The position numbers and the translations under genes are program-made. Under the pieces are notes generated by a model. The model was given only the letters and a program-made list of their open reading frames with translations. It made no database searches and was not told the DNA's origin. Shown here piece after piece: positions 1 through 64,000 of a stretch of DNA of 64,000 nt. Source of the stretch: Liolophura sinensis (taxonomy: Eukaryota; Mollusca; Polyplacophora; Chitonida; Chitonidae); contig NC_088302.1 in assembly GCF_032854445.1 (NCBI RefSeq), positions 38,816,191 through 38,880,190 on the forward strand, given 5' to 3'. Numbering within the stretch: the stretch's first letter is position 1; every line of letters starts with the position of its first letter.

Positions 1-115
1 AATGTACAAACAGGGATGAGGTTAGGGTTATAATCACAGATACTTTTTTCTGACCTGTAATTACATGGACAGTCCTCCAGTTCTCTCTAAGGGCACATGC
101 TGCTTTTGTTTCCAG

Positions 116-240
116 ACGGCAGCCTCTGTCTCCTCCACATCAACGTGTAATGGGTCGACAGGCGGGAGGGCCCCCACCACCACTGAGAATGTCAGCGTCA
201 TCTCACAGAATATGTTTGCAGCAACTCCAGGAACTCTCAT
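116..240 (+). CDS. POSH: POSH exon (linker before SH3-3)
   Basis: The acceptor is a pyrimidine-rich tract ending TTTCCAG at 115. The exon reads [17 protein letters not shown] and on to TPGTL, and ends at a GTTAGT donor at 241. It leaves phase 2, so the split codon AT|C gives Ile and runs into SY-VAMYNY of the next exon. The weak donor makes the 3' edge slightly uncertain, but the phase fit supports it. Confidence 0.75.
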
Positions 241-3200
241 GTTAGTCTTGTACTAAGCTCATTTTCATTGAGTGCCTTATTACGGTACATGTAGCGTGTA
301 TCTGGTGTAAACCCGAAGCTTGTAATAATAACCGAAATTAATGAGACTCAAACCCTTATTGGACCAAGTCTGTGATTCCTCCTTACTTACACCTGCTGTA
401 AATGTGCAACCTTTTCAACCACTGAAGCACTTTTTTCAGTGGAATTTATGCATAGAATTATTATGAAAATCATTGAAAATGATTTGTTTGTGTCGCTAAA
501 GATGCAAGCTTCATAAAACTGTGCAAGTTATTTCTCTACGTCCCATAGTTCTCTCGGAATGTTTCAAATGTTGGTTGCCGAGGCGGTTGAAAAGGTTGAA
601 GAATTAGGGTACATGTAGATCAATGGGATGTAGTAGTCAGTGAGTCATAATTATTACATGGACTCTGTCTAAAGCTACATTGTCTCAGGTAAGCAATTGA
701 GTAGGACTTGACTAGTTGACTAGTTGACTCCCAGCCTTACACCACCTGTGCCAATAAGGCATCTAAGTCTGTACAACAGACACTGGAAAGTTTGGCATTA
801 ACTTGCCAAAGGTCAGTGGTTTAGCATCCGTTCAGCCGTAAGATGCCACCATGATGAGTGAATGATTTTTGAGGACAGCATTGACAACAATCAAATGCAT
901 TTATATATATATGAAGGGTTTGATTTTCTAGCTGCTTGTTGTTGTTGTCAGCAGCTATGTGGCCATGTACAACTACAAACCTCAGAAGGAAGATGAAGTG
1001 GAGCTGAAGAAAGGAGAGTATTACACAGTCCACGAGAAGTGTCAGGATGGCTGGTTCAAGGGCACCTCGCTGAAGACCGGCTATTCAGGTGTCTTCCCCG
1101 GAAATTATGTCCAGTTAGTCAGGTAAGGAAGGGTATGCGCTTTCACCACCATTTACAGAAGAAAATTGCTGTTTTGTGTGCAAACTTGGGTTCTTCATCT
1201 TTGTATTATTACTTATTTTCAAGATACAGGGACAAGATATTTTTGCTACTGTATTTCACCTCGCATATAGAATTGCACTTTAAGAAGCCAAAAAAACTTA
1301 AATGATACTTTTGATGTCAACAAGGTTTCTGAAAAGTAATGAATGGAACTTCTCAAAAATCTCTTGAAGTTTAATTTTGAGTGTCCCTATAAGATGGGTG
1401 AATCAGTCAGATTCAAGCAAAATGTGTCAGTTGAAAAAAGCTAAACTTGAGGTGAAACACAGTATTCTAGTACAGTGATTATATCACTCATGTTACCTCT
1501 CAGAGTGGAAGCTCCAATCCAGCTTGCCAGAATACTAGATGGCCAGGGGCAGAATCTAAGTACTTACATATAGCTATGTGTATGGACATCATAAAGATTA
1601 CTTTCTGGCCATTCTGAATTCCTGAATCATTGCTCTAACTACGCGGCAAGGCCATCAATTTTTCCAGCTGTTTTCTTTATAAGTTTCTGTTGACTGCAGC
1701 AGTCATGACTCTTCTGCTAATAGCCCTGTCCTCAACTGTATTTCACCTAAAGTTTGGTATGTAAAAGTGAACTTCTAAATGGCCTTAAAGTTTCCTACCA
1801 TCATAATTCTGGTTGCCGTCATATAAGTGAAATATTCTTGGTAGAGCGTATAAAACTCAAATCAAGTAAATAAATAAATCAAAAGGCGCTAAAATGATAC
1901 TCTACATGCTAACAGTCACATTTTTCTGTTGAGAAATTTATCAGACTTGACAAAAACTTGCATTATAAGGCAAGTGAATCAATTAGAATCAAGAAAAATG
2001 TATCACTTGAAAAATTCTAAACCATAGATGAAATATAGTTTTCTGTATTATCATTTAAAAACAGGTCAAGTAAATAAGAACATTAGCCTTGACACATTCG
2101 TGTTTTTTGTTAATAGTTCAGTAATGCATCTGTACATTACAGAAACAATTAGCTGGTGAAGTAGTATGCTTTGTGTTTGTTATAGGTCATCTATACCAAT
2201 GAAACCTGTCAGTTCCAATGTTCTCAACATCAGGGCTAAAGCCCCTGCACCCACCTCCAGTACCGTCATGATTCCCGCAGCAATAGTCATGTCTGAACCC
2301 GCTCCCCTCCTTCCACCCAGTACGCACAAGGAAGGGACAGTCCTCAAACCCACCGCGGCCAAACCCACCTCTTCTTCCTCTTCCTCGGGCAGCTCTGAGT
2401 CTCATCACCAGCGCACAGGCAGTAATCCCCATGTGCCCGTCCGTCAAACAGGCCCGCCTCTCATGCCTCGCATGGGTAAGGCCGCTGTGGTGGCTGCGTC
2501 TCAAGCCGCTTCAGCCGGCTCCACAAAGTCTTCCCACATCACAAACTTGAGCTCAGTAGGAGTTGTTAAACATCCCCATGCTGTGCCAGTGAGTTTCAGT
2601 TCCTCCCATGCGAATGCCTCCTCCAAAGGATCAAATTCTAAAGGAGTGTCCCACCATAGTGAGCATGCAGTATCTGGGAGTGGACAATCGTGCAAGAAGA
2701 GTAGCAGTAGTAGTGGCGGTCACTCAGGTCATACTGTGCTGGCGCAAAGTAATCCAGGCTATAGTAACAGTGCTCTGATAGTGAAGCCTCATGCTGCCCC
2801 ACCTCCGGGCTCTAACGTTGTGATCAATGCTCCCCCTAATGTATTGGCGGGGGCAACAGGAGGCTCAGCCTCTAACTCCTCCAGCCCCAGTCACAGCAGC
2901 AGGGATAGGGACAAGGAAAAGGTAAGCCTCCAGTGTCCTTTAGTGCACTGTGATTAACAAATACCTGTATATTTGCAATCCTGATTCATTTGAAAGGTTT
3001 TAGCAGAGGCATCTCACATTGTGCATTTGTCATCCTGATAAATGGTAGACTCAAGGTTTAAACCCAATTTGAGTCATTTTCAAGCTTTTACATTGTACAT
3101 CAGTAATGTTGATACTACCTCACTAGGTGGTATAAGGGGTATATGCCAAGTACGGGTCAGCCTGTTGTCAGCAATTGAAATACTCTTGATTTTTTTTTTT

Positions 3201-6200
3201 TTTTTTTTTGATTGGTGTTTTACGCCGTACTCAAGAATATTTCACTTATACGATGGCAGCCAGCATTATGGTGGGTGGAAACCGGGCAGAGCCCGGGGGA
3301 AACCCACGACCATCCGCAGGTTGCTGGCAGACCTTCCCACGTACGGCCGGAGAGGAAGCCAGCATGAGCTGGACTTGAACTCACAGCGACCGCATTGGTG
3401 ATAGGCTCCTGGGTCATTATGCTGCGCTAGCGCGCTAACCGACTGAGCCACGGAGGCCCCCAAATACTATTGAAGACGGCTTCAAACTTTTACTAAAAAT
3501 ATATATAAAAATAAAACATCTGTGAAATCGATGTGAGTAAGTATTATGGTAATCATCAGAACCAGATTTGTTTTCCTGATACAGATTGTAATTACCTATC
3601 ACCAGTCTTGCAATTTGCTAATGTTTCTGCTCTTGATTTGGGTGGGAATGCTTTCTCAGTTTGTCAACATTCGGAAGTAAAGGCAAGGGAATTCCTGGAG
3701 TTGTTGATCACTGTTTGGTTTGACATGTTGTAGAAGGACAAAGAAAAAAAGGAAAAGCTAAGTTTAGTAAAGAGGCTCGCACCTGGCAAAAGTAAACGAT
3801 CAAAGTCACACGACAACGAAACGACGGCAAGTGCTGCACCTGTGCATGTTGCAGACGTAGGAATAAGTCATGTTAGGTAAGTCGAGTCAACAGGTGTTCC
3901 TCATGTGTATTGTGCAGTTTGAGGTCATTTATGCTTGACAAGTTTGGAAGTTTTTACTAATGTGCATTCCACTAAAGTGCACTTAGAGATAAGACAGTGT
4001 GAAAGCTCATGTTGTAAACAGAATGTGCATACTCTATGAAATACAAATAGCTTGTGCATTTTGCTTAATTTTAAAATGTAATATTGGAATTGTGCATCAT
4101 GTTTTTTCGCATGCAACTACTTTCATACATTCATGTGCTAATGGACAAAATGACTTTTTTAATGATTTTTTCAAAACATGGAAATTAAATTATATTGAGA
4201 GTAGAGCTTTTTAAGTTATTATCAGAAAGGAAAAAAAATATCCATAGAATGAATGAAAGATATGGTTTTACTCCACTTCAGCAATAGCCATGTTGTTTGG
4301 CGGGAGGGGGAGGAGGGAGAAACACTTGGTCATTCCCATTTCAATGTCTTTTGGCCTATTAATATCAATACTTTTCTGTTTCACATGAATTATTGTTTGT
4401 CTAAAAGCATGCATAAAAGCTTCTTAGTGTTTACATACTAATATTCAACATACGTGTTCAAAGATAGGAAAGATATGATGGAGGACTATCTTTGTGGAAT
4501 TGTCTTACACTGTACATGCTCTTGTGTAACTTTACTAGCATGCATTCTTTCTAAACCCCACTTCTCTGTGGTTGAGACAAGATTGTACTGTTGTGGAATG
4601 AAACTGTATGTTGTCCCACAAAGCTTTAGTTAATAGGATAAGTTGATAGTAACTACTGTAGCGATGATTTGAAAGCATTGACCATTGTAGTTACAGTCAG
4701 CTTAGACTACAGTACCTTTGGGAAACTGAGGCTCATTCTCACCTTACTGTAGGTCTTTCTCCCTGTTTGCCTAACTAATTCTCTCTCATTTTTATGACAG
4801 ATTTTAGCAAAGCAAAAAATCACAGCTCTCCCTCAGGTTTTTCTGAAAGTATACCTGTATGCTATTCATTAGATGTACTAACCGTGTGAAAAAAGAAAAA
4901 CTGTGTATTGATGTTACATTTTCATGTATATTGAATAAAAGGAGAACTCTGAAAGATGTCCAAAATTTGACAAACTACTGTAGTTCTTGCACCTTTTTGC
5001 AAAAGTTCTTGTACAAACTTTACGTTAGTTCTTGTACAAACTTTACTTTAGTTCTTGCAAACTTTACATTAGTTCTTGTACAAACTTTACTTTAGTTCTT
5101 GCAAACTTTACGTTAGTTCTTGTACAAACTTTACGTTAGTTCTTGTACAAACTTTACTTTAGTTCTTGCAAACTTTACGTTAGTTCTTGTGCAAACTTTG
5201 CTTTAGTTCTTGCAAACTTTACATTAGTTCTTGCACTTTGCACTAGCATGTGTTGAACGTGTTCTTACTACTAACAGTATTTTGTCTTGTTAACTAACCC
5301 TGATGACATGCCATGGCACTTTACTGCATCCTGTAGATCGGGCTCGTATCCAACTGAAGGATCTGCCGGGGTAGCCGAGGCGAGCCATCACAAGAAAACT
5401 GGGTCGTTTGACTCAACATCCACGCACAGCGCATCGGCTAAGTCGTCCAAGCCCAAAACTATAATGAGAGAAAAGTATGTATGGACAGATAAAACCCTTG
5501 TCTTCATACATGTCGGTCCACTTAACACATTACTTTCTCTGGTGTTAGGCTAGCTTGCATTTCGGTTTGTAGAAATCAAAATCTCAGAGCACCATTGCAC
5601 AAAGTAAATGTAATATGTTAAGTTAATTTATTTATTTATTTATTTGATGGGCGTTTCACATTGTACTCAAGAATATCAAGTTGATTGGCAACATGTGTCA
5701 TCATGGCAATCACTTGTGCAATTAACTTTGCCTAATTTTGCACTGTGAAATGAGGTCCTAGATATCACAGTCTACAGTAAGGCACAAATTGGTATTAGAA
5801 AGAACTGAGGCTACATGTAATGATTAAAGTGGAGTTCTGTAGATCTTTCATTGCGTATGGTGTGCCAGGGTACAAATACACTATACACTATTGTGTCTTC
5901 AACCTTCTCGCATGTTTGCAAGGTGTTGCAAACAGGCATATTCTGAAGACATTATTCTGTGTTTACCGTTATAATTATACTTTTTGTGAAGCCCTTAAAC
6001 TGCCCAATCCAACCAATGTAGTTTTGTCTCCAAAATCAAAATGATTTTGCATAAATTGCACTAAAAGTTGCTCTTTCATATGCAAAAAGATTGAGAAATT
6101 AGAGTAATGATTATCTACTGATTGACACGTCTAACTCTGGACATATCATATAAAGACCTAGATCATAAAGTCTTAAGTGATTACATTTTCTAGTACATGT

Positions 6201-7198
6201 GTATTTGATTGAGATTATTACAGTTAGGAAAATGATGTTCAAAGTAGCAAGTCAAAAATTTAAGAGTAGTTATTTCCTTCTGAACTGAATTTTTTTCTGA
6301 ATTATCTTGATAAAGACACAAATGCATGTCTTAACACTGGTTTACAGTGGTTTGAATCTTGAAAGCATGAAGCGTGAAGTTCCACAAAGAATGGAATTTA
6401 TTGAATTGTTATCTTTTTGACATATATAGAAAATTTATTGAATTGTTACCTTTTTCACTATTACAGGTTAAATTTACACTCATTGATTCTGTAGGTGTAG
6501 GTCTTGTACTAAATTTTATTTTGCCGAGAATTTTCTTTCTTAGATGTTTCAGTCAGAATGTCTATCCAGCTGAATTGATGTCTTTGCTGGCCAAGGGTTG
6601 AACATATGTGTACATGTAGCTCAGATTAGACCACTAGTCCTTGAGAGAACGAGATGCATTGGTCAAGTTCAGATCTCATTTTACAAAGCTGCCACCTTAC
6701 CTGAGGAGTTTTTTTGGCTGTCTGGTCAGGCATGGTGGTTTTCTCCTGAATCTGTCAGTTTTCTCAACTGATAAACCTTAGACTCCCATGATGTAAATGA
6801 TACACCTTGATGGTGTAAAACACTTACCATCCAGCAGTTGTAGGCTGATGTAGCTGGGCGTAAACTGGTTAGATTACAGATGTACATATATCTGTGACAT
6901 CTGCTGAGCCATATGGTTTTGCCATACGGTCACATGAACTTTTGGGTTCAAGTGGGCTGTTTCTTTGTAGGTTAATCTGCAAAATGATCTATTTCTATTT
7001 GACGTCTGTGCCTTGTTTTTCCTCAGATTCCGCTGCATTGTGCCGTACCCTCCCCAGAGTGAGGTGGAGTTGGAGCTGAAGCTGGGAGATGTGGTGTTTG
7101 TCCACAAGAAGAGAGAGGATGGCTGGTATAAGGGCACCTTACAGAGAACTGGGAAAACAGGGCTGTTCCCTGGCAGCTTTGTGGAGAAGTATGATTAA
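116..7198 (+). CDS. POSH: POSH/SH3RF-like SH3-domain scaffold and E3 ligase, C-terminal six exons (5' partial)
   Basis: POSH proteins are RING-type ubiquitin ligases and JNK-pathway scaffolds with four SH3 domains. Six exons (116-240, 952-1122, 2186-2921, 3734-3876, 5337-5474, 7027-7198) join with consistent phases (2,2,0,2,2) into 494 codons plus TAA. Exon 2 encodes the third SH3 (AMYNY start, [16 protein letters not shown] end). Exon 3 is a Ser/Pro/His-rich linker. Exon 4 has a basic segment ([13 protein letters not shown]) like the KKEKKGLLKLL stretch of vertebrate SH3RF1. Exon 6 encodes the C-terminal SH3 ([41 protein letters not shown]), which is almost identical to SH3RF1. RING, SH3-1 and SH3-2 must lie upstream. 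SH3RF1 and SH3RF3 cannot be told apart here; invertebrates usually have a single POSH. Exons and splice sites are read directly; the function comes from the family. Confidence 0.93.
241..951 (+). other. POSH intron
   Basis: AT-rich intron. No second coding signal, SINE or RNA gene is visible in it. Confidence 0.6.
952..1122 (+). CDS. POSH: POSH exon encoding the third SH3 domain
   Basis: This exon holds one complete SH3 domain of about 55 residues: the ALYDY-like AMYNY, acidic RT loop ([11 protein letters not shown]), conserved Trp in DGWFKG, and [11 protein letters not shown]. It runs from a TTGTTGTTGTCAG acceptor to a GTAAGG donor, phase 2 at both ends. Confidence 0.93.
1123..2185 (+). other. 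POSH intron with a SINE1 tail
   Basis: AT-rich intron. The only recognisable item is a SINE1 3' fragment at 1797-1884. Elsewhere there are only short ORFs without family signals. Confidence 0.6.
1797..1884 (+). mobile_element. SINE1 3'-end fragment
   Basis: Matches the SINE1 tail: ACCATCATAATTCTGGTTGCC, then GTCATATAAGTGAAATATTC, an A-rich end and TAAATAAATAAATC. The tRNA-like head is missing. It is diverged from the better copies at 3190 and 22937. Confidence 0.7.
2186..2921 (+). CDS. POSH: POSH exon encoding the long low-complexity linker
   Basis: 736 nt, entered in phase 2 (AG|G, Arg) and left in phase 0 at GAAAAG|GTAAGC. The 245 residues are rich in Ser, Pro, His and Ala and begin [20 protein letters not shown]. 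No folded domain is visible. This is the expected disordered linker between SH3-3 and SH3-4. The antisense ORFs over this GC-rich exon are shadows. Confidence 0.9.
3190..3461 (-). mobile_element. SINE1 full-length copy with target duplication
   Basis: On the minus strand it starts GGGGGCCTCCGTGGCTCAGT, a tRNA-like head with an A box (TGGCTCAGTCGG) and a B-box-like GAGTTCAAGTCC. It has the family's conserved 3' half (CATCGTATAAGTGAAATATT) and ends in poly-A (poly-T at 3190-3210 on +). Imperfect 12-bp target duplications flank it at 3178-3189 and 3462-3473 (one mismatch). It lies in the POSH intron between exons 3 and 4. The conserved tail suggests a broadly distributed molluscan or metazoan SINE superfamily; that assignment is from memory. 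Confidence 0.88.
3734..3876 (+). CDS. POSH: POSH exon with the conserved basic segment
   Basis: Acceptor TTGTAG at 3733, donor GTAAGT at 3877. It encodes [20 protein letters not shown] followed by [11 protein letters not shown] and ends [10 protein letters not shown]. The Lys-rich segment matches a conserved stretch of SH3RF1 before the last SH3 domain. The exon was recognised by splice phase (0 in, 2 out) and this similarity. Confidence 0.85.
3877..5336 (+). other. POSH intron with a minisatellite
   Basis: A long AT-rich intron. Apart from the short tandem repeat at 4982-5240 I see no coding or RNA signal. Confidence 0.6.
4982..5240 (+). repeat. Minisatellite (TTAGTTCTTGTACAAACTTTAC family)
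   Basis: About eleven tandem copies of a 20-24 bp unit alternate between a form with GTAC (TTCTTGTACAAACTTTAC) and a shorter form without it (TTCTTGCAAACTTTAC). The first and last units are degenerate. It is intronic in POSH. Confidence 0.9.
5337..5474 (+). CDS. POSH: POSH exon preceding SH3-4
   Basis: Acceptor CATCCTGTAG, donor AA|GTATGT. It encodes [20 protein letters not shown], then [20 protein letters not shown] and TIMRE. The H-K-K-T-G-S-F-D segment resembles HRKAGSLD of SH3RF1, and KPKTIMREK leads straight into the last SH3 domain. Confidence 0.86.
5475..7026 (+). other. Last POSH intron
   Basis: AT-rich. A SINE1 tail fragment lies at 5626-5678. Nothing else is recognisable; the short ORFs here have no family signal. 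Confidence 0.6.
5626..5678 (-). mobile_element. SINE1 3'-end fragment
   Basis: (TTTA)n followed by TTTGATGGGCGTTTCACATT and GTACTCAAGAATAT, the antisense of the SINE1 tail. Only about 50 bp survive. Confidence 0.65.
7027..7198 (+). CDS. POSH: POSH last exon, C-terminal SH3 domain and stop
   Basis: Begins after TTTTTCCTCAG and encodes [18 protein letters not shown] through [13 protein letters not shown], then TAA at 7196-7198. The domain ends only three residues before the stop, as in POSH orthologues. The last ~38 nt of this exon are the start of the downstream tandem repeat. Confidence 0.95.
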
Positions 7199-7800
7199 GG
7201 CTGATGGTTCCATCTCTAATACAACCAGAAGGTCAAGAGGTGCGGTGGACCATGCAGAGATGTGGAAAACGGCTGTTCCCTGGCAGCTTTGTGGAGAAGT
7301 ATGATTAAGGCTGATGGTTCCATCTCTAATACAACCAGAAGGTCAAGAGGTGTGGTGGACCATGCAGAGATGTGGAAAACAGGGCTGTTCCCTGGCAGCT
7401 TTGTGGAGAAGTATGATTAAGGCTGATGGTTTCATCTCTGATACAGCCTAAAGGTCAAGAGGTATGGTGGACCATGCAGAGAACTGGAAAACACGGCTGT
7501 TCCCTGGCATTTTTGTGGAGAAGTATGATAAGGCTGCTGGGGGTTACATCTCTGATACTCCATAATGATCAAGAGGCCTGTTGTACTCTGCAGAAGACTG
7601 GGAAACGATGAGTGTTTCCTGGCAACTTTGTGGAAAAGTATGATTAGCTCTGCTGGGGGTGACATCTCTGATACAGCCTGTTGGGCAGGAGGTCTGGGGG
7701 ATGCTTCAGAAGAAAGGTCTGTTCCGTGGCAGCTTTAAAGAGAAGTATGATTAAGAATGATGGGTGACATCTCTGATACAGCCTTATGATCAAGACGTGT
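7161..7800 (+). repeat. Tandem duplication of the POSH stop-codon region and 3' UTR
   Basis: The segment GGCTGTTCCCTGGCAGCTTT, then GTGGAGAAGTATGATTAAGG and about 70 bp of UTR, recurs at 7271, 7383 and 7495, and in decayed form at 7612 and 7718 (spacings 110, 112, 112, 117, 106 bp). The first copy is the real end of the SH3-4 exon. Later copies keep the coding-like [10 protein letters not shown]-stop segment but have no acceptor of their own and lie after the stop, so they should be 3' UTR. Confidence 0.92.
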
Positions 7801-10800
7801 GGTGGACTAAAGATACCACAGACTGACTACTTTCAAGAAGCCTGTGTATGGTCCGATGAGCTGAGCTGAGCTGAGCTGGACTGGACTCTCATCATTGGGC
7901 ATCAGATGGACATATTACAATAAGTATCCCACCTGGGTACGATACGCAGCAAGACAAACAAGGGACAGTTGCAATCCAAGAGTTATAAATGTGTATTAAA
8001 GATTAAAGGCACAGCCATATAGTATACATGTATGATGATGTATATGTTATTAGAAGGTGCTGATAATACAGAGATTTCATACGATACCAGTCCTGTGGAC
8101 GGTCTACAATACAACCCAATGTCAAAGACAGGCCTATAGCCGTAAGGGGAATGTCCTGGCATAGAACACAGGCTGAACTCCCCTTAGATTTTGGCAGGCT
8201 GGTTCAAGACTGGGGTATCCACTCAGTGTGTTTTAGGCTTTCTTGTTGACTGCTTTCAGATCTGATGAAAGTCAAAAGCCATTTTTAACAAAAGTGACAG
8301 TATTTCAACTAAGTTCAGCATTTTCTAAATGACTTATTTTGCTTGGTTCTGATTCATTCATCCACCTTATATCGCCACTGATTTTTTTGCTAAGTTTGAT
8401 GAATTTCCTATCAGAAAAATTCAATCAAAGGTGTGTTTGTCTTAATGCTTTATGTGTTTCTTAAAGTTCATTTTTACATACCGATACCAAACATTAGGTG
8501 AAATACAGTATTCATTTGTGGTTATATAGTCTGTACTTACTCTGCAAAGTAGCCCGACTAACACTACTACAGCGAACATCTGTACTTACATGCATTACAC
8601 ACCGATCAAGCATATAAAAATACACATTAAGCCTTCCAAATTGTGCATTTTTACAGAGGTAATTACCTTACAGATGCCTCTTTATGAAAGTATTTTGTGC
8701 ACTATAGGCTAAATCCTAATCAGATGACAAATGATTATAATTACAGGGCTCGTTGCCAAAATATTTACTGGATTAAATACGTTCTGAGAGTTGTTTCACA
8801 TCAGTTAACAGATGGGTTTGCGTGTGTGTATAGAAGTGACAATGTCATGTGTATAGAAGTGACAATGTAAAGCTAGTCATACAGAAGGTCAGTATTCCTT
8901 TTAACATGGTGTGTTGTAGGAGGAAACATACAATGTTAGATATTATACATACATGTATAGCTGTACATAGTTTTACCTTGTATCTGAGTGAAAGTGCGAG
9001 GGAAAAGTCCTGTACCAAGAGATCATCTTTGTTGATTATTAAGCCAAATGGCATAACATGGCATCCAACTGATCTGTTTGTCAAAGTGTTTTTGTTGTTT
9101 GAACCAAAAAGTTTTCTTCCAAAGTTTTCTCCAACTCCAGTGGCATAGGTGGTGCACAGGGTATAAAAGAGATATGCATTCTTTAGTTGTTACTGCCAAA
9201 CATCCAGCTAGAAACAAAATTTCTGAGTGTAAATTTTTTCCGGGCCTCAGTATATTAAAGTTGCTTGCAAGTAAGTGTGTTTTTGACAATTTCTCCACAA
9301 TCTTACATGAAGGAATTCATGACAGTTTTATGCTTGCCAATATGTACATTAAGGCTGGCATTTCTGGTTTTTAAATACTTATATAGTTATTAAACACTCC
9401 AGAGAAGCAGAAACAGGTTTTTTTTTTTGTTATAAAATTCTGTGTCATTAGAAGTGTTCTGTGGTGTGCACTTTTAACAATTAAAGTAAGTAGATGCATG
9501 TAGATGGAAGTTGTGGAAGCGTGGAACATTGCGAAGTGGGATTGGAATACAGACACAGGTCGAAAGCCCCAATCAACAATGCGATCCTAGGCAATAATGT
9601 TGAAGGAACACTTTCTGTCTTTAACATGTGATCAAGTTCCAGTACTTACGATCAACTTGAAATAGAATTGCTTTGGGTGTCCCTGGGTTTCTTCCACAAA
9701 ACTTTATGACTAAAATATTTTGAAGTTTGTTCATAAATTTCTTCACTACATGTAGGTTACAGTGCCATAAACAGGCGTGATACGTGTTAAGTAAGGAGAA
9801 ATTGACATACAAAGTCATGTAAAAATGCAGCAGACAAATATGTCTGAACAGTTAATCAGTGATGGAAAATGTGTCAGAAAAAATGTTTTGGTTTATCACA
9901 GATATGTGGTTATTCATATCTTTCTGAGAACAGTCTTGAACTGTAAATTTTATTTAAGCAGTTGAGAATCTGAGCTATATGTAAACTTTGCACATTGCTC
10001 TGGCTCGATATGTTCACGCAGTACTTTTGCTATTGCCACATTGACGTGCAAACGTTAGCTCCTTGTAGCATGAATGTTTGTTTCAGCCGAAAAGCTGATG
10101 TGGTAGATGACGTAAAATTTCACCCAATAAAGTGCATTTTTTAGACTCGAACAAATGTCATAAAAAATTACTTTTGGTTCTGAAATTTTTATTTTTCTGT
10201 AGGATATTATCCTTCCATCCAAACAAAACTCACAGCACCTTTTGAAGATTAACAAAACTCTCAAAATCAAAATGTGTAACAGTCATAGATGAAATTTTAG
10301 TATCTGTAACTATACTCATTTGTTTTGGTAAAAGCTAATGGGGGTAATGGTGAGGTTCATCGATTGATGGCGTTTTTTTTTTTTTTTTATCTCTTGTATT
10401 TTTCCTTTGACTGTATCTCTTTATGTCCACTATTTTATAATGTGCTTGTTATGATTGAGGAAATGTGTAGCATATGTACGTGTACAGCAGTGGGAGGGGG
10501 TCGGGTTGGGGGAAAGCAGCATATTCCCTGTGTATAGAGAGAATGGTTGGTTGTGATACGTATACAATTGTAGAATATAGTCCAACAAAACGGGTTCTTC
10601 ACAAGTCAAATTTTAGCTGAAATTTTGACTAATTTATACATTTTGTATTCATTGTCATTCGCTTTATACAAACGTTAATATTGCTTTACACATGATATCT
10701 TTTTTTTCTATTTTGCTAGGCTGCATTTTCTTTTCCTCCATTCCCCGTTTTCATAGCTGTTTTCTGAAAATAGCTTTGCATGTTTTTTATTCTGAACACA

Positions 10801-10946
10801 CCTAAAGAGTGAGAACTGCTTTGGACATCTTTATTTCAGGCCATTTAATGGATATACTTTTTTGATAACCTGACTTTGCTAAGTTTTATTTACTTATTAC
10901 TACCTTGTCTCACCCAGGTGAACAGTTATGAATAGTATCGATATTC

Positions 10947-10949
<3 letters not shown>
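7801..10949. other. Non-coding region after POSH
   Basis: AT-rich DNA, probably POSH 3' UTR followed by intergenic sequence. It includes a small GAGCT repeat at 7858-7878 and a 20-bp direct repeat near 8828-8868 (TGTGTATAGAAGTGACAATG). Several AATAAA hexamers occur, for example at 10126, but none can be chosen as the poly(A) signal. No convincing coding sequence. Confidence 0.5.

Positions 10950-11010
<61 letters not shown>
10950..11010. repeat. (TA)n microsatellite
   Basis: An uninterrupted run of about 30 TA dinucleotides. The apparent Tyr-Ile ORF across it is an artefact. Confidence 0.98.
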
Positions 11011-11011
<1 letters not shown>

Positions 11012-12416
11012 GAGGATATAACTTATTAATTCCTGGGTAGGTAACACTTTTCACTCTGATGGAAGAGTTGTATATTGAAACACGCTCCCTTTGTTTTGTG
11101 GCCGAGTTCAACACCTTGATACACGTTAGCTTGTTTTTCACACTCCTGTTTCATGCTGATGAGAAACATTGGATGTGCATGAAGTCCACGTGGTATATTA
11201 CATGTACAGTAACCCCTGTCATGTGCTAGCTTCTAATGTTAGTTTGGTGAGGGCTGATTGCATGGACAGGTGTATAATTGCTTGGACATGTGTGTAATTG
11301 CCTCATCAAAATCATCATCACACAATGATCTGATATACTCACCACATATTATATGTAGATAGTCCTACAAGCTATGTTCATACTCACCAGCATTACTGTG
11401 TTGTCATATTTTCACATTGTGAAATGCAATGTTGAGTACAGTGTTATTTGGAAGATTGACTTCCACATAATACTTCAATTCCCTCCATTTGTTGCAGCTT
11501 CTGTATGTAGGTGTTGAATGCCAGGGGAGGGGTAAAGCTGCGAGACTTGCCTACCTGTATACACATATAGAGCTGGGTAGCATAGAGTATTTTAGTGTGT
11601 TTGTTTCATATCATCAAAGCATTTATCTGTCATGTGAAGTTGGAGCGGAACTGTCATTATTTGCCATATGATCACCATATTGTAGCTGTACATGTCAATA
11701 AATGTGTTACCTCACTTAACACCTCTCGTAGAGTGTTTAATTGGAGACAGACCGCTTTTGTGCCCCAATGGTTCGAGTGTCGACCTTGAAGCTGAGATAC
11801 CGGTGATCAAACCTGGGTCAGGTCATAACAAAGACTTGTTCATTTCTGGACTTAGAGGGATGATCAAAGAAACATGATTGGTTGGGCCAGTATAAGTCAG
11901 TATAATGTGACTGGGTAGGGTGTCGTGACTGAAATCTGTGGAATGATGTTTCAGCGGCACCCTTTGGTTACATGGACAGTACGGTGTATATACGTACACC
12001 TAATGGCTCCTCAAATTAACATAAGTACAATTAAAGGCAACAGGAGAAATAAAATATATTTGCTATCACACAAGTAATAAGCTGTCTCTGCTCGTGTCTT
12101 GAAATGCCAACTGTACACTACAAGTATGTACGGCCAACTGTTAACATCTCAACCAAGTGGAATTTCATTTGACAATTTCTTTGATTGAAAGAATCCCAAG
12201 TTACGTATGAATTTTTTTGTTTTTTACTTCATTAAAAGACCGACTTGTAGACTTGCATATCAATGTAGTTCACCGATCATTTTTGATTGGATTTGTGTTT
12301 TTATACACAATACGTGTATTTCACTCATATCAAGTTTGTCATGCTTATGCGTCAAGGAAATCAACTGTGCACTGCCAGAAAACTGACAAACCTCTTCGAG
12401 TCAAAGCCTGAGCAAA
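11011..12416. other. Intergenic region, nothing recognised
   Basis: AT-rich with short ORFs only; no known domain, RNA gene or full repeat element is visible. Confidence 0.5.
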
Positions 12417-14865
12417 ACTGTCTTTTTGCCAGGTGCCTGGAAATGTCACAGCCAACCATCACTACTCTCTTGACAATGTCACAATCAAACCACCATGCAT
12501 CACCAAGTACATGTACTTGACAAAGTCAGCCAAACCACCGTGCATCACCTGGTACCTAACAGTCACAGCCAAACCACCCTGCAGCACTTACCTGACAAAG
12601 CTGCAGCCAAACCACCCTACATCACAAGGTACATGTACCTGACAAAGTCACAACCACATCACAGTGTATCACCAGGTACCTAACAAAGTAACAGCCAAAC
12701 CACCATGTGCCTGACAAAATCACAGCCAAACCACCATGTATCACCAGGTACCTAACTAAGTAACAGCCAAACCACCATGTGCCTGAGAGTCACAGCCAAA
12801 CTACCATGTATCACCAGGTACCTAACAAAGTTATAATCAAACTACAGTGCATCACCAGCCACATGTAGCTGGCAAATTCACAGCCAAACCACCATGCATC
12901 ACCAGGTACCTGGCAAATTCACGACCAAACCACTATGTATCACCAGGTACCTAACAAAGTCACAGCCATACCACTATGTATCACCAGGTACCTAACAAAG
13001 TAACAGCCAAACCACCATGTGCCTGACAAAGTCACAGCCAAACTACCATGTATCACCAGGTACCTGACAAAGTCACAGCCAAACCACTATGTATCACCAG
13101 GTACCTAACAAAGTAACAGCCAAACCACCATGTGCCTGACAAAGTCACAGCCAAACTACCATGTATCACCAGGTACCTGACAAAGTCACAGCCAAACCAC
13201 TATGTATCACCAGGTACCTAACAAAGTAACAGCCAAATCACCATGTGCCTGACAAAGTCACATCCAAACCACCATGTATCACCAGGTACCTAACAAAGTA
13301 ACAGCCAAACCACCATGTGCCTGACAAAGTCACAGCCAAACTACCATGTATCACCAGGTACCTGACAAAGTCACAGCCATACCACTATGTATCACCAGGT
13401 ACCTAACAAAGTAACAGCCAAACCACCATGTGCCTGACAAAGTCACAGCCAAACTACCATGTATCACCAGGTACCTAACAAAGTCACAGCCAAACTACCA
13501 TGTATCACCAGGTACCTGACAAAGTCACAACCACATCACAGTGTATCACCAGGTACCTAACAAAGTAACAGCCAAACCACCATGTGCCTGACAAAATCAC
13601 AGCCAAACCACCATGTATCACCAGGTACCTAACTAAGTAACAGCCAAACCACCATGTGCCTGAGAGTCACAGCCAAACTACCATGTATCACCAGGTACCT
13701 AACAAAGTTATAATCAAACCACAGTGCATCACCAGCCACATGTAGCTGGCAAATTCACAGCCAAACCACCATGCATCACCAGGTACCTGGCAAATTCACG
13801 ACCAAACCACTATGTATCACCAGGTACCTAACAAAGTCACAGCCATACCACTATGTATCACCAGGTACCTAACAAAGTAACAGCCAAACCACCATGTGCC
13901 TGACAAAGTCACAGCCAAACTACCATGTATCACCAGGTACCTGACAAAGTCACAGCCAAACCACTATGTATCACCAGGTACCTAACAAAGTAACAGCCAA
14001 ACCACCATGTGCCTGACAAAGTCACAGCCAAACTACCATGTATCACCAGGTACCTGACAAAGTCACAGCCAAACCACTATGTATCACCAGGTACCTGACA
14101 AAGTAACAGCCAAATCACCATGTGCCTGACAAAGTCACATCCAAACCACCATGTATCACCAGGTACCTAACAAAGTAACAGCCAAACCACCATGTGCCTG
14201 ACAAAGTCACAGCCAAACTACCATGTATCACCAGGTACCTGACAAAGTCACAGCCATACCACTATGTATCACCAGGTACCTAACAAAGTAACAGCCAAAC
14301 CACCATGTGCCTGACAAAGTCACAGCCAAACTACCATGTATCACCAGGTACCTAACAAAGTAACAGCCAAACTACCATGTATCACCAGGTACCTGACAAA
14401 GTCACATCCAAACCACCATGTATCACTAGGTACCTGACAAAGTCACATCCAAACCACCATGTATCACTAGGTACCTGACAAAGTCACAGCCAAACCACCA
14501 TGTACCTGACAGTCACAGCCAAACCACCATGTATCACTAGGTACCTGACAAAGTCAAATCCAAACCACCATGTATCACTAGGTACCTGACAAAGTCACAG
14601 CCAAACTACCATGTATCACTAGATACCTGACAAAGTCACAGCCAAAGCACCATGTACCTGACAAAGTCACAGCCAAAGCACCATGTATCACTAGGTACCT
14701 GATAAAGTCACAGCCAAACTACCATGTATCACTAGGTACCTGACAAAGTCACAGTCAAACCACCATGTACTTGACAAAGTCACAGCCAAAGCACCATGTA
14801 TCACTAGGTACCTGACAAAGTCACAGCCAAAGCACCATGCATGACCAGATACCTGACAAAACCTC
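12417..14865. repeat. Hierarchical GGTACC minisatellite
   Basis: Monomers of about 41 bp (ATGTATCACCAGGTACCTGA, then CAAAGTCACAGCCAAACCAC) mix with a 31-bp form that lacks the CACCAGGTAC part (CATGTGCCTGACAAAGTCAC). In the middle they form a 41+41+31 = 113-bp trimer: successive CATGTGCC sites at 13016, 13129 and 13242 are 113 bp apart. A larger block is duplicated with an 877-bp offset (12641 and 13518). From about 14400 the array changes to an ATCACTAGG variant and decays. Confidence 0.95.
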
Positions 14866-16820
14866 CAAAATAGATTCGAACACTCAATCTTATTTTAAGA
14901 ATCTAGACACTGATCAACTCAGTACACGGATGACACCTGTACATCTCTGTAGTTTGGGAGATTCTTTAATAGGTAGACAAAACACAGGTTTTATATGTAG
15001 TAGTGATGTTTCTTTTTTATTAACAGTATAAAGCATGGTTTAATAAATTACTAGATTTAATTCCAGGAAAAGAGAACAGATTTAAGAATTGTAAAATTAC
15101 TGCATTTAGTTAAAGATTCCCATCTCACCAGAGCACTGGTGCACATATCATAAACATGTACTCATGTTTCACAAAAGTAAACTTATTACTGACTGCATTT
15201 ATTCAACTCTAAAATGATATTTTAGAAATAATTGGCACTTTTTAATGTAAAATACTCACAAAATGAGCATACAGTAATCTGCATATTGAAAAGGATCTTT
15301 ACAAATTTATTGAGAGAATATTAAACATCTTAATCATTATCTGTGTAATGGTAATTATATTAAATATGTGACTAGAAAACATTAATAATATTATTTAAAC
15401 ATATATACAGTACAAATGTGCATGTACTTCATCAACATGATCAAGGAGCAAGGATGATCAACAAACATGTGTATTTTATGTGACAAATTATCATCATGAT
15501 CAACAAACAAGTGTATTTTTTCTCTCACAAATAATCTGCATAATGAGCAAACATCAAGTGAATTTTTCCATTAAAAACTGTCAAAATCAATGTCAAATAA
15601 ATCTATTTTGTTCAAGACAACAACAACATATGATCAACAATTTTGTTTTTCTCACAAATCATCATGATCAACAAAGAACAAAGTGCATATTTCAGGACAT
15701 TTAAATCAACTTGCATATGTACATGAGTAATAAGTATGCCAACAAATCACTGTCCAACAACAACACTCAAAATGTAGCTGAATTTACATTAGACTGATCA
15801 AAAAAAATTGAAAATACACGTGTTGCATCACCAACAACATGAAGTTATATCGGTTCCTCAAATCTGAAAAAAAAAACCCATCAAAATACCAGCAAACAAC
15901 CACGAAATTCAACACAAGTATTATTACTGTACATGTGACAGTAGCTGTCAGCAACCAAAAATATCAAAGCCGTATACCAGCTAAAACACTATAAATATGC
16001 ATACATATATTTATATTCAGCACTAGCAATTAACAATTTATGCTAAACAACAAGTAAACACAATGTTCCATTTCAGCATTCTAGAGTAAATTATGTTTGT
16101 ATATTGTCAGTCATTTAACCTTCTCAATAATAACAATGAAGAAAATTAAAAAAAAAACCCAAAACATGAAAATAAAATGCTTATAAATATTACCACAGCC
16201 ACAAATCTGTCTTGCCAATATATTATGATCAAGACAAAGCACCAAGGAAAGCTGAATATGTTTTGCATACAGTTCCATGTATGAGATACATTACTGGTTT
16301 TATTACAGATACATGAACAGAGTTATACCAGAGTCTCTGTGTATAACTTGTATCAGAAAAAACATGTATGAACAAAATTTAACCACACTGTGGAGATCCT
16401 ATTCATGTATAAAAAAATGCATTCAGTTTACATTTGCAACTTTAAACAACATGCAAAAATGCCTGTTACATTAACCGAAATCTGAAACATGAAATAAATA
16501 CATATATAAAGTAAATAAATAACACTGTATCATTCAATCAGATTCTTCACCTTACAGAAACAAAATCTAAAATGTGCAGTTACACATCCAGGGGGTCCAG
16601 TGCATATATACACACATACTTGAAATTAAGCAGGGCTTGAAACAGGGGCCTAAGAATGATGAAAAGCAGGCCGAATACTTGCCATAGCAGGTAAAATCCA
16701 TTTCTGACCAGTTACACGCAGAAAATCTGGTAAAGTGTTAACTTTTCTGCCTTCACAGTCTGGATTGAATCTAAGGCCACAGTCAGAAAACATGGATAAC
16801 GAGACAGCTGCGCAGATGAT
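14866..16820. other. AT-rich region downstream of the SOCS-box gene
   Basis: Strongly AT-rich. 15425-15700 holds loosely repeated ATCATGATCAACAAA motifs. It could contain part of the 3' flank of the minus-strand gene at 18662, but I can place no poly(A) site. No coding sequence recognised. Confidence 0.45.
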
Positions 16821-17284
16821 AGCTCTGTAGGGCTGTGATTATATATACTATCACAGCCCTGTCTTATTCCAGGTTTAAGCTTACCTTGAACACCTGTGTA
16901 TTTCTCTTGGTGATTTTAATATACTACTGCTGCGCATAAAATAATTTGTGTCTGTAGTCATAGTCGTTTCAGCTATCAATTCCAGTTAGGTGTTCTCATG
17001 TGTCATCACTAAAAATACACACAAGCATGAAACTAGTGGATACTGGATAAATTGTAACTCCAATCGCCGTGTTTGAGGAGTATGCATTCAAACATGACAA
17101 CCATTCCACTACATGTACCTGGAATTGATAGCTGAGACGACTCGGACTACAGACAAACAAATTATACAGACAAATTATTTGGTGCCCAGCAGTATATTAA
17201 AGCCAGCAAGAGAAGTACAGAGGTGTTCCAGGTAAGCTTACAGAAGGGCTGTGATAGTATATGTAATCACACCCCTACAGAGCT
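16821..17284. repeat. 464-bp foldback palindrome with terminal hairpins
   Basis: The left arm (16821-16990) and right arm (17115-17284) are long imperfect inverted repeats around a ~124-bp loop. Both ends read AGCTCTGTAGG inward, and both arms contain AAGCTTACCT and CAGCTATCAATTCCAG. Within each terminus, AGGGCTGTGAT and its complement form a second small hairpin (16829-16860 on the left). This is MITE or foldback architecture. No transposase and no clear target duplication were found. Confidence 0.85.
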
Positions 17285-18661
17285 GCACACAAGATAAACG
17301 ATAGCTGCAAACCTTGATTAAAACCTTTGGAGTTGACTTTTCGTGTTCGACAGACTGGGCAAATTGTTCTTTCTATTTTTATTCCATGATAACTGATGAA
17401 ACCATCACTAACTGTGTCACGTTGGTCTACGTAGTCCTGTTAGGTTGATTTCCATGTCTTTTGGCATGCAGTTAGTCGACATGCCACGGCTGTAAAAAAT
17501 TATTTTGACGAGCAAGAAGAAAACATTTCTGTTGATTGCAACAACATTTCGACTCGGGATTGGATTTATAGTGACAGAAGTGATAATAAAGGTCCTATTC
17601 TGTCCTGCTTTAGAGTGAATTTAAAAGTTCACTTTGTTTTGGATGGACTGGATTTTGGAATTCAATGATCAAACGCTGAGGCAGGCAAATATCATAAAGT
17701 TGTTGAAAACAGATCTCAACGATAAATTTAACTGAACTACTAAATTTGCAGGCCATGCTTAAAAATTGCAGGTCATCTACTGCTGTGCCTGCTAAAACTT
17801 TGAGACTGGAAAACATCTGCAAGCCAATATTCTCTAATTTGAGCTCTGTTAAGAGATAAAGAATTCTATTCAAAGATTTCACTCAAATCATTGTACTTGA
17901 AAATTAAAATGAACAGGTGCTCCTCTATACTAATTATGATGGGTCTCCAACTAAAAAAAAAATTATCAATATATGTACAATCCACTGAGAAATTTAAATC
18001 TTTACAAACATGTCAAACATAATTATAAAATTTGAGAAAAGTGTAAAACAGTGTCTCCTTCATTTCTCTTCCCTTGTCTTGAGTTTGCACATTGACATTC
18101 CACTGTCTTAAATCAATAACCTTTGAGGTTATCCTGCAGAGGCTTTCTTCTAGGATGATGGTCAGTTTTACAAATGGAAGAACTTTGTGTTCCCAGGGTG
18201 CGTTACCAACCTTGGTATTTACAGTAACTGACAAACTTTCCCGTGTGTAACACAGATCTTCATATATATGCACAAATCGAGATCAAGGTGTATGGCATAT
18301 TGGTGTAAGGCATGTGATCTCCACATGAACTTCATGCAAGGCTACTTAGAACATCCAACAAAAGCTAATGTCTGCCACGCCAGCCCATTGAAGGCCAGGA
18401 TTCTTCATTCATGGCTGGGACTGAACCAACACCTGGTAAAGGAACTGATGGACAAGCGTCTTTATAATACCCACATCACAAGGATCCTTCCCTCTACCCC
18501 TCTTACCACCAAACACCCACCCCACTCTGTAAATCAATGGCCTCCATGCTTTAGGCATTATCATGCTCAAACTTGCTTCAATATTGCCAAAAGATGATAC
18601 ATGGTCCTGCTGTTCATAGTCACTAAAAAAGCCAAATAGCATATGTCCTCTAGGATCAATT
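17285..18661. other. 3' flank or 3' UTR of the SOCS-box gene
   Basis: Mostly AT-rich until 18050, then more balanced next to the stop codon at 18662. Part is expected to be the 3' UTR of the minus-strand gene. The short ORFs on both strands have no family signal. Confidence 0.45.
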
Positions 18662-19622
18662 TCATACTTCAAAAGGTTCAAAGGCCAAAAAGTTCTTCAT
18701 GGTTTTGGGAAGTGGTAAGCAACGAACATCTTCAATGTGTGCGAGTGTCTGGACAATGGCCACACGACAGTGGTACTGCAGTGATTGCTGCCGTGGCACC
18801 TGGTAGATCTGCACCGTTGGTTCTGTCTCTCCATTACAGCTCTTGTGATCAACCAGTCTCATGTAACTGCCGCACCGTGAAAACACTGGCTCAAAGTTCA
18901 CCCGACAGATGCTGCTCAGTGCAGGCAAGTTGCATGTCAGGTACTTCATGACAAACAATCTGTCAGAGTCAAAGATATAGATGTCAGAGTAAATGGCCAC
19001 CCCAAATCTGTTGTCAGACAGCTTCTGAAGGATGAGAAACTGACCATCTTTACTGTACAGCATGTTAAAGTGACTACTCCCAAAGATAATCGGCAGTGAC
19101 ATATTGCTCCTCACTACAACAGCATGGTCTCTGACTGAATACGAGACCAACTCATGTTTGATACCCACGTCCTTGCATTCGTAGTTAGCGATGGCCACTC
19201 GGGACCATTTGTATCGAGGGTCAAACACGATGTAGGGCTGAACCTCATGATTGATGGTGATACAGTCCACGATCTTCTCTGTCTCATTACAGTACAGGTA
19301 GAGGTCGTACGAGAAGAGTAGGGTGTCTTCGTTACGGGAGTAGAAGAGAATAGCGGTGAACTGAGCATCAGGGCTAATCTGGCAGTGGATAACTGTCACG
19401 TTCTTTCTTGGAGCTGTCAGGTGTGCCATTATCGTACCTGTGCTCAGGTTCACCAGGGGGAAAGCAAAGTTACAGATATGGAAGTCCTGAAGATGGTAGA
19501 GAACCAGCAGAGCGATGTTATGGTGATAAGCGGCAACGATCTTGTTCAGAGTGTAACCCTTGTCCAAGAGGCCCTGAAACCTGGATTTCCTGTAATGGAT
19601 CAGCACTTTGGGATGTGCATAC
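18662..19622 (-). CDS. SOCS-box gene exon 3 (main domain, SOCS box and stop)
   Basis: Acceptor TTCTGCCTTGCAG|GTATGC. The open frame extends upstream through the acceptor, so the Met at 19651 is not the real start. Encodes YAHPKVLIHYRKSRFQG onward and ends AFEPFEV-TGA. Codon use and GC content are well above the flanks, as expected for a true exon. The plus-strand ORFs here are shadows. Confidence 0.92.
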
Positions 19623-22600
19623 CTGCAAGGCAGAAATGAGTAAGTCTCCATGAAAGTTGAAATTTGGTAGGAAAATCATTTATATCCCCCCACTCCACTC
19701 ATCACAAACTCCCCTACAGACAAATGTGGTAATGAAAACCCTTCACTTCTCCTCAAATGTAGGCACATATCTGTATGATGTATTCGCTGATCATAAGTAA
19801 TTACTTAGTACATTGTACAATAAAAACATTGCATATTTGTGAAATCATCCACTGAACTTCTCTTCTATGCAGAGGTTTGTAGTCTTCAGTGTACTACCAC
19901 TGCTGAAAAAGCACACAAATCGGATACAGACGGCTAACATACCACAACAACCACACCATAGATAGCCATAACATGTTGTTGTTGTCATAACATTACGGTG
20001 CCAGCAAGGGGCAGGTCTGAACAAAGCAGGTAGGTGAATATGCACCAAATTTTATCAAATTTATTAAAGCAGATTAGCTGATTTCTTTTACTGAAAATGC
20101 GAGACTCAGAAGTTGACACCCTGCCACTGTGAAAGATATAACAAAAGCAAAGAACACTTCCACTTTCCACAATAAACATTTGTACTCGTATGCCAAGGTA
20201 TTTTGCTTGTATGAAACAGTCACTGGCTAACACTGATTAGGTCACCTATCACTCAAAAATATAAAAAATCCAGGTGTCTTTCAACAGACCACAGAATTCA
20301 AGATTTGAATGGTTTGTCATGGAGACGGTAGATTGAACAAGTGGTCTCTTCACATCTGGCTGGACAGCGAAGACTTATAGATACCATATAAGTCATCGCC
20401 GCGAGTTCGAGTCTCACTCCAGACACTTTACAGGCTGCTCTGAGTGTTTTTCAGTGTAATAAATGATTTGTTTTATATATTCCGAGATGATGACTACAAT
20501 TAACATGTAAATTAATAGACACATAAACCATACATGTGCACGTATACTGTAATTCTTCCAGCCTTTTGCATGTTTGAAAGATATTTATTATCTTGTGCTG
20601 ACCAATAAAGTCATACTTTTTAAGAAGCCCTGAAATTGGCTAACGCAACCATTTTAACTTTAAAATCAAATTAAGAATAAATCACATTGAAATTTGCTCA
20701 ATACGTGAAAAAGGTTGAGGAATTAAGTTATTCCATCATCTGTGCTTATACTGTAAACTGATGGCCAAAAGAAACTTTACGACTCCGTGAGTTAAATTTA
20801 ACCAGCCTTTCTGCAAAGTAATACCAAATTATTGTAGGAAAACATTGTACGAAGCATATTCCCATATGCAACAAGTGTTATATACGCCCACACAAATTTG
20901 TTTTGAGACAAAGAAGAAAGTTGAAAAATCATGTGACCCGTGGATGGCCACAACTGCACATGTAAGTATACTGTAAGTGTAAGTGTGCTGGACTTGCACA
21001 CTGACTAAAAACCACCAAAGTAATGCCCTGATTGACTCCAGAACAACACGAGAGGGGCCTTGGTATTTTATCCATGGGAGCCACCCATGCCCACAATGCA
21101 AAGACCTTCAATTGCTCTCGTGTAACTGTGTCAAACTTGATACAGCTCAAGTTGTGCAGAACTTCCTGGCCACCAGCGACGTCAATGTCTTGCCGTGGCC
21201 TGCACGTTTCCCAGATATGTCCCCCATGCAACACCTCTGGGACATCATGGGTCCTCGAGTAAGACAACGGCCACACCTTGCAGCCAACCCACAAGAACTG
21301 GCGTTTGCTCTCCAACGTGAAAGGCAACGAATCCCACGTCATCTCATCAGACGACTGAATTTTTCTATGCTTGGGAGAGTTTTTGCATGCACTGAAGCAA
21401 GGGGTGAGCACACGTGATATTGACTGATTTAAAATAATCAACTTTTTGTATACTCTGCCCATTGTTAACCAAGATGGTATGGCTACTTTTCTACCCCTGC
21501 TCTGTTTGTTCATTTGTAAAATGATTATAGGGCTGCTTTGTCCGTTCTTACTTAAGACTTTCAATATCTAAAGTCATTGGTCTTTACAGTATATTAAACT
21601 TCAGTCATCCTGTTTTTGCATTGGCAAAATAAATTGATTTGAACTCTTTATAAAGTTTCTTCTGGCCGTCAGCTTAGTTATTTATTTATTTATCTGATTG
21701 GTGTTTCACGCCGTACTCAAAAATATTTCACTTATACGACGGCAACCAGCATTATTGTGTGAGGAAACCGAGCAGAGCCCTGGGGAAACACACGACCATC
21801 TACAGGTTCCTATATTGTTAGATAGTATCTCTTCATGATTTGTTTTCTTTCTTCTGACAATTCTGGAGTGACTTCAGCAAAAGCATTGAATCAAGTCCAC
21901 CAAGGGCAGATATATTAACAGGTTTCTTTTCTCTAGCCAAAGAAACATTACCTTTCAATTTCGATAACCCTCTTGGACCTGTTGTTGATAGCTTTCATCT
22001 GACGCAGGCATACCGATTCCCTGTCACAGGATGTATCCTTGCATAGATAACAGTACTTATCCAGAGCATAAATTCCTAAAAAAAAATAAAAATACACAAT
22101 GTAAATACATTTGCGGGTGCAACTTGATTTAGCCACCCACCTTCTCTTCCAAGTTTCCTTCACATTCTTTGATTTACTGTATTTCATGTAAATTTCAAAT
22201 ACATAAGTTTGCTAGATTCTGATTAATTAATTTACCTTATAGCACTCTAATTGATAATTACTTTCTCATAAAATTTAAGTGTTTTATTTAATGGCCTTTA
22301 TGAGCTTTTGATAGTGCATTTTTGGATACTAAACATTTATTTATTTATCTGACTGGTGTTTCATGCTGAATGTTTTTACGAATATTTCACTTATATGACG
22401 GCAGCCAGCATTATGGTGGGAGGAAACCAGGCAGAGCCCAGAGGAAACCTCCAACCATCCGCAGGCTGCTTCCCTCTTACCCCTGGATAGGAAGTCTGTA
22501 GAAGCTGAACTTGAACTCATAGCAACCGCATTGGCGAGAGGTTCCTGGGTCAATACGGTGCACTAGCGTGCTAACAAACTGAGCCAAGGAGGCCCCTTAG

Positions 22601-23883
22601 GTGAAGTACAGTACAGTATTACAACAAAAATACTACCTTTAATTTCTAATAACTTTCATGTAAATAAGGACACTTCAGTATTTCCTCTTCTTTTCTTCTC
22701 ACCTTTACAGCAGCTTTGAACTTTCGGTAGATGTAAGATATGTTTTAACACTCAGGAGGGAAATTCATCATTATATACATTACATGTAAGCTACACAACT
22801 TAAACATGCAATTGTCACCAATATGTATCAATATAAGCTTGAATTTTTACATTGTACCTTACCATTTTTCGAGGAGTCATTAGGTGTGTGTGCATATACT
22901 ATGTCCTCTGGTGGCAAGGCGAGTTCATCTTGTCAAGGGGCCTCCGTGGCTCAGTCGGTTAGCGCGCTAGCGCAGCGTAATGACCCAGGAGCCTCTCACC
23001 AATGCGGTCGCTGTGAGTTCAAGTCCAGCTCATACTGGCTTCCTCTCCGACCGTAAGTGGGAAGGTCTGACAGCAACCTGCGGATGGTTGTGGGTTTCCC
23101 CCGGGCTGTGCCCGGTTTCCACCCACCATAATGCTGGCCGCCGTCGTATAAGTGAAATATTCTTGAGTATGGCGTAAAACACCAATCAAAAAAAAAAAAA
23201 ATCATCTTGTCAAAGGGCTACTGCCAGACACCAGACACGACATGACACCCAGTCACATTATACTGACACCATGTTAACCAGTTCCATTTCCTCGCTGTAA
23301 CCCCTCGGTGCTGGATTCCAAATGAGGAAAGCAAGTACCATTCTTTAAAGTCAATAAGATTCCAGAATCTGATTCCAGGTCTCAGAACTTCGAGGCAGAC
23401 ATTCTAACCACTAGGCCACCAAACCGGTCAATTGTGTCCAAGTCTGCCTCCCGAGTGCTGGGCCAATGACAGGATAATAATGCCACACAGACATTATTAA
23501 TTACATGTAGCTTGTCACAATTTCCACAGTGAGTTAAAGTCCAACTTATGCTGGCTTCTTCTCCAGCCGTACATGGGAAGGTCTTGCAGCAACCTGCAGA
23601 TGGTTGTGGGTTTCCCCCGGGTTTTGCCCAATTTCCTCCAACCATAATGCTGGCCTACGTCGCCTCCTTGAGTACAGCATGAAACACCAATCAAATAAAT
23701 AACAATTTCCACAAAATTACAGGCAATTTATTGTAAATGGGGATTTGATACCAATGGCAGATTACCTGAGCTTGGGTGCCAATCACTCACACTTCCAGCG
23801 TACACCAGGTCCCATGGTTTTGTGTAGTGGGGCAGAACAATAGCTGTAGAAACACTGTGGGATTTGTGGTGACGGTTTCCCAT
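18662..23883 (-). CDS. SOCS-box protein, probable Cullin-5 E3 substrate receptor (three exons, 400 aa)
   Basis: Coding exons on the minus strand are 23883-23766, 22075-21952 and 19622-18662 (118+124+961 nt = 400 codons plus TGA), joined in phases 1 and 2. The ATG has an in-frame TAA 6 nt upstream. The C-terminal ~40 residues form a SOCS box: BC box SLQYHCRVAI ([STP]LxxxCxxx[ALIV]) and Cul box LPLPKTMKNFL. SOCS boxes bind Elongin B/C and Cullin-5, so substrate recruitment for ubiquitination is likely. Residues ~90-360 have repeated strand-like segments with 'SPDAQFTAILFY' and 'SKDGQFLILQ' patterns, suggesting a beta-propeller (inference). A Cys-rich stretch (YCYLCKDTSCDRESVC) is in exon 2. I do not recognise the specific family. 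It is not DET1, DCAF15 or DCAF17 as I remember them. Confidence 0.88.
20756..21674 (+). mobile_element. Internally deleted Tc1/mariner element
   Basis: Bounded by TA dinucleotides at 20754-20755 and 21675-21676. The terminal inverted repeats are AACTGATGGCCAAAAGAAAC and, on the other strand at the right end, AGCTGACGGCCAGAAGAAAC. Inside lies a transposase remnant: an N-terminal helix-turn-helix piece (GATHAHNAKTFNCSRVTVS) directly followed, in another frame, by the C-terminal DDE part (NVLPWPARFPDMSPMQHLWD). The catalytic core between them is deleted and the third acidic residue (SPIEHLWD in Tc1 relatives) is Gln. It cannot be autonomous. Confidence 0.9.
20940..21418 (+). pseudogene. Tc1 transposase remnant
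   Basis: The C-terminal frame runs QVVQNFLATSDVNVLPWPAR to RLNFSMLGRVFACTEARGEHT, characteristic of Tc1-family transposase. The HTH part is in the +2 frame around 21032-21140. Frameshift, internal deletion and loss of the catalytic acid mark it as dead. Confidence 0.88.
21680..21812 (-). mobile_element. SINE1 copy, 5'-truncated
   Basis: (TTTA)n then ATCTGATTGGTGTTTCACGC, the antisense of the SINE1 tail, up to CACGACCATCTACAGG, where it stops. The tRNA-like head is absent. It lies directly next to the Tc1 element's right end. Confidence 0.82.
21952..22075 (-). CDS. SOCS-box gene exon 2
   Basis: Acceptor T8AG|GAATTTATG, donor GAAAG|GTAATG. Encodes IYALDKYCYLCKDTSCDRES, then VCLRQMKAINNRSKRVIEIE. 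The split codons G|GA (Gly) and AG|G (Arg) fit both neighbouring exons exactly. Confidence 0.87.
22335..22596 (-). mobile_element. SINE1 nearly full-length copy
   Basis: TTTATTTATCTGACTGGTGT at the tail end through CTGAGCCAAGGAGGCCCC at the head. It lacks part of the middle (GTACGTGGGAAGG region) and carries several substitutions. It lies in intron 1 of the SOCS-box gene. Confidence 0.85.
22937..23201 (+). mobile_element. SINE1 full-length copy with perfect 12-bp target duplication
   Basis: GGGGCCTCCGTGGCTCAGTC head with A box and GAGTTCAAGTCC B-box-like motif, conserved tail, and an A15 end. It is flanked by perfect direct repeats TCATCTTGTCAA at 22925-22936 and 23202-23213. It is the youngest-looking SINE1 copy here. 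Confidence 0.95.
23528..23702 (+). mobile_element. SINE1 copy, head missing
   Basis: Begins GTGAGTTAAAGTCCAACTTA (the B-box region) and ends CACCAATCAAATAAATAACA. It is diverged in the CTGGCCTACGTCGCC part. It lies in SOCS-box gene intron 1, just 3' of exon 1. Confidence 0.82.
23766..23883 (-). CDS. SOCS-box gene exon 1 (start codon)
   Basis: Encodes MGNRHHKSHSVSTAIVLPHY, then TKPWDLVYAGSVSDWHPSS, with donor CTCAG|GTAAT. An in-frame TAA lies just upstream of the ATG. An acceptor-like TTCATTTTCAG near 23985 suggests another 5' UTR exon further upstream. It starts Met-Gly, but residue 6 is His rather than Ser or Thr, so N-myristoylation is doubtful. Confidence 0.8.
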
Positions 23884-24075
23884 CTTCCGTTACTTAGTAC
23901 ATATCACAAGGTCACCCCATCCTGATCCTGAAGTCTACCTCAAGGTACGTGCACCTTCTTTCTCTTACTTATCACATTCTGAAAATGAAGAAGTCAAGTA
24001 ACACATTGCAACATACAGTGTTATTAAAAACAAAAGTCCATGATTGTGATTTCAACAGCTGTTTTCGAATTTCTT

Positions 24076-24161
24076 CATTTATTTCATTGGTGCTTTACGC
24101 TGTCCTCCAGAATATTTGACTTAACAGCCAGCATTATGGCGTGAGGAAACTGAACAGAGCC
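24076..24161 (-). mobile_element. SINE1 left half, split by the foldback element
   Basis: TCATTGGTGCTTTACGCTGT to GGAAACTGAACAGAGCC is the antisense SINE1 tail. The same copy continues at 24872 after the inserted element. Confidence 0.8.
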
Positions 24162-24871
24162 TAGCCCCGAAAAACTCCCTTTTTATATACTGCCCTCGCA
24201 TCGTTGGAATCTCGAAGCTTACAATGTTAACTTCGTACACAACGAAGGTCCAGGCCGATTGTCTTTGTTGTCTAACAAGTCTCACGCAAATAAAAGACAC
24301 AAACCTAAAGACCTGCTTTCGGCTCTCACTGCACCGCAACCATACGTCCCTACTCAATTTAGAACAGATTTATTATATGGCCTATGAGAGATATGAGTTC
24401 TCGGGAGTTCTGATTGGGGGGAGCTCGCGCATACACCAGAAGTTGGAGTTAGAACCCTGGCAGTACAAGGCCTTCGCGCATAAGCGTTGGGTGAATGGAG
24501 CATTTTCTAACCCCAACTTCCTGTAAATGCACGAGCCCCCCACGTGAAACTCCAGAGAATTTGTATCTCTCATACACCCTGCGGCCATGATGAGCACCAT
24601 CACAGTGGAGCAGTGGGAAGATGGCCACATTCGCCGATCAGCGTATACCGTGGAAGTCTTCATGGCTATATTGTATTCTATATTGTATTGCTTCATGTAT
24701 TCCAAATCACGTAGGGACGTATGGTGGTGGTGCAGTGGGCCGGAATGCAGGTTCGATAACCAAGACAATCGGCCAGGACCTTCGTTGTGTACAAAATTAA
24801 CACTGCAAGCATCGAGGCTCCAACGACGCTAGGCCAGTATAAGTAAAGGAGTTGGAGTCTTTAGGGGATAG
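24162..24871. mobile_element. hAT-like foldback MITE inserted in a SINE, 8-bp target duplication
   Basis: The 710-bp element is an imperfect palindrome centred near 24515. The ends read TAGCCCCGAAAAACTCCC and, on the other strand from the right, CTATCCCCTAAAGACTCC. Further in, both arms share TACACAACGAAGGTCC, GGCCGATTGTCTT and CATACGTCCCTAC. The interrupted SINE gives the empty site, and ACAGAGCC is present on both sides (24154-24161 and 24872-24879). An 8-bp duplication is typical of hAT transposons. No transposase is encoded, so this would be a non-autonomous element. Confidence 0.88.
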
Positions 24872-24970
24872 ACAGAGCCCAGATCTATGAAACTCACGGC
24901 CATCTGAAGGTTGCTCGCAAACCTTCCCATGTACAGCCAGACAGGAAGCCAGAATGCGCTGGACAAACTC
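24872..24970 (-). mobile_element. SINE1 right half, split by the foldback element
   Basis: CAGAGCCCAGATCTATGAAA through CAGCCAGACAGGAAGCCAGA and GCGCTGGAC continues the copy broken at 24161. It ends before the tRNA head, so the original copy was already 5'-truncated or decayed. Confidence 0.8.
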
Positions 24971-25910
24971 ACCCTAATCATTTATATAAAGCCATTTCTA
25001 AATTACATGCCAAAATTTTGTACACAGTCCAAAATGGGACCTTCGATACATGCAATGTATGCCTGTAAGATTGTAATGCGCATGTTGTTGTCGTCGTGGC
25101 GCCAAACCAAGGTAATCTCTCCGAGATAAGAAATAAATGCATATTTAGTTTTAGTTGAAAATTTGTTGTTTTCGGCGCCCCTGATTTGCAAATGTCCCTT
25201 TGTGCTATATGTCACATAAAAGCTGTCAATTACAATCAAACTGCAAACGTTCTTACCTTTCTGCAAATGTCACTGTTTACAACAGTGCACAAATGCAGCC
25301 GCGCAAGAGACCGAGAGGCAAGGGGGGTAACTCCTGCATTTCACGAATTGTTGAACTGAATTTTACACACTTTCAATGCGTTAAATTACAAATTATATAC
25401 CCGAGCCACGAGGTATATAAACGACCATGTAAAAAATGACATGTGACAATAAATGCCCAGTAACGCTTGCCAGGGCTTAAAAAAAAAGAAGTTCATACAA
25501 GTTATCCTGAGATTAATATATTATATTAATATTGTCATATTAGTTCCAGCTGCAACGTTTTTGCTACATGGACTCAGTGTTATTTCATCAATAAGTTGTA
25601 CCACATGTGATCATTTAGATATATTATTACACAATTTGGTAGCCTGTTGGCGAGAGAGAAGGTTTTGGGGTAGTTTTCATACTAGTTTTCTTGAATTATA
25701 GATGGAAGACTATACTCTGTCTCCCACAGAAATCTTACATGGTACCTGCATGAACGGTTTTTCTAAAACGGATGTTAAAATGCTTAATTTCTTTTTACTT
25801 TATGCCAAGTATTTCATATATTGTTGCCATATAAGCAAATCCTCCCTATTTTTTTGTTTGTTACTGCTATGGTTCACTGCCGACGGTGTTTTTCTACCGC
25901 CGGCTTGTAT
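24971..25910. other. Intergenic region, nothing recognised
   Basis: AT-rich; short ORFs only. No promoter of the SOCS-box gene can be defined by eye. Confidence 0.45.
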
Positions 25911-26008
25911 ATTTATTTATTTATTTGATTGGTGTTTTACGCCGTAGGCCTACTCAAGAATATTTCACTTATACGACGGCGGCATTATGGTGGGTGGAAA
26001 CCGGGAAT
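25911..26008 (-). mobile_element. SINE1 3' fragment
   Basis: (TATT)n, TTTGATTGGTGTTTTACGCC, then TATACGACGGCGGCATTATG and GTGGGTGGAAACCGGGAA. There is a short GGCCTA insertion within the GTACTCAAG motif. Confidence 0.82.
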
Positions 26009-26200
26009 CGGCTTGTATAAATGAGCGTACTCGTTGCGTATTTCGCTTTCTGTGAGAGAATAAGCCCTAATGTATTAAACGATTAGTGGCTTATCACAGT
26101 ATTAATAACGGTTGGCTGAATGTTACCGGGTACTAATTTATAAATCTAAAGATAAGGCGTTATCAGTCCGCCATATTTTAATGCCGGCCATAAATGGGAG

Positions 26201-26473
26201 TGAGTGCTTGAGTGCTTGGGGTTTAACGTCGTACTTCATAATTTTTCAGTCATATGACGACGAAGGAATCCTTAGAATGTAGGCTATGTAATGTGCCTCC
26301 TTGTTCTAGACCATTATACTGATACGAATCCACCGGTCGTTGTCCTATCCCCTTCATGCTGAACGCCAAGCGAGGAAGTTACAACTTCCTCTGTTAAAAT
26401 CTTATGTGTGACTCGACCTAGGATTGACTCTGGATCTACCGCTCCCGAAGCGGACGCTCGAGCAACTGTGGCC
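26201..26473 (-). mobile_element. SINE2 copy
   Basis: A second tRNA-derived SINE family. On + it begins TGAGTGCTTGAGTGCTTGGG and GTTTAACGTCGTACTTC, and ends at the tRNA-like head whose antisense is AAGCGGACGCTCGAGCAACTG then TGGCC. On the minus strand the head contains an A-box-like stretch ending GAGCGTCCGCTTC. The middle is shorter than in the copy at 49717. Confidence 0.82.
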
Positions 26474-26627
26474 ATAAGTGGGAAGGTCTGACAATAACCT
26501 GCGGATGGTCGAGGGTTTCCACCGGGCTCTGCCGGGTTTCCTCCCACCATAATGCTAGCCGCCGTCGTATAAGTGAAATATTCTAGAGAATGGTGTAAAA
26601 CACCAATCAATTGAATAAATAAATATT
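26474..26627 (+). mobile_element. SINE1 3' half abutting SINE2
   Basis: Starts ATAAGTGGGAAGGTCTGACA directly at the SINE2 head and runs to CACCAATCAATTGAATAAAT. The SINE1 head is missing exactly at the junction, so the two families form a head-joined composite. Confidence 0.8.
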
Positions 26628-27228
26628 TTAATGCTGATGTATGGTACAACTGCTGAGTGGCAATACTTCGCCGTTTATTGGATTCGGATGTCATTCAGAC
26701 AATTTTGGCCGTGAATTCGATAGTCGGAATATACCACACTCAGAGGGAATACCCATGTACTATACATGTGGGCATTTAGTGCTTGACGTGACTTATATAA
26801 TGGCCAACAGTTACCGCCCGTCATGTTTACGACCAAGACTGTTTTTAACAAAATTGTCAAAAATGAAGTAGAATTTCGAGTGCCTATTAAAAATACACAG
26901 CTGCAGTGCAGTATTATTTGGGAGGCGTGTGTTTAACTCATTTTTGGCTCACAACTTGGTAAACGTTTGTTTCAAACTGGTACACGATATCTTGCCGCCT
27001 AAGGAGAGGCTGTTATGAAGGCATGCAGCTACTGCTGATACATCTATGTCTTGTCAAACATCTGAGACTCGTTAAGCATTTGTTTGTGGCGCGCGCTATT
27101 GGTCGTCAGGTCATTGGTTTTATGCCGGATTTAAATGAAAAAGTGTTGATACACAAATTTGTGGAGAATACTGACGAACAAGGTAGACCTGTATGTATAG
27201 AGTTAATCTCCGTAATTCAATTTTCCAC
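26628..27228. other. Intergenic region, nothing recognised
   Basis: No domain, RNA gene or repeat family is visible. Confidence 0.4.
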
Positions 27229-27489
27229 GGGGCCTCCGTGGCTCAGTTGGTTAGCGCGCTAACGCAGCGTATTGACCCAGAAGCCTCTCAACAATGCAAT
27301 CGCTGTGAGTTCGTCCAACTCATACTGGCTTCTTCTGCGACCGTACGTGGGAAGGTCTGCACAGCAACCTGCGGATGATCGTGGGCTTTCCCCGGGCTCT
27401 GCCCGGTTTCCTCCTACCATAATGCTCGCTGCCGTTGTAAAGTAAAATATTTTTGCGTACGGCGTAAAACACCAGTCAAATAAATCAAA
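27229..27489 (+). mobile_element. SINE1 full-length copy with 11-bp target duplication
   Basis: GGGGCCTCCGTGGCTCAGTT head, tail CGGCGTAAAACACCAGTCAA, end AATAAATCAAA. It is flanked by TCAATTTTCCA (27217-27227) and TCAATTTTCTA (27490-27500). Confidence 0.9.
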
Positions 27490-27765
27490 TCAATTTTCTA
27501 TCTAGTGTAACCGAAATGAAATGATATTTAGTCAGTCGGTGTGTAGAAGAGATGACAAGTCAGTTATAGCCATGGCAAAAGGAATAATTCACATGAAAGT
27601 TCATACTGACTTTATACGGCTTAGCCAACAATCCTGTAGGAAAATATGGTGTGAAGAGAACGTTATTTGTGTAATAAGGAACGGAAAGGTTGTATTTAGA
27701 AAATAAGAAGAAATAAGTAGATGTGTACGATAAGAAGAAAAGCTTAGAAAAACTAAAAAATGTAA

Positions 27766-27848
27766 CGTCGCCGGTAAGATGCGAACCTACGCGTGCAGTT
27801 CCCAATGAATTTCTAATACATTGTCTTAACCACTTAGCCAAGACGACC
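27766..27848 (-). pseudogene. tRNA-Ser(AGA) pseudogene
   Basis: Keeps the T-loop region (TACGCG..GTTCG-like) and TTAGAAA anticodon loop, but has several stem mismatches, one extra base and a damaged T arm (GATGCGAACC on +). Confidence 0.75.
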
Positions 27849-28125
27849 TCATGCTTGCTATATTTCTGCTAAGAAGGGATTCCCAAATGCGCTAATCTGT
27901 GGGCCCTTTAGGGTTTGTCTCCATTTAAACCTGCCGAAAAAGCAAGACAAAGAGGCAGCTCTGTTCAAACTCGGCCAAAGGCTGATACAAAATGAAGGTG
28001 GTAACAGGCATGTATTAGCAAGACCTTTCTGGTCGATGACATCGATGAACTAAGATGTCAGAAACTACCGCACTGATCTATCAACGAATAAGACTAGCTG
28101 GTAGAAAAGGAAGTAATATGATCTA

Positions 28126-28280
28126 TGAGTGAGTGAATGAGTGAGTGCTTGGGATTTAACTTCGTACTGGTCATATGACGACGAAGGAATTCTCAGAGTG
28201 CATGTAATGCGTCTCCATGTTGCAGGACGGATTTTCACCGCTGTTTTATCTAGTGCTGCTTCACTGAGACGCCTAATATG
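28126..28280 (-). mobile_element. SINE2 tail half
   Basis: TGAGTGAGTGAATGAGTGAG, TGGGATTTAACTTCG, CATATGACGACGAAGGAATT, then GCAGGACGGATTTTCACCGC to GACGCCTAAT. It interrupts the tRNA unit at TCTATGA|AGG. Confidence 0.78.
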
Positions 28281-28337
28281 GTGGTTTATGAAGGTAAAAC
28301 GGGTTAGATTGTTCATGTGCTGAACACCTTAAGCAAG

Positions 28338-28387
28338 GTGTCGTGCCAATAACGCGAATGTCATGGGTTCGAGCCCCATATCGGCCA
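28338..28387 (+). pseudogene. tRNA-Ile pseudogene (5' half lost)
   Basis: The anticodon-to-3'-end part is preserved (GTGTCGTGCCAATAACGCGA, TGTCATGGGTTCGAGCCCC, ATATCGGCCA), but the acceptor 5' strand and D arm are gone and the loop reads CCAATAA. It cannot form a tRNA. Confidence 0.82.
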
Positions 28388-28642
28388 TTAACGCCTTTGA
28401 TCACTGGGAAAAATTTTCACCGCTTTGGCTGTCCATGAGTACAGCACACTTATGATTAAGGATTGCGTGAGCCCACAGTTCGCGGAGAAAACTGATTTAT
28501 CGCCTTTCATTTTTTCTTTTGAAAATACTTTATTCCACTGTAATTTCATTACTACATGCATACATGGTCATATTAGGCATGACAATAAGCCCATTTAAAA
28601 GAAAATATCGCAGACAGTTGGGCTAAACATTTTACAATATGT

Positions 28643-28834
28643 CAAGTAAGCCGCCCCGCCCGAGCCATTATTCTGATACGGGTCAAAAAGTCGTTGCACT
28701 CTCCTCTTCATGCTGAACGCCAAGCGAGGAAGCTACAACTTCCTCTTTTAAAGTCTTAGGTGTGACTCGACCCAGGATTGACCCTGAATCTACCACTCCG
28801 TAGCGGACGCTGTACCAACTGTGCTAGTGGGGCC
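28643..28834 (-). mobile_element. SINE2 head half
   Basis: CAAGTAAGCCGCCCCGCCCG, GATACGGGTCAAAAAGTCG, AACGCCAAGCGAGGAAGCTA and AGCGGACGCTGTACCAACTG then TGC..GGGGCC. It supplies just the half missing from the fragment at 28126-28280. Confidence 0.8.
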
Positions 28835-29099
28835 GTCCATTTTAAGAAAGGGATTAAATGATTATGTATAAATGATTTTTTTTTGAAAACATAGAGTTTT
28901 GTCGATTCCATTATAATGCAGCGCTCTTCACATTTGTTTCCAGAAGTGATATAAATGGACATTTTGAAGGTACAAACTCTTCTTTTAGCAATATAACGCT
29001 TCGTGATTTATACAATGCAAGTCTTGATAGCGATAAAACTATGTTAATGAATACAACATTCAGACTTTTGACACTTTGCAACAAACAGAAAAAGCACTC
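28835..29099. other. Short unassigned stretch
   Basis: Between the SINE2 head and LINE D. It may be LINE D 3' UTR; no motif supports this. Confidence 0.3.
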
Positions 29100-31700
29100 A
29101 TACGGGATATTATTTAGGAGACTTGGATGTTGAAACTGAAAAAAGGATTCTACAGCGTCACAATATGGGGTACATAATTACTTTAGCAGGGCACACAACA
29201 AACAGACGATGTAAATCCTCGACGCCAGCATTACAAAAACGCATTTGAACATTTGAACTAATCATTCCAATGTGGAAGAGCTTTTCTCTTCTATACACTA
29301 CATTGTGCATGATCTTCCAGTCGAAATGAACAGATTCTGGGCTCTTGCCCGGCAGGTAAAGTCACGGCCATTGTATTACCAAATCTAAGTGAGAAAACAC
29401 ATTCCCCCCAATACTGAAAACACACAGGCTCAGCAGCATACATATTCCTTATAGCCTTGTGTAGATTATCGTTTAATGTTTAGCAAAGGTTCATATTCCG
29501 CCACAAGTTCGTTGTTTCCAACGTTCAGTTTGGTCAGCCATTTCGCAGGCACTGCAGCTTTTACAAGATCAAAATCCTTAATGAGCTTTTCTTCCTCAGC
29601 TTGTTTACATTCTTGCAGAATCTCTACAATAGCATATGTAAAAAATGTTTTAAACAAAATAACTTTGATTTTAGAAAAATATCTAACGACAGAGATATAC
29701 CGTCCAAAGTAATCCTTGCATTATATAAAACACCTGTCATTAAAGTCATTACACAATGGCACTTGTGCTTGTAACTCAGGCCAGGCTAACATAACCTCAG
29801 GAGAAAATCCCGGCAATGAGTTCAAGAAACATTTATTTAGAGACATATGAAACAAGGGCAAACATAAATTAAAGCATTCCACCTGGACAAGAAATACCGG
29901 AAATAATCTTTCTAAACAGCACATAAACACAGCACCACCACCACTTTTGTCATTTATCATAACTCTGTACGCCAGAAGATGGGGCTTGTCGTTCCAAAGA
30001 AAATCTAACACAACCTTCTTCATTTCCGTAATAAATGTGTGAAGTACGGGGCAAAACGGCTACATTATACCACAATTTTGACATTAATAATGTCGTTATG
30101 ATACACACTTTTCCCTGGATGGACAATGCACAGATCTCGGACTTACCACGTTAAGTTTTGCGTTAGACGCCAAACCATACGCATTTACAACATCAAGAAC
30201 ATTTCTGACAGAGTGTTTGCCACGTACCGTTACTGTTGTATCGTCAGCATGCTGAAAAGTAAACACTGCTTTTGTGAGCCCGGAATAGTAACACCATGAA
30301 TACAGTCAGATAGCCTGATGGCAACTTCAAAGGGCTCAACCCTTAGTATATACAATACAGCCGATATAGAACAGCCCTGTCTGACAGACTTACAAACGGA
30401 AAATATTTTGTCAGGTGACCATTGCATTTAACAGCACTTCTGATGTCCGTGTAAAAATTTTTTATCCATTTGCAAAAAATATCACCAAAACCAAAACGCT
30501 TTAAAATTTCTAGCAAAAAATCATGTGATACTCTCTCAAAAGCTTTCTCTTCATCCAGTTTTATAAAATATGCTTTCACATTATCATTCTCAACATAATA
30601 CATAGCATCTCTAAGGCTACAAACAGAATCTGCTACATCTTTACCTGGAATGCAGCAGGTTTGACAATCACTGACAATAGTGCTCATTACATTCTTAGTA
30701 TAGGATAGAGGTCATTATGAAACGTCATCACGATTATGATGGGGCGGAGCGAAGCGTGACCTGTCAATGAACGTCTGCTCACTCTGGGCACGGTTGCTTT
30801 GGCTCCGCCCCTACTGTCTTCATATGAAGACATTTTCTTCATCAATAAGTACTTTGAAATTAAAGCCTGTGATTGGCTGAAAACACCATCGATAGCCAAT
30901 CTGTCGTCTAAAGCCTTTTGGCCATACACCTGGAGATGATTTTGTAATCCACATTAAGTAGGCTAATTGGTCTCCAGTCCTTGAGTTGGGACTTATCTCC
31001 ACTGTGCTTGTATATCAAGGATGTTACACCGCTTTACATAACCCTCGTTAGTTGCCCCGTGTTAAAGATTCCCTCATACAGTTCGTACAAAACCAGGCCC
31101 AAAAGGTCCCAAAAATGGATATAAAATTCAGCTGTAAACCCATCATTACCAGGGCTTTTGTTTTTAGACATACCCTTCAGAGCATCAAATATTTCATTTA
31201 AAGTCAATGGTTGGTCACACTGTTTAGTTTCCTCCTCGCTCAAGGTAACACTGACCCTTGACAATGCAGTTTCCATAGCTTCCTCACTAATCTTTCATAC
31301 AAAACAGAGTAAAAATCATGTACACAATCTAAAATATCTTCACGACAATTTACAAAGTTATCATGAGGCAAAGTTAAAAACCTGATAAGTTTATCATCTT
31401 TCTTAAACGTCCCTAGTTAAGAAAATATTTTGTATTTTTACCACTTTCGTGAACATAAAGGGATTTTGACCTCAAAATAGCGCCTCTGTAGCTGGCCTTT
31501 TCAATGGACTCTAAATCTGTTTGAAGATCCAGAATGCGCTTAAGGTCGTACCCTGGTATAGCGCTTGCGCGACGGTATTCATTATCTAAATGCCTCTGAT
31601 TTTCAATTCTCACGAACAAGAGGAATCGAAATGTGCGAATACAAGGAAAAAGAAGTCCACAGAAGGGAAAGTCAGTTGGCTGGAGCATCGACGGTGAAAC
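29100..31700 (-). mobile_element. LINE D: defective APE-type LINE, ORF2 RT and C-terminal part
   Basis: Frame pieces read from right to left: pre-RT region (31688-31413), RT entry motif NKSPGNDGFTAEFY (31276-31034), RT palm (KAYFIKLDEEKAFERVSHDF, 30687-30343), RQGCSISAVLYI (30427-30230), then QHADDTTVTV, where YADD has become HADD (about 30265-30235, -1 frame), FLWNDKPH (30023) and a Trp/His-rich C-terminal part (DWKIMHNVVYRREKLFHIG) near 29300. The style is that of L1/Tx1-like LINEs. ORF1 and endonuclease are absent (5'-truncated). Frameshifts and the Tyr-to-His change make it inactive. Confidence 0.85.
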
Positions 31701-31739
31701 TACGTGAGGGGGGCCTCAGCCATAGGAGAAATGACGCAA

Positions 31740-34340
31740 GGCACAGGTGAGAACGAGCGCACCTTGGTTTGCTCGCAGTCTACTGAGACTTTGTTACAAT
31801 CGTCTACAACTACAAGGCGACGAAAGAATAAACCCGTGCCGAATTTGTCTTGTGCAAGAAGAATTGTGCTTCACAACAAGCCGAACAATGGAACGCAATA
31901 AAAGCAAAGTACGTAAAGTAGAACGGTTAATTGAAGGCAATGTCTATGCCAGTAACTCCCTGGAGTGCACAAAAGGGGTTGCCGTTATTGTTGCTAAATC
32001 CCTTATGGACAAAGCTATGGTGTAACATCTGATAATGAGAGACGATTAATTCCGTTGATTTTGGAGATAGAAGACAAAATGATAGATATTGTAAATGTTT
32101 ACGCCAATTATAATATGGCAGAGCGATATGATTTTTTTTATCTAAGTGGATACATTTCTTGCAGGGAATGCTGAAGTATTCGTTGGGGATTGCAACGTGG
32201 TTTTCCAATCGATAGATAGGGCAACTAAGCGCCTGGAAAATGATAAGTCCAGAAGGAAATTACAAGAGTAGATGTCAAAGCATAATCTACTTGATATTTG
32301 GCGTGAAAGAAACGCCGGAAGAATCATATTTACGCGGCACAGAACTGTAGAAAATGCATAGCAGCATAGATCACATGTTAATCTCCAAGAAAAGTGTTGT
32401 CATTTGTGAAACTGTATACGTGAATAATACGTCCTTTGGTGATCATGCTGTACTCTATATGAAGTGTGATTTTTCACAGGTTGAAATCGGTGTATGGTGG
32501 GATAATCTCAAATAAGATCAAGAAAAAGGGGTAAAAAATATCACCAGCCTGAATTACGATAGTGGAGAAAGCGTGACTTCTACAACAGTCCCGCTAGATG
32601 TGGTCTATAAGTACCACTCCAATTTGTTTAAGAAAGAAGATATTGACGAAGGGGCTTCCCAAAAAGTTTTGTCATGTGTTGATGTCTCCATAGAAGAGAA
32701 TGACGCACAACTTTGTGATGCAGAAATCTTTTTAGAAGAGATAACGACATCACTTGATGGCATGGCATGTAATAAAAGTCCAGGTAACGACGGTATAACT
32801 GTCGAGTTTTATAGATTTTTCTGGGCTGAGTTAGGCACTTTGTTATTAGAGATGTTATTAGGAACCTTAAATGAGCGAGAGTGTGTTAAATATATTACAG
32901 ACACTTTGACTCTGACTGCTAAAGCGTCTCAGGCAAAATTAAATATTGATAAGTCAGAGATATTACCTATGGGACTGCCAAGATCGTACAATTGAGGGCA
33001 TTCCTGTGGTTAATCACAGTATCTGTGTACTGGGTGTTCAAATTGGGCCTGATAAAACAGCATGTTATGACGAAAACTGGAACATAAAAATAAACGAAGT
33101 CAAGTCTATTTTAAACCTATGGAAACAAAGACGACTATCGCTACATCAGAGAGTCGCAGTTGTTACGACCTTTTTGATGTCTAGATTGTGGTATTGTATG
33201 GCGGTATTGCCAGTTCCAGAGAAATGTATTAATGAACTCAGGGCTGTATGCGTAGATTTCTTCTGGGCACAGCGGGGACATCGAATAACATATGGAGTTG
33301 TTGTTAACTCTTTTAAAAACGGTGGTTTAAATATGCCAGACATTGCAACCAAGGTGGGGGCCTTTCGCCTCAGAATGTTGGGTCGTTTTTTCAATCAGAA
33401 TTATCGAGTGGTGTGTAAAGTGTTTTTTGCATATTTTCTGTCAAAATGGTATTTCTTGTCAGAGACCTATTCACTTTTCTACATTGTTCGGGATAAATAC
33501 TTGCTTGATGTTTTACCAGAGTATTATAAGGAGTTATTTTTAGCATGAAAGAAATTAGGAGTTCAACTGTGTATTGAGAGCCGGGAACACATACTTAGCC
33601 AACCGGTATTTTTAAATGCCAGTGTGAAACTTAATGGTAGTCTTTTGTTTTCAAAACTGTTTGATATTTGATCAAATCCAAGCCGTTTTGTGTGCGGGAT
33701 TTTTGATATGAATGCATTTCCGGATTCCTGTCAGAGGTAGCTATCAGAAAAACTGTGTTAGAGACATTCTCTGAGGCTGACCTTGCACAGATAGACACCA
33801 TATACAGAATTATGAAAAAGGCTATTCCACAGTGATGGCTCAGAATAGTGGTTAATAGTGCTACGGCTTGTACATCAAGCAGGGATACCTGCCCCGAACC
33901 AAAACTGAATATTAAAGGACGTAGTACGCCAGTTTCAATCTTGATAACCTAGCAATTTTTCAAGCTACTTTTAACGGAAACGTTGGTAGAGCCTGCCTCA
34001 ATTCGGCACTGGTTAAGGGTTTTTCCTAATGTTGATGTCGATCATTTTGCATGGAAAGGGACCTGATTGTACTCAGCTGGATTGCCAAATTTGTCATAAT
34101 TCTGTGTATACAATGGAGAAGCTTTTAAAATTAGGGCATGTGGATAGCGACCTGTGTCTTATTTGTAAAACGCATATGGAATCAGTTATCCGTTGCCCTA
34201 TGTTAACCCAATTTATAAAATATGCTGGTCATACAAGACTGAAGATCTGTTAGGAGGAGAACAGTAACTGTATTTTGTGATCTTGGGGCTCAGGCCTGAG
34301 ATATTTAAGGATGTCGAAACTATTGTCATTCAACCCTGCT
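31740..34340 (+). mobile_element. LINE A: defective LINE with endonuclease relic and RT core deleted
   Basis: Endonuclease-like pieces run from about 31930 to 32350 (KGVAVIVAKSLMDK; IVNVYANYN for the VYAPN motif; EVFVGDCN for GDFN; DIWRERNAGRIIFT). ORF2 resumes at 32573 with CNKSPGNDGITVEFYRFFW, then jumps after LNERE straight to AKLNIDKSEILPMG, so the RT palm with the catalytic YADD is deleted. The long open C-terminal part follows (32946-33548, ICVLGVQIG, VVNSFKNGGLNMPDI), and a CxxC piece (CQICHNS..LGHVDSDLCLIC) at 34029-34253. Confidence 0.85.
32573..33548 (+). pseudogene. LINE A ORF2 remnant
   Basis: Two overlapping frames (32573-32995, 32946-33548) encode the RT entry segment and the thumb/C-terminal region. 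The sequence between SPGNDG and SKSEILPLG-type motifs, about 250-300 residues in intact relatives, is missing, and a frameshift lies near 32990. Confidence 0.82.
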
Positions 34341-34350
34341 GGGCGGCCTG

Positions 34351-34701
34351 TGTTAACCTTCCTCTAGGTCTTGATATGGAATAACATCAACACTTTGTAA
34401 ACCTGTAACGAGAAGTTTATTGAAATAAACAGTGTGTAGACATCCCCATGTATCAGCTATCTGCACAACCCGTGACGTCACAACTTTGGTTTACAACAGG
34501 TTCAGCTGCATTTTAATGTATGATTTACATTACTCGTGTGTGCAACTACACATCCAGAATTTCAACAAGACCATAGTTCAATGCGACCACGAACGTTGCA
34601 GCGACATACTGATGCTTGTATGTTAACTTATACAAAAAATACGCTCTTTTTGGTGGGGGTCATTATTATACGTCTATTTCATACTAATAATACCCTTTAC
34701 A
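34351..34701 (-). repeat. Gypsy 3' LTR
   Basis: 351 bp; on + it begins TGTTAACCTTCCTCTAGGTC and ends TACCCTTTACA. It matches the other LTR over GATATGGAATAACATCAACA and ATACTGATGCTTGTATGTTA, but the middle (about 34497-34600) is different and longer. A purine-rich stretch on - at 34702-34714 (AGGGGGGTGAA) is the likely polypurine tract. Confidence 0.88.
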
Positions 34702-36426
34702 TTCACCCCCCTGTATAAAAAATGTCCTCCGGACATTTCCGGGAAAATCATGACTTAACTGACATAACTGGGTTGAACAACCATTTTCACGAGAAGGTAG
34801 ACACATGAGGATAAGCCTCATTTATTTCTATATGCATTTGTGTTCATCAAATTACATACATCAGGTGGATACATATATGTTACTTTTTTCTCAATGATAT
34901 TAACGAATGACACAGTTTGTGTACATTCCTGGGTACAACTATGGCGGTAGGAATGGTTGTGAGTAGGGTGTGGAAGTCGACCCTCACGCTCAATAACAAT
35001 GTGTTCCACCTGTTGAAAACGCTGGGTATTCCTCCATCCTGCCTCCGATATCATAGGTCAAGCTTATGCGCGATTTCCCATTCCTCTGCGGACGATGACG
35101 AGATCTTCCATCCTCTATGCCGGGATCGTCGTTCCCTGGTGTTTCCGATTTACTTGCCGGGTGAAAGGGTATAGCGGCTGGGTTAAGGCCAAGATGAGAC
35201 TGCATGACAGGATAGAGGTCCTCCTCAGAGCTATCGTCTTCCTTTGGCGGATGATGTCCCGCTCGGTGTGTTGGCTTTTCCCCCTTGCCACTACGCTTGC
35301 GTTGTTTGGGTTCACGAACATATGGTTCCATCGGTAAGTATTCACATGACATGAGGAGGTTTCGGTGGAGAACTCGAGATTTGCCACTTCCGCTTTCCGG
35401 CTTGACTGTGTACTCCGGACTATGTCCACGCAGCTGCTCTTCTACAACATGAATTGTGTTTTCCTAGAATTTGCGTTGTTTGCCTGGCCCACCTCTCTCG
35501 GATAGATTCCGCACCAACACACGGTCACTAGGGAGGAGTAAGGTACTACACATTTTCTTATCATACTGTTTCTTCGATTGCTCAGACAATTTCTTGCCCA
35601 TGCCCTCGTGCAAATGCTTGAACACGACCTCTTTGTACTTGCTGGGGAGAACCAACTGTGTTTAGGTGGATCCAACTGGTTTCCTCGAACTCCAATACAA
35701 GAGACCACTGTCAGTCTGCAGACGTCTCTCTTGCCTCAGCAAAGCAGCAAGTCTAGGGTTGTGAGACTTCCTTTTCCAGCGGCGTCAATCGTTCATGACC
35801 TAGAGACACTCCATGGGTTTCATGGGTTTTATCTGATGTAGGCTGAAACAAGCTCGCTGTTGTCACTAGTATCTGAGCTCCAGCGCCTTTATTCAGAGCA
35901 CTAATGGTATCTTGTTTTTGTTCCTCCGCACAGCTCGCCTCCATGTCTGACACATCCATCGGCATCCGGGACAGGCCACCAGAATCGCCGTTGCTTTTTC
36001 TTGGACGGTACTGGAAGGTAAAATTATAATCCGCAAGCTCACGCACCCATCTCATCTTGGTGGCGTCCAGTTTTGCTGAGCTCAGGATATATGTCAGGGG
36101 GTTATTGTCACTATAAACACAGAAACTGGTGGCCGTCACACAAAGCGTCAGTATGGAGAACGAACGGTTAATTAAAGTCGGAATAAGCCATTATTTCCCC
36201 CTGGGTTAACGAGTCTATCAATGCCTCCAGAGTCTGTTGGTGTTCCTTTGTCCATGTCCCTGGGGTCTTCAAAGGAACTTGCCCAAACTCACGTTTATTC
36301 TGCTTTAACATGCCAGGTTTTCGGCTGTCAAGGTTCTTACTACCCGGCGCCTTCAGACGATCATGGAAGACTTTTGCCTTTGTCGAGAAGTAACGAATGT
36401 ACTTACAGTAATGTCCAATAAAACTT

Positions 36427-36663
36427 GGGGGCCTCCGTGGCTCAGTCTGTTAGCGCTCTAGCGCAGCGTAATTACCCAGGAGCCTCTCATCAAAGCGGTC
36501 GCTGTGAGTTCAAGTCCAGTTCATGTGGGATGGTCTGCACAGCAACCTGCGGATGGTCGTGGGTTTTCCCCGTGCTCTGCCCGGTTTTCTACCACCATAA
36601 TGCTGGCCGCCGTGGTATAAGTGAAATATTCTTGAGTACGATGTAAAACACCAATCCAAAAAA
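36427..36663 (+). mobile_element. SINE1 copy inside the Gypsy element
   Basis: GGGGGCCTCCGTGGCTCAGT head through CACCAATCCAAAAAA tail. It lacks the CTGGCTTCCTCTCC..CGTAC part of the middle. It is younger than the Gypsy element because it interrupts its RT. Target duplication is not clear. Confidence 0.9.
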
Positions 36664-36775
36664 CACCTGGTCTAATACCGTAAACCAAGAGTTTCCTCCA
36701 AGCGAGTAGAGTGCATTCTGGATCCTTGGGAGAGGTTGTCGGCCGTTGATGGTTTTGGAATTGAGCTGTCTATAA

Positions 36776-36969
36776 TCATATGTCAAGAAATGAGACCGTA
36801 CTTAAAGGACGATGAGGACTTGATAGCGCGATTAAATGACATTGTGACGCATGAGACGGAACACCAACAGAAAATCGGATCATGCAGAACTAGGACAAAG
36901 GCCAATACAAATGAGATACAACTTAACACAAAGCAATCAGCCAATAAACAAGAGGGGGAAAAGGAAAAT
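36776..36969 (+). repeat. Inverted copy of a gag segment inside the Gypsy RT
   Basis: About 194 bp on + (ATCATATGTCAAGAAATGAG ... CAAGAGGGGGAAAAGGAAAA) is the reverse complement of 38208-38403 in the same element. It is nearly identical except for a 12-bp deletion (GAGGCCTTCGAC region). It falls between the RT motifs VRVRKK and DYRQLN, splitting the RT. Confidence 0.93.
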
Positions 36970-37924
36970 GCTCCACATTTTTTCCTGACACGTACCATAG
37001 GTGATGAATACGGAGACTTGCTCTTTGTGATCCATCCTTTACTCAAAAGATTGTTCAGATAGTCCTTAACCTCCTCATACCACGGTCTTGAGATTGAACT
37101 GTACGTCTTTTGAACTGCTTTTCGTCAGACAGCTTGATATCCATCTCAAGCTCTGGAACACATCGTATGTCGTCCTCCCTTTTAGAAAACATTTCGGCTT
37201 CCGTCTGTAAAGGTTTCTTTCTGTTCCGCTGATAGGCTTGTTTCACTCAAATCAAATGTAATACTGTCCGCAATAGAATTTAGAGCTTCCGCATTTCCCT
37301 TGGGCTGATCTGGCGCAGTCTGCGGTTCCTCAAATGCTACAATAGAATCTATGTTACTCACAGTCCCAACAGTTGTCCTTGTCCTGAGGTGTATCTCATG
37401 ACAAGTAGAGTTTCTCATCAGGATGTACATTTTCCGACCTTTCTTAAGATCTACAACAATCTCACTGACCTCCAGTCTATCAGGTAAGTTCGGTTCAACA
37501 TCGCGCTCAAACAACAGAACCATTCCTTCAGTCAAATGGCATGGAAGCGAGTTACACTGTACCGCCACTGTCCGGTTCCGTGGAACAACCACTCGTTTCT
37601 TGGAAGTCGGTACCGAACAAGGCACATCTGCTTCCTTTGCTTTGATGGCATTCGCGATTTTTGTCGTGTGGGTCTTGTGTTCACTTAGCAGTACGGTTCT
37701 GATCAAATTCACCTTGTTCACCTTCTGTTTGCTGTCCGGGGCTCCGCCTGCATACTTTTCAATCACGTTGAATCCAATCCATGAGGCACTGAATTCAGGA
37801 TCTTCTGTCACCAACATCGGAACAGGAATTCTGTGTGCTTCATCCAGGTCGCTCACCATGGAGAAATGTTCTTCGACCTTCGGGCACCGGCTATGTTTAA
37901 TCACTCTGACATAACCGGAACTAG

Positions 37925-38885
37925 TTACCTATTTATCCTTCTGTTTTCCGGCTCTGCAACCCCAAGGACAATGTTCAGAGCTCCCGCACCTGAAACAGTG
38001 TTCACAAGATTGTCCCTTACCCTCAGCCTGACAAGACAGCCTGAGTCGGTTGAAAACCCCTTCTTGTTACTTTTCTTTGAACTACGTTTGGCAGTACTTG
38101 TCTTTTCGACTTGCCCCAGCTGACTGCAAAGCGTGGCTACCTGTGATTTCAGTTCATTCACTTCTAACGGTAGGGTTCCTTTTGCTGGTTTATTTTCCTT
38201 TTTCCCCTCTTGTTTATTGGTTGATTGCTTTGTGTTAAGTTGTATCTCATTTGTATTGGCCTTTGTCCTAGTTCTGCATGATCCGATTTTCTGTTGGTGT
38301 TCCGTCTCATGCGTCACAATGTCATTCAATCGCGCTATCAAGTCCTCGTCGTCGAAGGCCTCGTCCTTTAAGTACGGTCTCATTTCTTGACATATGATGT
38401 TGTCTCGAAAACCAGAAAGCACAGGTGTGCGGAATTTGCTCTCAACTTTTCACTTTGAGCGATAAAACACAGTTCATTATAAAGCTAGCGGGCGCTCTTT
38501 GGTTTGTATTATGATGTCAGCATGCGACTAATAGCTGCCAGGCGGACTTGCTTAACCTCGAAGTAACTTTTCAGTTCCATTCCCATTGATCGAAGTATGG
38601 CCTGCACAATTTCATCTTCTGAGTAGCCCTGTTTTAACCCATTGTCTATGGACGCTTTTTCTGTAAAAGATCCTTCAGTTGTCCTGAAATCTTAAACTCT
38701 TTACGCCATCTAGCGATTCTGGCGTAGGGATCAGGCCATAAGCTTGTTGTTGGTGTGTGAACTGACCCATTTCCGGTTTTTGGATTTAGGTCGTCGGTGA
38801 AGCTGTCTATTGTCAATAGTGATGTTGTCCCACCATCTTCCTTATCTAATTCTGATAAAAGGAATTTTTCCAGTACTCTGCTCAT
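37925..38885 (-). pseudogene. Gypsy gag remnant
   Basis: 38885-38646 and 38422-37925 hold gag-like sequence (SGFRDNIICQEMRPYLKDEA, then LIARLNDIVTHETEHQQKIG). A zinc knuckle CFRCGSSEHCPWGC (CX2CX4HX4C) is encoded in another frame near 37975-38010, before a stop. The gag frame is therefore broken twice. Confidence 0.8.
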
Positions 38886-39771
38886 TTTTGTTTGCCCGTG
38901 CTCAACTACACATTCACCTGGAATACCTGGTGTTTTAACAGTTCGACAAGCTGAGTTGCGTCTAGCGAGTACAATCTCTGCTTAACTGTGAATTCACTCT
39001 CCGGATCAGATATCACCTTGGTTAACGTTAACAAGAGCTTAAATCACAGTGTGACCAGGCAATGGCAAATAAAATCATACATACAATCATTCAGCTATTG
39101 CCAACCAGTCACAAAAATCGAATAATAATGACAAATAGTGACAAATTTGCTTACACACTTTTGCATATTATGACCCATTACCTGTACCTGGTGTTTCTGC
39201 TCACAACCACATCAGTTAATAATATGGTGCGCTGCCCATGTCATTCAGTCATAAAATACACCTAGTGTTGTTGTTGCTTGCCCTTAATGGCACTCTGAGA
39301 GAAATGTCACTTCTGTCTTGAATTCGAAATAGTACACTACTAGCATCTCTGGACTGCAATGTCAGTATGGAAAATGTCACTCTTCCAGATGAAATCGACA
39401 TAGTCTACCACTGAAATGGAATATTCACAAGATACTATCTAAGAAGTGTCAATAAAGTCACCTTCAGCACAACACAGCTGTATGTTTTTGTGTTTTCGTT
39501 AATTACAGTTGTGAGTCATTCAGTACATAGAGCTCATTTGTTTTTGTTCTCCTGGTTGTATTCTGATGTTATTATTATTCTACCTTCACAAGGTAAGGCG
39601 TCCAGTTTATTGTTCACACACAGTTTTATTATCCGACATCACCCAGTTTTTGCTTCGTTTGATGGAAAGCTTCGTACGAGAGTCGTTTCACGCCCTGGAT
39701 CTGTCCACATGACATACGCCTGGAATCTGATCCTCGCGAATCGCCCAGTCAGTCAAAAGTTCAACATCCCA
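38423..39771 (-). other. Gypsy 5' untranslated and leader region
   Basis: Between the gag remnant and the primer-binding site. Only short ORFs, such as 38885-38646, are seen. AT-rich past 39060, with no other element recognised. Confidence 0.5.
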
Positions 39772-39788
39772 TCCTAGTCACGGCACCA
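39772..39788 (-). promoter_or_regulatory. Primer-binding site of the Gypsy element
   Basis: On the minus strand TGGTGCCGTGACTAGGA follows the LTR end by two bases. It begins TGG, as a site complementary to a tRNA 3' CCA end should. Which tRNA primes it was not determined. Confidence 0.75.
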
Positions 39789-39790
39789 AA

Positions 39791-40098
39791 TGTTATCCCT
39801 CCTCTGGGTCTTGATATGGAATAACATCAACACTTTGTAAACCAATAATGACAGGTTTATTGAAATAAACAGTGTGTAGACATCCCCATGCATCAACTGT
39901 ATGCACAAACCCGTGCCGTCACAACTTCGGCTTACAACAAACACATGCGGCGTCACACGACTCATTAATAAACCACAAAACGAACACGGACGTTACAGCG
40001 ACATACTGATGCTTGTATGTTAACTTCTACAAAAAATACGCTCTTTATGGTAAAGGTCATTATCATACGTCTATTTCATACTACTAATGTCCTTTACA
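39791..40098 (-). repeat. Gypsy 5' LTR
   Basis: 308 bp; on + it begins TGTTATCCCTCCTCTGGGTC and ends GTCCTTTACA. It holds AATAAA-like ATTGAAATAAACAG and lies next to the primer-binding site. Confidence 0.88.
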
Positions 40099-40109
40099 CC
40101 TGCACGGAC

Positions 40110-41270
40110 CTGGCTATGTCGTCCACCGACAGTGTGCTTCCTCCGCTGTAGTCCAGAAGGTGTTCATTCCCACACTGATTAATGTTATCGACGTGAAGCG
40201 TGAAATGGTGAGTTTTCAAAAGAGTTACTTGAAAAAGATGTTTTATCTTAGAGTATCATCACTGGCAGCTCACAGGTCTCTCCCGAATATGTATAAATTC
40301 ACTCTGGATGAGACGGAGTGGAAAATTACCCCTGCTTCTTTGACCTTGATAAATCTGACTGTACATTGGCCCTATGATGTATGTCTTGACATTACAAACC
40401 TACCTTTTCGGATGACGACATCAAACATGTCCGTATGGGCATTGGGATATATCGTTTTAGGTGCCTTTTGCGTCGCTATGTACCGAACTTTATTAACTTT
40501 GCGGGAGATGTTGTAATGTTCACCTATCCAGGACAGGTATTTGAGTGCGGTAAGTGCGGCCAGGCCAGGTACAGGGCTTTCGCGTGCATGGCTATGTGGT
40601 GCACGAACTGTGATGGCTTTTCACCCCATACTGACCCACACACAGGGAAAGACTGTTTGAACAGTTGTCGGAATTGTGGTTCTGATACACATGGAGTTAC
40701 GTTTCTACCGCCAGAACTGAGGTCAGCAAAACGTCACATGTTCAGCCCAAGGGGAAAGGTGGTACCGACGTTGATATAGCTGACGTAACATCTGACGTCA
40801 GCGTGAGTGACGTTGACGTCGAAGTTGTGATCAGCGACGAGGATAGCGAGGTAGACTGTGCAATGGAGCCTGGCGACGTTGACGTCAGAGATCATCTGAT
40901 GTCAGTGACGCCAAGTAGGTGAAGAACCCATGTCGAGACATCAGGACGATGACGAGCATGTTTGGACTCAGGTGTCAAGGCAGCGGAAATCTCGAGCTGG
41001 AGGAAGACCCAGCGAAGTGCGGAAAATGTGCACGTTCAAGGCAACTCTTCACAAGGAAACAAACAAATAGACCATAAGCGTTTAAAAATTGACAGTGAAA
41101 AGACTGAGCCGCCAAAGGCGCCAAGTGCAGAACCGGACACGTCTGCCTGTGATTCAATTGAAATGTCACCCTGGCCTTCACAGGACACAACAACGACTCT
41201 GTTGGAGTTTCGACGAAAGCAGTCCATTGCCGCTCGCGGTCGTGCAAGGTTGAAGAACGGCAAGAATTAA
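40110..41270 (+). pseudogene. LINE B ORF1 (gag-like) remnant
   Basis: Three frames: 40160-40516, 40435-40779 (CGKCGQARYRAFACMAMWC, a zinc knuckle whose His is Tyr, then CLNSCRNCGSDTHG), an Asp/Val-rich acidic segment (40770-40920, DVTSDVSVSDVDVEVV), and 40962-41270 with a basic Arg/Lys end (RKQSIAARGRARLKNG). Collinear with LINE C ORF1. Confidence 0.78.
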
Positions 41271-41370
41271 AACCATGGTCAGCATAGTTGTTTGCAAATC
41301 AGTAACCATGGGTAAGTACTTTTGTTTTCTTTTTATCTATTTTTTATGATGGCTGCCCAAAACTGCGTTA

Positions 41371-44158
41371 GAATTGATAGTTTAAATGTCAATGGCTTAC
41401 GAGACTCTGTCTCAGGTGCAGTCTCAGGTGAAACAGTTTATTTTTGACAATAAAATATACATCATATTTTTACAGGAGACTCATTTTGAGAATAATTGTG
41501 ATAGTAAAATGTTAAATATTCCTGGTGATTCTTTTTGGGCACATGGTACTAATAGGAGTTGTGGGACCGGATTGTGTAATCCGCAAGGTAACAAAGTATC
41601 CTTACGGTCGGTATGTGGCTGTGAAGACCGAAATTAATGGCACAAGCCTTAACCTCATATGCGTGTATTCACCAGATAATCCAACGTTTATTTCATCATT
41701 AGATGTACTCATGAGAGGTAGTGAGCTGCTGCTACTTTAATTTTAATTTTGTAGAGAATAATCAGCTTGACAGAATGGGTACAACGATGATTGCTCGCAA
41801 ATGACGGCGTTGACGAAACCAGGGTTGTAAAAAAAATGATTTCAATATATGTGATGTTTTTAGGAAAATTCACCCCTGACATGGTTATGTATTCTTTGTC
41901 ACGGGCTAATTGTGCGTCCCGACTGGATACATTTTATGTGTTTAGCTCGTTAGCTGATTATGTAACAAATTCTGATATGACACATGTAGCAATCTCCGAC
42001 CATGCTTGCATCTATAATGATGTGGCTTTTGACAATGTAATTACATGGGGGAACTTTTATTGGAAGTGTAATGTATCCGGGCTAGAAAAGCAAGAATTAA
42101 ACGAGAAAATACAAGCCGTTTATGATTCCCACTTTACTGATGTTTCTAATGATGATGTCTCTTTAATTTATCAATGGGACGACAGAGGAAGAATTATTCC
42201 ATGTTGTAAAAGATTTGAATAAATACCGGTCTCCTGGTTCTGACGGTTTTCCTGCAGAATTTTATGTGGAGTTCTGGCCAATTTTTGGAAAATTATTTAT
42301 ACATTTCGAAAACATTTGTTTTGAACAAGAAACGCTGACCTCTTTGCAGCGATGCGACCTGATAACGTTATTACGCAAAGATCCAGACAACGCAGAGAAC
42401 ATTAAGAACTAGAGGCCTATTAGTTTGTTAAATGTCGGTTATAAAATTATCTCAAAGGCATTATGTAATCGCCTCAAGTGTGCAATCGATTCTGTGGTCT
42501 CTCAAAATCAGCCATATGGTGTCCCTGGCAGGACAGATTTTGATACTTTACACTTGCTACATAATGTTTACGATTATATAGAGCAGAAAGATTTAGGTGT
42601 ATGTTTTATTAATTTGGGCCAAGAAAAGGCTTTTGATCGTGTTGACTGGTCATTTTTGTTCAAATGTCTGGAACATTTCAATTTTGGCCCAGACTTTTGT
42701 AAGGGGGTGAAGTGGGTATACTGACATATCAAGCTCAGTTATTGTTAACGGTCATATTAACAAAACGTTTACACAAGGATGTGCCTTGTCGCCATTATTG
42801 TACATAATGTCTTTAGAGCATTAAAGCCAATGATACCGTTCAAGGTGTTCCCATGGCAGGCACAAGTAAACAGGCCAAGATCGAAGAATATGTGGAGGAT
42901 TCCACAGCCATTGTAACCCATTCTACTTCAGTTCGAGAAGTGCTCCGTGTAGCTGAAAATTATGGAAGCGTGTCAGGTGCTAAACTAAATCTGGCAAAAA
43001 GCACTGTTCTCCCAATTGGTAAATGGAAAGAGGAAGATGTCCCTGATGTGGGGTTTAAAGTTTGTGAAAACACTAAAATATGTGGCATCCATTTCGCAAG
43101 GATCACTTCGAACTAGAAAGTAATCTGATTTGAAATAAAATGAAAAAAAAAATGTAACTTCTTGGAACGGCAGATACTTAACTCTTAGGGGGAAATCTGT
43201 TCTTATAAACACGGTTGCTCTGTCTATGTTATGGTTTGCTCTCCAGTGTACCATACTACCCACAAAATGTTTCACGCATGGCACCTGACTGATTTTTTGT
43301 TTCCTTTGAGACAATAAGCCTGAAAGTATAAAACGATCTGTGTTGCATAAACGCCGAATTAAAAATTCCAAACATTGAGTGCATAGCTAAGGTTTTACTT
43401 ATCCGCCGCATTTTTAGACTTATATATTGCACGGAGGCCGACTGGAGATATTTTGCTATCTACTGGCTTGGAATATCTCTAAAGCAATTGTGTCCCCAAT
43501 TTGTAGGCCGAACTGTCCTCACGCCGAAACTATTCCCCCGTCCTTTCAGTTTGCTTTAAAGGCGTGGAAAGATTTTTATATGGGACAATCTTTACCTGTG
43601 CCTTGTTTTTCGACAAAGTTTATTCATGCGCAATTAGTGTATCCCATCTGTGAGTGTCCCATTGTTATGATAAAGTTCCCGGCCTTATAATGGACTGGTA
43701 TATGAAAGTCAGTCTTCAATATGTTTTTGGATCACAATTTGGTCAACTTTAGCTGCAAGCTCGTCCATGACATTTTGCCTGTGAAGGTTAGATTGCTGAA
43801 GCGCAACGTTGCAACTTACGATTTACGTGCATTTTGTGGATTGTCTGAATCCCAGAAGCATCTTTTTCTAGACCCTTGGGTAACTCAAAGTGATTTCAGT
43901 CATTTCAACCCTGTGTTCATGCGGTATGCTCGGTTTATACCAGCGTTTGACGAAAACACCTTAGTCTTTAAGATGTTTGGAGACAATTTTAATCAAGTGG
44001 AAAAGGATGTAATATTATATGTCATCAATGTATTACAATTCAGCATATGGTGTGCACGAAATGAGGTAGTATTTCAAAATAAACAAAGAAATATCCATAG
44101 TATTGTGGTTGCTACAAAGGGTGTAATAAAGACAAGAGTTTGTGTAGATTTTTACTGA
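41371..44158 (+). pseudogene. LINE B ORF2 (endonuclease-RT) remnant
   Basis: Broken into at least seven frames. The AP-endonuclease motifs NVNGLR, LQETH, VYSPDN and SDH and the RT motifs are in the right order. The spacing between GRIIPCCKRFE and NKYRSPGSDG suggests a deletion of the region between endonuclease and RT. Confidence 0.82.
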
Positions 44159-44529
44159 ATAAGAGAAGAGAATTTGTAAGAGGGTGGGGCAAACGCAATG
44201 TATTCTGTAAGGTAGCCTTAGATAAGCTTGTATATTTGTAAAAATAACATTATTCCCTTTCATGACTACATCACTGTATTATTGCAAGTGTAAATGAAAT
44301 GAAACTAAGATATTGTTCTATGTGTCCACAGCAAGTCTGTGATAAATGTTTTTAACATAGACAACTATGGAAATAGAGGGATAAAAATGTAAATTCATGT
44401 AACCTTTTTCTTTTTGAGAATTTGGTAATAAATTTTACATAAAAAAATTAATAAAAAGAAAAAGAAAAAGACTCAGGCAAACTGCATAGCTGATAAGATG
44501 AGAAACATAGCAAAAAATGAAAAATGTGA

Positions 44530-44601
44530 CGTCGCCAAACCTACGAAGTAGGATCTCAATGGATTTCCAATTCATCGCCTCAACCACTCGACCATGACGA
44601 C
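44530..44601 (-). pseudogene. tRNA-Ser pseudogene, T arm deleted
   Basis: About 10 bp of the T arm are missing (GTCGCCAAACCTACG on +). The anticodon loop reads TTGGAAA instead of TTAGAAA. Confidence 0.85.
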
Positions 44602-44628
44602 CCCATGGTGTCCATCTTTTTGTTAATA

Positions 44629-44896
44629 AGCTTTGGTGCATACCTGGCCCAGCCTGTGAGAAGGAAGCCATACAAATCTTGACATAACTTGACCGTCGAA
44701 ATCTAGACATTTCTATGCCGGAAACTGGGAGGGGTGCCTAGCAAGGCCAAGGGGACGTCACTGGAAGCCTCATCACCACCAGTTTCCTTGTGTCTTCTCG
44801 CCCCGAATTTCATACTTTCATCGTTAAAACTCATACCTGTACACCAAAAACGGCAGGCTGGCAGCAAAAAAACACTTAACACCCAAAAATACACTG
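44629..44896 (-). repeat. Inverted block of unit spacer
   Basis: On + AAGCTTTGGTGCATACCTGG, then CCCAGCCTGTGAGAAGGAAGCC, the reverse complement of the usual spacer. It ends near AACACTTAACACCCAAAAAT. Confidence 0.88.
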
Positions 44897-44924
44897 ATAA
44901 GCTTAGAAAAAATGAAAAATATGA

Positions 44925-45006
44925 CGTCGTCGGTAGGATTCGAACCTAAGCGGGAAGATCCCAATGGATTTCTAATCCATCACCTTAACCACTCTGCCAC
45001 GCCGAC
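44925..45006 (-). pseudogene. tRNA-Ser(AGA) gene, degraded
   Basis: 82 nt with the TTAGAAA loop and intact T arm, but one acceptor-stem mismatch and D-arm changes (GTGGCAGAGTGG, GGTGATGG). It is probably a pseudogene, though less decayed than its left neighbour. Confidence 0.65.
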
Positions 45007-46029
45007 CCCATGTTCTCCATCTTTGTCTTAATGATGGATTCCCAAATGTGCGATCCGTGTGCCCTTGAAGGTTTGTCTCTATTTACACCTGCAGAAAAGG
45101 CAAGACAAGGAGGCAACTGTGTCTAAACTCAGCTGAAGACTGACATAAATGAATGGTGGAAACAGGCATGTATTAGCAAGACGTTTGCACACAGACTCCC
45201 ATTACAACTTCCCTTTTGCCAGAGGGACGAATGTTATCCTCTGTATTTTAGAGTGTTAAGTGTTTTTCTGCGGCCAGCCTGTCGTTTTTGGCGTACAGGT
45301 GCATGCTTGGTATCAAAATGATAGAAATTGTCTAAGCTTTGGGTAGGTATGAATTTTATTGATAAAAGATAGAAATTCGGGGCGAGAGGACACAAGGAAA
45401 CAGGTGGTGATGAGGCTTCGAGTGACGTCCCCTTGGCCCTGCTAAGTACCCCTCCCAGCTGCCGGCATAGAAAGGTCCAGATTTTGACGGTCAACCTGTC
45501 AATATTTTTATGGCTTCTTTTTCACAGGCTGGGCCATGTTAGCACCAAAGCTTACTGGCCACGGAATGTTTGGGACTGAGCTACAACGCTAAAGGTTGAC
45601 ATTGTCGCTCATGGAAAATAAAAGGGGTTCTGTGACCGTTTGCTGGTCGACGTCATCAAGGTATAAAGATGTCATAAACTATCCCACTGGTCTATCAACG
45701 AATAAGACTACCCAGTAGGAAAGGGAGAAAGTAATAGCGTCTGTGAAGGAAAAACGTGGGGAAAACTGGGTAGGTCGAGTGAAGACGTGCTTTTTTCCAG
45801 CGGTACAAATCGGTTTCATCCTTAGGTATAGTGACTGTTGATGTACAACATTTTTGTGCCATATTGTTGACAAGAATTAGCTGAGTTCGAGGGTGTCTTT
45901 ATTTTGGGGATTTGGGCAGTGGTCCTGTCAAATTTCATGATAATGTGGAAGCCTGTTTATTTACCTGTTCTGAACAAGCCGGACAGGTCATTGTCCCTAG
46001 CTATGTATACACGTAGCAGTGTAAGCTTT

Positions 46030-47310
46030 TCATACGCCGTCCAAAGAGACTTTATTAAGTGTGATTAACATCAAATCTGACCTACTGAAGAATTACCTGA
46101 AGTAGGTTTTCTATGTTCGTGTTGCCACACAGGCTGCACATAGTGCTCTGTTAAAGAAGGAAAAGTTTGTTCTTGGTTACACCGTATGGAATATTAACCC
46201 GGCCAGTTCTGTGTTTATGAACCTTACTGCCCACTGGGCCCCTGATGAAATGTCGGATGATTTGATAGCGTCCGCGTTGAAACCATATGGGGAGTGCCTT
46301 AGTGTTACGAAGCCACTGTTTTCAAGGAATTTGCGGGCGTACGAACTCGTATTCGAGTATATCGGTTCAGGTGCCACAAAACGCGGTATGTGCCGCACTT
46401 TTTTAGTTGTAAGGGTGAGGTTGTAATGTTTACATACCCTGGGCAAATGTACGAATGTAGGAAGTGTAGAGAAAATGGGCATAAAGCCATGGAATGCTGT
46501 GCCTTATGGTGCGATAACTGTTCGGGGTTCTCTCCCCCCCCCCCTCCTTCATGATGATCCCCTCACTGTAAAGAATTGTACACGAGCGCGTCGTATGTGT
46601 GGCTCGATGGAGCATGCAAGTGGTAATTGTTGTGCTCGGGCTTCAACGTATGCGTCCAAAGTCGAGAATTCTGTGCAGAATACGGCGAGTGCGCAGGCCC
46701 CGATCAGGACGTCACAACTGACGTTGACGTTGTCGGGGGCGGTAGCGACGATGACGACTTAGAGTTTCCGCCTCCTGCCATGGAAATTATTACATAATTA
46801 TCAACATAATTGACAGCGGAGGAGAAGATGGTGATGATGTTGACGTAGATGGTGATGATGATGGTGATAGTGGTGATGGTGACGATGATAATAACGAAAA
46901 AAATTGGCGCAGATGACGAAGCTGAGATTGACGCTACCAGAGCGGAGGATGATCCATTGGGTAACATGGAGTGTGACAGAGGTACGCGCGTTGTACCTAA
47001 TGTGACCAAAGACCGTGATGGTGTGACTAGAGATTTGTCTGGTGCGATAGAAGTCCAGACGGAAGCCAACTGCGTGCGATCTCCAGAGCCCGTTGAACAA
47101 AAGAGAGCAAAACTGGACAATGAACCGGAGGGGACGTCATCGGCATTATGGAGCACGCTACCGTCGGATTGCGTAATGCAGGGGGACTCGGATGGCATAT
47201 CTGAGATCATGACACCCACCCCCTCTCAAGGTACTGATAAAATGTTAGTAGAGTGTCGGCGCAGCAAATCTTTCGCCTCTCGTTCGAGAGCGCCTAAAGA
47301 TAATGAATAG
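46030..47310 (+). pseudogene. LINE C ORF1 (gag-like) remnant
   Basis: An RRM-like segment (NLTAHWAPDEMSDDLIASAL, 46216), a good zinc knuckle CRKCRENGHKAMEC (CX2CX4HX4C, 46455), a second Cys/His cluster (RRMCGSMEHASGNC, 46595), a GAT/GGTGAT low-complexity acidic stretch (46825-46900) and an open 153-codon C-terminal part (46849-47310). Frameshifts break the ORF at about 46420 and 46500. Confidence 0.78.
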
Positions 47311-47404
47311 ATTTTACTAGAATATGGACAAGGATACGCTCCCACATGAACAAGGGGTATGTACCGTCATATTTTTCTTATCTGTTTAATATCTCTCGTA
47401 TCTA

Positions 47405-48690
47405 ACATACGTTTTGGCACTTTAAATGTTAATGGCTGTTACAAAGCAGGAGCAGGTACAACAATTTGTTTTTGATAACAACATTGAACACATTTTCAAG
47501 GTTATACGGACGCTAGGAATTTTAAATTTTAAAATTCCAAGGGATGCTAGGTGGGCCTACGGGTCAAGTTAAAGTTGTGGGGGTTGGGGGGGGGAGGGGG
47601 GTGGTGATTGTTATTCGATACACTGTTGACCGTCTAATAGGTAATGTCGTTAGATGTCCTAACGGGCGTTACGTAAGTGTTAAAGTGACAATTAATGACA
47701 CGGCTCTTAATCTGATATGTATATATGCACCTAATAATCCACAGGATAGGAAAGAATTTATTTCTAACTTAGTGTAATGCGTGGGAGTGAATTAGTCATT
47801 CTTGGTGGGGATTTTAACTGCCTTGAAAATATTATATTTGATAGAATTGGGTCTGTAAATAATGTGAGAAATATTGGTATTGATGAGATTAATAGTATTA
47901 AATATGATTTTGAGGTTTGGGATGTTTTTAGGAAGTTTCATCCGGACAGACGGTGCCACACCTGGTCAAGAGACCAGTGCGCTAATCGGCTTGATAGATT
48001 CTACCTTCCTAATGCTGTTCAGAGTTATGTAACCTTTTGTGATGTTAAACATGTCTCCTTTTCTGATCATTCTTGTCCTATTGTTGATGTAAATTTTACG
48101 GATGTAATTACTTGGGTCCGTTTTATTGGAAATGTAACATTTCTATTTTGAATGACGAAGAACATGATTTACAAATAAATGATGTCCTTGTAAGTATTTT
48201 TTCTGATTGTGACATTTGTGATGCTACCTTAATGGACAGGTGGGAGGCTTTCAAAAAGGATTGTAAAGATGTAATACGTAATTATTGTTCGCAAGTTTCA
48301 TTAAGGAAAAAGAGCCAGTTGTGGGATCTACAAGATAAATTGAATATATTAAAGTCAAACCCTGTTGTAAATAGGGATAAGATTGATAAAAGAAGACTGT
48401 TAATTGTTTAAATAGAAAGAGACATGCCAGATCGGTTATTAGGGCTAAGGCTGTTCACTTTGATAAGGAGGAAAAGCCTACGAAGTATTTTATTAGGACG
48501 GAAGTGGGGTGGGGGAAAAAGAAAATGATAAAGGAAATTAAGTGTCACGGGAATGAGTCTCAGTCCCATAAATCCCAGAATGAAATTGCTAAATGTATCA
48601 GGTCATATTACAAACAATTGTACAGTAAGCAGAATACTGATTTTGTGTCAAGACGCGTTTCTATCAGAATTACCGAAGTTAAATGATAAT
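47405..48690 (+). pseudogene. LINE C ORF2 5' part (endonuclease)
   Basis: GDFN and SDHS endonuclease motifs are intact in 47777-48151. Frames change at about 47450, 47776 and 48125, and a further break follows at 48411. Confidence 0.8.
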
Positions 48691-48830
48691 TGTAAAGCTC
48701 TTTGGGAAGGCGCATTGACGGAATAAGAGCTCTTGTTTGCTGTAAATGATGAAGGGTTGGGTGAGTTCAATGCCTGTGAAGAAGGCTGAGGGAAGCCGCT
48801 TAACTGATAAGCATAGAAAAAAAAATGTGA

Positions 48831-48912
48831 CGTCGCCGGAAGGATTCGAACCTACGCGAGAATATCCCAATAGAATTCTAATCCATCACCTTAAACACTC
48901 GTCCACGACGAC
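48831..48912 (-). pseudogene. tRNA-Ser pseudogene in a deleted unit
   Basis: 82 nt, but an anticodon-stem mismatch, TTAGAAT loop and several D-arm changes. About 480 bp of spacer are missing just after it (near 49157). Confidence 0.75.
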
Positions 48913-49368
48913 CCCATTTCTTCCATCTTTGTCTTAATGATGGATTCCCAAATGTGTGATCCGTGTGCCCTTGAAAGTTTGTCTCTATTTACACCTGCAG
49001 GAAAGGCAAGACAAGGAGGCAACTGTGTCCAAACTAAGCTGAAGACTGACATAAATGAATGGTGAAAACAGGCATGTATTAGCAAGAAGTTTGCCAACAG
49101 ACCCCCATTACAACTTCCCTTTTGCCAGAGGGACGAATATTATCCTGTGTATTTTAGGGAAAATTAATGGGGTTGTGGAACTGTTTGCTGGTCGAATTCA
49201 TCGAGGTGTAAAGATGTCAGAAACTATCCAACTGGTCTATCAACGAATAAGACTAACCAGAAGAAAAGGGAGTAAGTAATAGCGTCTGTGAAGGGAAAAC
49301 GGATTAGATTCTCCATGTGATGAACAACTTAAGCAAATCTTAATGACAATAGAGCTAGGCAATAAATT

Positions 49369-49425
49369 GGCCGGTTAGCTCAGTCGGCATAGCGGCGTGC
49401 TAATAACGCGAATATCATGGGTAAC
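49369..49425 (+). pseudogene. tRNA-Ile pseudogene, 3' end deleted
   Basis: The 5' part is normal to the anticodon (GCTAATAACGCGAAT), but the TTCGAGCCCCATATCGGCC end is deleted and the sequence passes straight into GGTAACGTTTTTTG. Confidence 0.9.
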
Positions 49426-49571
49426 GTTTTTTGATCACTGGGGGGAAAAGTTTTCTCTGCTTTGGCTGTCCATGAGCACAGCAGCACACCTATGATGAAG
49501 GGTTGGGTGATCCCACAGTCTGTGAAGAAGACTCAGGCAAGCTGCATAAGTGATAACCATAGAAAAAATGA

Positions 49572-49653
49572 TGTCGCCGGTAGGATTCAAACCTACGCGG
49601 GAAGATCCCAATGGATTTCTAATCCATCGCCTTAACGACTCGGCCACGATGAC
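49572..49653 (-). pseudogene. tRNA-Ser(AGA), mildly degraded
   Basis: The anticodon loop is intact, but the discriminator-side base, the T loop (GTTTGAAT) and the D arm (AGTCGTTAAGG on -) are changed. It may not be functional. Confidence 0.6.
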
Positions 49654-49716
49654 CCCAAGTCCTCCATCTTTGTCTTAATGATGGATTCCCAAATGTGCGA
49701 TCCGTGTGCCCCTGAT

Positions 49717-50049
49717 TGAGTGAGTGAGTGTTTGGGGTTTAACGTCGTACTCAACAATTTTTCAGTCATATGACGACAAAGGAATCCTTACGGTGCATGT
49801 GCGTGTAATGTAATAAGTCATAGGATAAGTCCTTGTAGCAGGACGGATTTCCATCCGAAGGCAAGTAAGCCGCCCCGCCCGAGCCCTTGTACTGATACGG
49901 GTCAACCAGTCGTTGCATTATCCATTTTAAACAACAAGCGAGAAAGATACAACATCCTCTTTTAAAGTCTTATTTGTGACTCGATCTAGGATTGATCCTG
50001 GATCTACCGGCCCAGAAGCGGACGCTCTACCAACTGTGCTATGCGGGCC
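49717..50049 (-). mobile_element. SINE2 full-length copy inside the array
   Basis: On + it begins TGAGTGAGTGAGTGTTTGGG and GTTTAACGTCGTACTC and ends at the head AGCGGACGCTCTACCAACTG then TGCTATGCGGGCC. Its minus-strand head GGCCCGCATAGCACAGTTGG then TAGAGCG is tRNA-like. It interrupts the unit spacer between CCGTGTGCCCCT and AAAAGTTTGTCTC. Confidence 0.9.
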
Positions 50050-50832
50050 GGTGGTGCCCCACACACCCCTCCCTTAAAAGTTTGTCTCTATTTACACCTG
50101 CAGGAAAGGCAAGACAAGTGGTCAACTGTGTCCAAACTCCGCTAAAGACTGACATAAATGAATGGTGGAAACAGGCATGTATTAGCAAGACGTTTGCACA
50201 CAAACCCCCATTACAACTTCCCTTTTGCCAGAGGGACGAATGTTATCCTCTGTATTTTAGAGTGTTAAGTGTTTTTCTGCGGCCAGCCTGTCGTTTTTGG
50301 CGAAAAGGTGCATACTTGGTATCAAAATGCTGGAAATTGTCTAAGCTTTGGGTAGGTATGAGTTTTAATGATACAAGTTTGAAATTCAGGGCGAGAAGAC
50401 ACAAGGAAACAGGTGGTGATGAGGCTTCAAGTGACGTCAACTTGGCCTTCCTAGGCACCCCTCCCAGCTGCCGGTATACAAAGGTCCAGATTTTGACGGT
50501 CAACCAGTGAAGATTTTTATGGCTTCCTTCTCACAGGCTGGGCCAGGTAAGCACCAAAGCTTACTGGCCACGGAATGTTTGGGACTGAGCTACAATGCTA
50601 AAGGTTAAATTTGTCGCTCATGGAAAATTAAATGGGTTCTGTAATTGTTTGCTGGTCGACGTCATCAAGGTGTAAAGATGTCAGAAACTGTCCCACTGGT
50701 CTATCAACGAATAATACTAACAAGTAGAAAAGGGAGTAAGTGATAGCGTCTGTGAAGGGAAAACGGGTTGGATTGTCCATGTGATGAACAACTTAAGCAT
50801 TTCTTAATGACAAAAGAGTTAGGCAAGAAATT

Positions 50833-50905
50833 GGCCGGTTAGCTCAGTCGGCAGAGCGTCGTGCTAATAACGCGATTGTCATGGGTTCGAGCCCCATATC
50901 GGCCA
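50833..50905 (+). tRNA. tRNA-Ile (anticodon AAU)
   Basis: 73 nt. The acceptor GGCCGGT pairs with ATCGGCC; D stem GCTC/GAGC; anticodon stem TCGTG/CGCGA with loop CTAATAA (anticodon AAT at 50866-50868); T stem ATGGG/CCCAT with TTCGAGC loop. A box TAGCTCAGTCGG and B box GGTTCGAGCCC fit Pol III promoters. A T-run terminator follows the gene (TTAACCTTTTTTGATC). It decodes AUU after A34-to-I editing, as known for eukaryotic tRNA-Ile(AAU). Confidence 0.95.
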
Positions 50906-51067
50906 TTAACCTTTTTTGATCACTGGGGGGCAAAAAGTTTTCACTACTTTGGCTGTCCATGGGCACAGCAGCACACCTATGATGAAGGGTTGGGTGAGCC
51001 CAATGCCTGTGAAGAAGACTCAGGCAAGCTGCATAAGTGATAAGCATAACAAAAAAGAAAAATGTGA

Positions 51068-51149
51068 CGTCGCCGGTAGGATTCGAACCTACGCGGGAAG
51101 ATCCCAATGGATTTCTAATCCATCGCCTTAACCACTCGGCCACGACGAC
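51068..51149 (-). tRNA. tRNA-Ser (anticodon AGA)
   Basis: 82 nt with a long variable arm as in class II tRNAs. The acceptor GTCGTCG pairs with CGGCGAC plus discriminator G; anticodon stem ATGGA/TCCAT with loop TTAGAAA (AGA); T arm TAGGTTCGAATCCTA. A box TGGCCGAGTGG and B box GGTTCGAATCC are intact. Downstream on the minus strand lies a T-run terminator (ATTTTTCTTTTTTG). Very similar to animal tRNA-Ser(AGA). Confidence 0.95.
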
Positions 51150-52759
51150 CCCATGGCCTCTATCTTTGTCTTAATAATGGATTCCCAAATGTGCGAGCCG
51201 TGTGACCTTAAAGGTTTGTCTCTATTTACACTACTTTGGCTGTTCATGGGCACAGCAGTACACCTATGATGAAGGGTTGGGTGAGCCCAATGCCTGTGAG
51301 GAAGACTCAGGCAAGCTGCATAAGTGATAAGCATAGAAAGTGACGACCCCATGGTCTCCATCTTTGTCTTAATAATGGATTCCCAAATTTGCGAGCCGTG
51401 TGACCTTGAAGGTTTGTCTCTATTTACACCTGCAGGAAAGGCAAGACAAGGGGGCAACTGTGTCCAAACTCCGCTAAAGACTGACATAAATGAATGGTGG
51501 AAACAGGCATGTATTAGCAAGACGTTTGCACACAAACCCCCAATACAACTTTCCTTTTGCCAGAGGGACGAATGTTATCCTCTGTATTTTAGAGTGTTAA
51601 GTGTTTTTCTGCGGCCAGCCTGTCGTTTTTGGCGAAAAGGTGCATACTTGGTATCAAAATGCTGGAAATTGTCTAAGCTTTGGGTGGGTATGAATTTTAA
51701 TGATACAAGTTTGAAATTCAGGGCGAGAAGACACAAGGAAACAGGTGGTGATGAGGCTAAAGGTTAAATTTGTCGCTCATGGAAAATTAAATGGGTTCTG
51801 TAATTGTTTGCTGGTCGACGTCATCAAGGTGTAAAGATGTCAGAAACTGTCCCACTGGTCTATCAACGAATAATACTAACAAGTAGAAAAGGGAGTAAGT
51901 GATAGCGTCTGTGAAGGGAAAACGGGTTGGATTGTCCATGTGATGAACAACTCCATCTTTGTCTTAATAATGGATTCCCAAATGTGCGAGCCGTGTGACC
52001 TTGAAGGTTTGTCTCTATTTACACCTGCGGGAAAGGCAAGACAAGGGGGCAACTGTGTCCAAACTCCGCTAAAGACTGACATAAATGAATGGTGGAAACA
52101 GGCATGTAATAGCAAGACGTTTGCACACAAATCCCCATTTCAACTTCCCTTTTGCCAGAGGGACGAATGTTATCCTCTGTATTTTAGAGTGTTAAGTGTT
52201 TTTCTGCGGCCAGCCTGTCGTTTTTGGCGAAAAGGTGCATACTTGGTATCAAAATGCTGGAAATTGTCTAAGCTTTGGGTAGGTATGAATTTTAATGATA
52301 CAAGTTTGAAATTCAGGGCGAGAAGCCACAAGGAAACAGGTGGTGATGAGGCTTCGAGTGACGTCAACTTGGCCTTCCTAGGCACCCCTCCCAGCTGCCA
52401 GTATACAAAGGTCCAGATTTTGACGGTCAACCCCTCAAGATTTTTATGGCTTCCTTCTCACAGGCTGGGCCAGGTAAGCACCAAAGCTTAGTGGCCACGG
52501 AATGTTTTTGACTGAGCTACAACGCTAAAGGTTAAATTTGTCGCTCATGGAAAATTAAATGGGTTCTGTAATTGTTTGCTGGTCGACGTCATCAAGGTGT
52601 AAAGATGTCAGAAACTGTCCCACTGGTCTATCAACGAATAATACTAACAAGTAGAAAAGGGAGTAAGTGATAGCGTCTGTGAAGGGAAAACGGGTTGGAT
52701 TGTCCATGTGATGAACAACTTAAGCATTTCTTAATGACAAAAGAGTTAGGCAAAAAATT
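51150..52759 (+). repeat. Two deleted units without tRNA genes
   Basis: Near 51228 the spacer jumps (ATTTACACTACTTTGGC), skipping the rest of the spacer and the next tRNA-Ile. Near 51340 it jumps from GCATAGAAAG into GTGACGACCCCATGG, skipping the tRNA-Ser body. At about 51757 and 51950 (GATGAGGCTAAAGG, GAACAACTCCATCTTTG) two further joins remove another spacer part and another tRNA pair. Confidence 0.9.
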
Positions 52760-52832
52760 GGCCGATTAGCTCAGTCGGCAGAGCGTCGTGCTAATAACGC
52801 GAATGTCATGGGTTCGAGCCCCATATTGGCCA
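52760..52832 (+). tRNA. tRNA-Ile (AAU)
   Basis: As the copy at 50833, but acceptor GGCCGAT pairs with ATTGGCC: G6-to-A with C-to-T in the partner strand keeps an A-T pair and leaves one G-T wobble. A and B boxes intact, T6 terminator follows. Confidence 0.92.
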
Positions 52833-52994
52833 TTAACGTTTTTTGATCACTGGGGGACAAAAAGTTTTCACTACTTTGGCTGTCCATGGGCACAGCAGCA
52901 CACCTATGATGAAGGGTTGGGTGAGCCCAATGCCTGTGAAGAAGACTCAGGCAAGCTGCATAAGTGATAAACATAGAAAAAATGAAAAATGTGA

Positions 52995-53076
52995 CGTCGC
53001 CGGTAGGATTCGAACCTACGCGGGAAGATCCCAATGGATTTCTAATCCATCGCCTTAACCACTCGGCCACGACGAC
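52995..53076 (-). tRNA. tRNA-Ser (AGA)
   Basis: Identical in all stems and loops to the copy at 51068. The terminator side carries a shorter T run (TTTTTTCTATG after ATTTTTCA). Confidence 0.94.
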
Positions 53077-53881
53077 CCCATAGTCTTCATCTTTGTCTTA
53101 ATAATGGATTCCCAAATGTGCGAGCCGTGTGACCTTGAAGGTTTGTCTCTATTTACACCTGCAGGAAAGGCAAGACAAGGGGGCAACTGTGTCCAAACTC
53201 CGCTAAAGACTGACATAAATGAATGGTGGAAACAGGCATGTATTAGCAAGACGTTTGCACACAGACTCCCATTACAACTTCCCTTTTGCCAGAGGGACGA
53301 ATGTTATCCTCTGTATTTTAGAGTGTTAAGTGTTTTTCTGCGGCCAGCCTGTCGTTTTTGGCGAACAGGTGCATACTTGGTATCAAAATGCTGGAAATTG
53401 TCTAAGCTTTGTGTAGGTATGAGTTTTAATGATACAAGTTTGAAATTCAGGGCGAGAAGACACAAGGAAACAGGTGGTGATGAGGCTTCGAGTGACGTCA
53501 ACTTGGCCTTCCTAGGCACCCCTCCCAGCTGCCAGTATACATAGATCCAGATTTTCATGATCAACCCGTCAAGATTTTTATGGCTTCCTTCTCACAGGCT
53601 GGGCCAGGTAAGCACCAAAGCTTACTGGCCACGGAATGTTTGGGACTGAGCTACAACGCTAAAGGTTAAATTTGTCGCTCATGGAAAATTAAATGGGTTC
53701 TGTAATTGTTTGCTGGTCGACGTCATCAAGGTGTAAAGATGTCAGAAACTGTCCCACTGGTCTATCAACGAATAATACTAACAAGTAGAAAAGGGAGTTT
53801 GTGAAGGGAAAACGGGTTGGATTGTCCATGTGATGAACAACTTAAATAACTCTTATTGACGAAAGAGTTAGGCAAGAAATT

Positions 53882-53954
53882 GGCCGGTTAGCTCAGTCGG
53901 CAGAGCGTCGTGCTAATAACGCGAATGTCATGGGTTCCAGCCCCATATCGGCCA
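53882..53954 (+). tRNA. tRNA-Ile (AAU), B box mutated
   Basis: Stems intact, but the T loop is TTCCAGC, so the B box reads GGTTCCAGCCC. The central CGA of the B box and T-loop fold is altered, which probably reduces transcription and stability. Followed by T6 and a G-rich variant spacer. Confidence 0.75.
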
Positions 53955-54126
53955 TTAACGTTTTTTGATCACTGGGGGGGAGGGGGGGGGTGAAGTTTTC
54001 ACTACTTGGGCTGTCCATGGGCACAGCAGCACACCTATGATGAAGGGTTGGGTGAGCCCAATGCCTGTGAAGAAGACTCAGGCAAGCTGCATAAGTGATA
54101 AGCATAGAAAAAAAAGAAAAATGTGA

Positions 54127-54208
54127 CGTCGCCGGTAGGATTCGAACCTACGCGGGAAGATCCCAATGGATTTCTAATCCATCGCCTTAACCACTCGGCC
54201 ACGACGAC
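54127..54208 (-). tRNA. tRNA-Ser (AGA)
   Basis: Same sequence and structure as 51068. T runs on the minus strand follow (ATTTTTCTTTTTTTTC). Confidence 0.94.
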
Positions 54209-55025
54209 CCCATTGTCTCCATCTTTGTCTTAATAATGGATTCCCAAATGTGCGAGCCGTGTGACCTTGAAGGTTTGTCTCTATTTACACCTGCGGGAAA
54301 GGCAAGACAAGGGGGCAACTGTGTCCAAACTCCGCTAAAGACTGACATAAATGAATGGTGGAAACAGGCATGTATTAGCAAGACGTTTGCACACAAACCC
54401 CCAATACTACTTCCCTTTTGCCAGAGGGACGAATGTTATCCTCTGTATTTTAGAGTGTTAAGTGTTTTTCTGCGGCCAGCCTGTCGTTTTTGGCGAAAAG
54501 GTGCATACTTGGTATCAAAATGGTGGAAATTGTCTAAGCTTTGGGTAGGTATGAGTTTTAATGATACAAGTTTGAAATTCAGGGCGAGAAGACACAAGGA
54601 AACAGGTGGTGATGAGGCTTCGAGTGACGTCAACTTGGCCTTCCTAGGCACCCCTCCCAGCTGCCGGTATACAAAGGTCCAGATTTTGACGGTCAACCCG
54701 TCAAGATTTTTATGGCTTCCTTCTCACAGGCTGGGCCAGGTAAGCACCAAAGCTTACTGGCCACGGAATGTTTGGGACTGAGCTACAACGCTAAAGGTTA
54801 AATTTGTCGCTCATGGAAAATTAAATGGGTTCTGTAATTGTTTGCTGGTCGACGTCATCAAGGTGTAAAGATGTCAGAAACTGTCCCACTGGTCTATCAA
54901 CGAATAATACTAACAAGTAGAAAAGGGAGTAAGTGATAGCGCCTGTGAAGGGAAAACGGGTTGGATTGTCCATGTGATGAGCAGCTTAAGCATTTCTTAA
55001 TGACAAAAGAGTCAGGCAAGAAATT

Positions 55026-55098
55026 GGCCGGTTAGCTCAGTCGGCAGAGCGTCGTGCTAATAACGCGAATGTCATGGGTTCGAGCCCCATATCGGCCA
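55026..55098 (+). tRNA. tRNA-Ile (AAU)
   Basis: Consensus copy of the array: all stems paired, A and B boxes intact, T6 terminator 8-9 nt downstream. Confidence 0.96.
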
Positions 55099-55260
55099 TT
55101 AACGTTTTTTGATCACTGGGGGGCAAAAAGTTTTCACTACTTTGGTTGTCCATGGGCACAGCAGCACACCTATGATGAAGGGTTGGGTGAGCCCAATGCC
55201 TGTGAAGAAGACTCAGGCAAGCTGCATAAGTGATAAACATAGAAAAAAAGAAAAATGTGA

Positions 55261-55342
55261 CGTCGCCGGTAGGATTCGAACCTACGCGGGAAGATCCCAA
55301 TGGATTTCTAATCCATCGCCTTAACCACTCGGCCACGACGAC
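55261..55342 (-). tRNA. tRNA-Ser (AGA)
   Basis: Consensus copy; all stems paired; T5 and T7 runs downstream on the minus strand. Confidence 0.96.
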
Positions 55343-56159
55343 CCCATTGTCTCCATCTTTGTCTTAATAATGGATTCCCAAATGTGCGAGCCGTGTGACC
55401 TTGAAGGTTTGTCTCTATTTACACCTGCAGGAAAGGCAAGACAAGGGGGCAACTGTGTCCAAACTCCGCTAAAGACTGACATAAATGAATGGTGGAAACA
55501 GGCATGTATTAGCAAGACGTTTGCACACAAACCCCCATTACAACTTCCCTTTTGCCAGAGGGACGAATGTTATCCTCTGTATTTTAGAGTGTTAAGTGTT
55601 TTTCTGCGGCCAGCCTGTCGTTTTTATCGAAAAGGTGCATACTTGGTATCAAAATGCTGGAAATTGTCTAAGCTTTGGGTAGGTATGAGTTTTAATGATA
55701 CAAGTTTGAAATTCAGGGCGAGAAGACACAAGGAAACAGGTGTTGATGAGGCTTCGAGTGACGTCAACTTGGCCTTCCTAGGCACCCCTCCCAGCTGCCG
55801 GTATACAAAGGTCCAGATTTTGACGGTCAACCCGTCAAGATTTTTATGGCTTCCTTCTCACAGGCTGGGCCAGGTAAGCACCAAAGCTTACTGGCCACGG
55901 AATGTTTGGGACTGAGCTACAACGCTAAAGGTTAAATTTGTCGCTCATGGAAAATTAAATGGGTTCTGTAATTGTTTGCTGGTCGACGTCATCAAGGTGT
56001 AAAGATGCCAGAAACTGTCCCACTGGTCTATCAACGAATAATACTAACAAGTAGAAAAAGGAGTAAGTGATAGCGTCTGTGAAGGGAAAACGGGTTGGAT
56101 TGTCCATGTGATGAACAACTTAAGCATTTCTTAATGACAAAAGAGTTAGGCAAGAAATT

Positions 56160-56232
56160 GGCCGGTTAGCTCAGTCGGCAGAGCGTCGTGCTAATAACGC
56201 GAATGTCATGGGTTCGAGCCCCATATCGGCCA
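56160..56232 (+). tRNA. tRNA-Ile (AAU)
   Basis: Identical to the consensus copy at 55026, with the T6 terminator. Confidence 0.96.
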
Positions 56233-56394
56233 TTAACGTTTTTTGATCACTGGGGGGCAAAAAGTTTTCACTACTTTGGCTGTCCATGGGCACAGCAGCA
56301 CACCTATGATGAAGGGTTGGGTGAGCCCAATGCCTGTGAAGAAGACTCAGGCAAGCTGCATAAGTGATAAACATAGAAAAAAAGAAAAATGTGA

Positions 56395-56476
56395 CGTCGC
56401 CGGTAGGATTCGAACCTACGCGGGAAGATCCCAATGGATTTCTCATCCATCGCCTCAACCACTCGGCCACGACGCC
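56395..56476 (-). tRNA. tRNA-Ser (AGA), probably non-functional
   Basis: The anticodon loop is TGAGAAA: U33, needed for the U-turn, is G. The acceptor 5' strand is GGCGTCG, so position 2 no longer pairs with A71. The D arm also differs (GTTGAGGCG). The other stems and the T arm are normal. Confidence 0.7.
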
Positions 56477-57294
56477 CCCATTGTCTCCATCTTTGTCTTA
56501 ATAATGGATTCCCAAATGTGCGAGCCGTGTGACTTTGAATGTTTGTCTCTATTTACACCTGCAGGAAAGGCAAGACAAGGGGGCAACTGTGTCCAAACTC
56601 CGCTAAAGACTGACATAAATGAATGGTGGAAACAGGCATGTATTAGCAAGACGTTTGCACACAAACCCCCATTACAACTTCCCTTTTGCCAGAGGGACGA
56701 ATGTTATCCTCTGTATTTTAGAGTGTTAAGTGTTTTTCTGCGGCCAGCCTGTCGTTTTTTGGCGAAAAGGTGCATACTTGGTATCAAAATGCTGGAAATT
56801 GTCTAAGCTTTGGGTAGGTATGAATTTTAATGATACAAGTTTGAAATTCAGGGCGAGAAGACACAAGGAAACAGGTGGTGATGAGGCTTCGAGTGACGTC
56901 AACTTGGCCTTCCTAGGCACCCCTCCCAGCTGCCGGTATACAAAGGTCCAGATTTTGACGGTCAACCCGTCAAGATTTTTATGGCTTCCTTCTCACAGGC
57001 TGGGCCAGGTAAGCACCAAAGCTTACTGGCCACGGAATGTTTGGGACTGAGCTACAACGCTAAAGGTTAAATTTGTCGCTCATGGAAAATTAAATGGGTT
57101 CTGTAATTGTTTGCTGGTCGACGTCATCAAGGTGTAAAGATGTCAGAAACTGTCCCACTGGTCTATCAACGAATAATACTAGCAAGTAGAAAAGGGAGTA
57201 AGTGATAGCGTCTGTGAAGGGAAAACGGGTTGGATTGTCCATGTGATGAACAACTTAAGCATTTCTTAATGACAAAAGAGTCAGGCAAGAAATT

Positions 57295-57367
57295 GGCCGG
57301 TTAGCTCAGTCGGCAGACCGTCGTGCTAATAACGCGAATGTCATGGGTTCGAGCCCCATATCGGCCA
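57295..57367 (+). tRNA. tRNA-Ile (AAU), D-stem mismatch
   Basis: The D stem reads GCTC/GACC instead of GCTC/GAGC, breaking one pair. All else matches the consensus, with a T6 terminator. It may still fold. Confidence 0.82.
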
Positions 57368-57529
57368 TTAACGTTTTTTGATCACTGGGGGGCAAAAAGT
57401 TTTCACTACTTTGGCTGTCCATGGGCACAGCAGCACACCTATGATGAAGGGTTGGGTGAGCCCAATGCCTGTGAAGAAGACTCAGGCAAGCTGCATAAGT
57501 GATAAACATAGAAAAAAAGAAAAATGTGA

Positions 57530-57611
57530 CGTCGCCGGTAGGATTCGAACCTACGCGGGAAGATCCCAATGGATTTCTAATCCATCGCCTTAACCACTCG
57601 GCCACGACGAC
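57530..57611 (-). tRNA. tRNA-Ser (AGA)
   Basis: Consensus copy with intact boxes and T-run terminators. Confidence 0.95.
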
Positions 57612-58428
57612 CCCATTGTCTCCATCTTTGTCTTAATAATGGATTCCCAAATGTGCGAGCCGTGTGACCTTGAAGGTTTGTCTCTATTTACACCTGCGGG
57701 AAAGGCAAGACAAGGGGGCAACTGTGTCCAAACTCCGCTAAAGACTGACATAAATGAATGGTGGAAACAGGCATGTATTAGCAAGACGTTTGCACACAAA
57801 CCCCCATTACAACTTCGCTTTTGCCAGAGGGACGAATGTTATCCTCTGTATTTTAGAGTGTTAAGTGTTTTTCTGCGGTCAGCCTGTCGTTTTTGGCGAA
57901 AAGGTGCATACTTGGTATCAAAATGCTGGAAATTGTCTAAGCTTTGGGTAGGTATGAGTTTTAATGATACAAGTTTGAAATTCAGGGCGAGAAGACACAA
58001 GGAAACAGGTGGTGATGAGGCTTCGAGTGACGTCAACTTGGCCTTCCTAGGCACCCCTCCCAGCTGCCGGTATACAAAGGTCCAGATTTTGACGGTCAAC
58101 CCGTCAAGATTTTTATGGCTTCCTTCTCACAGGCTGGGCCAGGTAAGCACCAAAGCTTACTGGCCACGGAATGTTTGGGACTGAGCTACAACGCTAAAGG
58201 TTAAATTTGTCGCTCATGGAAAATTAAATGGGTTCTGTAATTGTTTGCTGGTCGACGTCATCAAGGTGTAAAGATGTCAGAAACTGTCCCACTGGTCTAT
58301 CAACGAATAATACTAACAAGTAGAAAAGGGAGTAAGTGATAGCGTCTGTGAAGGGAAAACGGGTTGGATTGTCCATGTGATGAACAACTTAAGCATTTCT
58401 TAATGACAAAAGAGTCAGGCAAGAAATT

Positions 58429-58501
58429 GGCCGGTTAGCTCAGTCGGCAGAGCGTCGTGCTAATAACGCGAATGTCATGGGTTCGAGCCCCATATCGGCC
58501 A
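58429..58501 (+). tRNA. tRNA-Ile (AAU)
   Basis: Consensus copy in an A-type unit of the higher-order repeat; T6 terminator. Confidence 0.96.
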
Positions 58502-58663
58502 TTAACGTTTTTTGATCACTGGGGGGCAAAAAGTTTTCACTACTTTGGCTGTCCATGGGCACAGCAGCACACCTATGATGAAGGGTTGGGTGAGCCCAAT
58601 GCCTGTGAAGAAGACTCAGGCAAGCTGCATAAGTGATAAACACAGAAAAAAAGAAAAATGTGA

Positions 58664-58745
58664 CGTCGCCGGTAGGATTCGAACCTACGCGGGAAGATCC
58701 CAATGGATTTCTAATCCATCGCCTCACCCACTCGGCCACGACGAC
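58664..58745 (-). tRNA. tRNA-Ser (AGA), D-loop variant
   Basis: The D loop is GAGTGGGTGA rather than GAGTGGTTAA. The A box TGGCCGAGTGG and the GG pair are kept, so it may still work. This variant marks A-type units. Confidence 0.88.
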
Positions 58746-59562
58746 CCCATTGTCTCCATCTTTGTCTTAATAATGGATTACCAAATGTGCGAGCCGTGTG
58801 ACCTTGAAGGTTTGTCTCTATTTACACCTGCGCGAAAGGCAAGACAAGGGGGCAACTGTGTCCAAACTCCGCTAAAGACTGACATAAATGAATGGTGGAA
58901 ACAGGCATGTATTAGCAAGACGTTTGCACACAAACCCCCATTACAACTTCCCTTTTGCCAGAGGGACGAATGTTATCCTCTGTATTTTAGAGTGTTAAGT
59001 GTTTTTCTGCGGCCAGCCTGTCGTTTTTGGCGAAAAGGTGCATACTTGGTATCAAAATGCTGGAAATTGTCTAAGCTTTGGGTAGGTATGAATTTTAATG
59101 ATACTAGTTTGAAATTCAGGGCGAGAAGACACAAGGAAACAGGTGTTGATGAGGCTTCGAGTGACGTCAACTTGGCCTTCCTAGGCACCCCTCCCAGCTG
59201 CCGGTATACAAAGGTCCAGATTTTGACGGTCAACCCGTCAAGATTTTTATGGCTTCCTTCTCACAGGCTGGGCCAGGTAAGCACCAAAGCTTACTGGCCA
59301 CGGAATGTTTGGGACTGAGCTACAACGCTAAAGGTTAAATTTGTCGCTCATGGAAAATTAAATGGGTTCTGTAATTGTTTGCTGGTCGACGTCATCAAGG
59401 TGTAAAGATGTCAGAAACTGTCCCACTGGTCTATCAACGAATAATACTAACAAGTAGAAAAGGGAGTAAGTGATAGCGTCTGTGAAGGGAAAACGGGTTG
59501 GATTGTCCATGTGATGAACAACTTAAGCATTTCTTAATGACAAAAGAGTCAGGCAAGAAATT

Positions 59563-59635
59563 GGCCGGTTAGCTCAGTCGGCAGAGCGTCGTGCTAATAA
59601 CGCGAATGTCATGGGTTCGAGCCCCATATCGGCCA
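59563..59635 (+). tRNA. tRNA-Ile (AAU)
   Basis: Consensus copy (A-type unit), T6 terminator. Confidence 0.96.
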
Positions 59636-59797
59636 TTAACGTTTTTTGATCACTGGGGGGCAAAAAGTTTTCACTACTTCGGCTGTCCATGGGCACAGCA
59701 GCACACCTATGGTGAAGGGTTGGGTGAGCCCAATGCCTGTGAAGAAGACTCAGGCAAGCTGCATAAGTGATAAACACAGAAAAAAAGAAAAATGTGA

Positions 59798-59879
59798 CGT
59801 CGCCGGTAGGATTCGAACCTACGCGGGAAGATCCCAATGGATTTCTAATCCATCGCCTCACCCACTCGGCCACGACGAC
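59798..59879 (-). tRNA. tRNA-Ser (AGA), D-loop variant
   Basis: Same D-loop variant as the copy at 58664; otherwise consensus. Confidence 0.88.
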
Positions 59880-60696
59880 CCCATTGTCTCCATCTTTGTC
59901 TTAATAATGGATTACCAAATGTGCGAGCCGTGTGACCTTGAAGGTTTGTCTCTATTTACACCTGCGCGAAAGGCAAGACAAGGGGGCAACTGTGTCCAAA
60001 CTCCGCTAAAGACTGACATAAATGAATGGTGGAAACAGGCATGTATTAGCAAGACGTTTGCACACAAACCCCCATTACAACTTCCCTTTTGCCAGAGGGA
60101 CGAATGTTATCCTCTGTATTTTAGAGTGTTAAGTGTTTTTCTGCGGCCAGCCTGTCGTTTTTGGCGAAAAGGTGCATACTTGGTATCAAAATGCTGGAAA
60201 TTGTCTAAGCTTTGGGTAGGTATGAATTTTAATGATACTAGTTTGAAATTCAGGGCGAGAAGACACAAGGAAACAGGTGTTGATGAGGCTTCGAGTGACG
60301 TCAACTTGGCCTTCCTAGGCACCCCTCCCAGCTGCCGGTATACAAAGGTCCAGATTTTGACGGTCAACCCGTCAAGATTTTTATGGCTTCCTTCTCACAG
60401 GCTGGGCCAGGTAAGCACCAAAGCTTACTGGCCACGGAATGTTTGGGACTGAGCTACAACGCTAAAGGTTAAATTTGTCGCTCATGGAAAATTAAATGGG
60501 TTCTGTAATTGTTTGCTGGTCGACGTCATCAAGGTGTAAAGATGTCAGAAACTGTCCCACTGGTCTATCAACGAATAATACTAACAAGTAGAAAAGGGAG
60601 TAAGTGATAGCGTCTGTGAAGGGAAAACGGGTTGGATTGTCCATGTGATGAACAACTTAAGCATTTCTTAATGACAAAAGAGTCAGGCAAGAAATT

Positions 60697-60769
60697 GGCC
60701 GGTTAGCTCAGTCGGCAGAGCGTCGTGCTAATAACGCGAATGTCATGGGTTCGAGCCCCATATCGGCCA
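60697..60769 (+). tRNA. tRNA-Ile (AAU)
   Basis: Consensus gene body; the terminator is shortened to T5 (AACGTTTTTGATC). First B-type unit. Confidence 0.95.
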
Positions 60770-60930
60770 TTAACGTTTTTGATCACTGGGGGGCAAAAAG
60801 TTTTCACTACTTTGGCTGTCCATGGGCACAGCAGCACACCTATGGTGAAGGGTTGGGTGAGCCCAATGCCTGTAAAGAAGACTCAGGCAAGCTGCATAAG
60901 TGATAAGCATAGAAAAAAAGAAAAATGTGA

Positions 60931-61012
60931 CGTCGCCGGTAGGATTCGAACCTACGCGGGAAGATCCCAATGGATTTCTAATCCATCGCCTTAACCACTC
61001 GGCCACGACGAC
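60931..61012 (-). tRNA. tRNA-Ser (AGA)
   Basis: Consensus D loop (GTTAAGG), so it differs from the A-type neighbours on both sides. Confidence 0.95.
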
Positions 61013-61829
61013 CCCATGGTCTCCATCTTTGTCTTAATAATGGATTCCCAAATGTGCGAGCCGTGTGACCTTGAAGGTTTGTCTCTATTTACACCTGCGG
61101 GAAAGGCAAGACAAGGGGGCAACTGTGTCCAAACTCCGCTAAAGACTGACATAAATGAATGGTGGAAACAGGCATGTATTAGCAAGACGTTTGCACACAA
61201 ACCCCCATTACAACTTCGCTTTTGCCAGAGGGACGAATGTTATCCTCTGTATTTTAGAGTGTTAAGTGTTTTTCTGCGGCCAGCCTGTCGTTTTTATCGA
61301 AAAGGTGCATACTTGGTATCAAAATGCTGGAAATTGTCTAAGCTTTGGGTAGGTATGAGTTTTAATGATACAAGTTTGAAATTCAGGGCGAGAAGACACA
61401 AGGAAACAGGTGGTGATGAGGCTTCGAGTGACGTCAACTTGGCCTTCCTAGGCACCCCTCCCAGCTGCCGGTATACAAAGGTCCAGATTTTGACGGTCAA
61501 CCCGTCAAGATTTTTATGGCTTCCTTCTCACAGGCTGGGCCAGGTAAGCACCAAAGCTTACTGGCCACGGAATGTTTGGGACTGAGCTACAACGCTAAAG
61601 GTTAAATTTGTCGCTCATGGAAAATTAAATGGGTTCTGTAATTGTTTGCTGGTCGACGTCATCAAGGTGTAAAGATGTCAGAAACTGTCCCACTGGTCTA
61701 TCAACGAATAATACTAACAAGTAGAAAAGGGAGTAAGTGATAGCGTCTGTGAAGGGAAAACGGGTTGGATTGTCCATGTGATGAACAACTTAAGCATTTC
61801 TTAATGACAAAAGAGTCAGGCAAGAAATT

Positions 61830-61902
61830 GGCCGGTTAGCTCAGTCGGCAGAGCGTCGTGCTAATAACGCGAATGTCATGGGTTCGAGCCCCATATCGGC
61901 CA
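61830..61902 (+). tRNA. tRNA-Ile (AAU)
   Basis: Consensus copy (A-type unit), T6 terminator. Confidence 0.96.
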
Positions 61903-62064
61903 TTAACGTTTTTTGATCACTGGGGGGCAAAAAGTTTTCACTACTTTGGCTGTCCATGGGCACAGCAGCACACCTATGATGAAGGGTTGGGTGAGCCCAA
62001 TGCCTGTGAAGAAGACTCAGGCAAGCTGCATAAGTGATAAACACAGAAAAAAAGAAAAATGTGA

Positions 62065-62146
62065 CGTCGCCGGTAGGATTCGAACCTACGCGGGAAGATC
62101 CCAATGGATTTCTAATCCATCGCCTCACCCACTCGGCCACGACGAC
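62065..62146 (-). tRNA. tRNA-Ser (AGA), D-loop variant
   Basis: A-type D-loop variant (GAGTGGGTGA); all stems paired. Confidence 0.88.
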
Positions 62147-62963
62147 CCCATTGTCTCCATCTTTGTCTTAATAATGGATTACCAAATGTGCGAGCCGTGT
62201 GACCTTGAAGGTTTGTCTCTATTTACACCTGCGCGAAAGGCAAGACAAGGGGGCAACTGTGTCCAAACTCCGCTAAAGACTGACATAAATGAATGGTGGA
62301 AACAGGCATGTATTAGCAAGACGTTTGCACACAAACCCCCATTACAACTTCCCTTTTGCCAGAGGGACGAATGTTATCCTCTGTATTTTAGAGTGTTAAG
62401 TGTTTTTCTGCGGCCAGCCTGTCGTTTTTGGCGAAAAGGTGCATACTTGGTATCAAAATGCTGGAAATTGTCTAAGCTTTGGGTAGGTATGAATTTTAAT
62501 GATACTAGTTTGAAATTCAGGGCGAGAAGACACAAGGAAACAGGTGTTGATGAGGCTTCGAGTGACGTCAACTTGGCCTTCCTAGGCACCCCTCCCAGCT
62601 GCCGGTATACAAAGGTCCAGATTTTGACGGTCAACCCGTCAAGATTTTTATGGCTTCCTTCTCACAGGCTGGGCCAGGTAAGCACCAAAGCTTACTGGCC
62701 ACGGAATGTTTGGGACTGAGCTACAACGCTAAAGGTTAAATTTGTCGCTCATGGAAAATTAAATGGGTTCTGTAATTGTTTGCTGGTCGACGTCATCAAG
62801 GTGTAAAGATGTCAGAAACTGTCCCACTGGTCTATCAACGAATAATACTAACAAGTAGAAAAGGGAGTAAGTGATAGCGTCTGTGAAGGGAAAACGGGTT
62901 GGATTGTCCATGTGATGAACAACTTAAGCATTTCTTAATGACAAAAGAGTCAGGCAAGAAATT

Positions 62964-63036
62964 GGCCGGTTAGCTCAGTCGGCAGAGCGTCGTGCTAATA
63001 ACGCGAATGTCATGGGTTCGAGCCCCATATCGGCCA
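62964..63036 (+). tRNA. tRNA-Ile (AAU)
   Basis: Consensus copy in the second B-type unit; T6 terminator. Confidence 0.96.
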
Positions 63037-63198
63037 TTAACGTTTTTTGATCACTGGGGGGCAAAAAGTTTTCACTACTTTGGCTGTCCATGGGCACAGC
63101 AGCACACCTATGGTGAAGGGTTGGGTGAGCCCAATGCCTGTAAAGAAGACTCAGGCAAGCTGCATAAGTGATAAGCATAGAAAAAAAGAAAAATGTGA
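63037..63198. terminator. Convergent Pol III terminator interval (example for all units)
   Basis: The 162 bp between the two tRNA 3' ends hold a T6 run for tRNA-Ile at its left edge and, read on the minus strand, T5 and T7 runs for tRNA-Ser at its right edge. The same layout recurs in every complete unit. Confidence 0.85.
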
Positions 63199-63280
63199 CG
63201 TCGCCGGTAGGATTCGAACCTACGCGGGAAGATCCCAATGGATTTCTAATCCATCGCCTTAACCACTCGGCCACGACGAC
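63199..63280 (-). tRNA. tRNA-Ser (AGA)
   Basis: Consensus copy, last in the window; the next tRNA-Ile would start near 64098, outside it. Confidence 0.95.
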
Positions 63281-64000
63281 CCCATGGTCTCCATCTTTGT
63301 CTTAATAATGGATTCCCAAATGTGCGAGCCGTGTGACCTTGAAGGTTTGTCTCTATTTACACCTGCGGGAAAGGCAAGACAAGGGGGCAACTGTGTCCAA
63401 ACTCCGCTAAAGACTGACATAAATGAATGGTGGAAACAGGCATGTATTAGCAAGACGTTTGCACACAAACCCCCATTACAACTTCGCTTTTGCCAGAGGG
63501 ACGAATGTTATCCTCTGTATTTTAGAGTGTTAAGTGTTTTTCTGCGGCCAGCCTGTCGTTTTTATCGAAAAGGTGCATACTTGGTATCAAAATGCTGGAA
63601 ATTGTCTAAGCTTTGGGTAGGTATGAGTTTTAATGATACAAGTTTGAAATTCAGGGCGAGAAGACACAAGGAAACAGGTGTTGATGAGGCTTCGAGTGAC
63701 GTCAACTTGGCCTTCCTAGGCACCCCTCCCAGCTGCCGGTATACAAAGGTCCAGATTTTGACGGTCAACCCGTCAAGATTTTTATGGCTTCCTTCTCACA
63801 GGCTGGGCCAGGTAAGCACCAAAGCTTACTGGGCACGGAATGTTTGGGACTGAGCTACAACGCTAAAGGTTAAATTTGTCGCTCATGGAAAATTAAATGG
63901 GTTCTGTAATTGTTTGCTGGTCGACGTCATCAAGGTGTAAAGATGTCAGAAACTGTCCCACTGGTCTATCAACGAATAATACTAACAAGTAGAAAAGGGA
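63281..64000 (+). other. Unit spacer (example for all units)
   Basis: The ~817-bp spacer has no Pol III boxes. It is open in one + frame for about 180 codons from an ATG shortly after the tRNA-Ser gene (268 codons in A-type units), but no known domain is encoded and most copy-to-copy changes alter residues. It probably does not code for protein. Confidence 0.6.

Follow-up and report, generated by a model that had tools for sequence, protein, structure and literature searches.

What kind of locus brings facing tRNA-Ile and tRNA-Ser genes together in a long tandem array, and why should LINE retrotransposons lie repeatedly at the same place within it? The question arises from a 64,000-nucleotide stretch (the window) of scaffold C8 of the chiton Liolophura sinensis, a marine mollusc (published as L. 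japonica). The reading favoured here, to which we give a probability of roughly 0.8, is that of a probably working Ile/Ser array into which a LINE, guided to tRNA genes when it integrates, has inserted time and again.

A sequence-only reading of the window had described eleven copies each of convergent tRNA-Ile(AAU) and tRNA-Ser(AGA) genes, recurring at a near-constant 1,134-bp step up to the window edge. The convergent array is real and runs on for another 55.5 kb, reaching a total length of 70.7 kb, in which ARAGORN places 44 Ile and 48 Ser genes, the majority well scored (Table 1). Within the window ARAGORN found 11 tRNA-Ile(AAT) genes on the + strand and 15 tRNA-Ser(AGA) genes on the - strand, 11 and 13 of which, respectively, belong to the array; the count of eleven thus stands for Ile but not for Ser, two copies of which at the left edge (48831 and 49572) have no Ile partner. 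Likewise, the regular step holds from about 52.4 kb onwards but not before, the left edge being rearranged (successive Ile-to-Ile steps of 1927, 1122, 1144, 1134, 1135, 1134, 1134, 1134, 1133 and 1134 bp). Chance is excluded as the source of the repeat: across the window, complete units match the reference unit at 95-100% identity, and even at the right edge of the array the full-length unit that has decayed furthest retains 87%. The 38 full units without interruption have a mean pairwise diversity of 0.027, some pairs being identical; unequal crossing-over and gene conversion would keep the units alike.

Table 1. Features of the window (window positions; unit positions refer to the reference unit, numbered 1-1134)
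Feature	Position	Strand	Basis or remark
Oldest LINE relative A (ORF2 part, 32-51% aa identity)	26014..27697	+	tblastn
Oldest tRNA unit remnant (pieces 78-87% identity)	27730..28493		tRNA-Ser relic 27766-27847, ARAGORN only
Old LINE relative B (ORF1 35-66% aa, ORF2 42-68% aa identity)	40142..44463	+	tblastn; protein match ends 44155
Decayed tRNA unit remnant, one piece inverted	44464..45756		tRNA-Ser(AGA) relic 44925-45006 (42.8 bits)
Old LINE relative C, truncated (ORF1 and first part of ORF2, 36-69% aa identity)	45949..48745	+	tblastn
Ile/Ser array, 1,134-bp units: + strand tRNA-Ile(AAU) facing - strand tRNA-Ser(AGA)	48746..64000		continues beyond window to C8:38935645
Reference unit (1-1134)	58028..59161	+	
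tRNA-Ile(AAT), unit 401-475, then T-run	58428..58502	+	ARAGORN; cmscan 52.7-64 bits over window copies
tRNA-Ile starts in window (n=11)	50832, 52759, 53881, 55025, 56159, 57294, 58428, 59562, 60696, 61829, 62963	+	
Gap between the two tRNA 3' ends, 161 bp (unit 476-636), LINE landing zone	58503..58663		junctions at unit ~537-602
tRNA-Ser(AGA), unit 637-718	58664..58745	-	ARAGORN; cmscan 37.4-62.1 bits over array copies in window
tRNA-Ser starts in array part of window (n=13)	48831, 49572, 51068, 52995, 54127, 55261, 56395, 57530, 58664, 59798, 60931, 62065, 63199	-	
Dispersed repeat, ~448 bp (unit 898-1134 joined to next unit's 1-211)	58925..59372		genome matches and alignment to one copy

The genes had been taken to be mostly intact and followed by T-runs, and this is borne out: T-runs follow both genes, 41 of 44 Ile genes and 43 of 50 Ser genes (the array plus two outlying Ser relics) score at least 50 bits, and 25 of the 26 ARAGORN genes in the window reach the cmscan gathering score, the absentee being an isolated Ser at 27766. 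Of the 13 Ser copies that the window includes from the array, three stand well below the rest in score (37.4, 41.5 and 52.9 bits). Among 40 genome matches to the Ser gene scored of 103 candidates, 38 fall in the array, 32 of them exact, which makes it a main home of this gene. A transcription-associated mutation signature was also considered and rejected: over all 38 units the flanks looked more variable, but with three decayed edge units removed the difference is not significant (5' flank against distal sequence, p = 0.10; 3' flank, p = 0.54; genes against flanks, p = 0.18). Given these non-significant values, it is not used as evidence.

Furthermore, dispersed copies of a segment of about 448 bp (unit 898-1134 plus 1-211) occur elsewhere in the genome at 75-90% identity, so that the unit is made in part of a dispersed repeat. 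A SINE expansion, already disfavoured in the sequence-only reading, was rejected on the tandem 1,134-bp organisation and on the non-C8 matches listed, none of which reaches beyond the dispersed-repeat portion (unit 887-1134 or 1-252). A protein-coding unit was rejected as well, the 270-aa frame tested having no Pfam match and crossing the antisense tRNA-Ser. Apart from this, a sub-threshold match to Plastid-ycf2 was put down to chance. Judged on its sequence, the locus is a gene array organised like a satellite, in which most tRNA genes are intact; the window probably holds the left end of a working multicopy tRNA-Ile/tRNA-Ser array.

The most informative feature of the region is its link to a retrotransposon, which had gone unmentioned and lies mostly outside the part of the window first described. 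Three LINEs of 5.2 kb (I1, I2 and I3) stand between convergent genes, all in the Ile orientation and with poly-A tails. Their junctions, the three recent ones in the array, fall within about 16 bp of one another, and their target-site duplications (TSDs) differ and lie at different offsets (I1 about TGAAGGGTTGGG, I2 GCACACCTATGATG, I3 GCAGCACACCT). Two of the three (I1 and I3) keep stop-free frames of 460 and 1,163/1,169 codons, separated by 34 bp in I1 and about 15 bp in I3 when frames are bounded by stops. The ORF2 of I1 contains Exo_endo_phos, RVT_1 and zf-RVT domains by Pfam and finds its best PDB match in L1 ORF2p; its ORF1 has no Pfam match, and CCHC-like motifs are recognised in LINE ORF1 by pattern only. 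With two ORFs, CCHC-like knuckles in ORF1 and APE and RT in ORF2, the element is of Tx1/L1 type, the clade being placed roughly; the 120 protein matches listed are 27-40% identical and nearly all without a name. The idea that three insertions in one array might be due to local chance was dropped after the genome-wide LINE survey.

In that survey, searches with the LINE 3' end (40 copies scored of 102 candidates, 97-100% identical) and 5' end (40 of 72, 95-100%) were used. Upstream windows were obtained for 20 of the 37 copies outside the array, 15 of them informative and five uninformative. Eleven of the informative windows carry a tRNA gene or fragment upstream, in every case in the orientation of the LINE: Leu AAG, His, Ala-like, Leu CAG, Asp, a Leu type with intron, a Glu-like fragment, Pro, Leu TAA, Ser TGA and Thr, the Ala, intron-Leu and Glu labels being assigned by eye. 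Four of these genes are weak, at 31-37 bits (L077, L078, L081, L091). The remaining windows comprise one with a same-orientation 5S fragment, which by eye interrupts a tRNA-like sequence (L082), two in which the nearest 230-243 bp or so upstream contain neither a tRNA nor a 5S gene (L086, L093), and one unreadable, with 73 bases of N and a tRNA gene some 675 bp upstream (L090). Three further copies were located from their coordinates only: C12:19836548 and C12:19848674 belong to the tRNA-His array, and C10:35329823 to a tRNA cluster; such placements can be found only at already known tRNA coordinates, and one of the 17 copies without a 5' window was so placed.

The eleven windows, the three coordinate-only copies, I2 and I3 make up a set of 16, I1 being excluded because 33 bp are missing from the 3' half of the Ile gene upstream of it. 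Spread over nine scaffolds and 13 tRNA loci, next to tRNA genes of about nine amino-acid identities, these copies start 33-179 bp downstream of the tRNA gene (median 101), and all 16 share its orientation (binomial p = 3e-5 if independent; 2 x 0.5^13 = 2.4e-4 with each locus counted once). Copies within one array may be array duplications; the two in the His array, at 115 and 117 bp, have 3' flanks 91% identical. On the 3' side a tRNA gene was found by ARAGORN in only 3 of 37 flanks, and as background none was found in 210,899 bp of C8 outside 38843900-38936000. Where found, the TSDs differ in sequence between loci, the L082 and L090 strings being set aside; L088, L089, L091 and L093 yielded no exact TSD, and no shared nick sequence was seen across sites on inspection.

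Moreover, the window holds traces of earlier insertions. Relative C joins the array directly at unit position 548; the A-rich 3' end of relative B abuts a unit remnant at unit ~580-585; and relative A adjoins the oldest remnant, which starts at unit ~602 and whose other end stops at unit ~571-589. Since these diverged relatives lie in the very part of the Ile/Ser unit that the recent insertions use, and with their orientation, the sequences suggest that the tRNA-targeting habit is older than the present LINE family.

As to mechanism, the ORF1 or ORF2 protein would contact a Pol III factor on the tRNA gene, either TFIIIC on the B box or TFIIIB; the endonuclease would then nick whichever site it could reach, some 100 bp beyond the gene, and the fixed polarity would follow from target-primed reverse transcription. 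The tRNA arrays could thereby offer the LINE a harmless, self-renewing landing pad. We lean, with some reserve, towards a wider view: that animals own a TRE3-like lineage of L1/Tx1-type LINEs which recognises the Pol III apparatus, not a DNA sequence, and can invade every tRNA gene family; that chiton arrays and LINE have coexisted long enough for several generations to fossilise at the same position; and that array and LINE expansion may feed each other.

Other explanations have to be weighed against steering to tRNA genes. The LINE might target any Pol III gene, 5S rRNA included, as the 5S-like sequences near three C6 copies (L063, L070, L082) could indicate. We consider this unlikely: those sequences score 54-76 bits, against 117-122 for the best 47 of 15,286 5S candidates, and a tRNA-like gene is also present there by eye; moreover, no scored LINE copy lies where those best candidates fall (C4:7.98-8.08M and contig C238), the 5S and LINE lists both being incomplete.

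Alternatively, the endonuclease, which resembles L1 and Tx1-type ones, might read a short DNA sequence in tRNA spacers with no Pol III factor involved; the model would be the zebrafish element Dewa, which we take to be a sequence-specific member of the Tx1 group. The close spacing of the three recent array junctions would fit, yet three different TSDs occur even inside the array, TSDs differ next to Leu, His, Asp, Pro and Glu-like genes with gaps from 33 to 179 bp, and a common orientation without a common sequence is hard to obtain by sequence recognition alone, so that we hold this explanation to be rather improbable.

It is very doubtful that random insertions were simply multiplied by unequal crossing-over of tRNA arrays. 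Such multiplication would fit C11:22.21-22.24M, where three copies share an equal 3.4 kb length and flanks 98-99% identical; nevertheless, it does not account for thirteen loci on nine scaffolds with different gaps, for the distinct TSDs seen at several unlinked tRNA loci, or for the 16/16 orientation over unrelated loci. Finally, that the array is an artefact of an assembly from 14X HiFi reads of mean length 8.3 kb (PMC11068029), as its identical unit pairs might suggest, is highly improbable, given that the 38 full units differ among themselves, the edge units decay, the LINE inserts carry distinct TSDs and the 302,999 bases read around the array contain no N.

Position-specific targeting of tRNA genes by retrotransposons has been studied in yeasts and social amoebae. 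Among openly licensed papers no published case of general tRNA-gene targeting by an animal element was found; the words animals, zebrafish and vertebrate are absent from the available portion of a review on such targeting (PMC5911963), and the literature search turned up one example of an animal LINE, which is described as tied to a single tRNA spacer (PMC3706591). If steering to tRNA genes is true, a mollusc LINE about 100 bp past many tRNA genes would mean that such targeting has arisen, or has been kept, among animals; it would provide a natural system for studying how L1-type machinery finds a safe site, and may help to explain the large tRNA arrays of some animal genomes.

With regard to known systems, the array by itself is another member of the tandem heterotypic tRNA clusters, its genes lying less than 1 kb apart, the cluster spacing used in PMC2888827, and being repeated head to tail. 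The clusters surveyed there, the human 7.3-kb tRNA VNTR at 1q23.3 (PMC4041453) and the Arabidopsis SYY cluster (PMC12308677) likewise consist of repeated tRNA gene units or clusters, and the same chiton genome, which keeps many of its tRNA genes in long head-to-tail rows, has further arrays (one Thr/Arg, one His). What sets the Ile/Ser array apart from the human, Arabidopsis and surveyed clusters is its pairing of Ile with Ser genes, their tail-to-tail (convergent) placing and a 1.1-kb unit to which a dispersed repeat contributes. Among mobile elements, animal tRNA and snRNA genes are also the targets of Dada DNA transposons (PMC3706591), but these use a DDE transposase and insert inside the genes, by an unrelated mechanism. 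Dewa is, like the chiton LINE, an animal LINE associated with tRNA genes; it sits in the tRNA-Leu spacer (PMC3706591), whereas the chiton LINE lies next to many isoacceptors with different TSDs. In Dictyostelium, TRE5-A, whose ORF1p binds TFIIIB and which needs the B box (PMC5911963), shares the targeting of tRNA genes but inserts upstream and in the opposite orientation. The closest likeness is to TRE3 of Dictyostelium discoideum, also L1-type, with ORF1, an ORF2 carrying APE, RT and zinc finger, and a poly-A end. TRE3 inserts 40-150 bp downstream in the same orientation, a range that contains 14 of the 16 chiton gaps (the others being 33 and 179 bp), with 16/16 in orientation. The ORFs of TRE3 overlap, TRE3-A being described as needing a -1 frameshift (PMC5911963), while those of the chiton LINE are apart, and the hosts differ, a social amoeba and an animal; the likeness is one of position, polarity and domain layout.

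Unit copies of the tandem array of convergent tRNA-Ile and tRNA-Ser genes, which the sequence-only reading had reaching the window edge, do continue beyond it: in the sequence read, C8:38746191-39049189 (302,999 bases, no N; C-numbers denote contigs), they span C8:38864936-38935645, that is, 70.7 kb. The window itself occupies C8:38816191-38880190. The eleven copies first claimed for each gene in the window stand for tRNA-Ile(AAT) (11, plus strand), but not for tRNA-Ser(AGA) (15, minus strand; both by ARAGORN), and 25 of these 26 genes pass the Rfam cut-off (cmscan). Over window and extension, ARAGORN finds 44 Ile and 50 Ser genes, 48 of the latter within the array; at least 50 bits are scored by 41 and 43 of them, respectively (cmscan), which bears out the claim that most copies are intact. 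The two genes of a unit are separated by 161 bp, and the proposed terminators are present, a T-run lying directly 3' of both. Genome-wide, 38 of the 40 scored matches to the Ser gene (103 candidates) fall inside the array and the other two elsewhere on C8.

Mean pairwise diversity among 38 uninterrupted units is 2.7% per site. Units resemble their neighbours more than units further away (0.019 at lag 1 vs 0.0265 at lag 15), identical or near-identical units sometimes lie two or three steps apart, and divergence is greatest at the right edge of the array, as would be expected under unequal exchange and conversion. In the 35 central units, one Ser gene sequence is common to 28 and one Ile gene sequence to 16; per-site diversity is 0.0122 in the genes vs 0.019-0.039 in flanks and spacers, and the number of variable sites in these units does not differ significantly between genes and flanks (p = 0.18). 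Part of the unit (positions 898-1134 plus 1-211, about 448 bp, e.g. window 58925-59372) is a dispersed repeat, with 85 matches genome-wide (38 scored of 1,768 candidates); among the matches listed, the tRNA part of the unit is matched on C8 only. At several places (C1, C2, C6) the 448-bp repeat occurs in pairs about 2.9 kb apart, which suggests the terminal repeats of some element.

The array also contains three LINEs (I1-I3), 96-99% identical to each other, all with poly-A tails and with differing target-site duplications within unit positions ~537-562. Stop-free frames of 460 and 1,163/1,169 codons are found in I1 and I3, while those of I2 are broken. ORF2 has endonuclease, reverse transcriptase and zf-RVT domains; ORF1 has no match in Pfam, and CCHC-like patterns occur at its residues 205, 223 and 245 (by pattern). 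The closest solved structure is L1 ORF2p, with further matches to L1 endonucleases and to chain 2v0r 'LTX', presumably the Tx1L endonuclease. The best protein match (among 120 listed of 197) is unnamed and 39% identical, and in a quick ORF2 tree of 47 proteins the neighbours of the chiton LINE are unnamed proteins of ~1,160 residues, with three named fish proteins lying apart.

Moreover, the I1 proteins, used as queries, revealed three older relatives inside the window (A-C). Since their junctions, as well as the end of an ancient unit half (unit ~571-589, window 28493), lie in the inter-gene stretch, this stretch of the convergent unit seems to have received the LINE lineage more than once. 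Both orientations occur among the more distant LINE fragments of the region.

tRNA arrays, array LINEs and their older relatives
Feature	Location	Orientation	Description
Thr/Arg array (L033)	C12:24448501-24456500 (8 kb)	convergent	six Thr(CGT) and six Arg(TCT) genes
tRNA-His array	C12:19802410-19851070	all one strand	36 of 40 scored matches (44 candidates)
I1	C8 ~38901630-38906822	Ile orientation	array insert right of window
I2	C8 ~38909044-38914309	Ile orientation	array insert right of window
I3	C8 ~38919880-38925080	Ile orientation	array insert right of window
LINE relative A	window 26014-27697	+	decayed; adjoins unit ~602
LINE relative B	window 40142-44155	+	decayed; A-rich end against unit ~580-585
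LINE relative C	window 45949-48745	+	decayed, truncated; joined to unit 548

Other tRNA arrays exist in the genome. The Thr/Arg array has TRF periods of ~1,302 and ~1,516, and a LINE copy starts near it, at C12:24458104. Many steps of the tRNA-His array measure ~720-860 bp, and three LINE copies start 57-117 bp downstream of its genes. Further tRNA clusters lie on C1, C9 and C10. The Ile and Ser genes of the window array and the Thr genes of the C12 array are all preceded, ~20-29 bp upstream and as judged by eye, by an A/T-rich stretch resembling a TATA box (TTAATGA, TTATTAAGA), which could be a TFIIIB contact site.

Searches with the LINE ends gave 40 scored of 102 candidate 3' ends (97-100% identical, on many scaffolds, often clustered) and 40 of 72 candidate 5' ends. 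A 5' end was paired with 27 of the 40 3' ends at 5,126-5,263 bp; when distances of up to 12 kb are allowed, 34 are paired, of which the pairs at 6.1 and 10.4 kb may be mispairs or interrupted copies. At C11:22214671-22242466, copies of ~3.4 kb with near-identical flanks, three paired by both ends, are probably a shortened LINE amplified within a tandem array.

Of the 250-bp 3' flanks, taken for each of the 37 listed copies that lie outside the C8 array, three hold a tRNA gene in LINE orientation (ARAGORN); cmscan gave the same three, plus 5S in two. By eye, a tRNA gene's 3' half opens flanks L045 and L059, and L062 is spacer of the Thr/Arg array. On the 5' side, 251 bp at the expected end were sampled for 20 of the 37 copies, exact ends being taken from the 5' end search. 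Fifteen of these 5' sequences were informative (L074, L075, L077-L082, L084, L086, L088-L091, L093, including L090, unreadable because of N); L076, L083, L085, L087 and L092 were uninformative, showing no junction, LINE interior or 37 bp, or lying too far away. An upstream tRNA gene or fragment was present in 11 of the 15, eight by ARAGORN (Leu AAG, His, Leu CAG, Asp, Pro, Leu TAA, Ser TGA, Thr) and three by cmscan only (L077, L080, L081). L082 has an upstream 5S fragment, its LINE interrupting what by eye is a tRNA-like sequence, and the 5' sequences of L086 and L093 hold no upstream tRNA or 5S gene. All 12 upstream genes (the 11 tRNAs and the L082 5S) have the orientation of the LINE.

Adding I2, I3 and three further copies placed by coordinates alone to the 11 copies with an upstream tRNA gene or fragment gives 16 gaps, which represent 13 loci and nine scaffolds: 33, 48, 51, 57, 73, 76, 83, 100, 102, 105, 106, 115, 117, 126, 136 and 179 bp. 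I1 was omitted because the preceding Ile gene has lost 33 bp, and the His-array copies at 117 and 115 bp, whose 3' flanks are 91% identical, may represent a single event. As background, 210,899 bp of C8 sequence beyond the array region contained no tRNA gene by ARAGORN.

Exact-match target-site duplications of 8-17 bp, differing in sequence, occur in seven fetched pairs (L074, L075, L078, L079, L081, L084, L086); none was found for L088, L089, L091 and L093, and the strings for L082, L090 and L092 are unreliable. That polarity and distance are fixed while no fixed sequence is evident speaks for a protein tether sitting on the tRNA gene, by which the LINE would be steered. Among the scored copies and scored 5S genes, both incomplete lists, no LINE copy lies in the main 5S array on C4; this absence favours tRNA promoters, with TFIIIC at the B box, over Pol III in general as the putative cue. 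Away from that array, LINE copies share the region C6:20463650-20502955 with 5S-like sequences of 54-76 bits and with what by eye is a tRNA-like gene.

Regarding the assembly, GCA_032854445.1 is described in a passage of PMC11068029 as Liolophura japonica, with 632 scaffolds and 609,495,693 bases, from HiFi reads at 14X that average 8,347 bp; L. sinensis is the corrected name (PMC12441733). On C99, seven COX1 copies follow one another at intervals of ~15.5 kb, and C632 carries one more; this is a mitochondrial genome concatemer and probably an assembly artefact. The window also holds an imperfect tandem repeat of 31/41-bp units (12471-14860, ~2.4 kb) and, at 18665-19672 (minus strand), a SOCS-box protein open frame with nine matches, 91% identical to unnamed entries and ~45-53% to three named mollusc proteins (Haliotis, Patella, Octopus).

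Finally, animals are known to have heterotypic tRNA clusters (PMC2888827), and the Ile/Ser array, by itself, is therefore of a known kind. Among LINEs, Dewa of zebrafish differs in being tied, as a passage of PMC3706591 has it, to a tRNA-Leu spacer. TRE3, the Dictyostelium non-LTR retrotransposon found downstream of tRNA genes, has a different ORF arrangement; by analogy, and with no claim of membership, the chiton LINE would work like TRE3.
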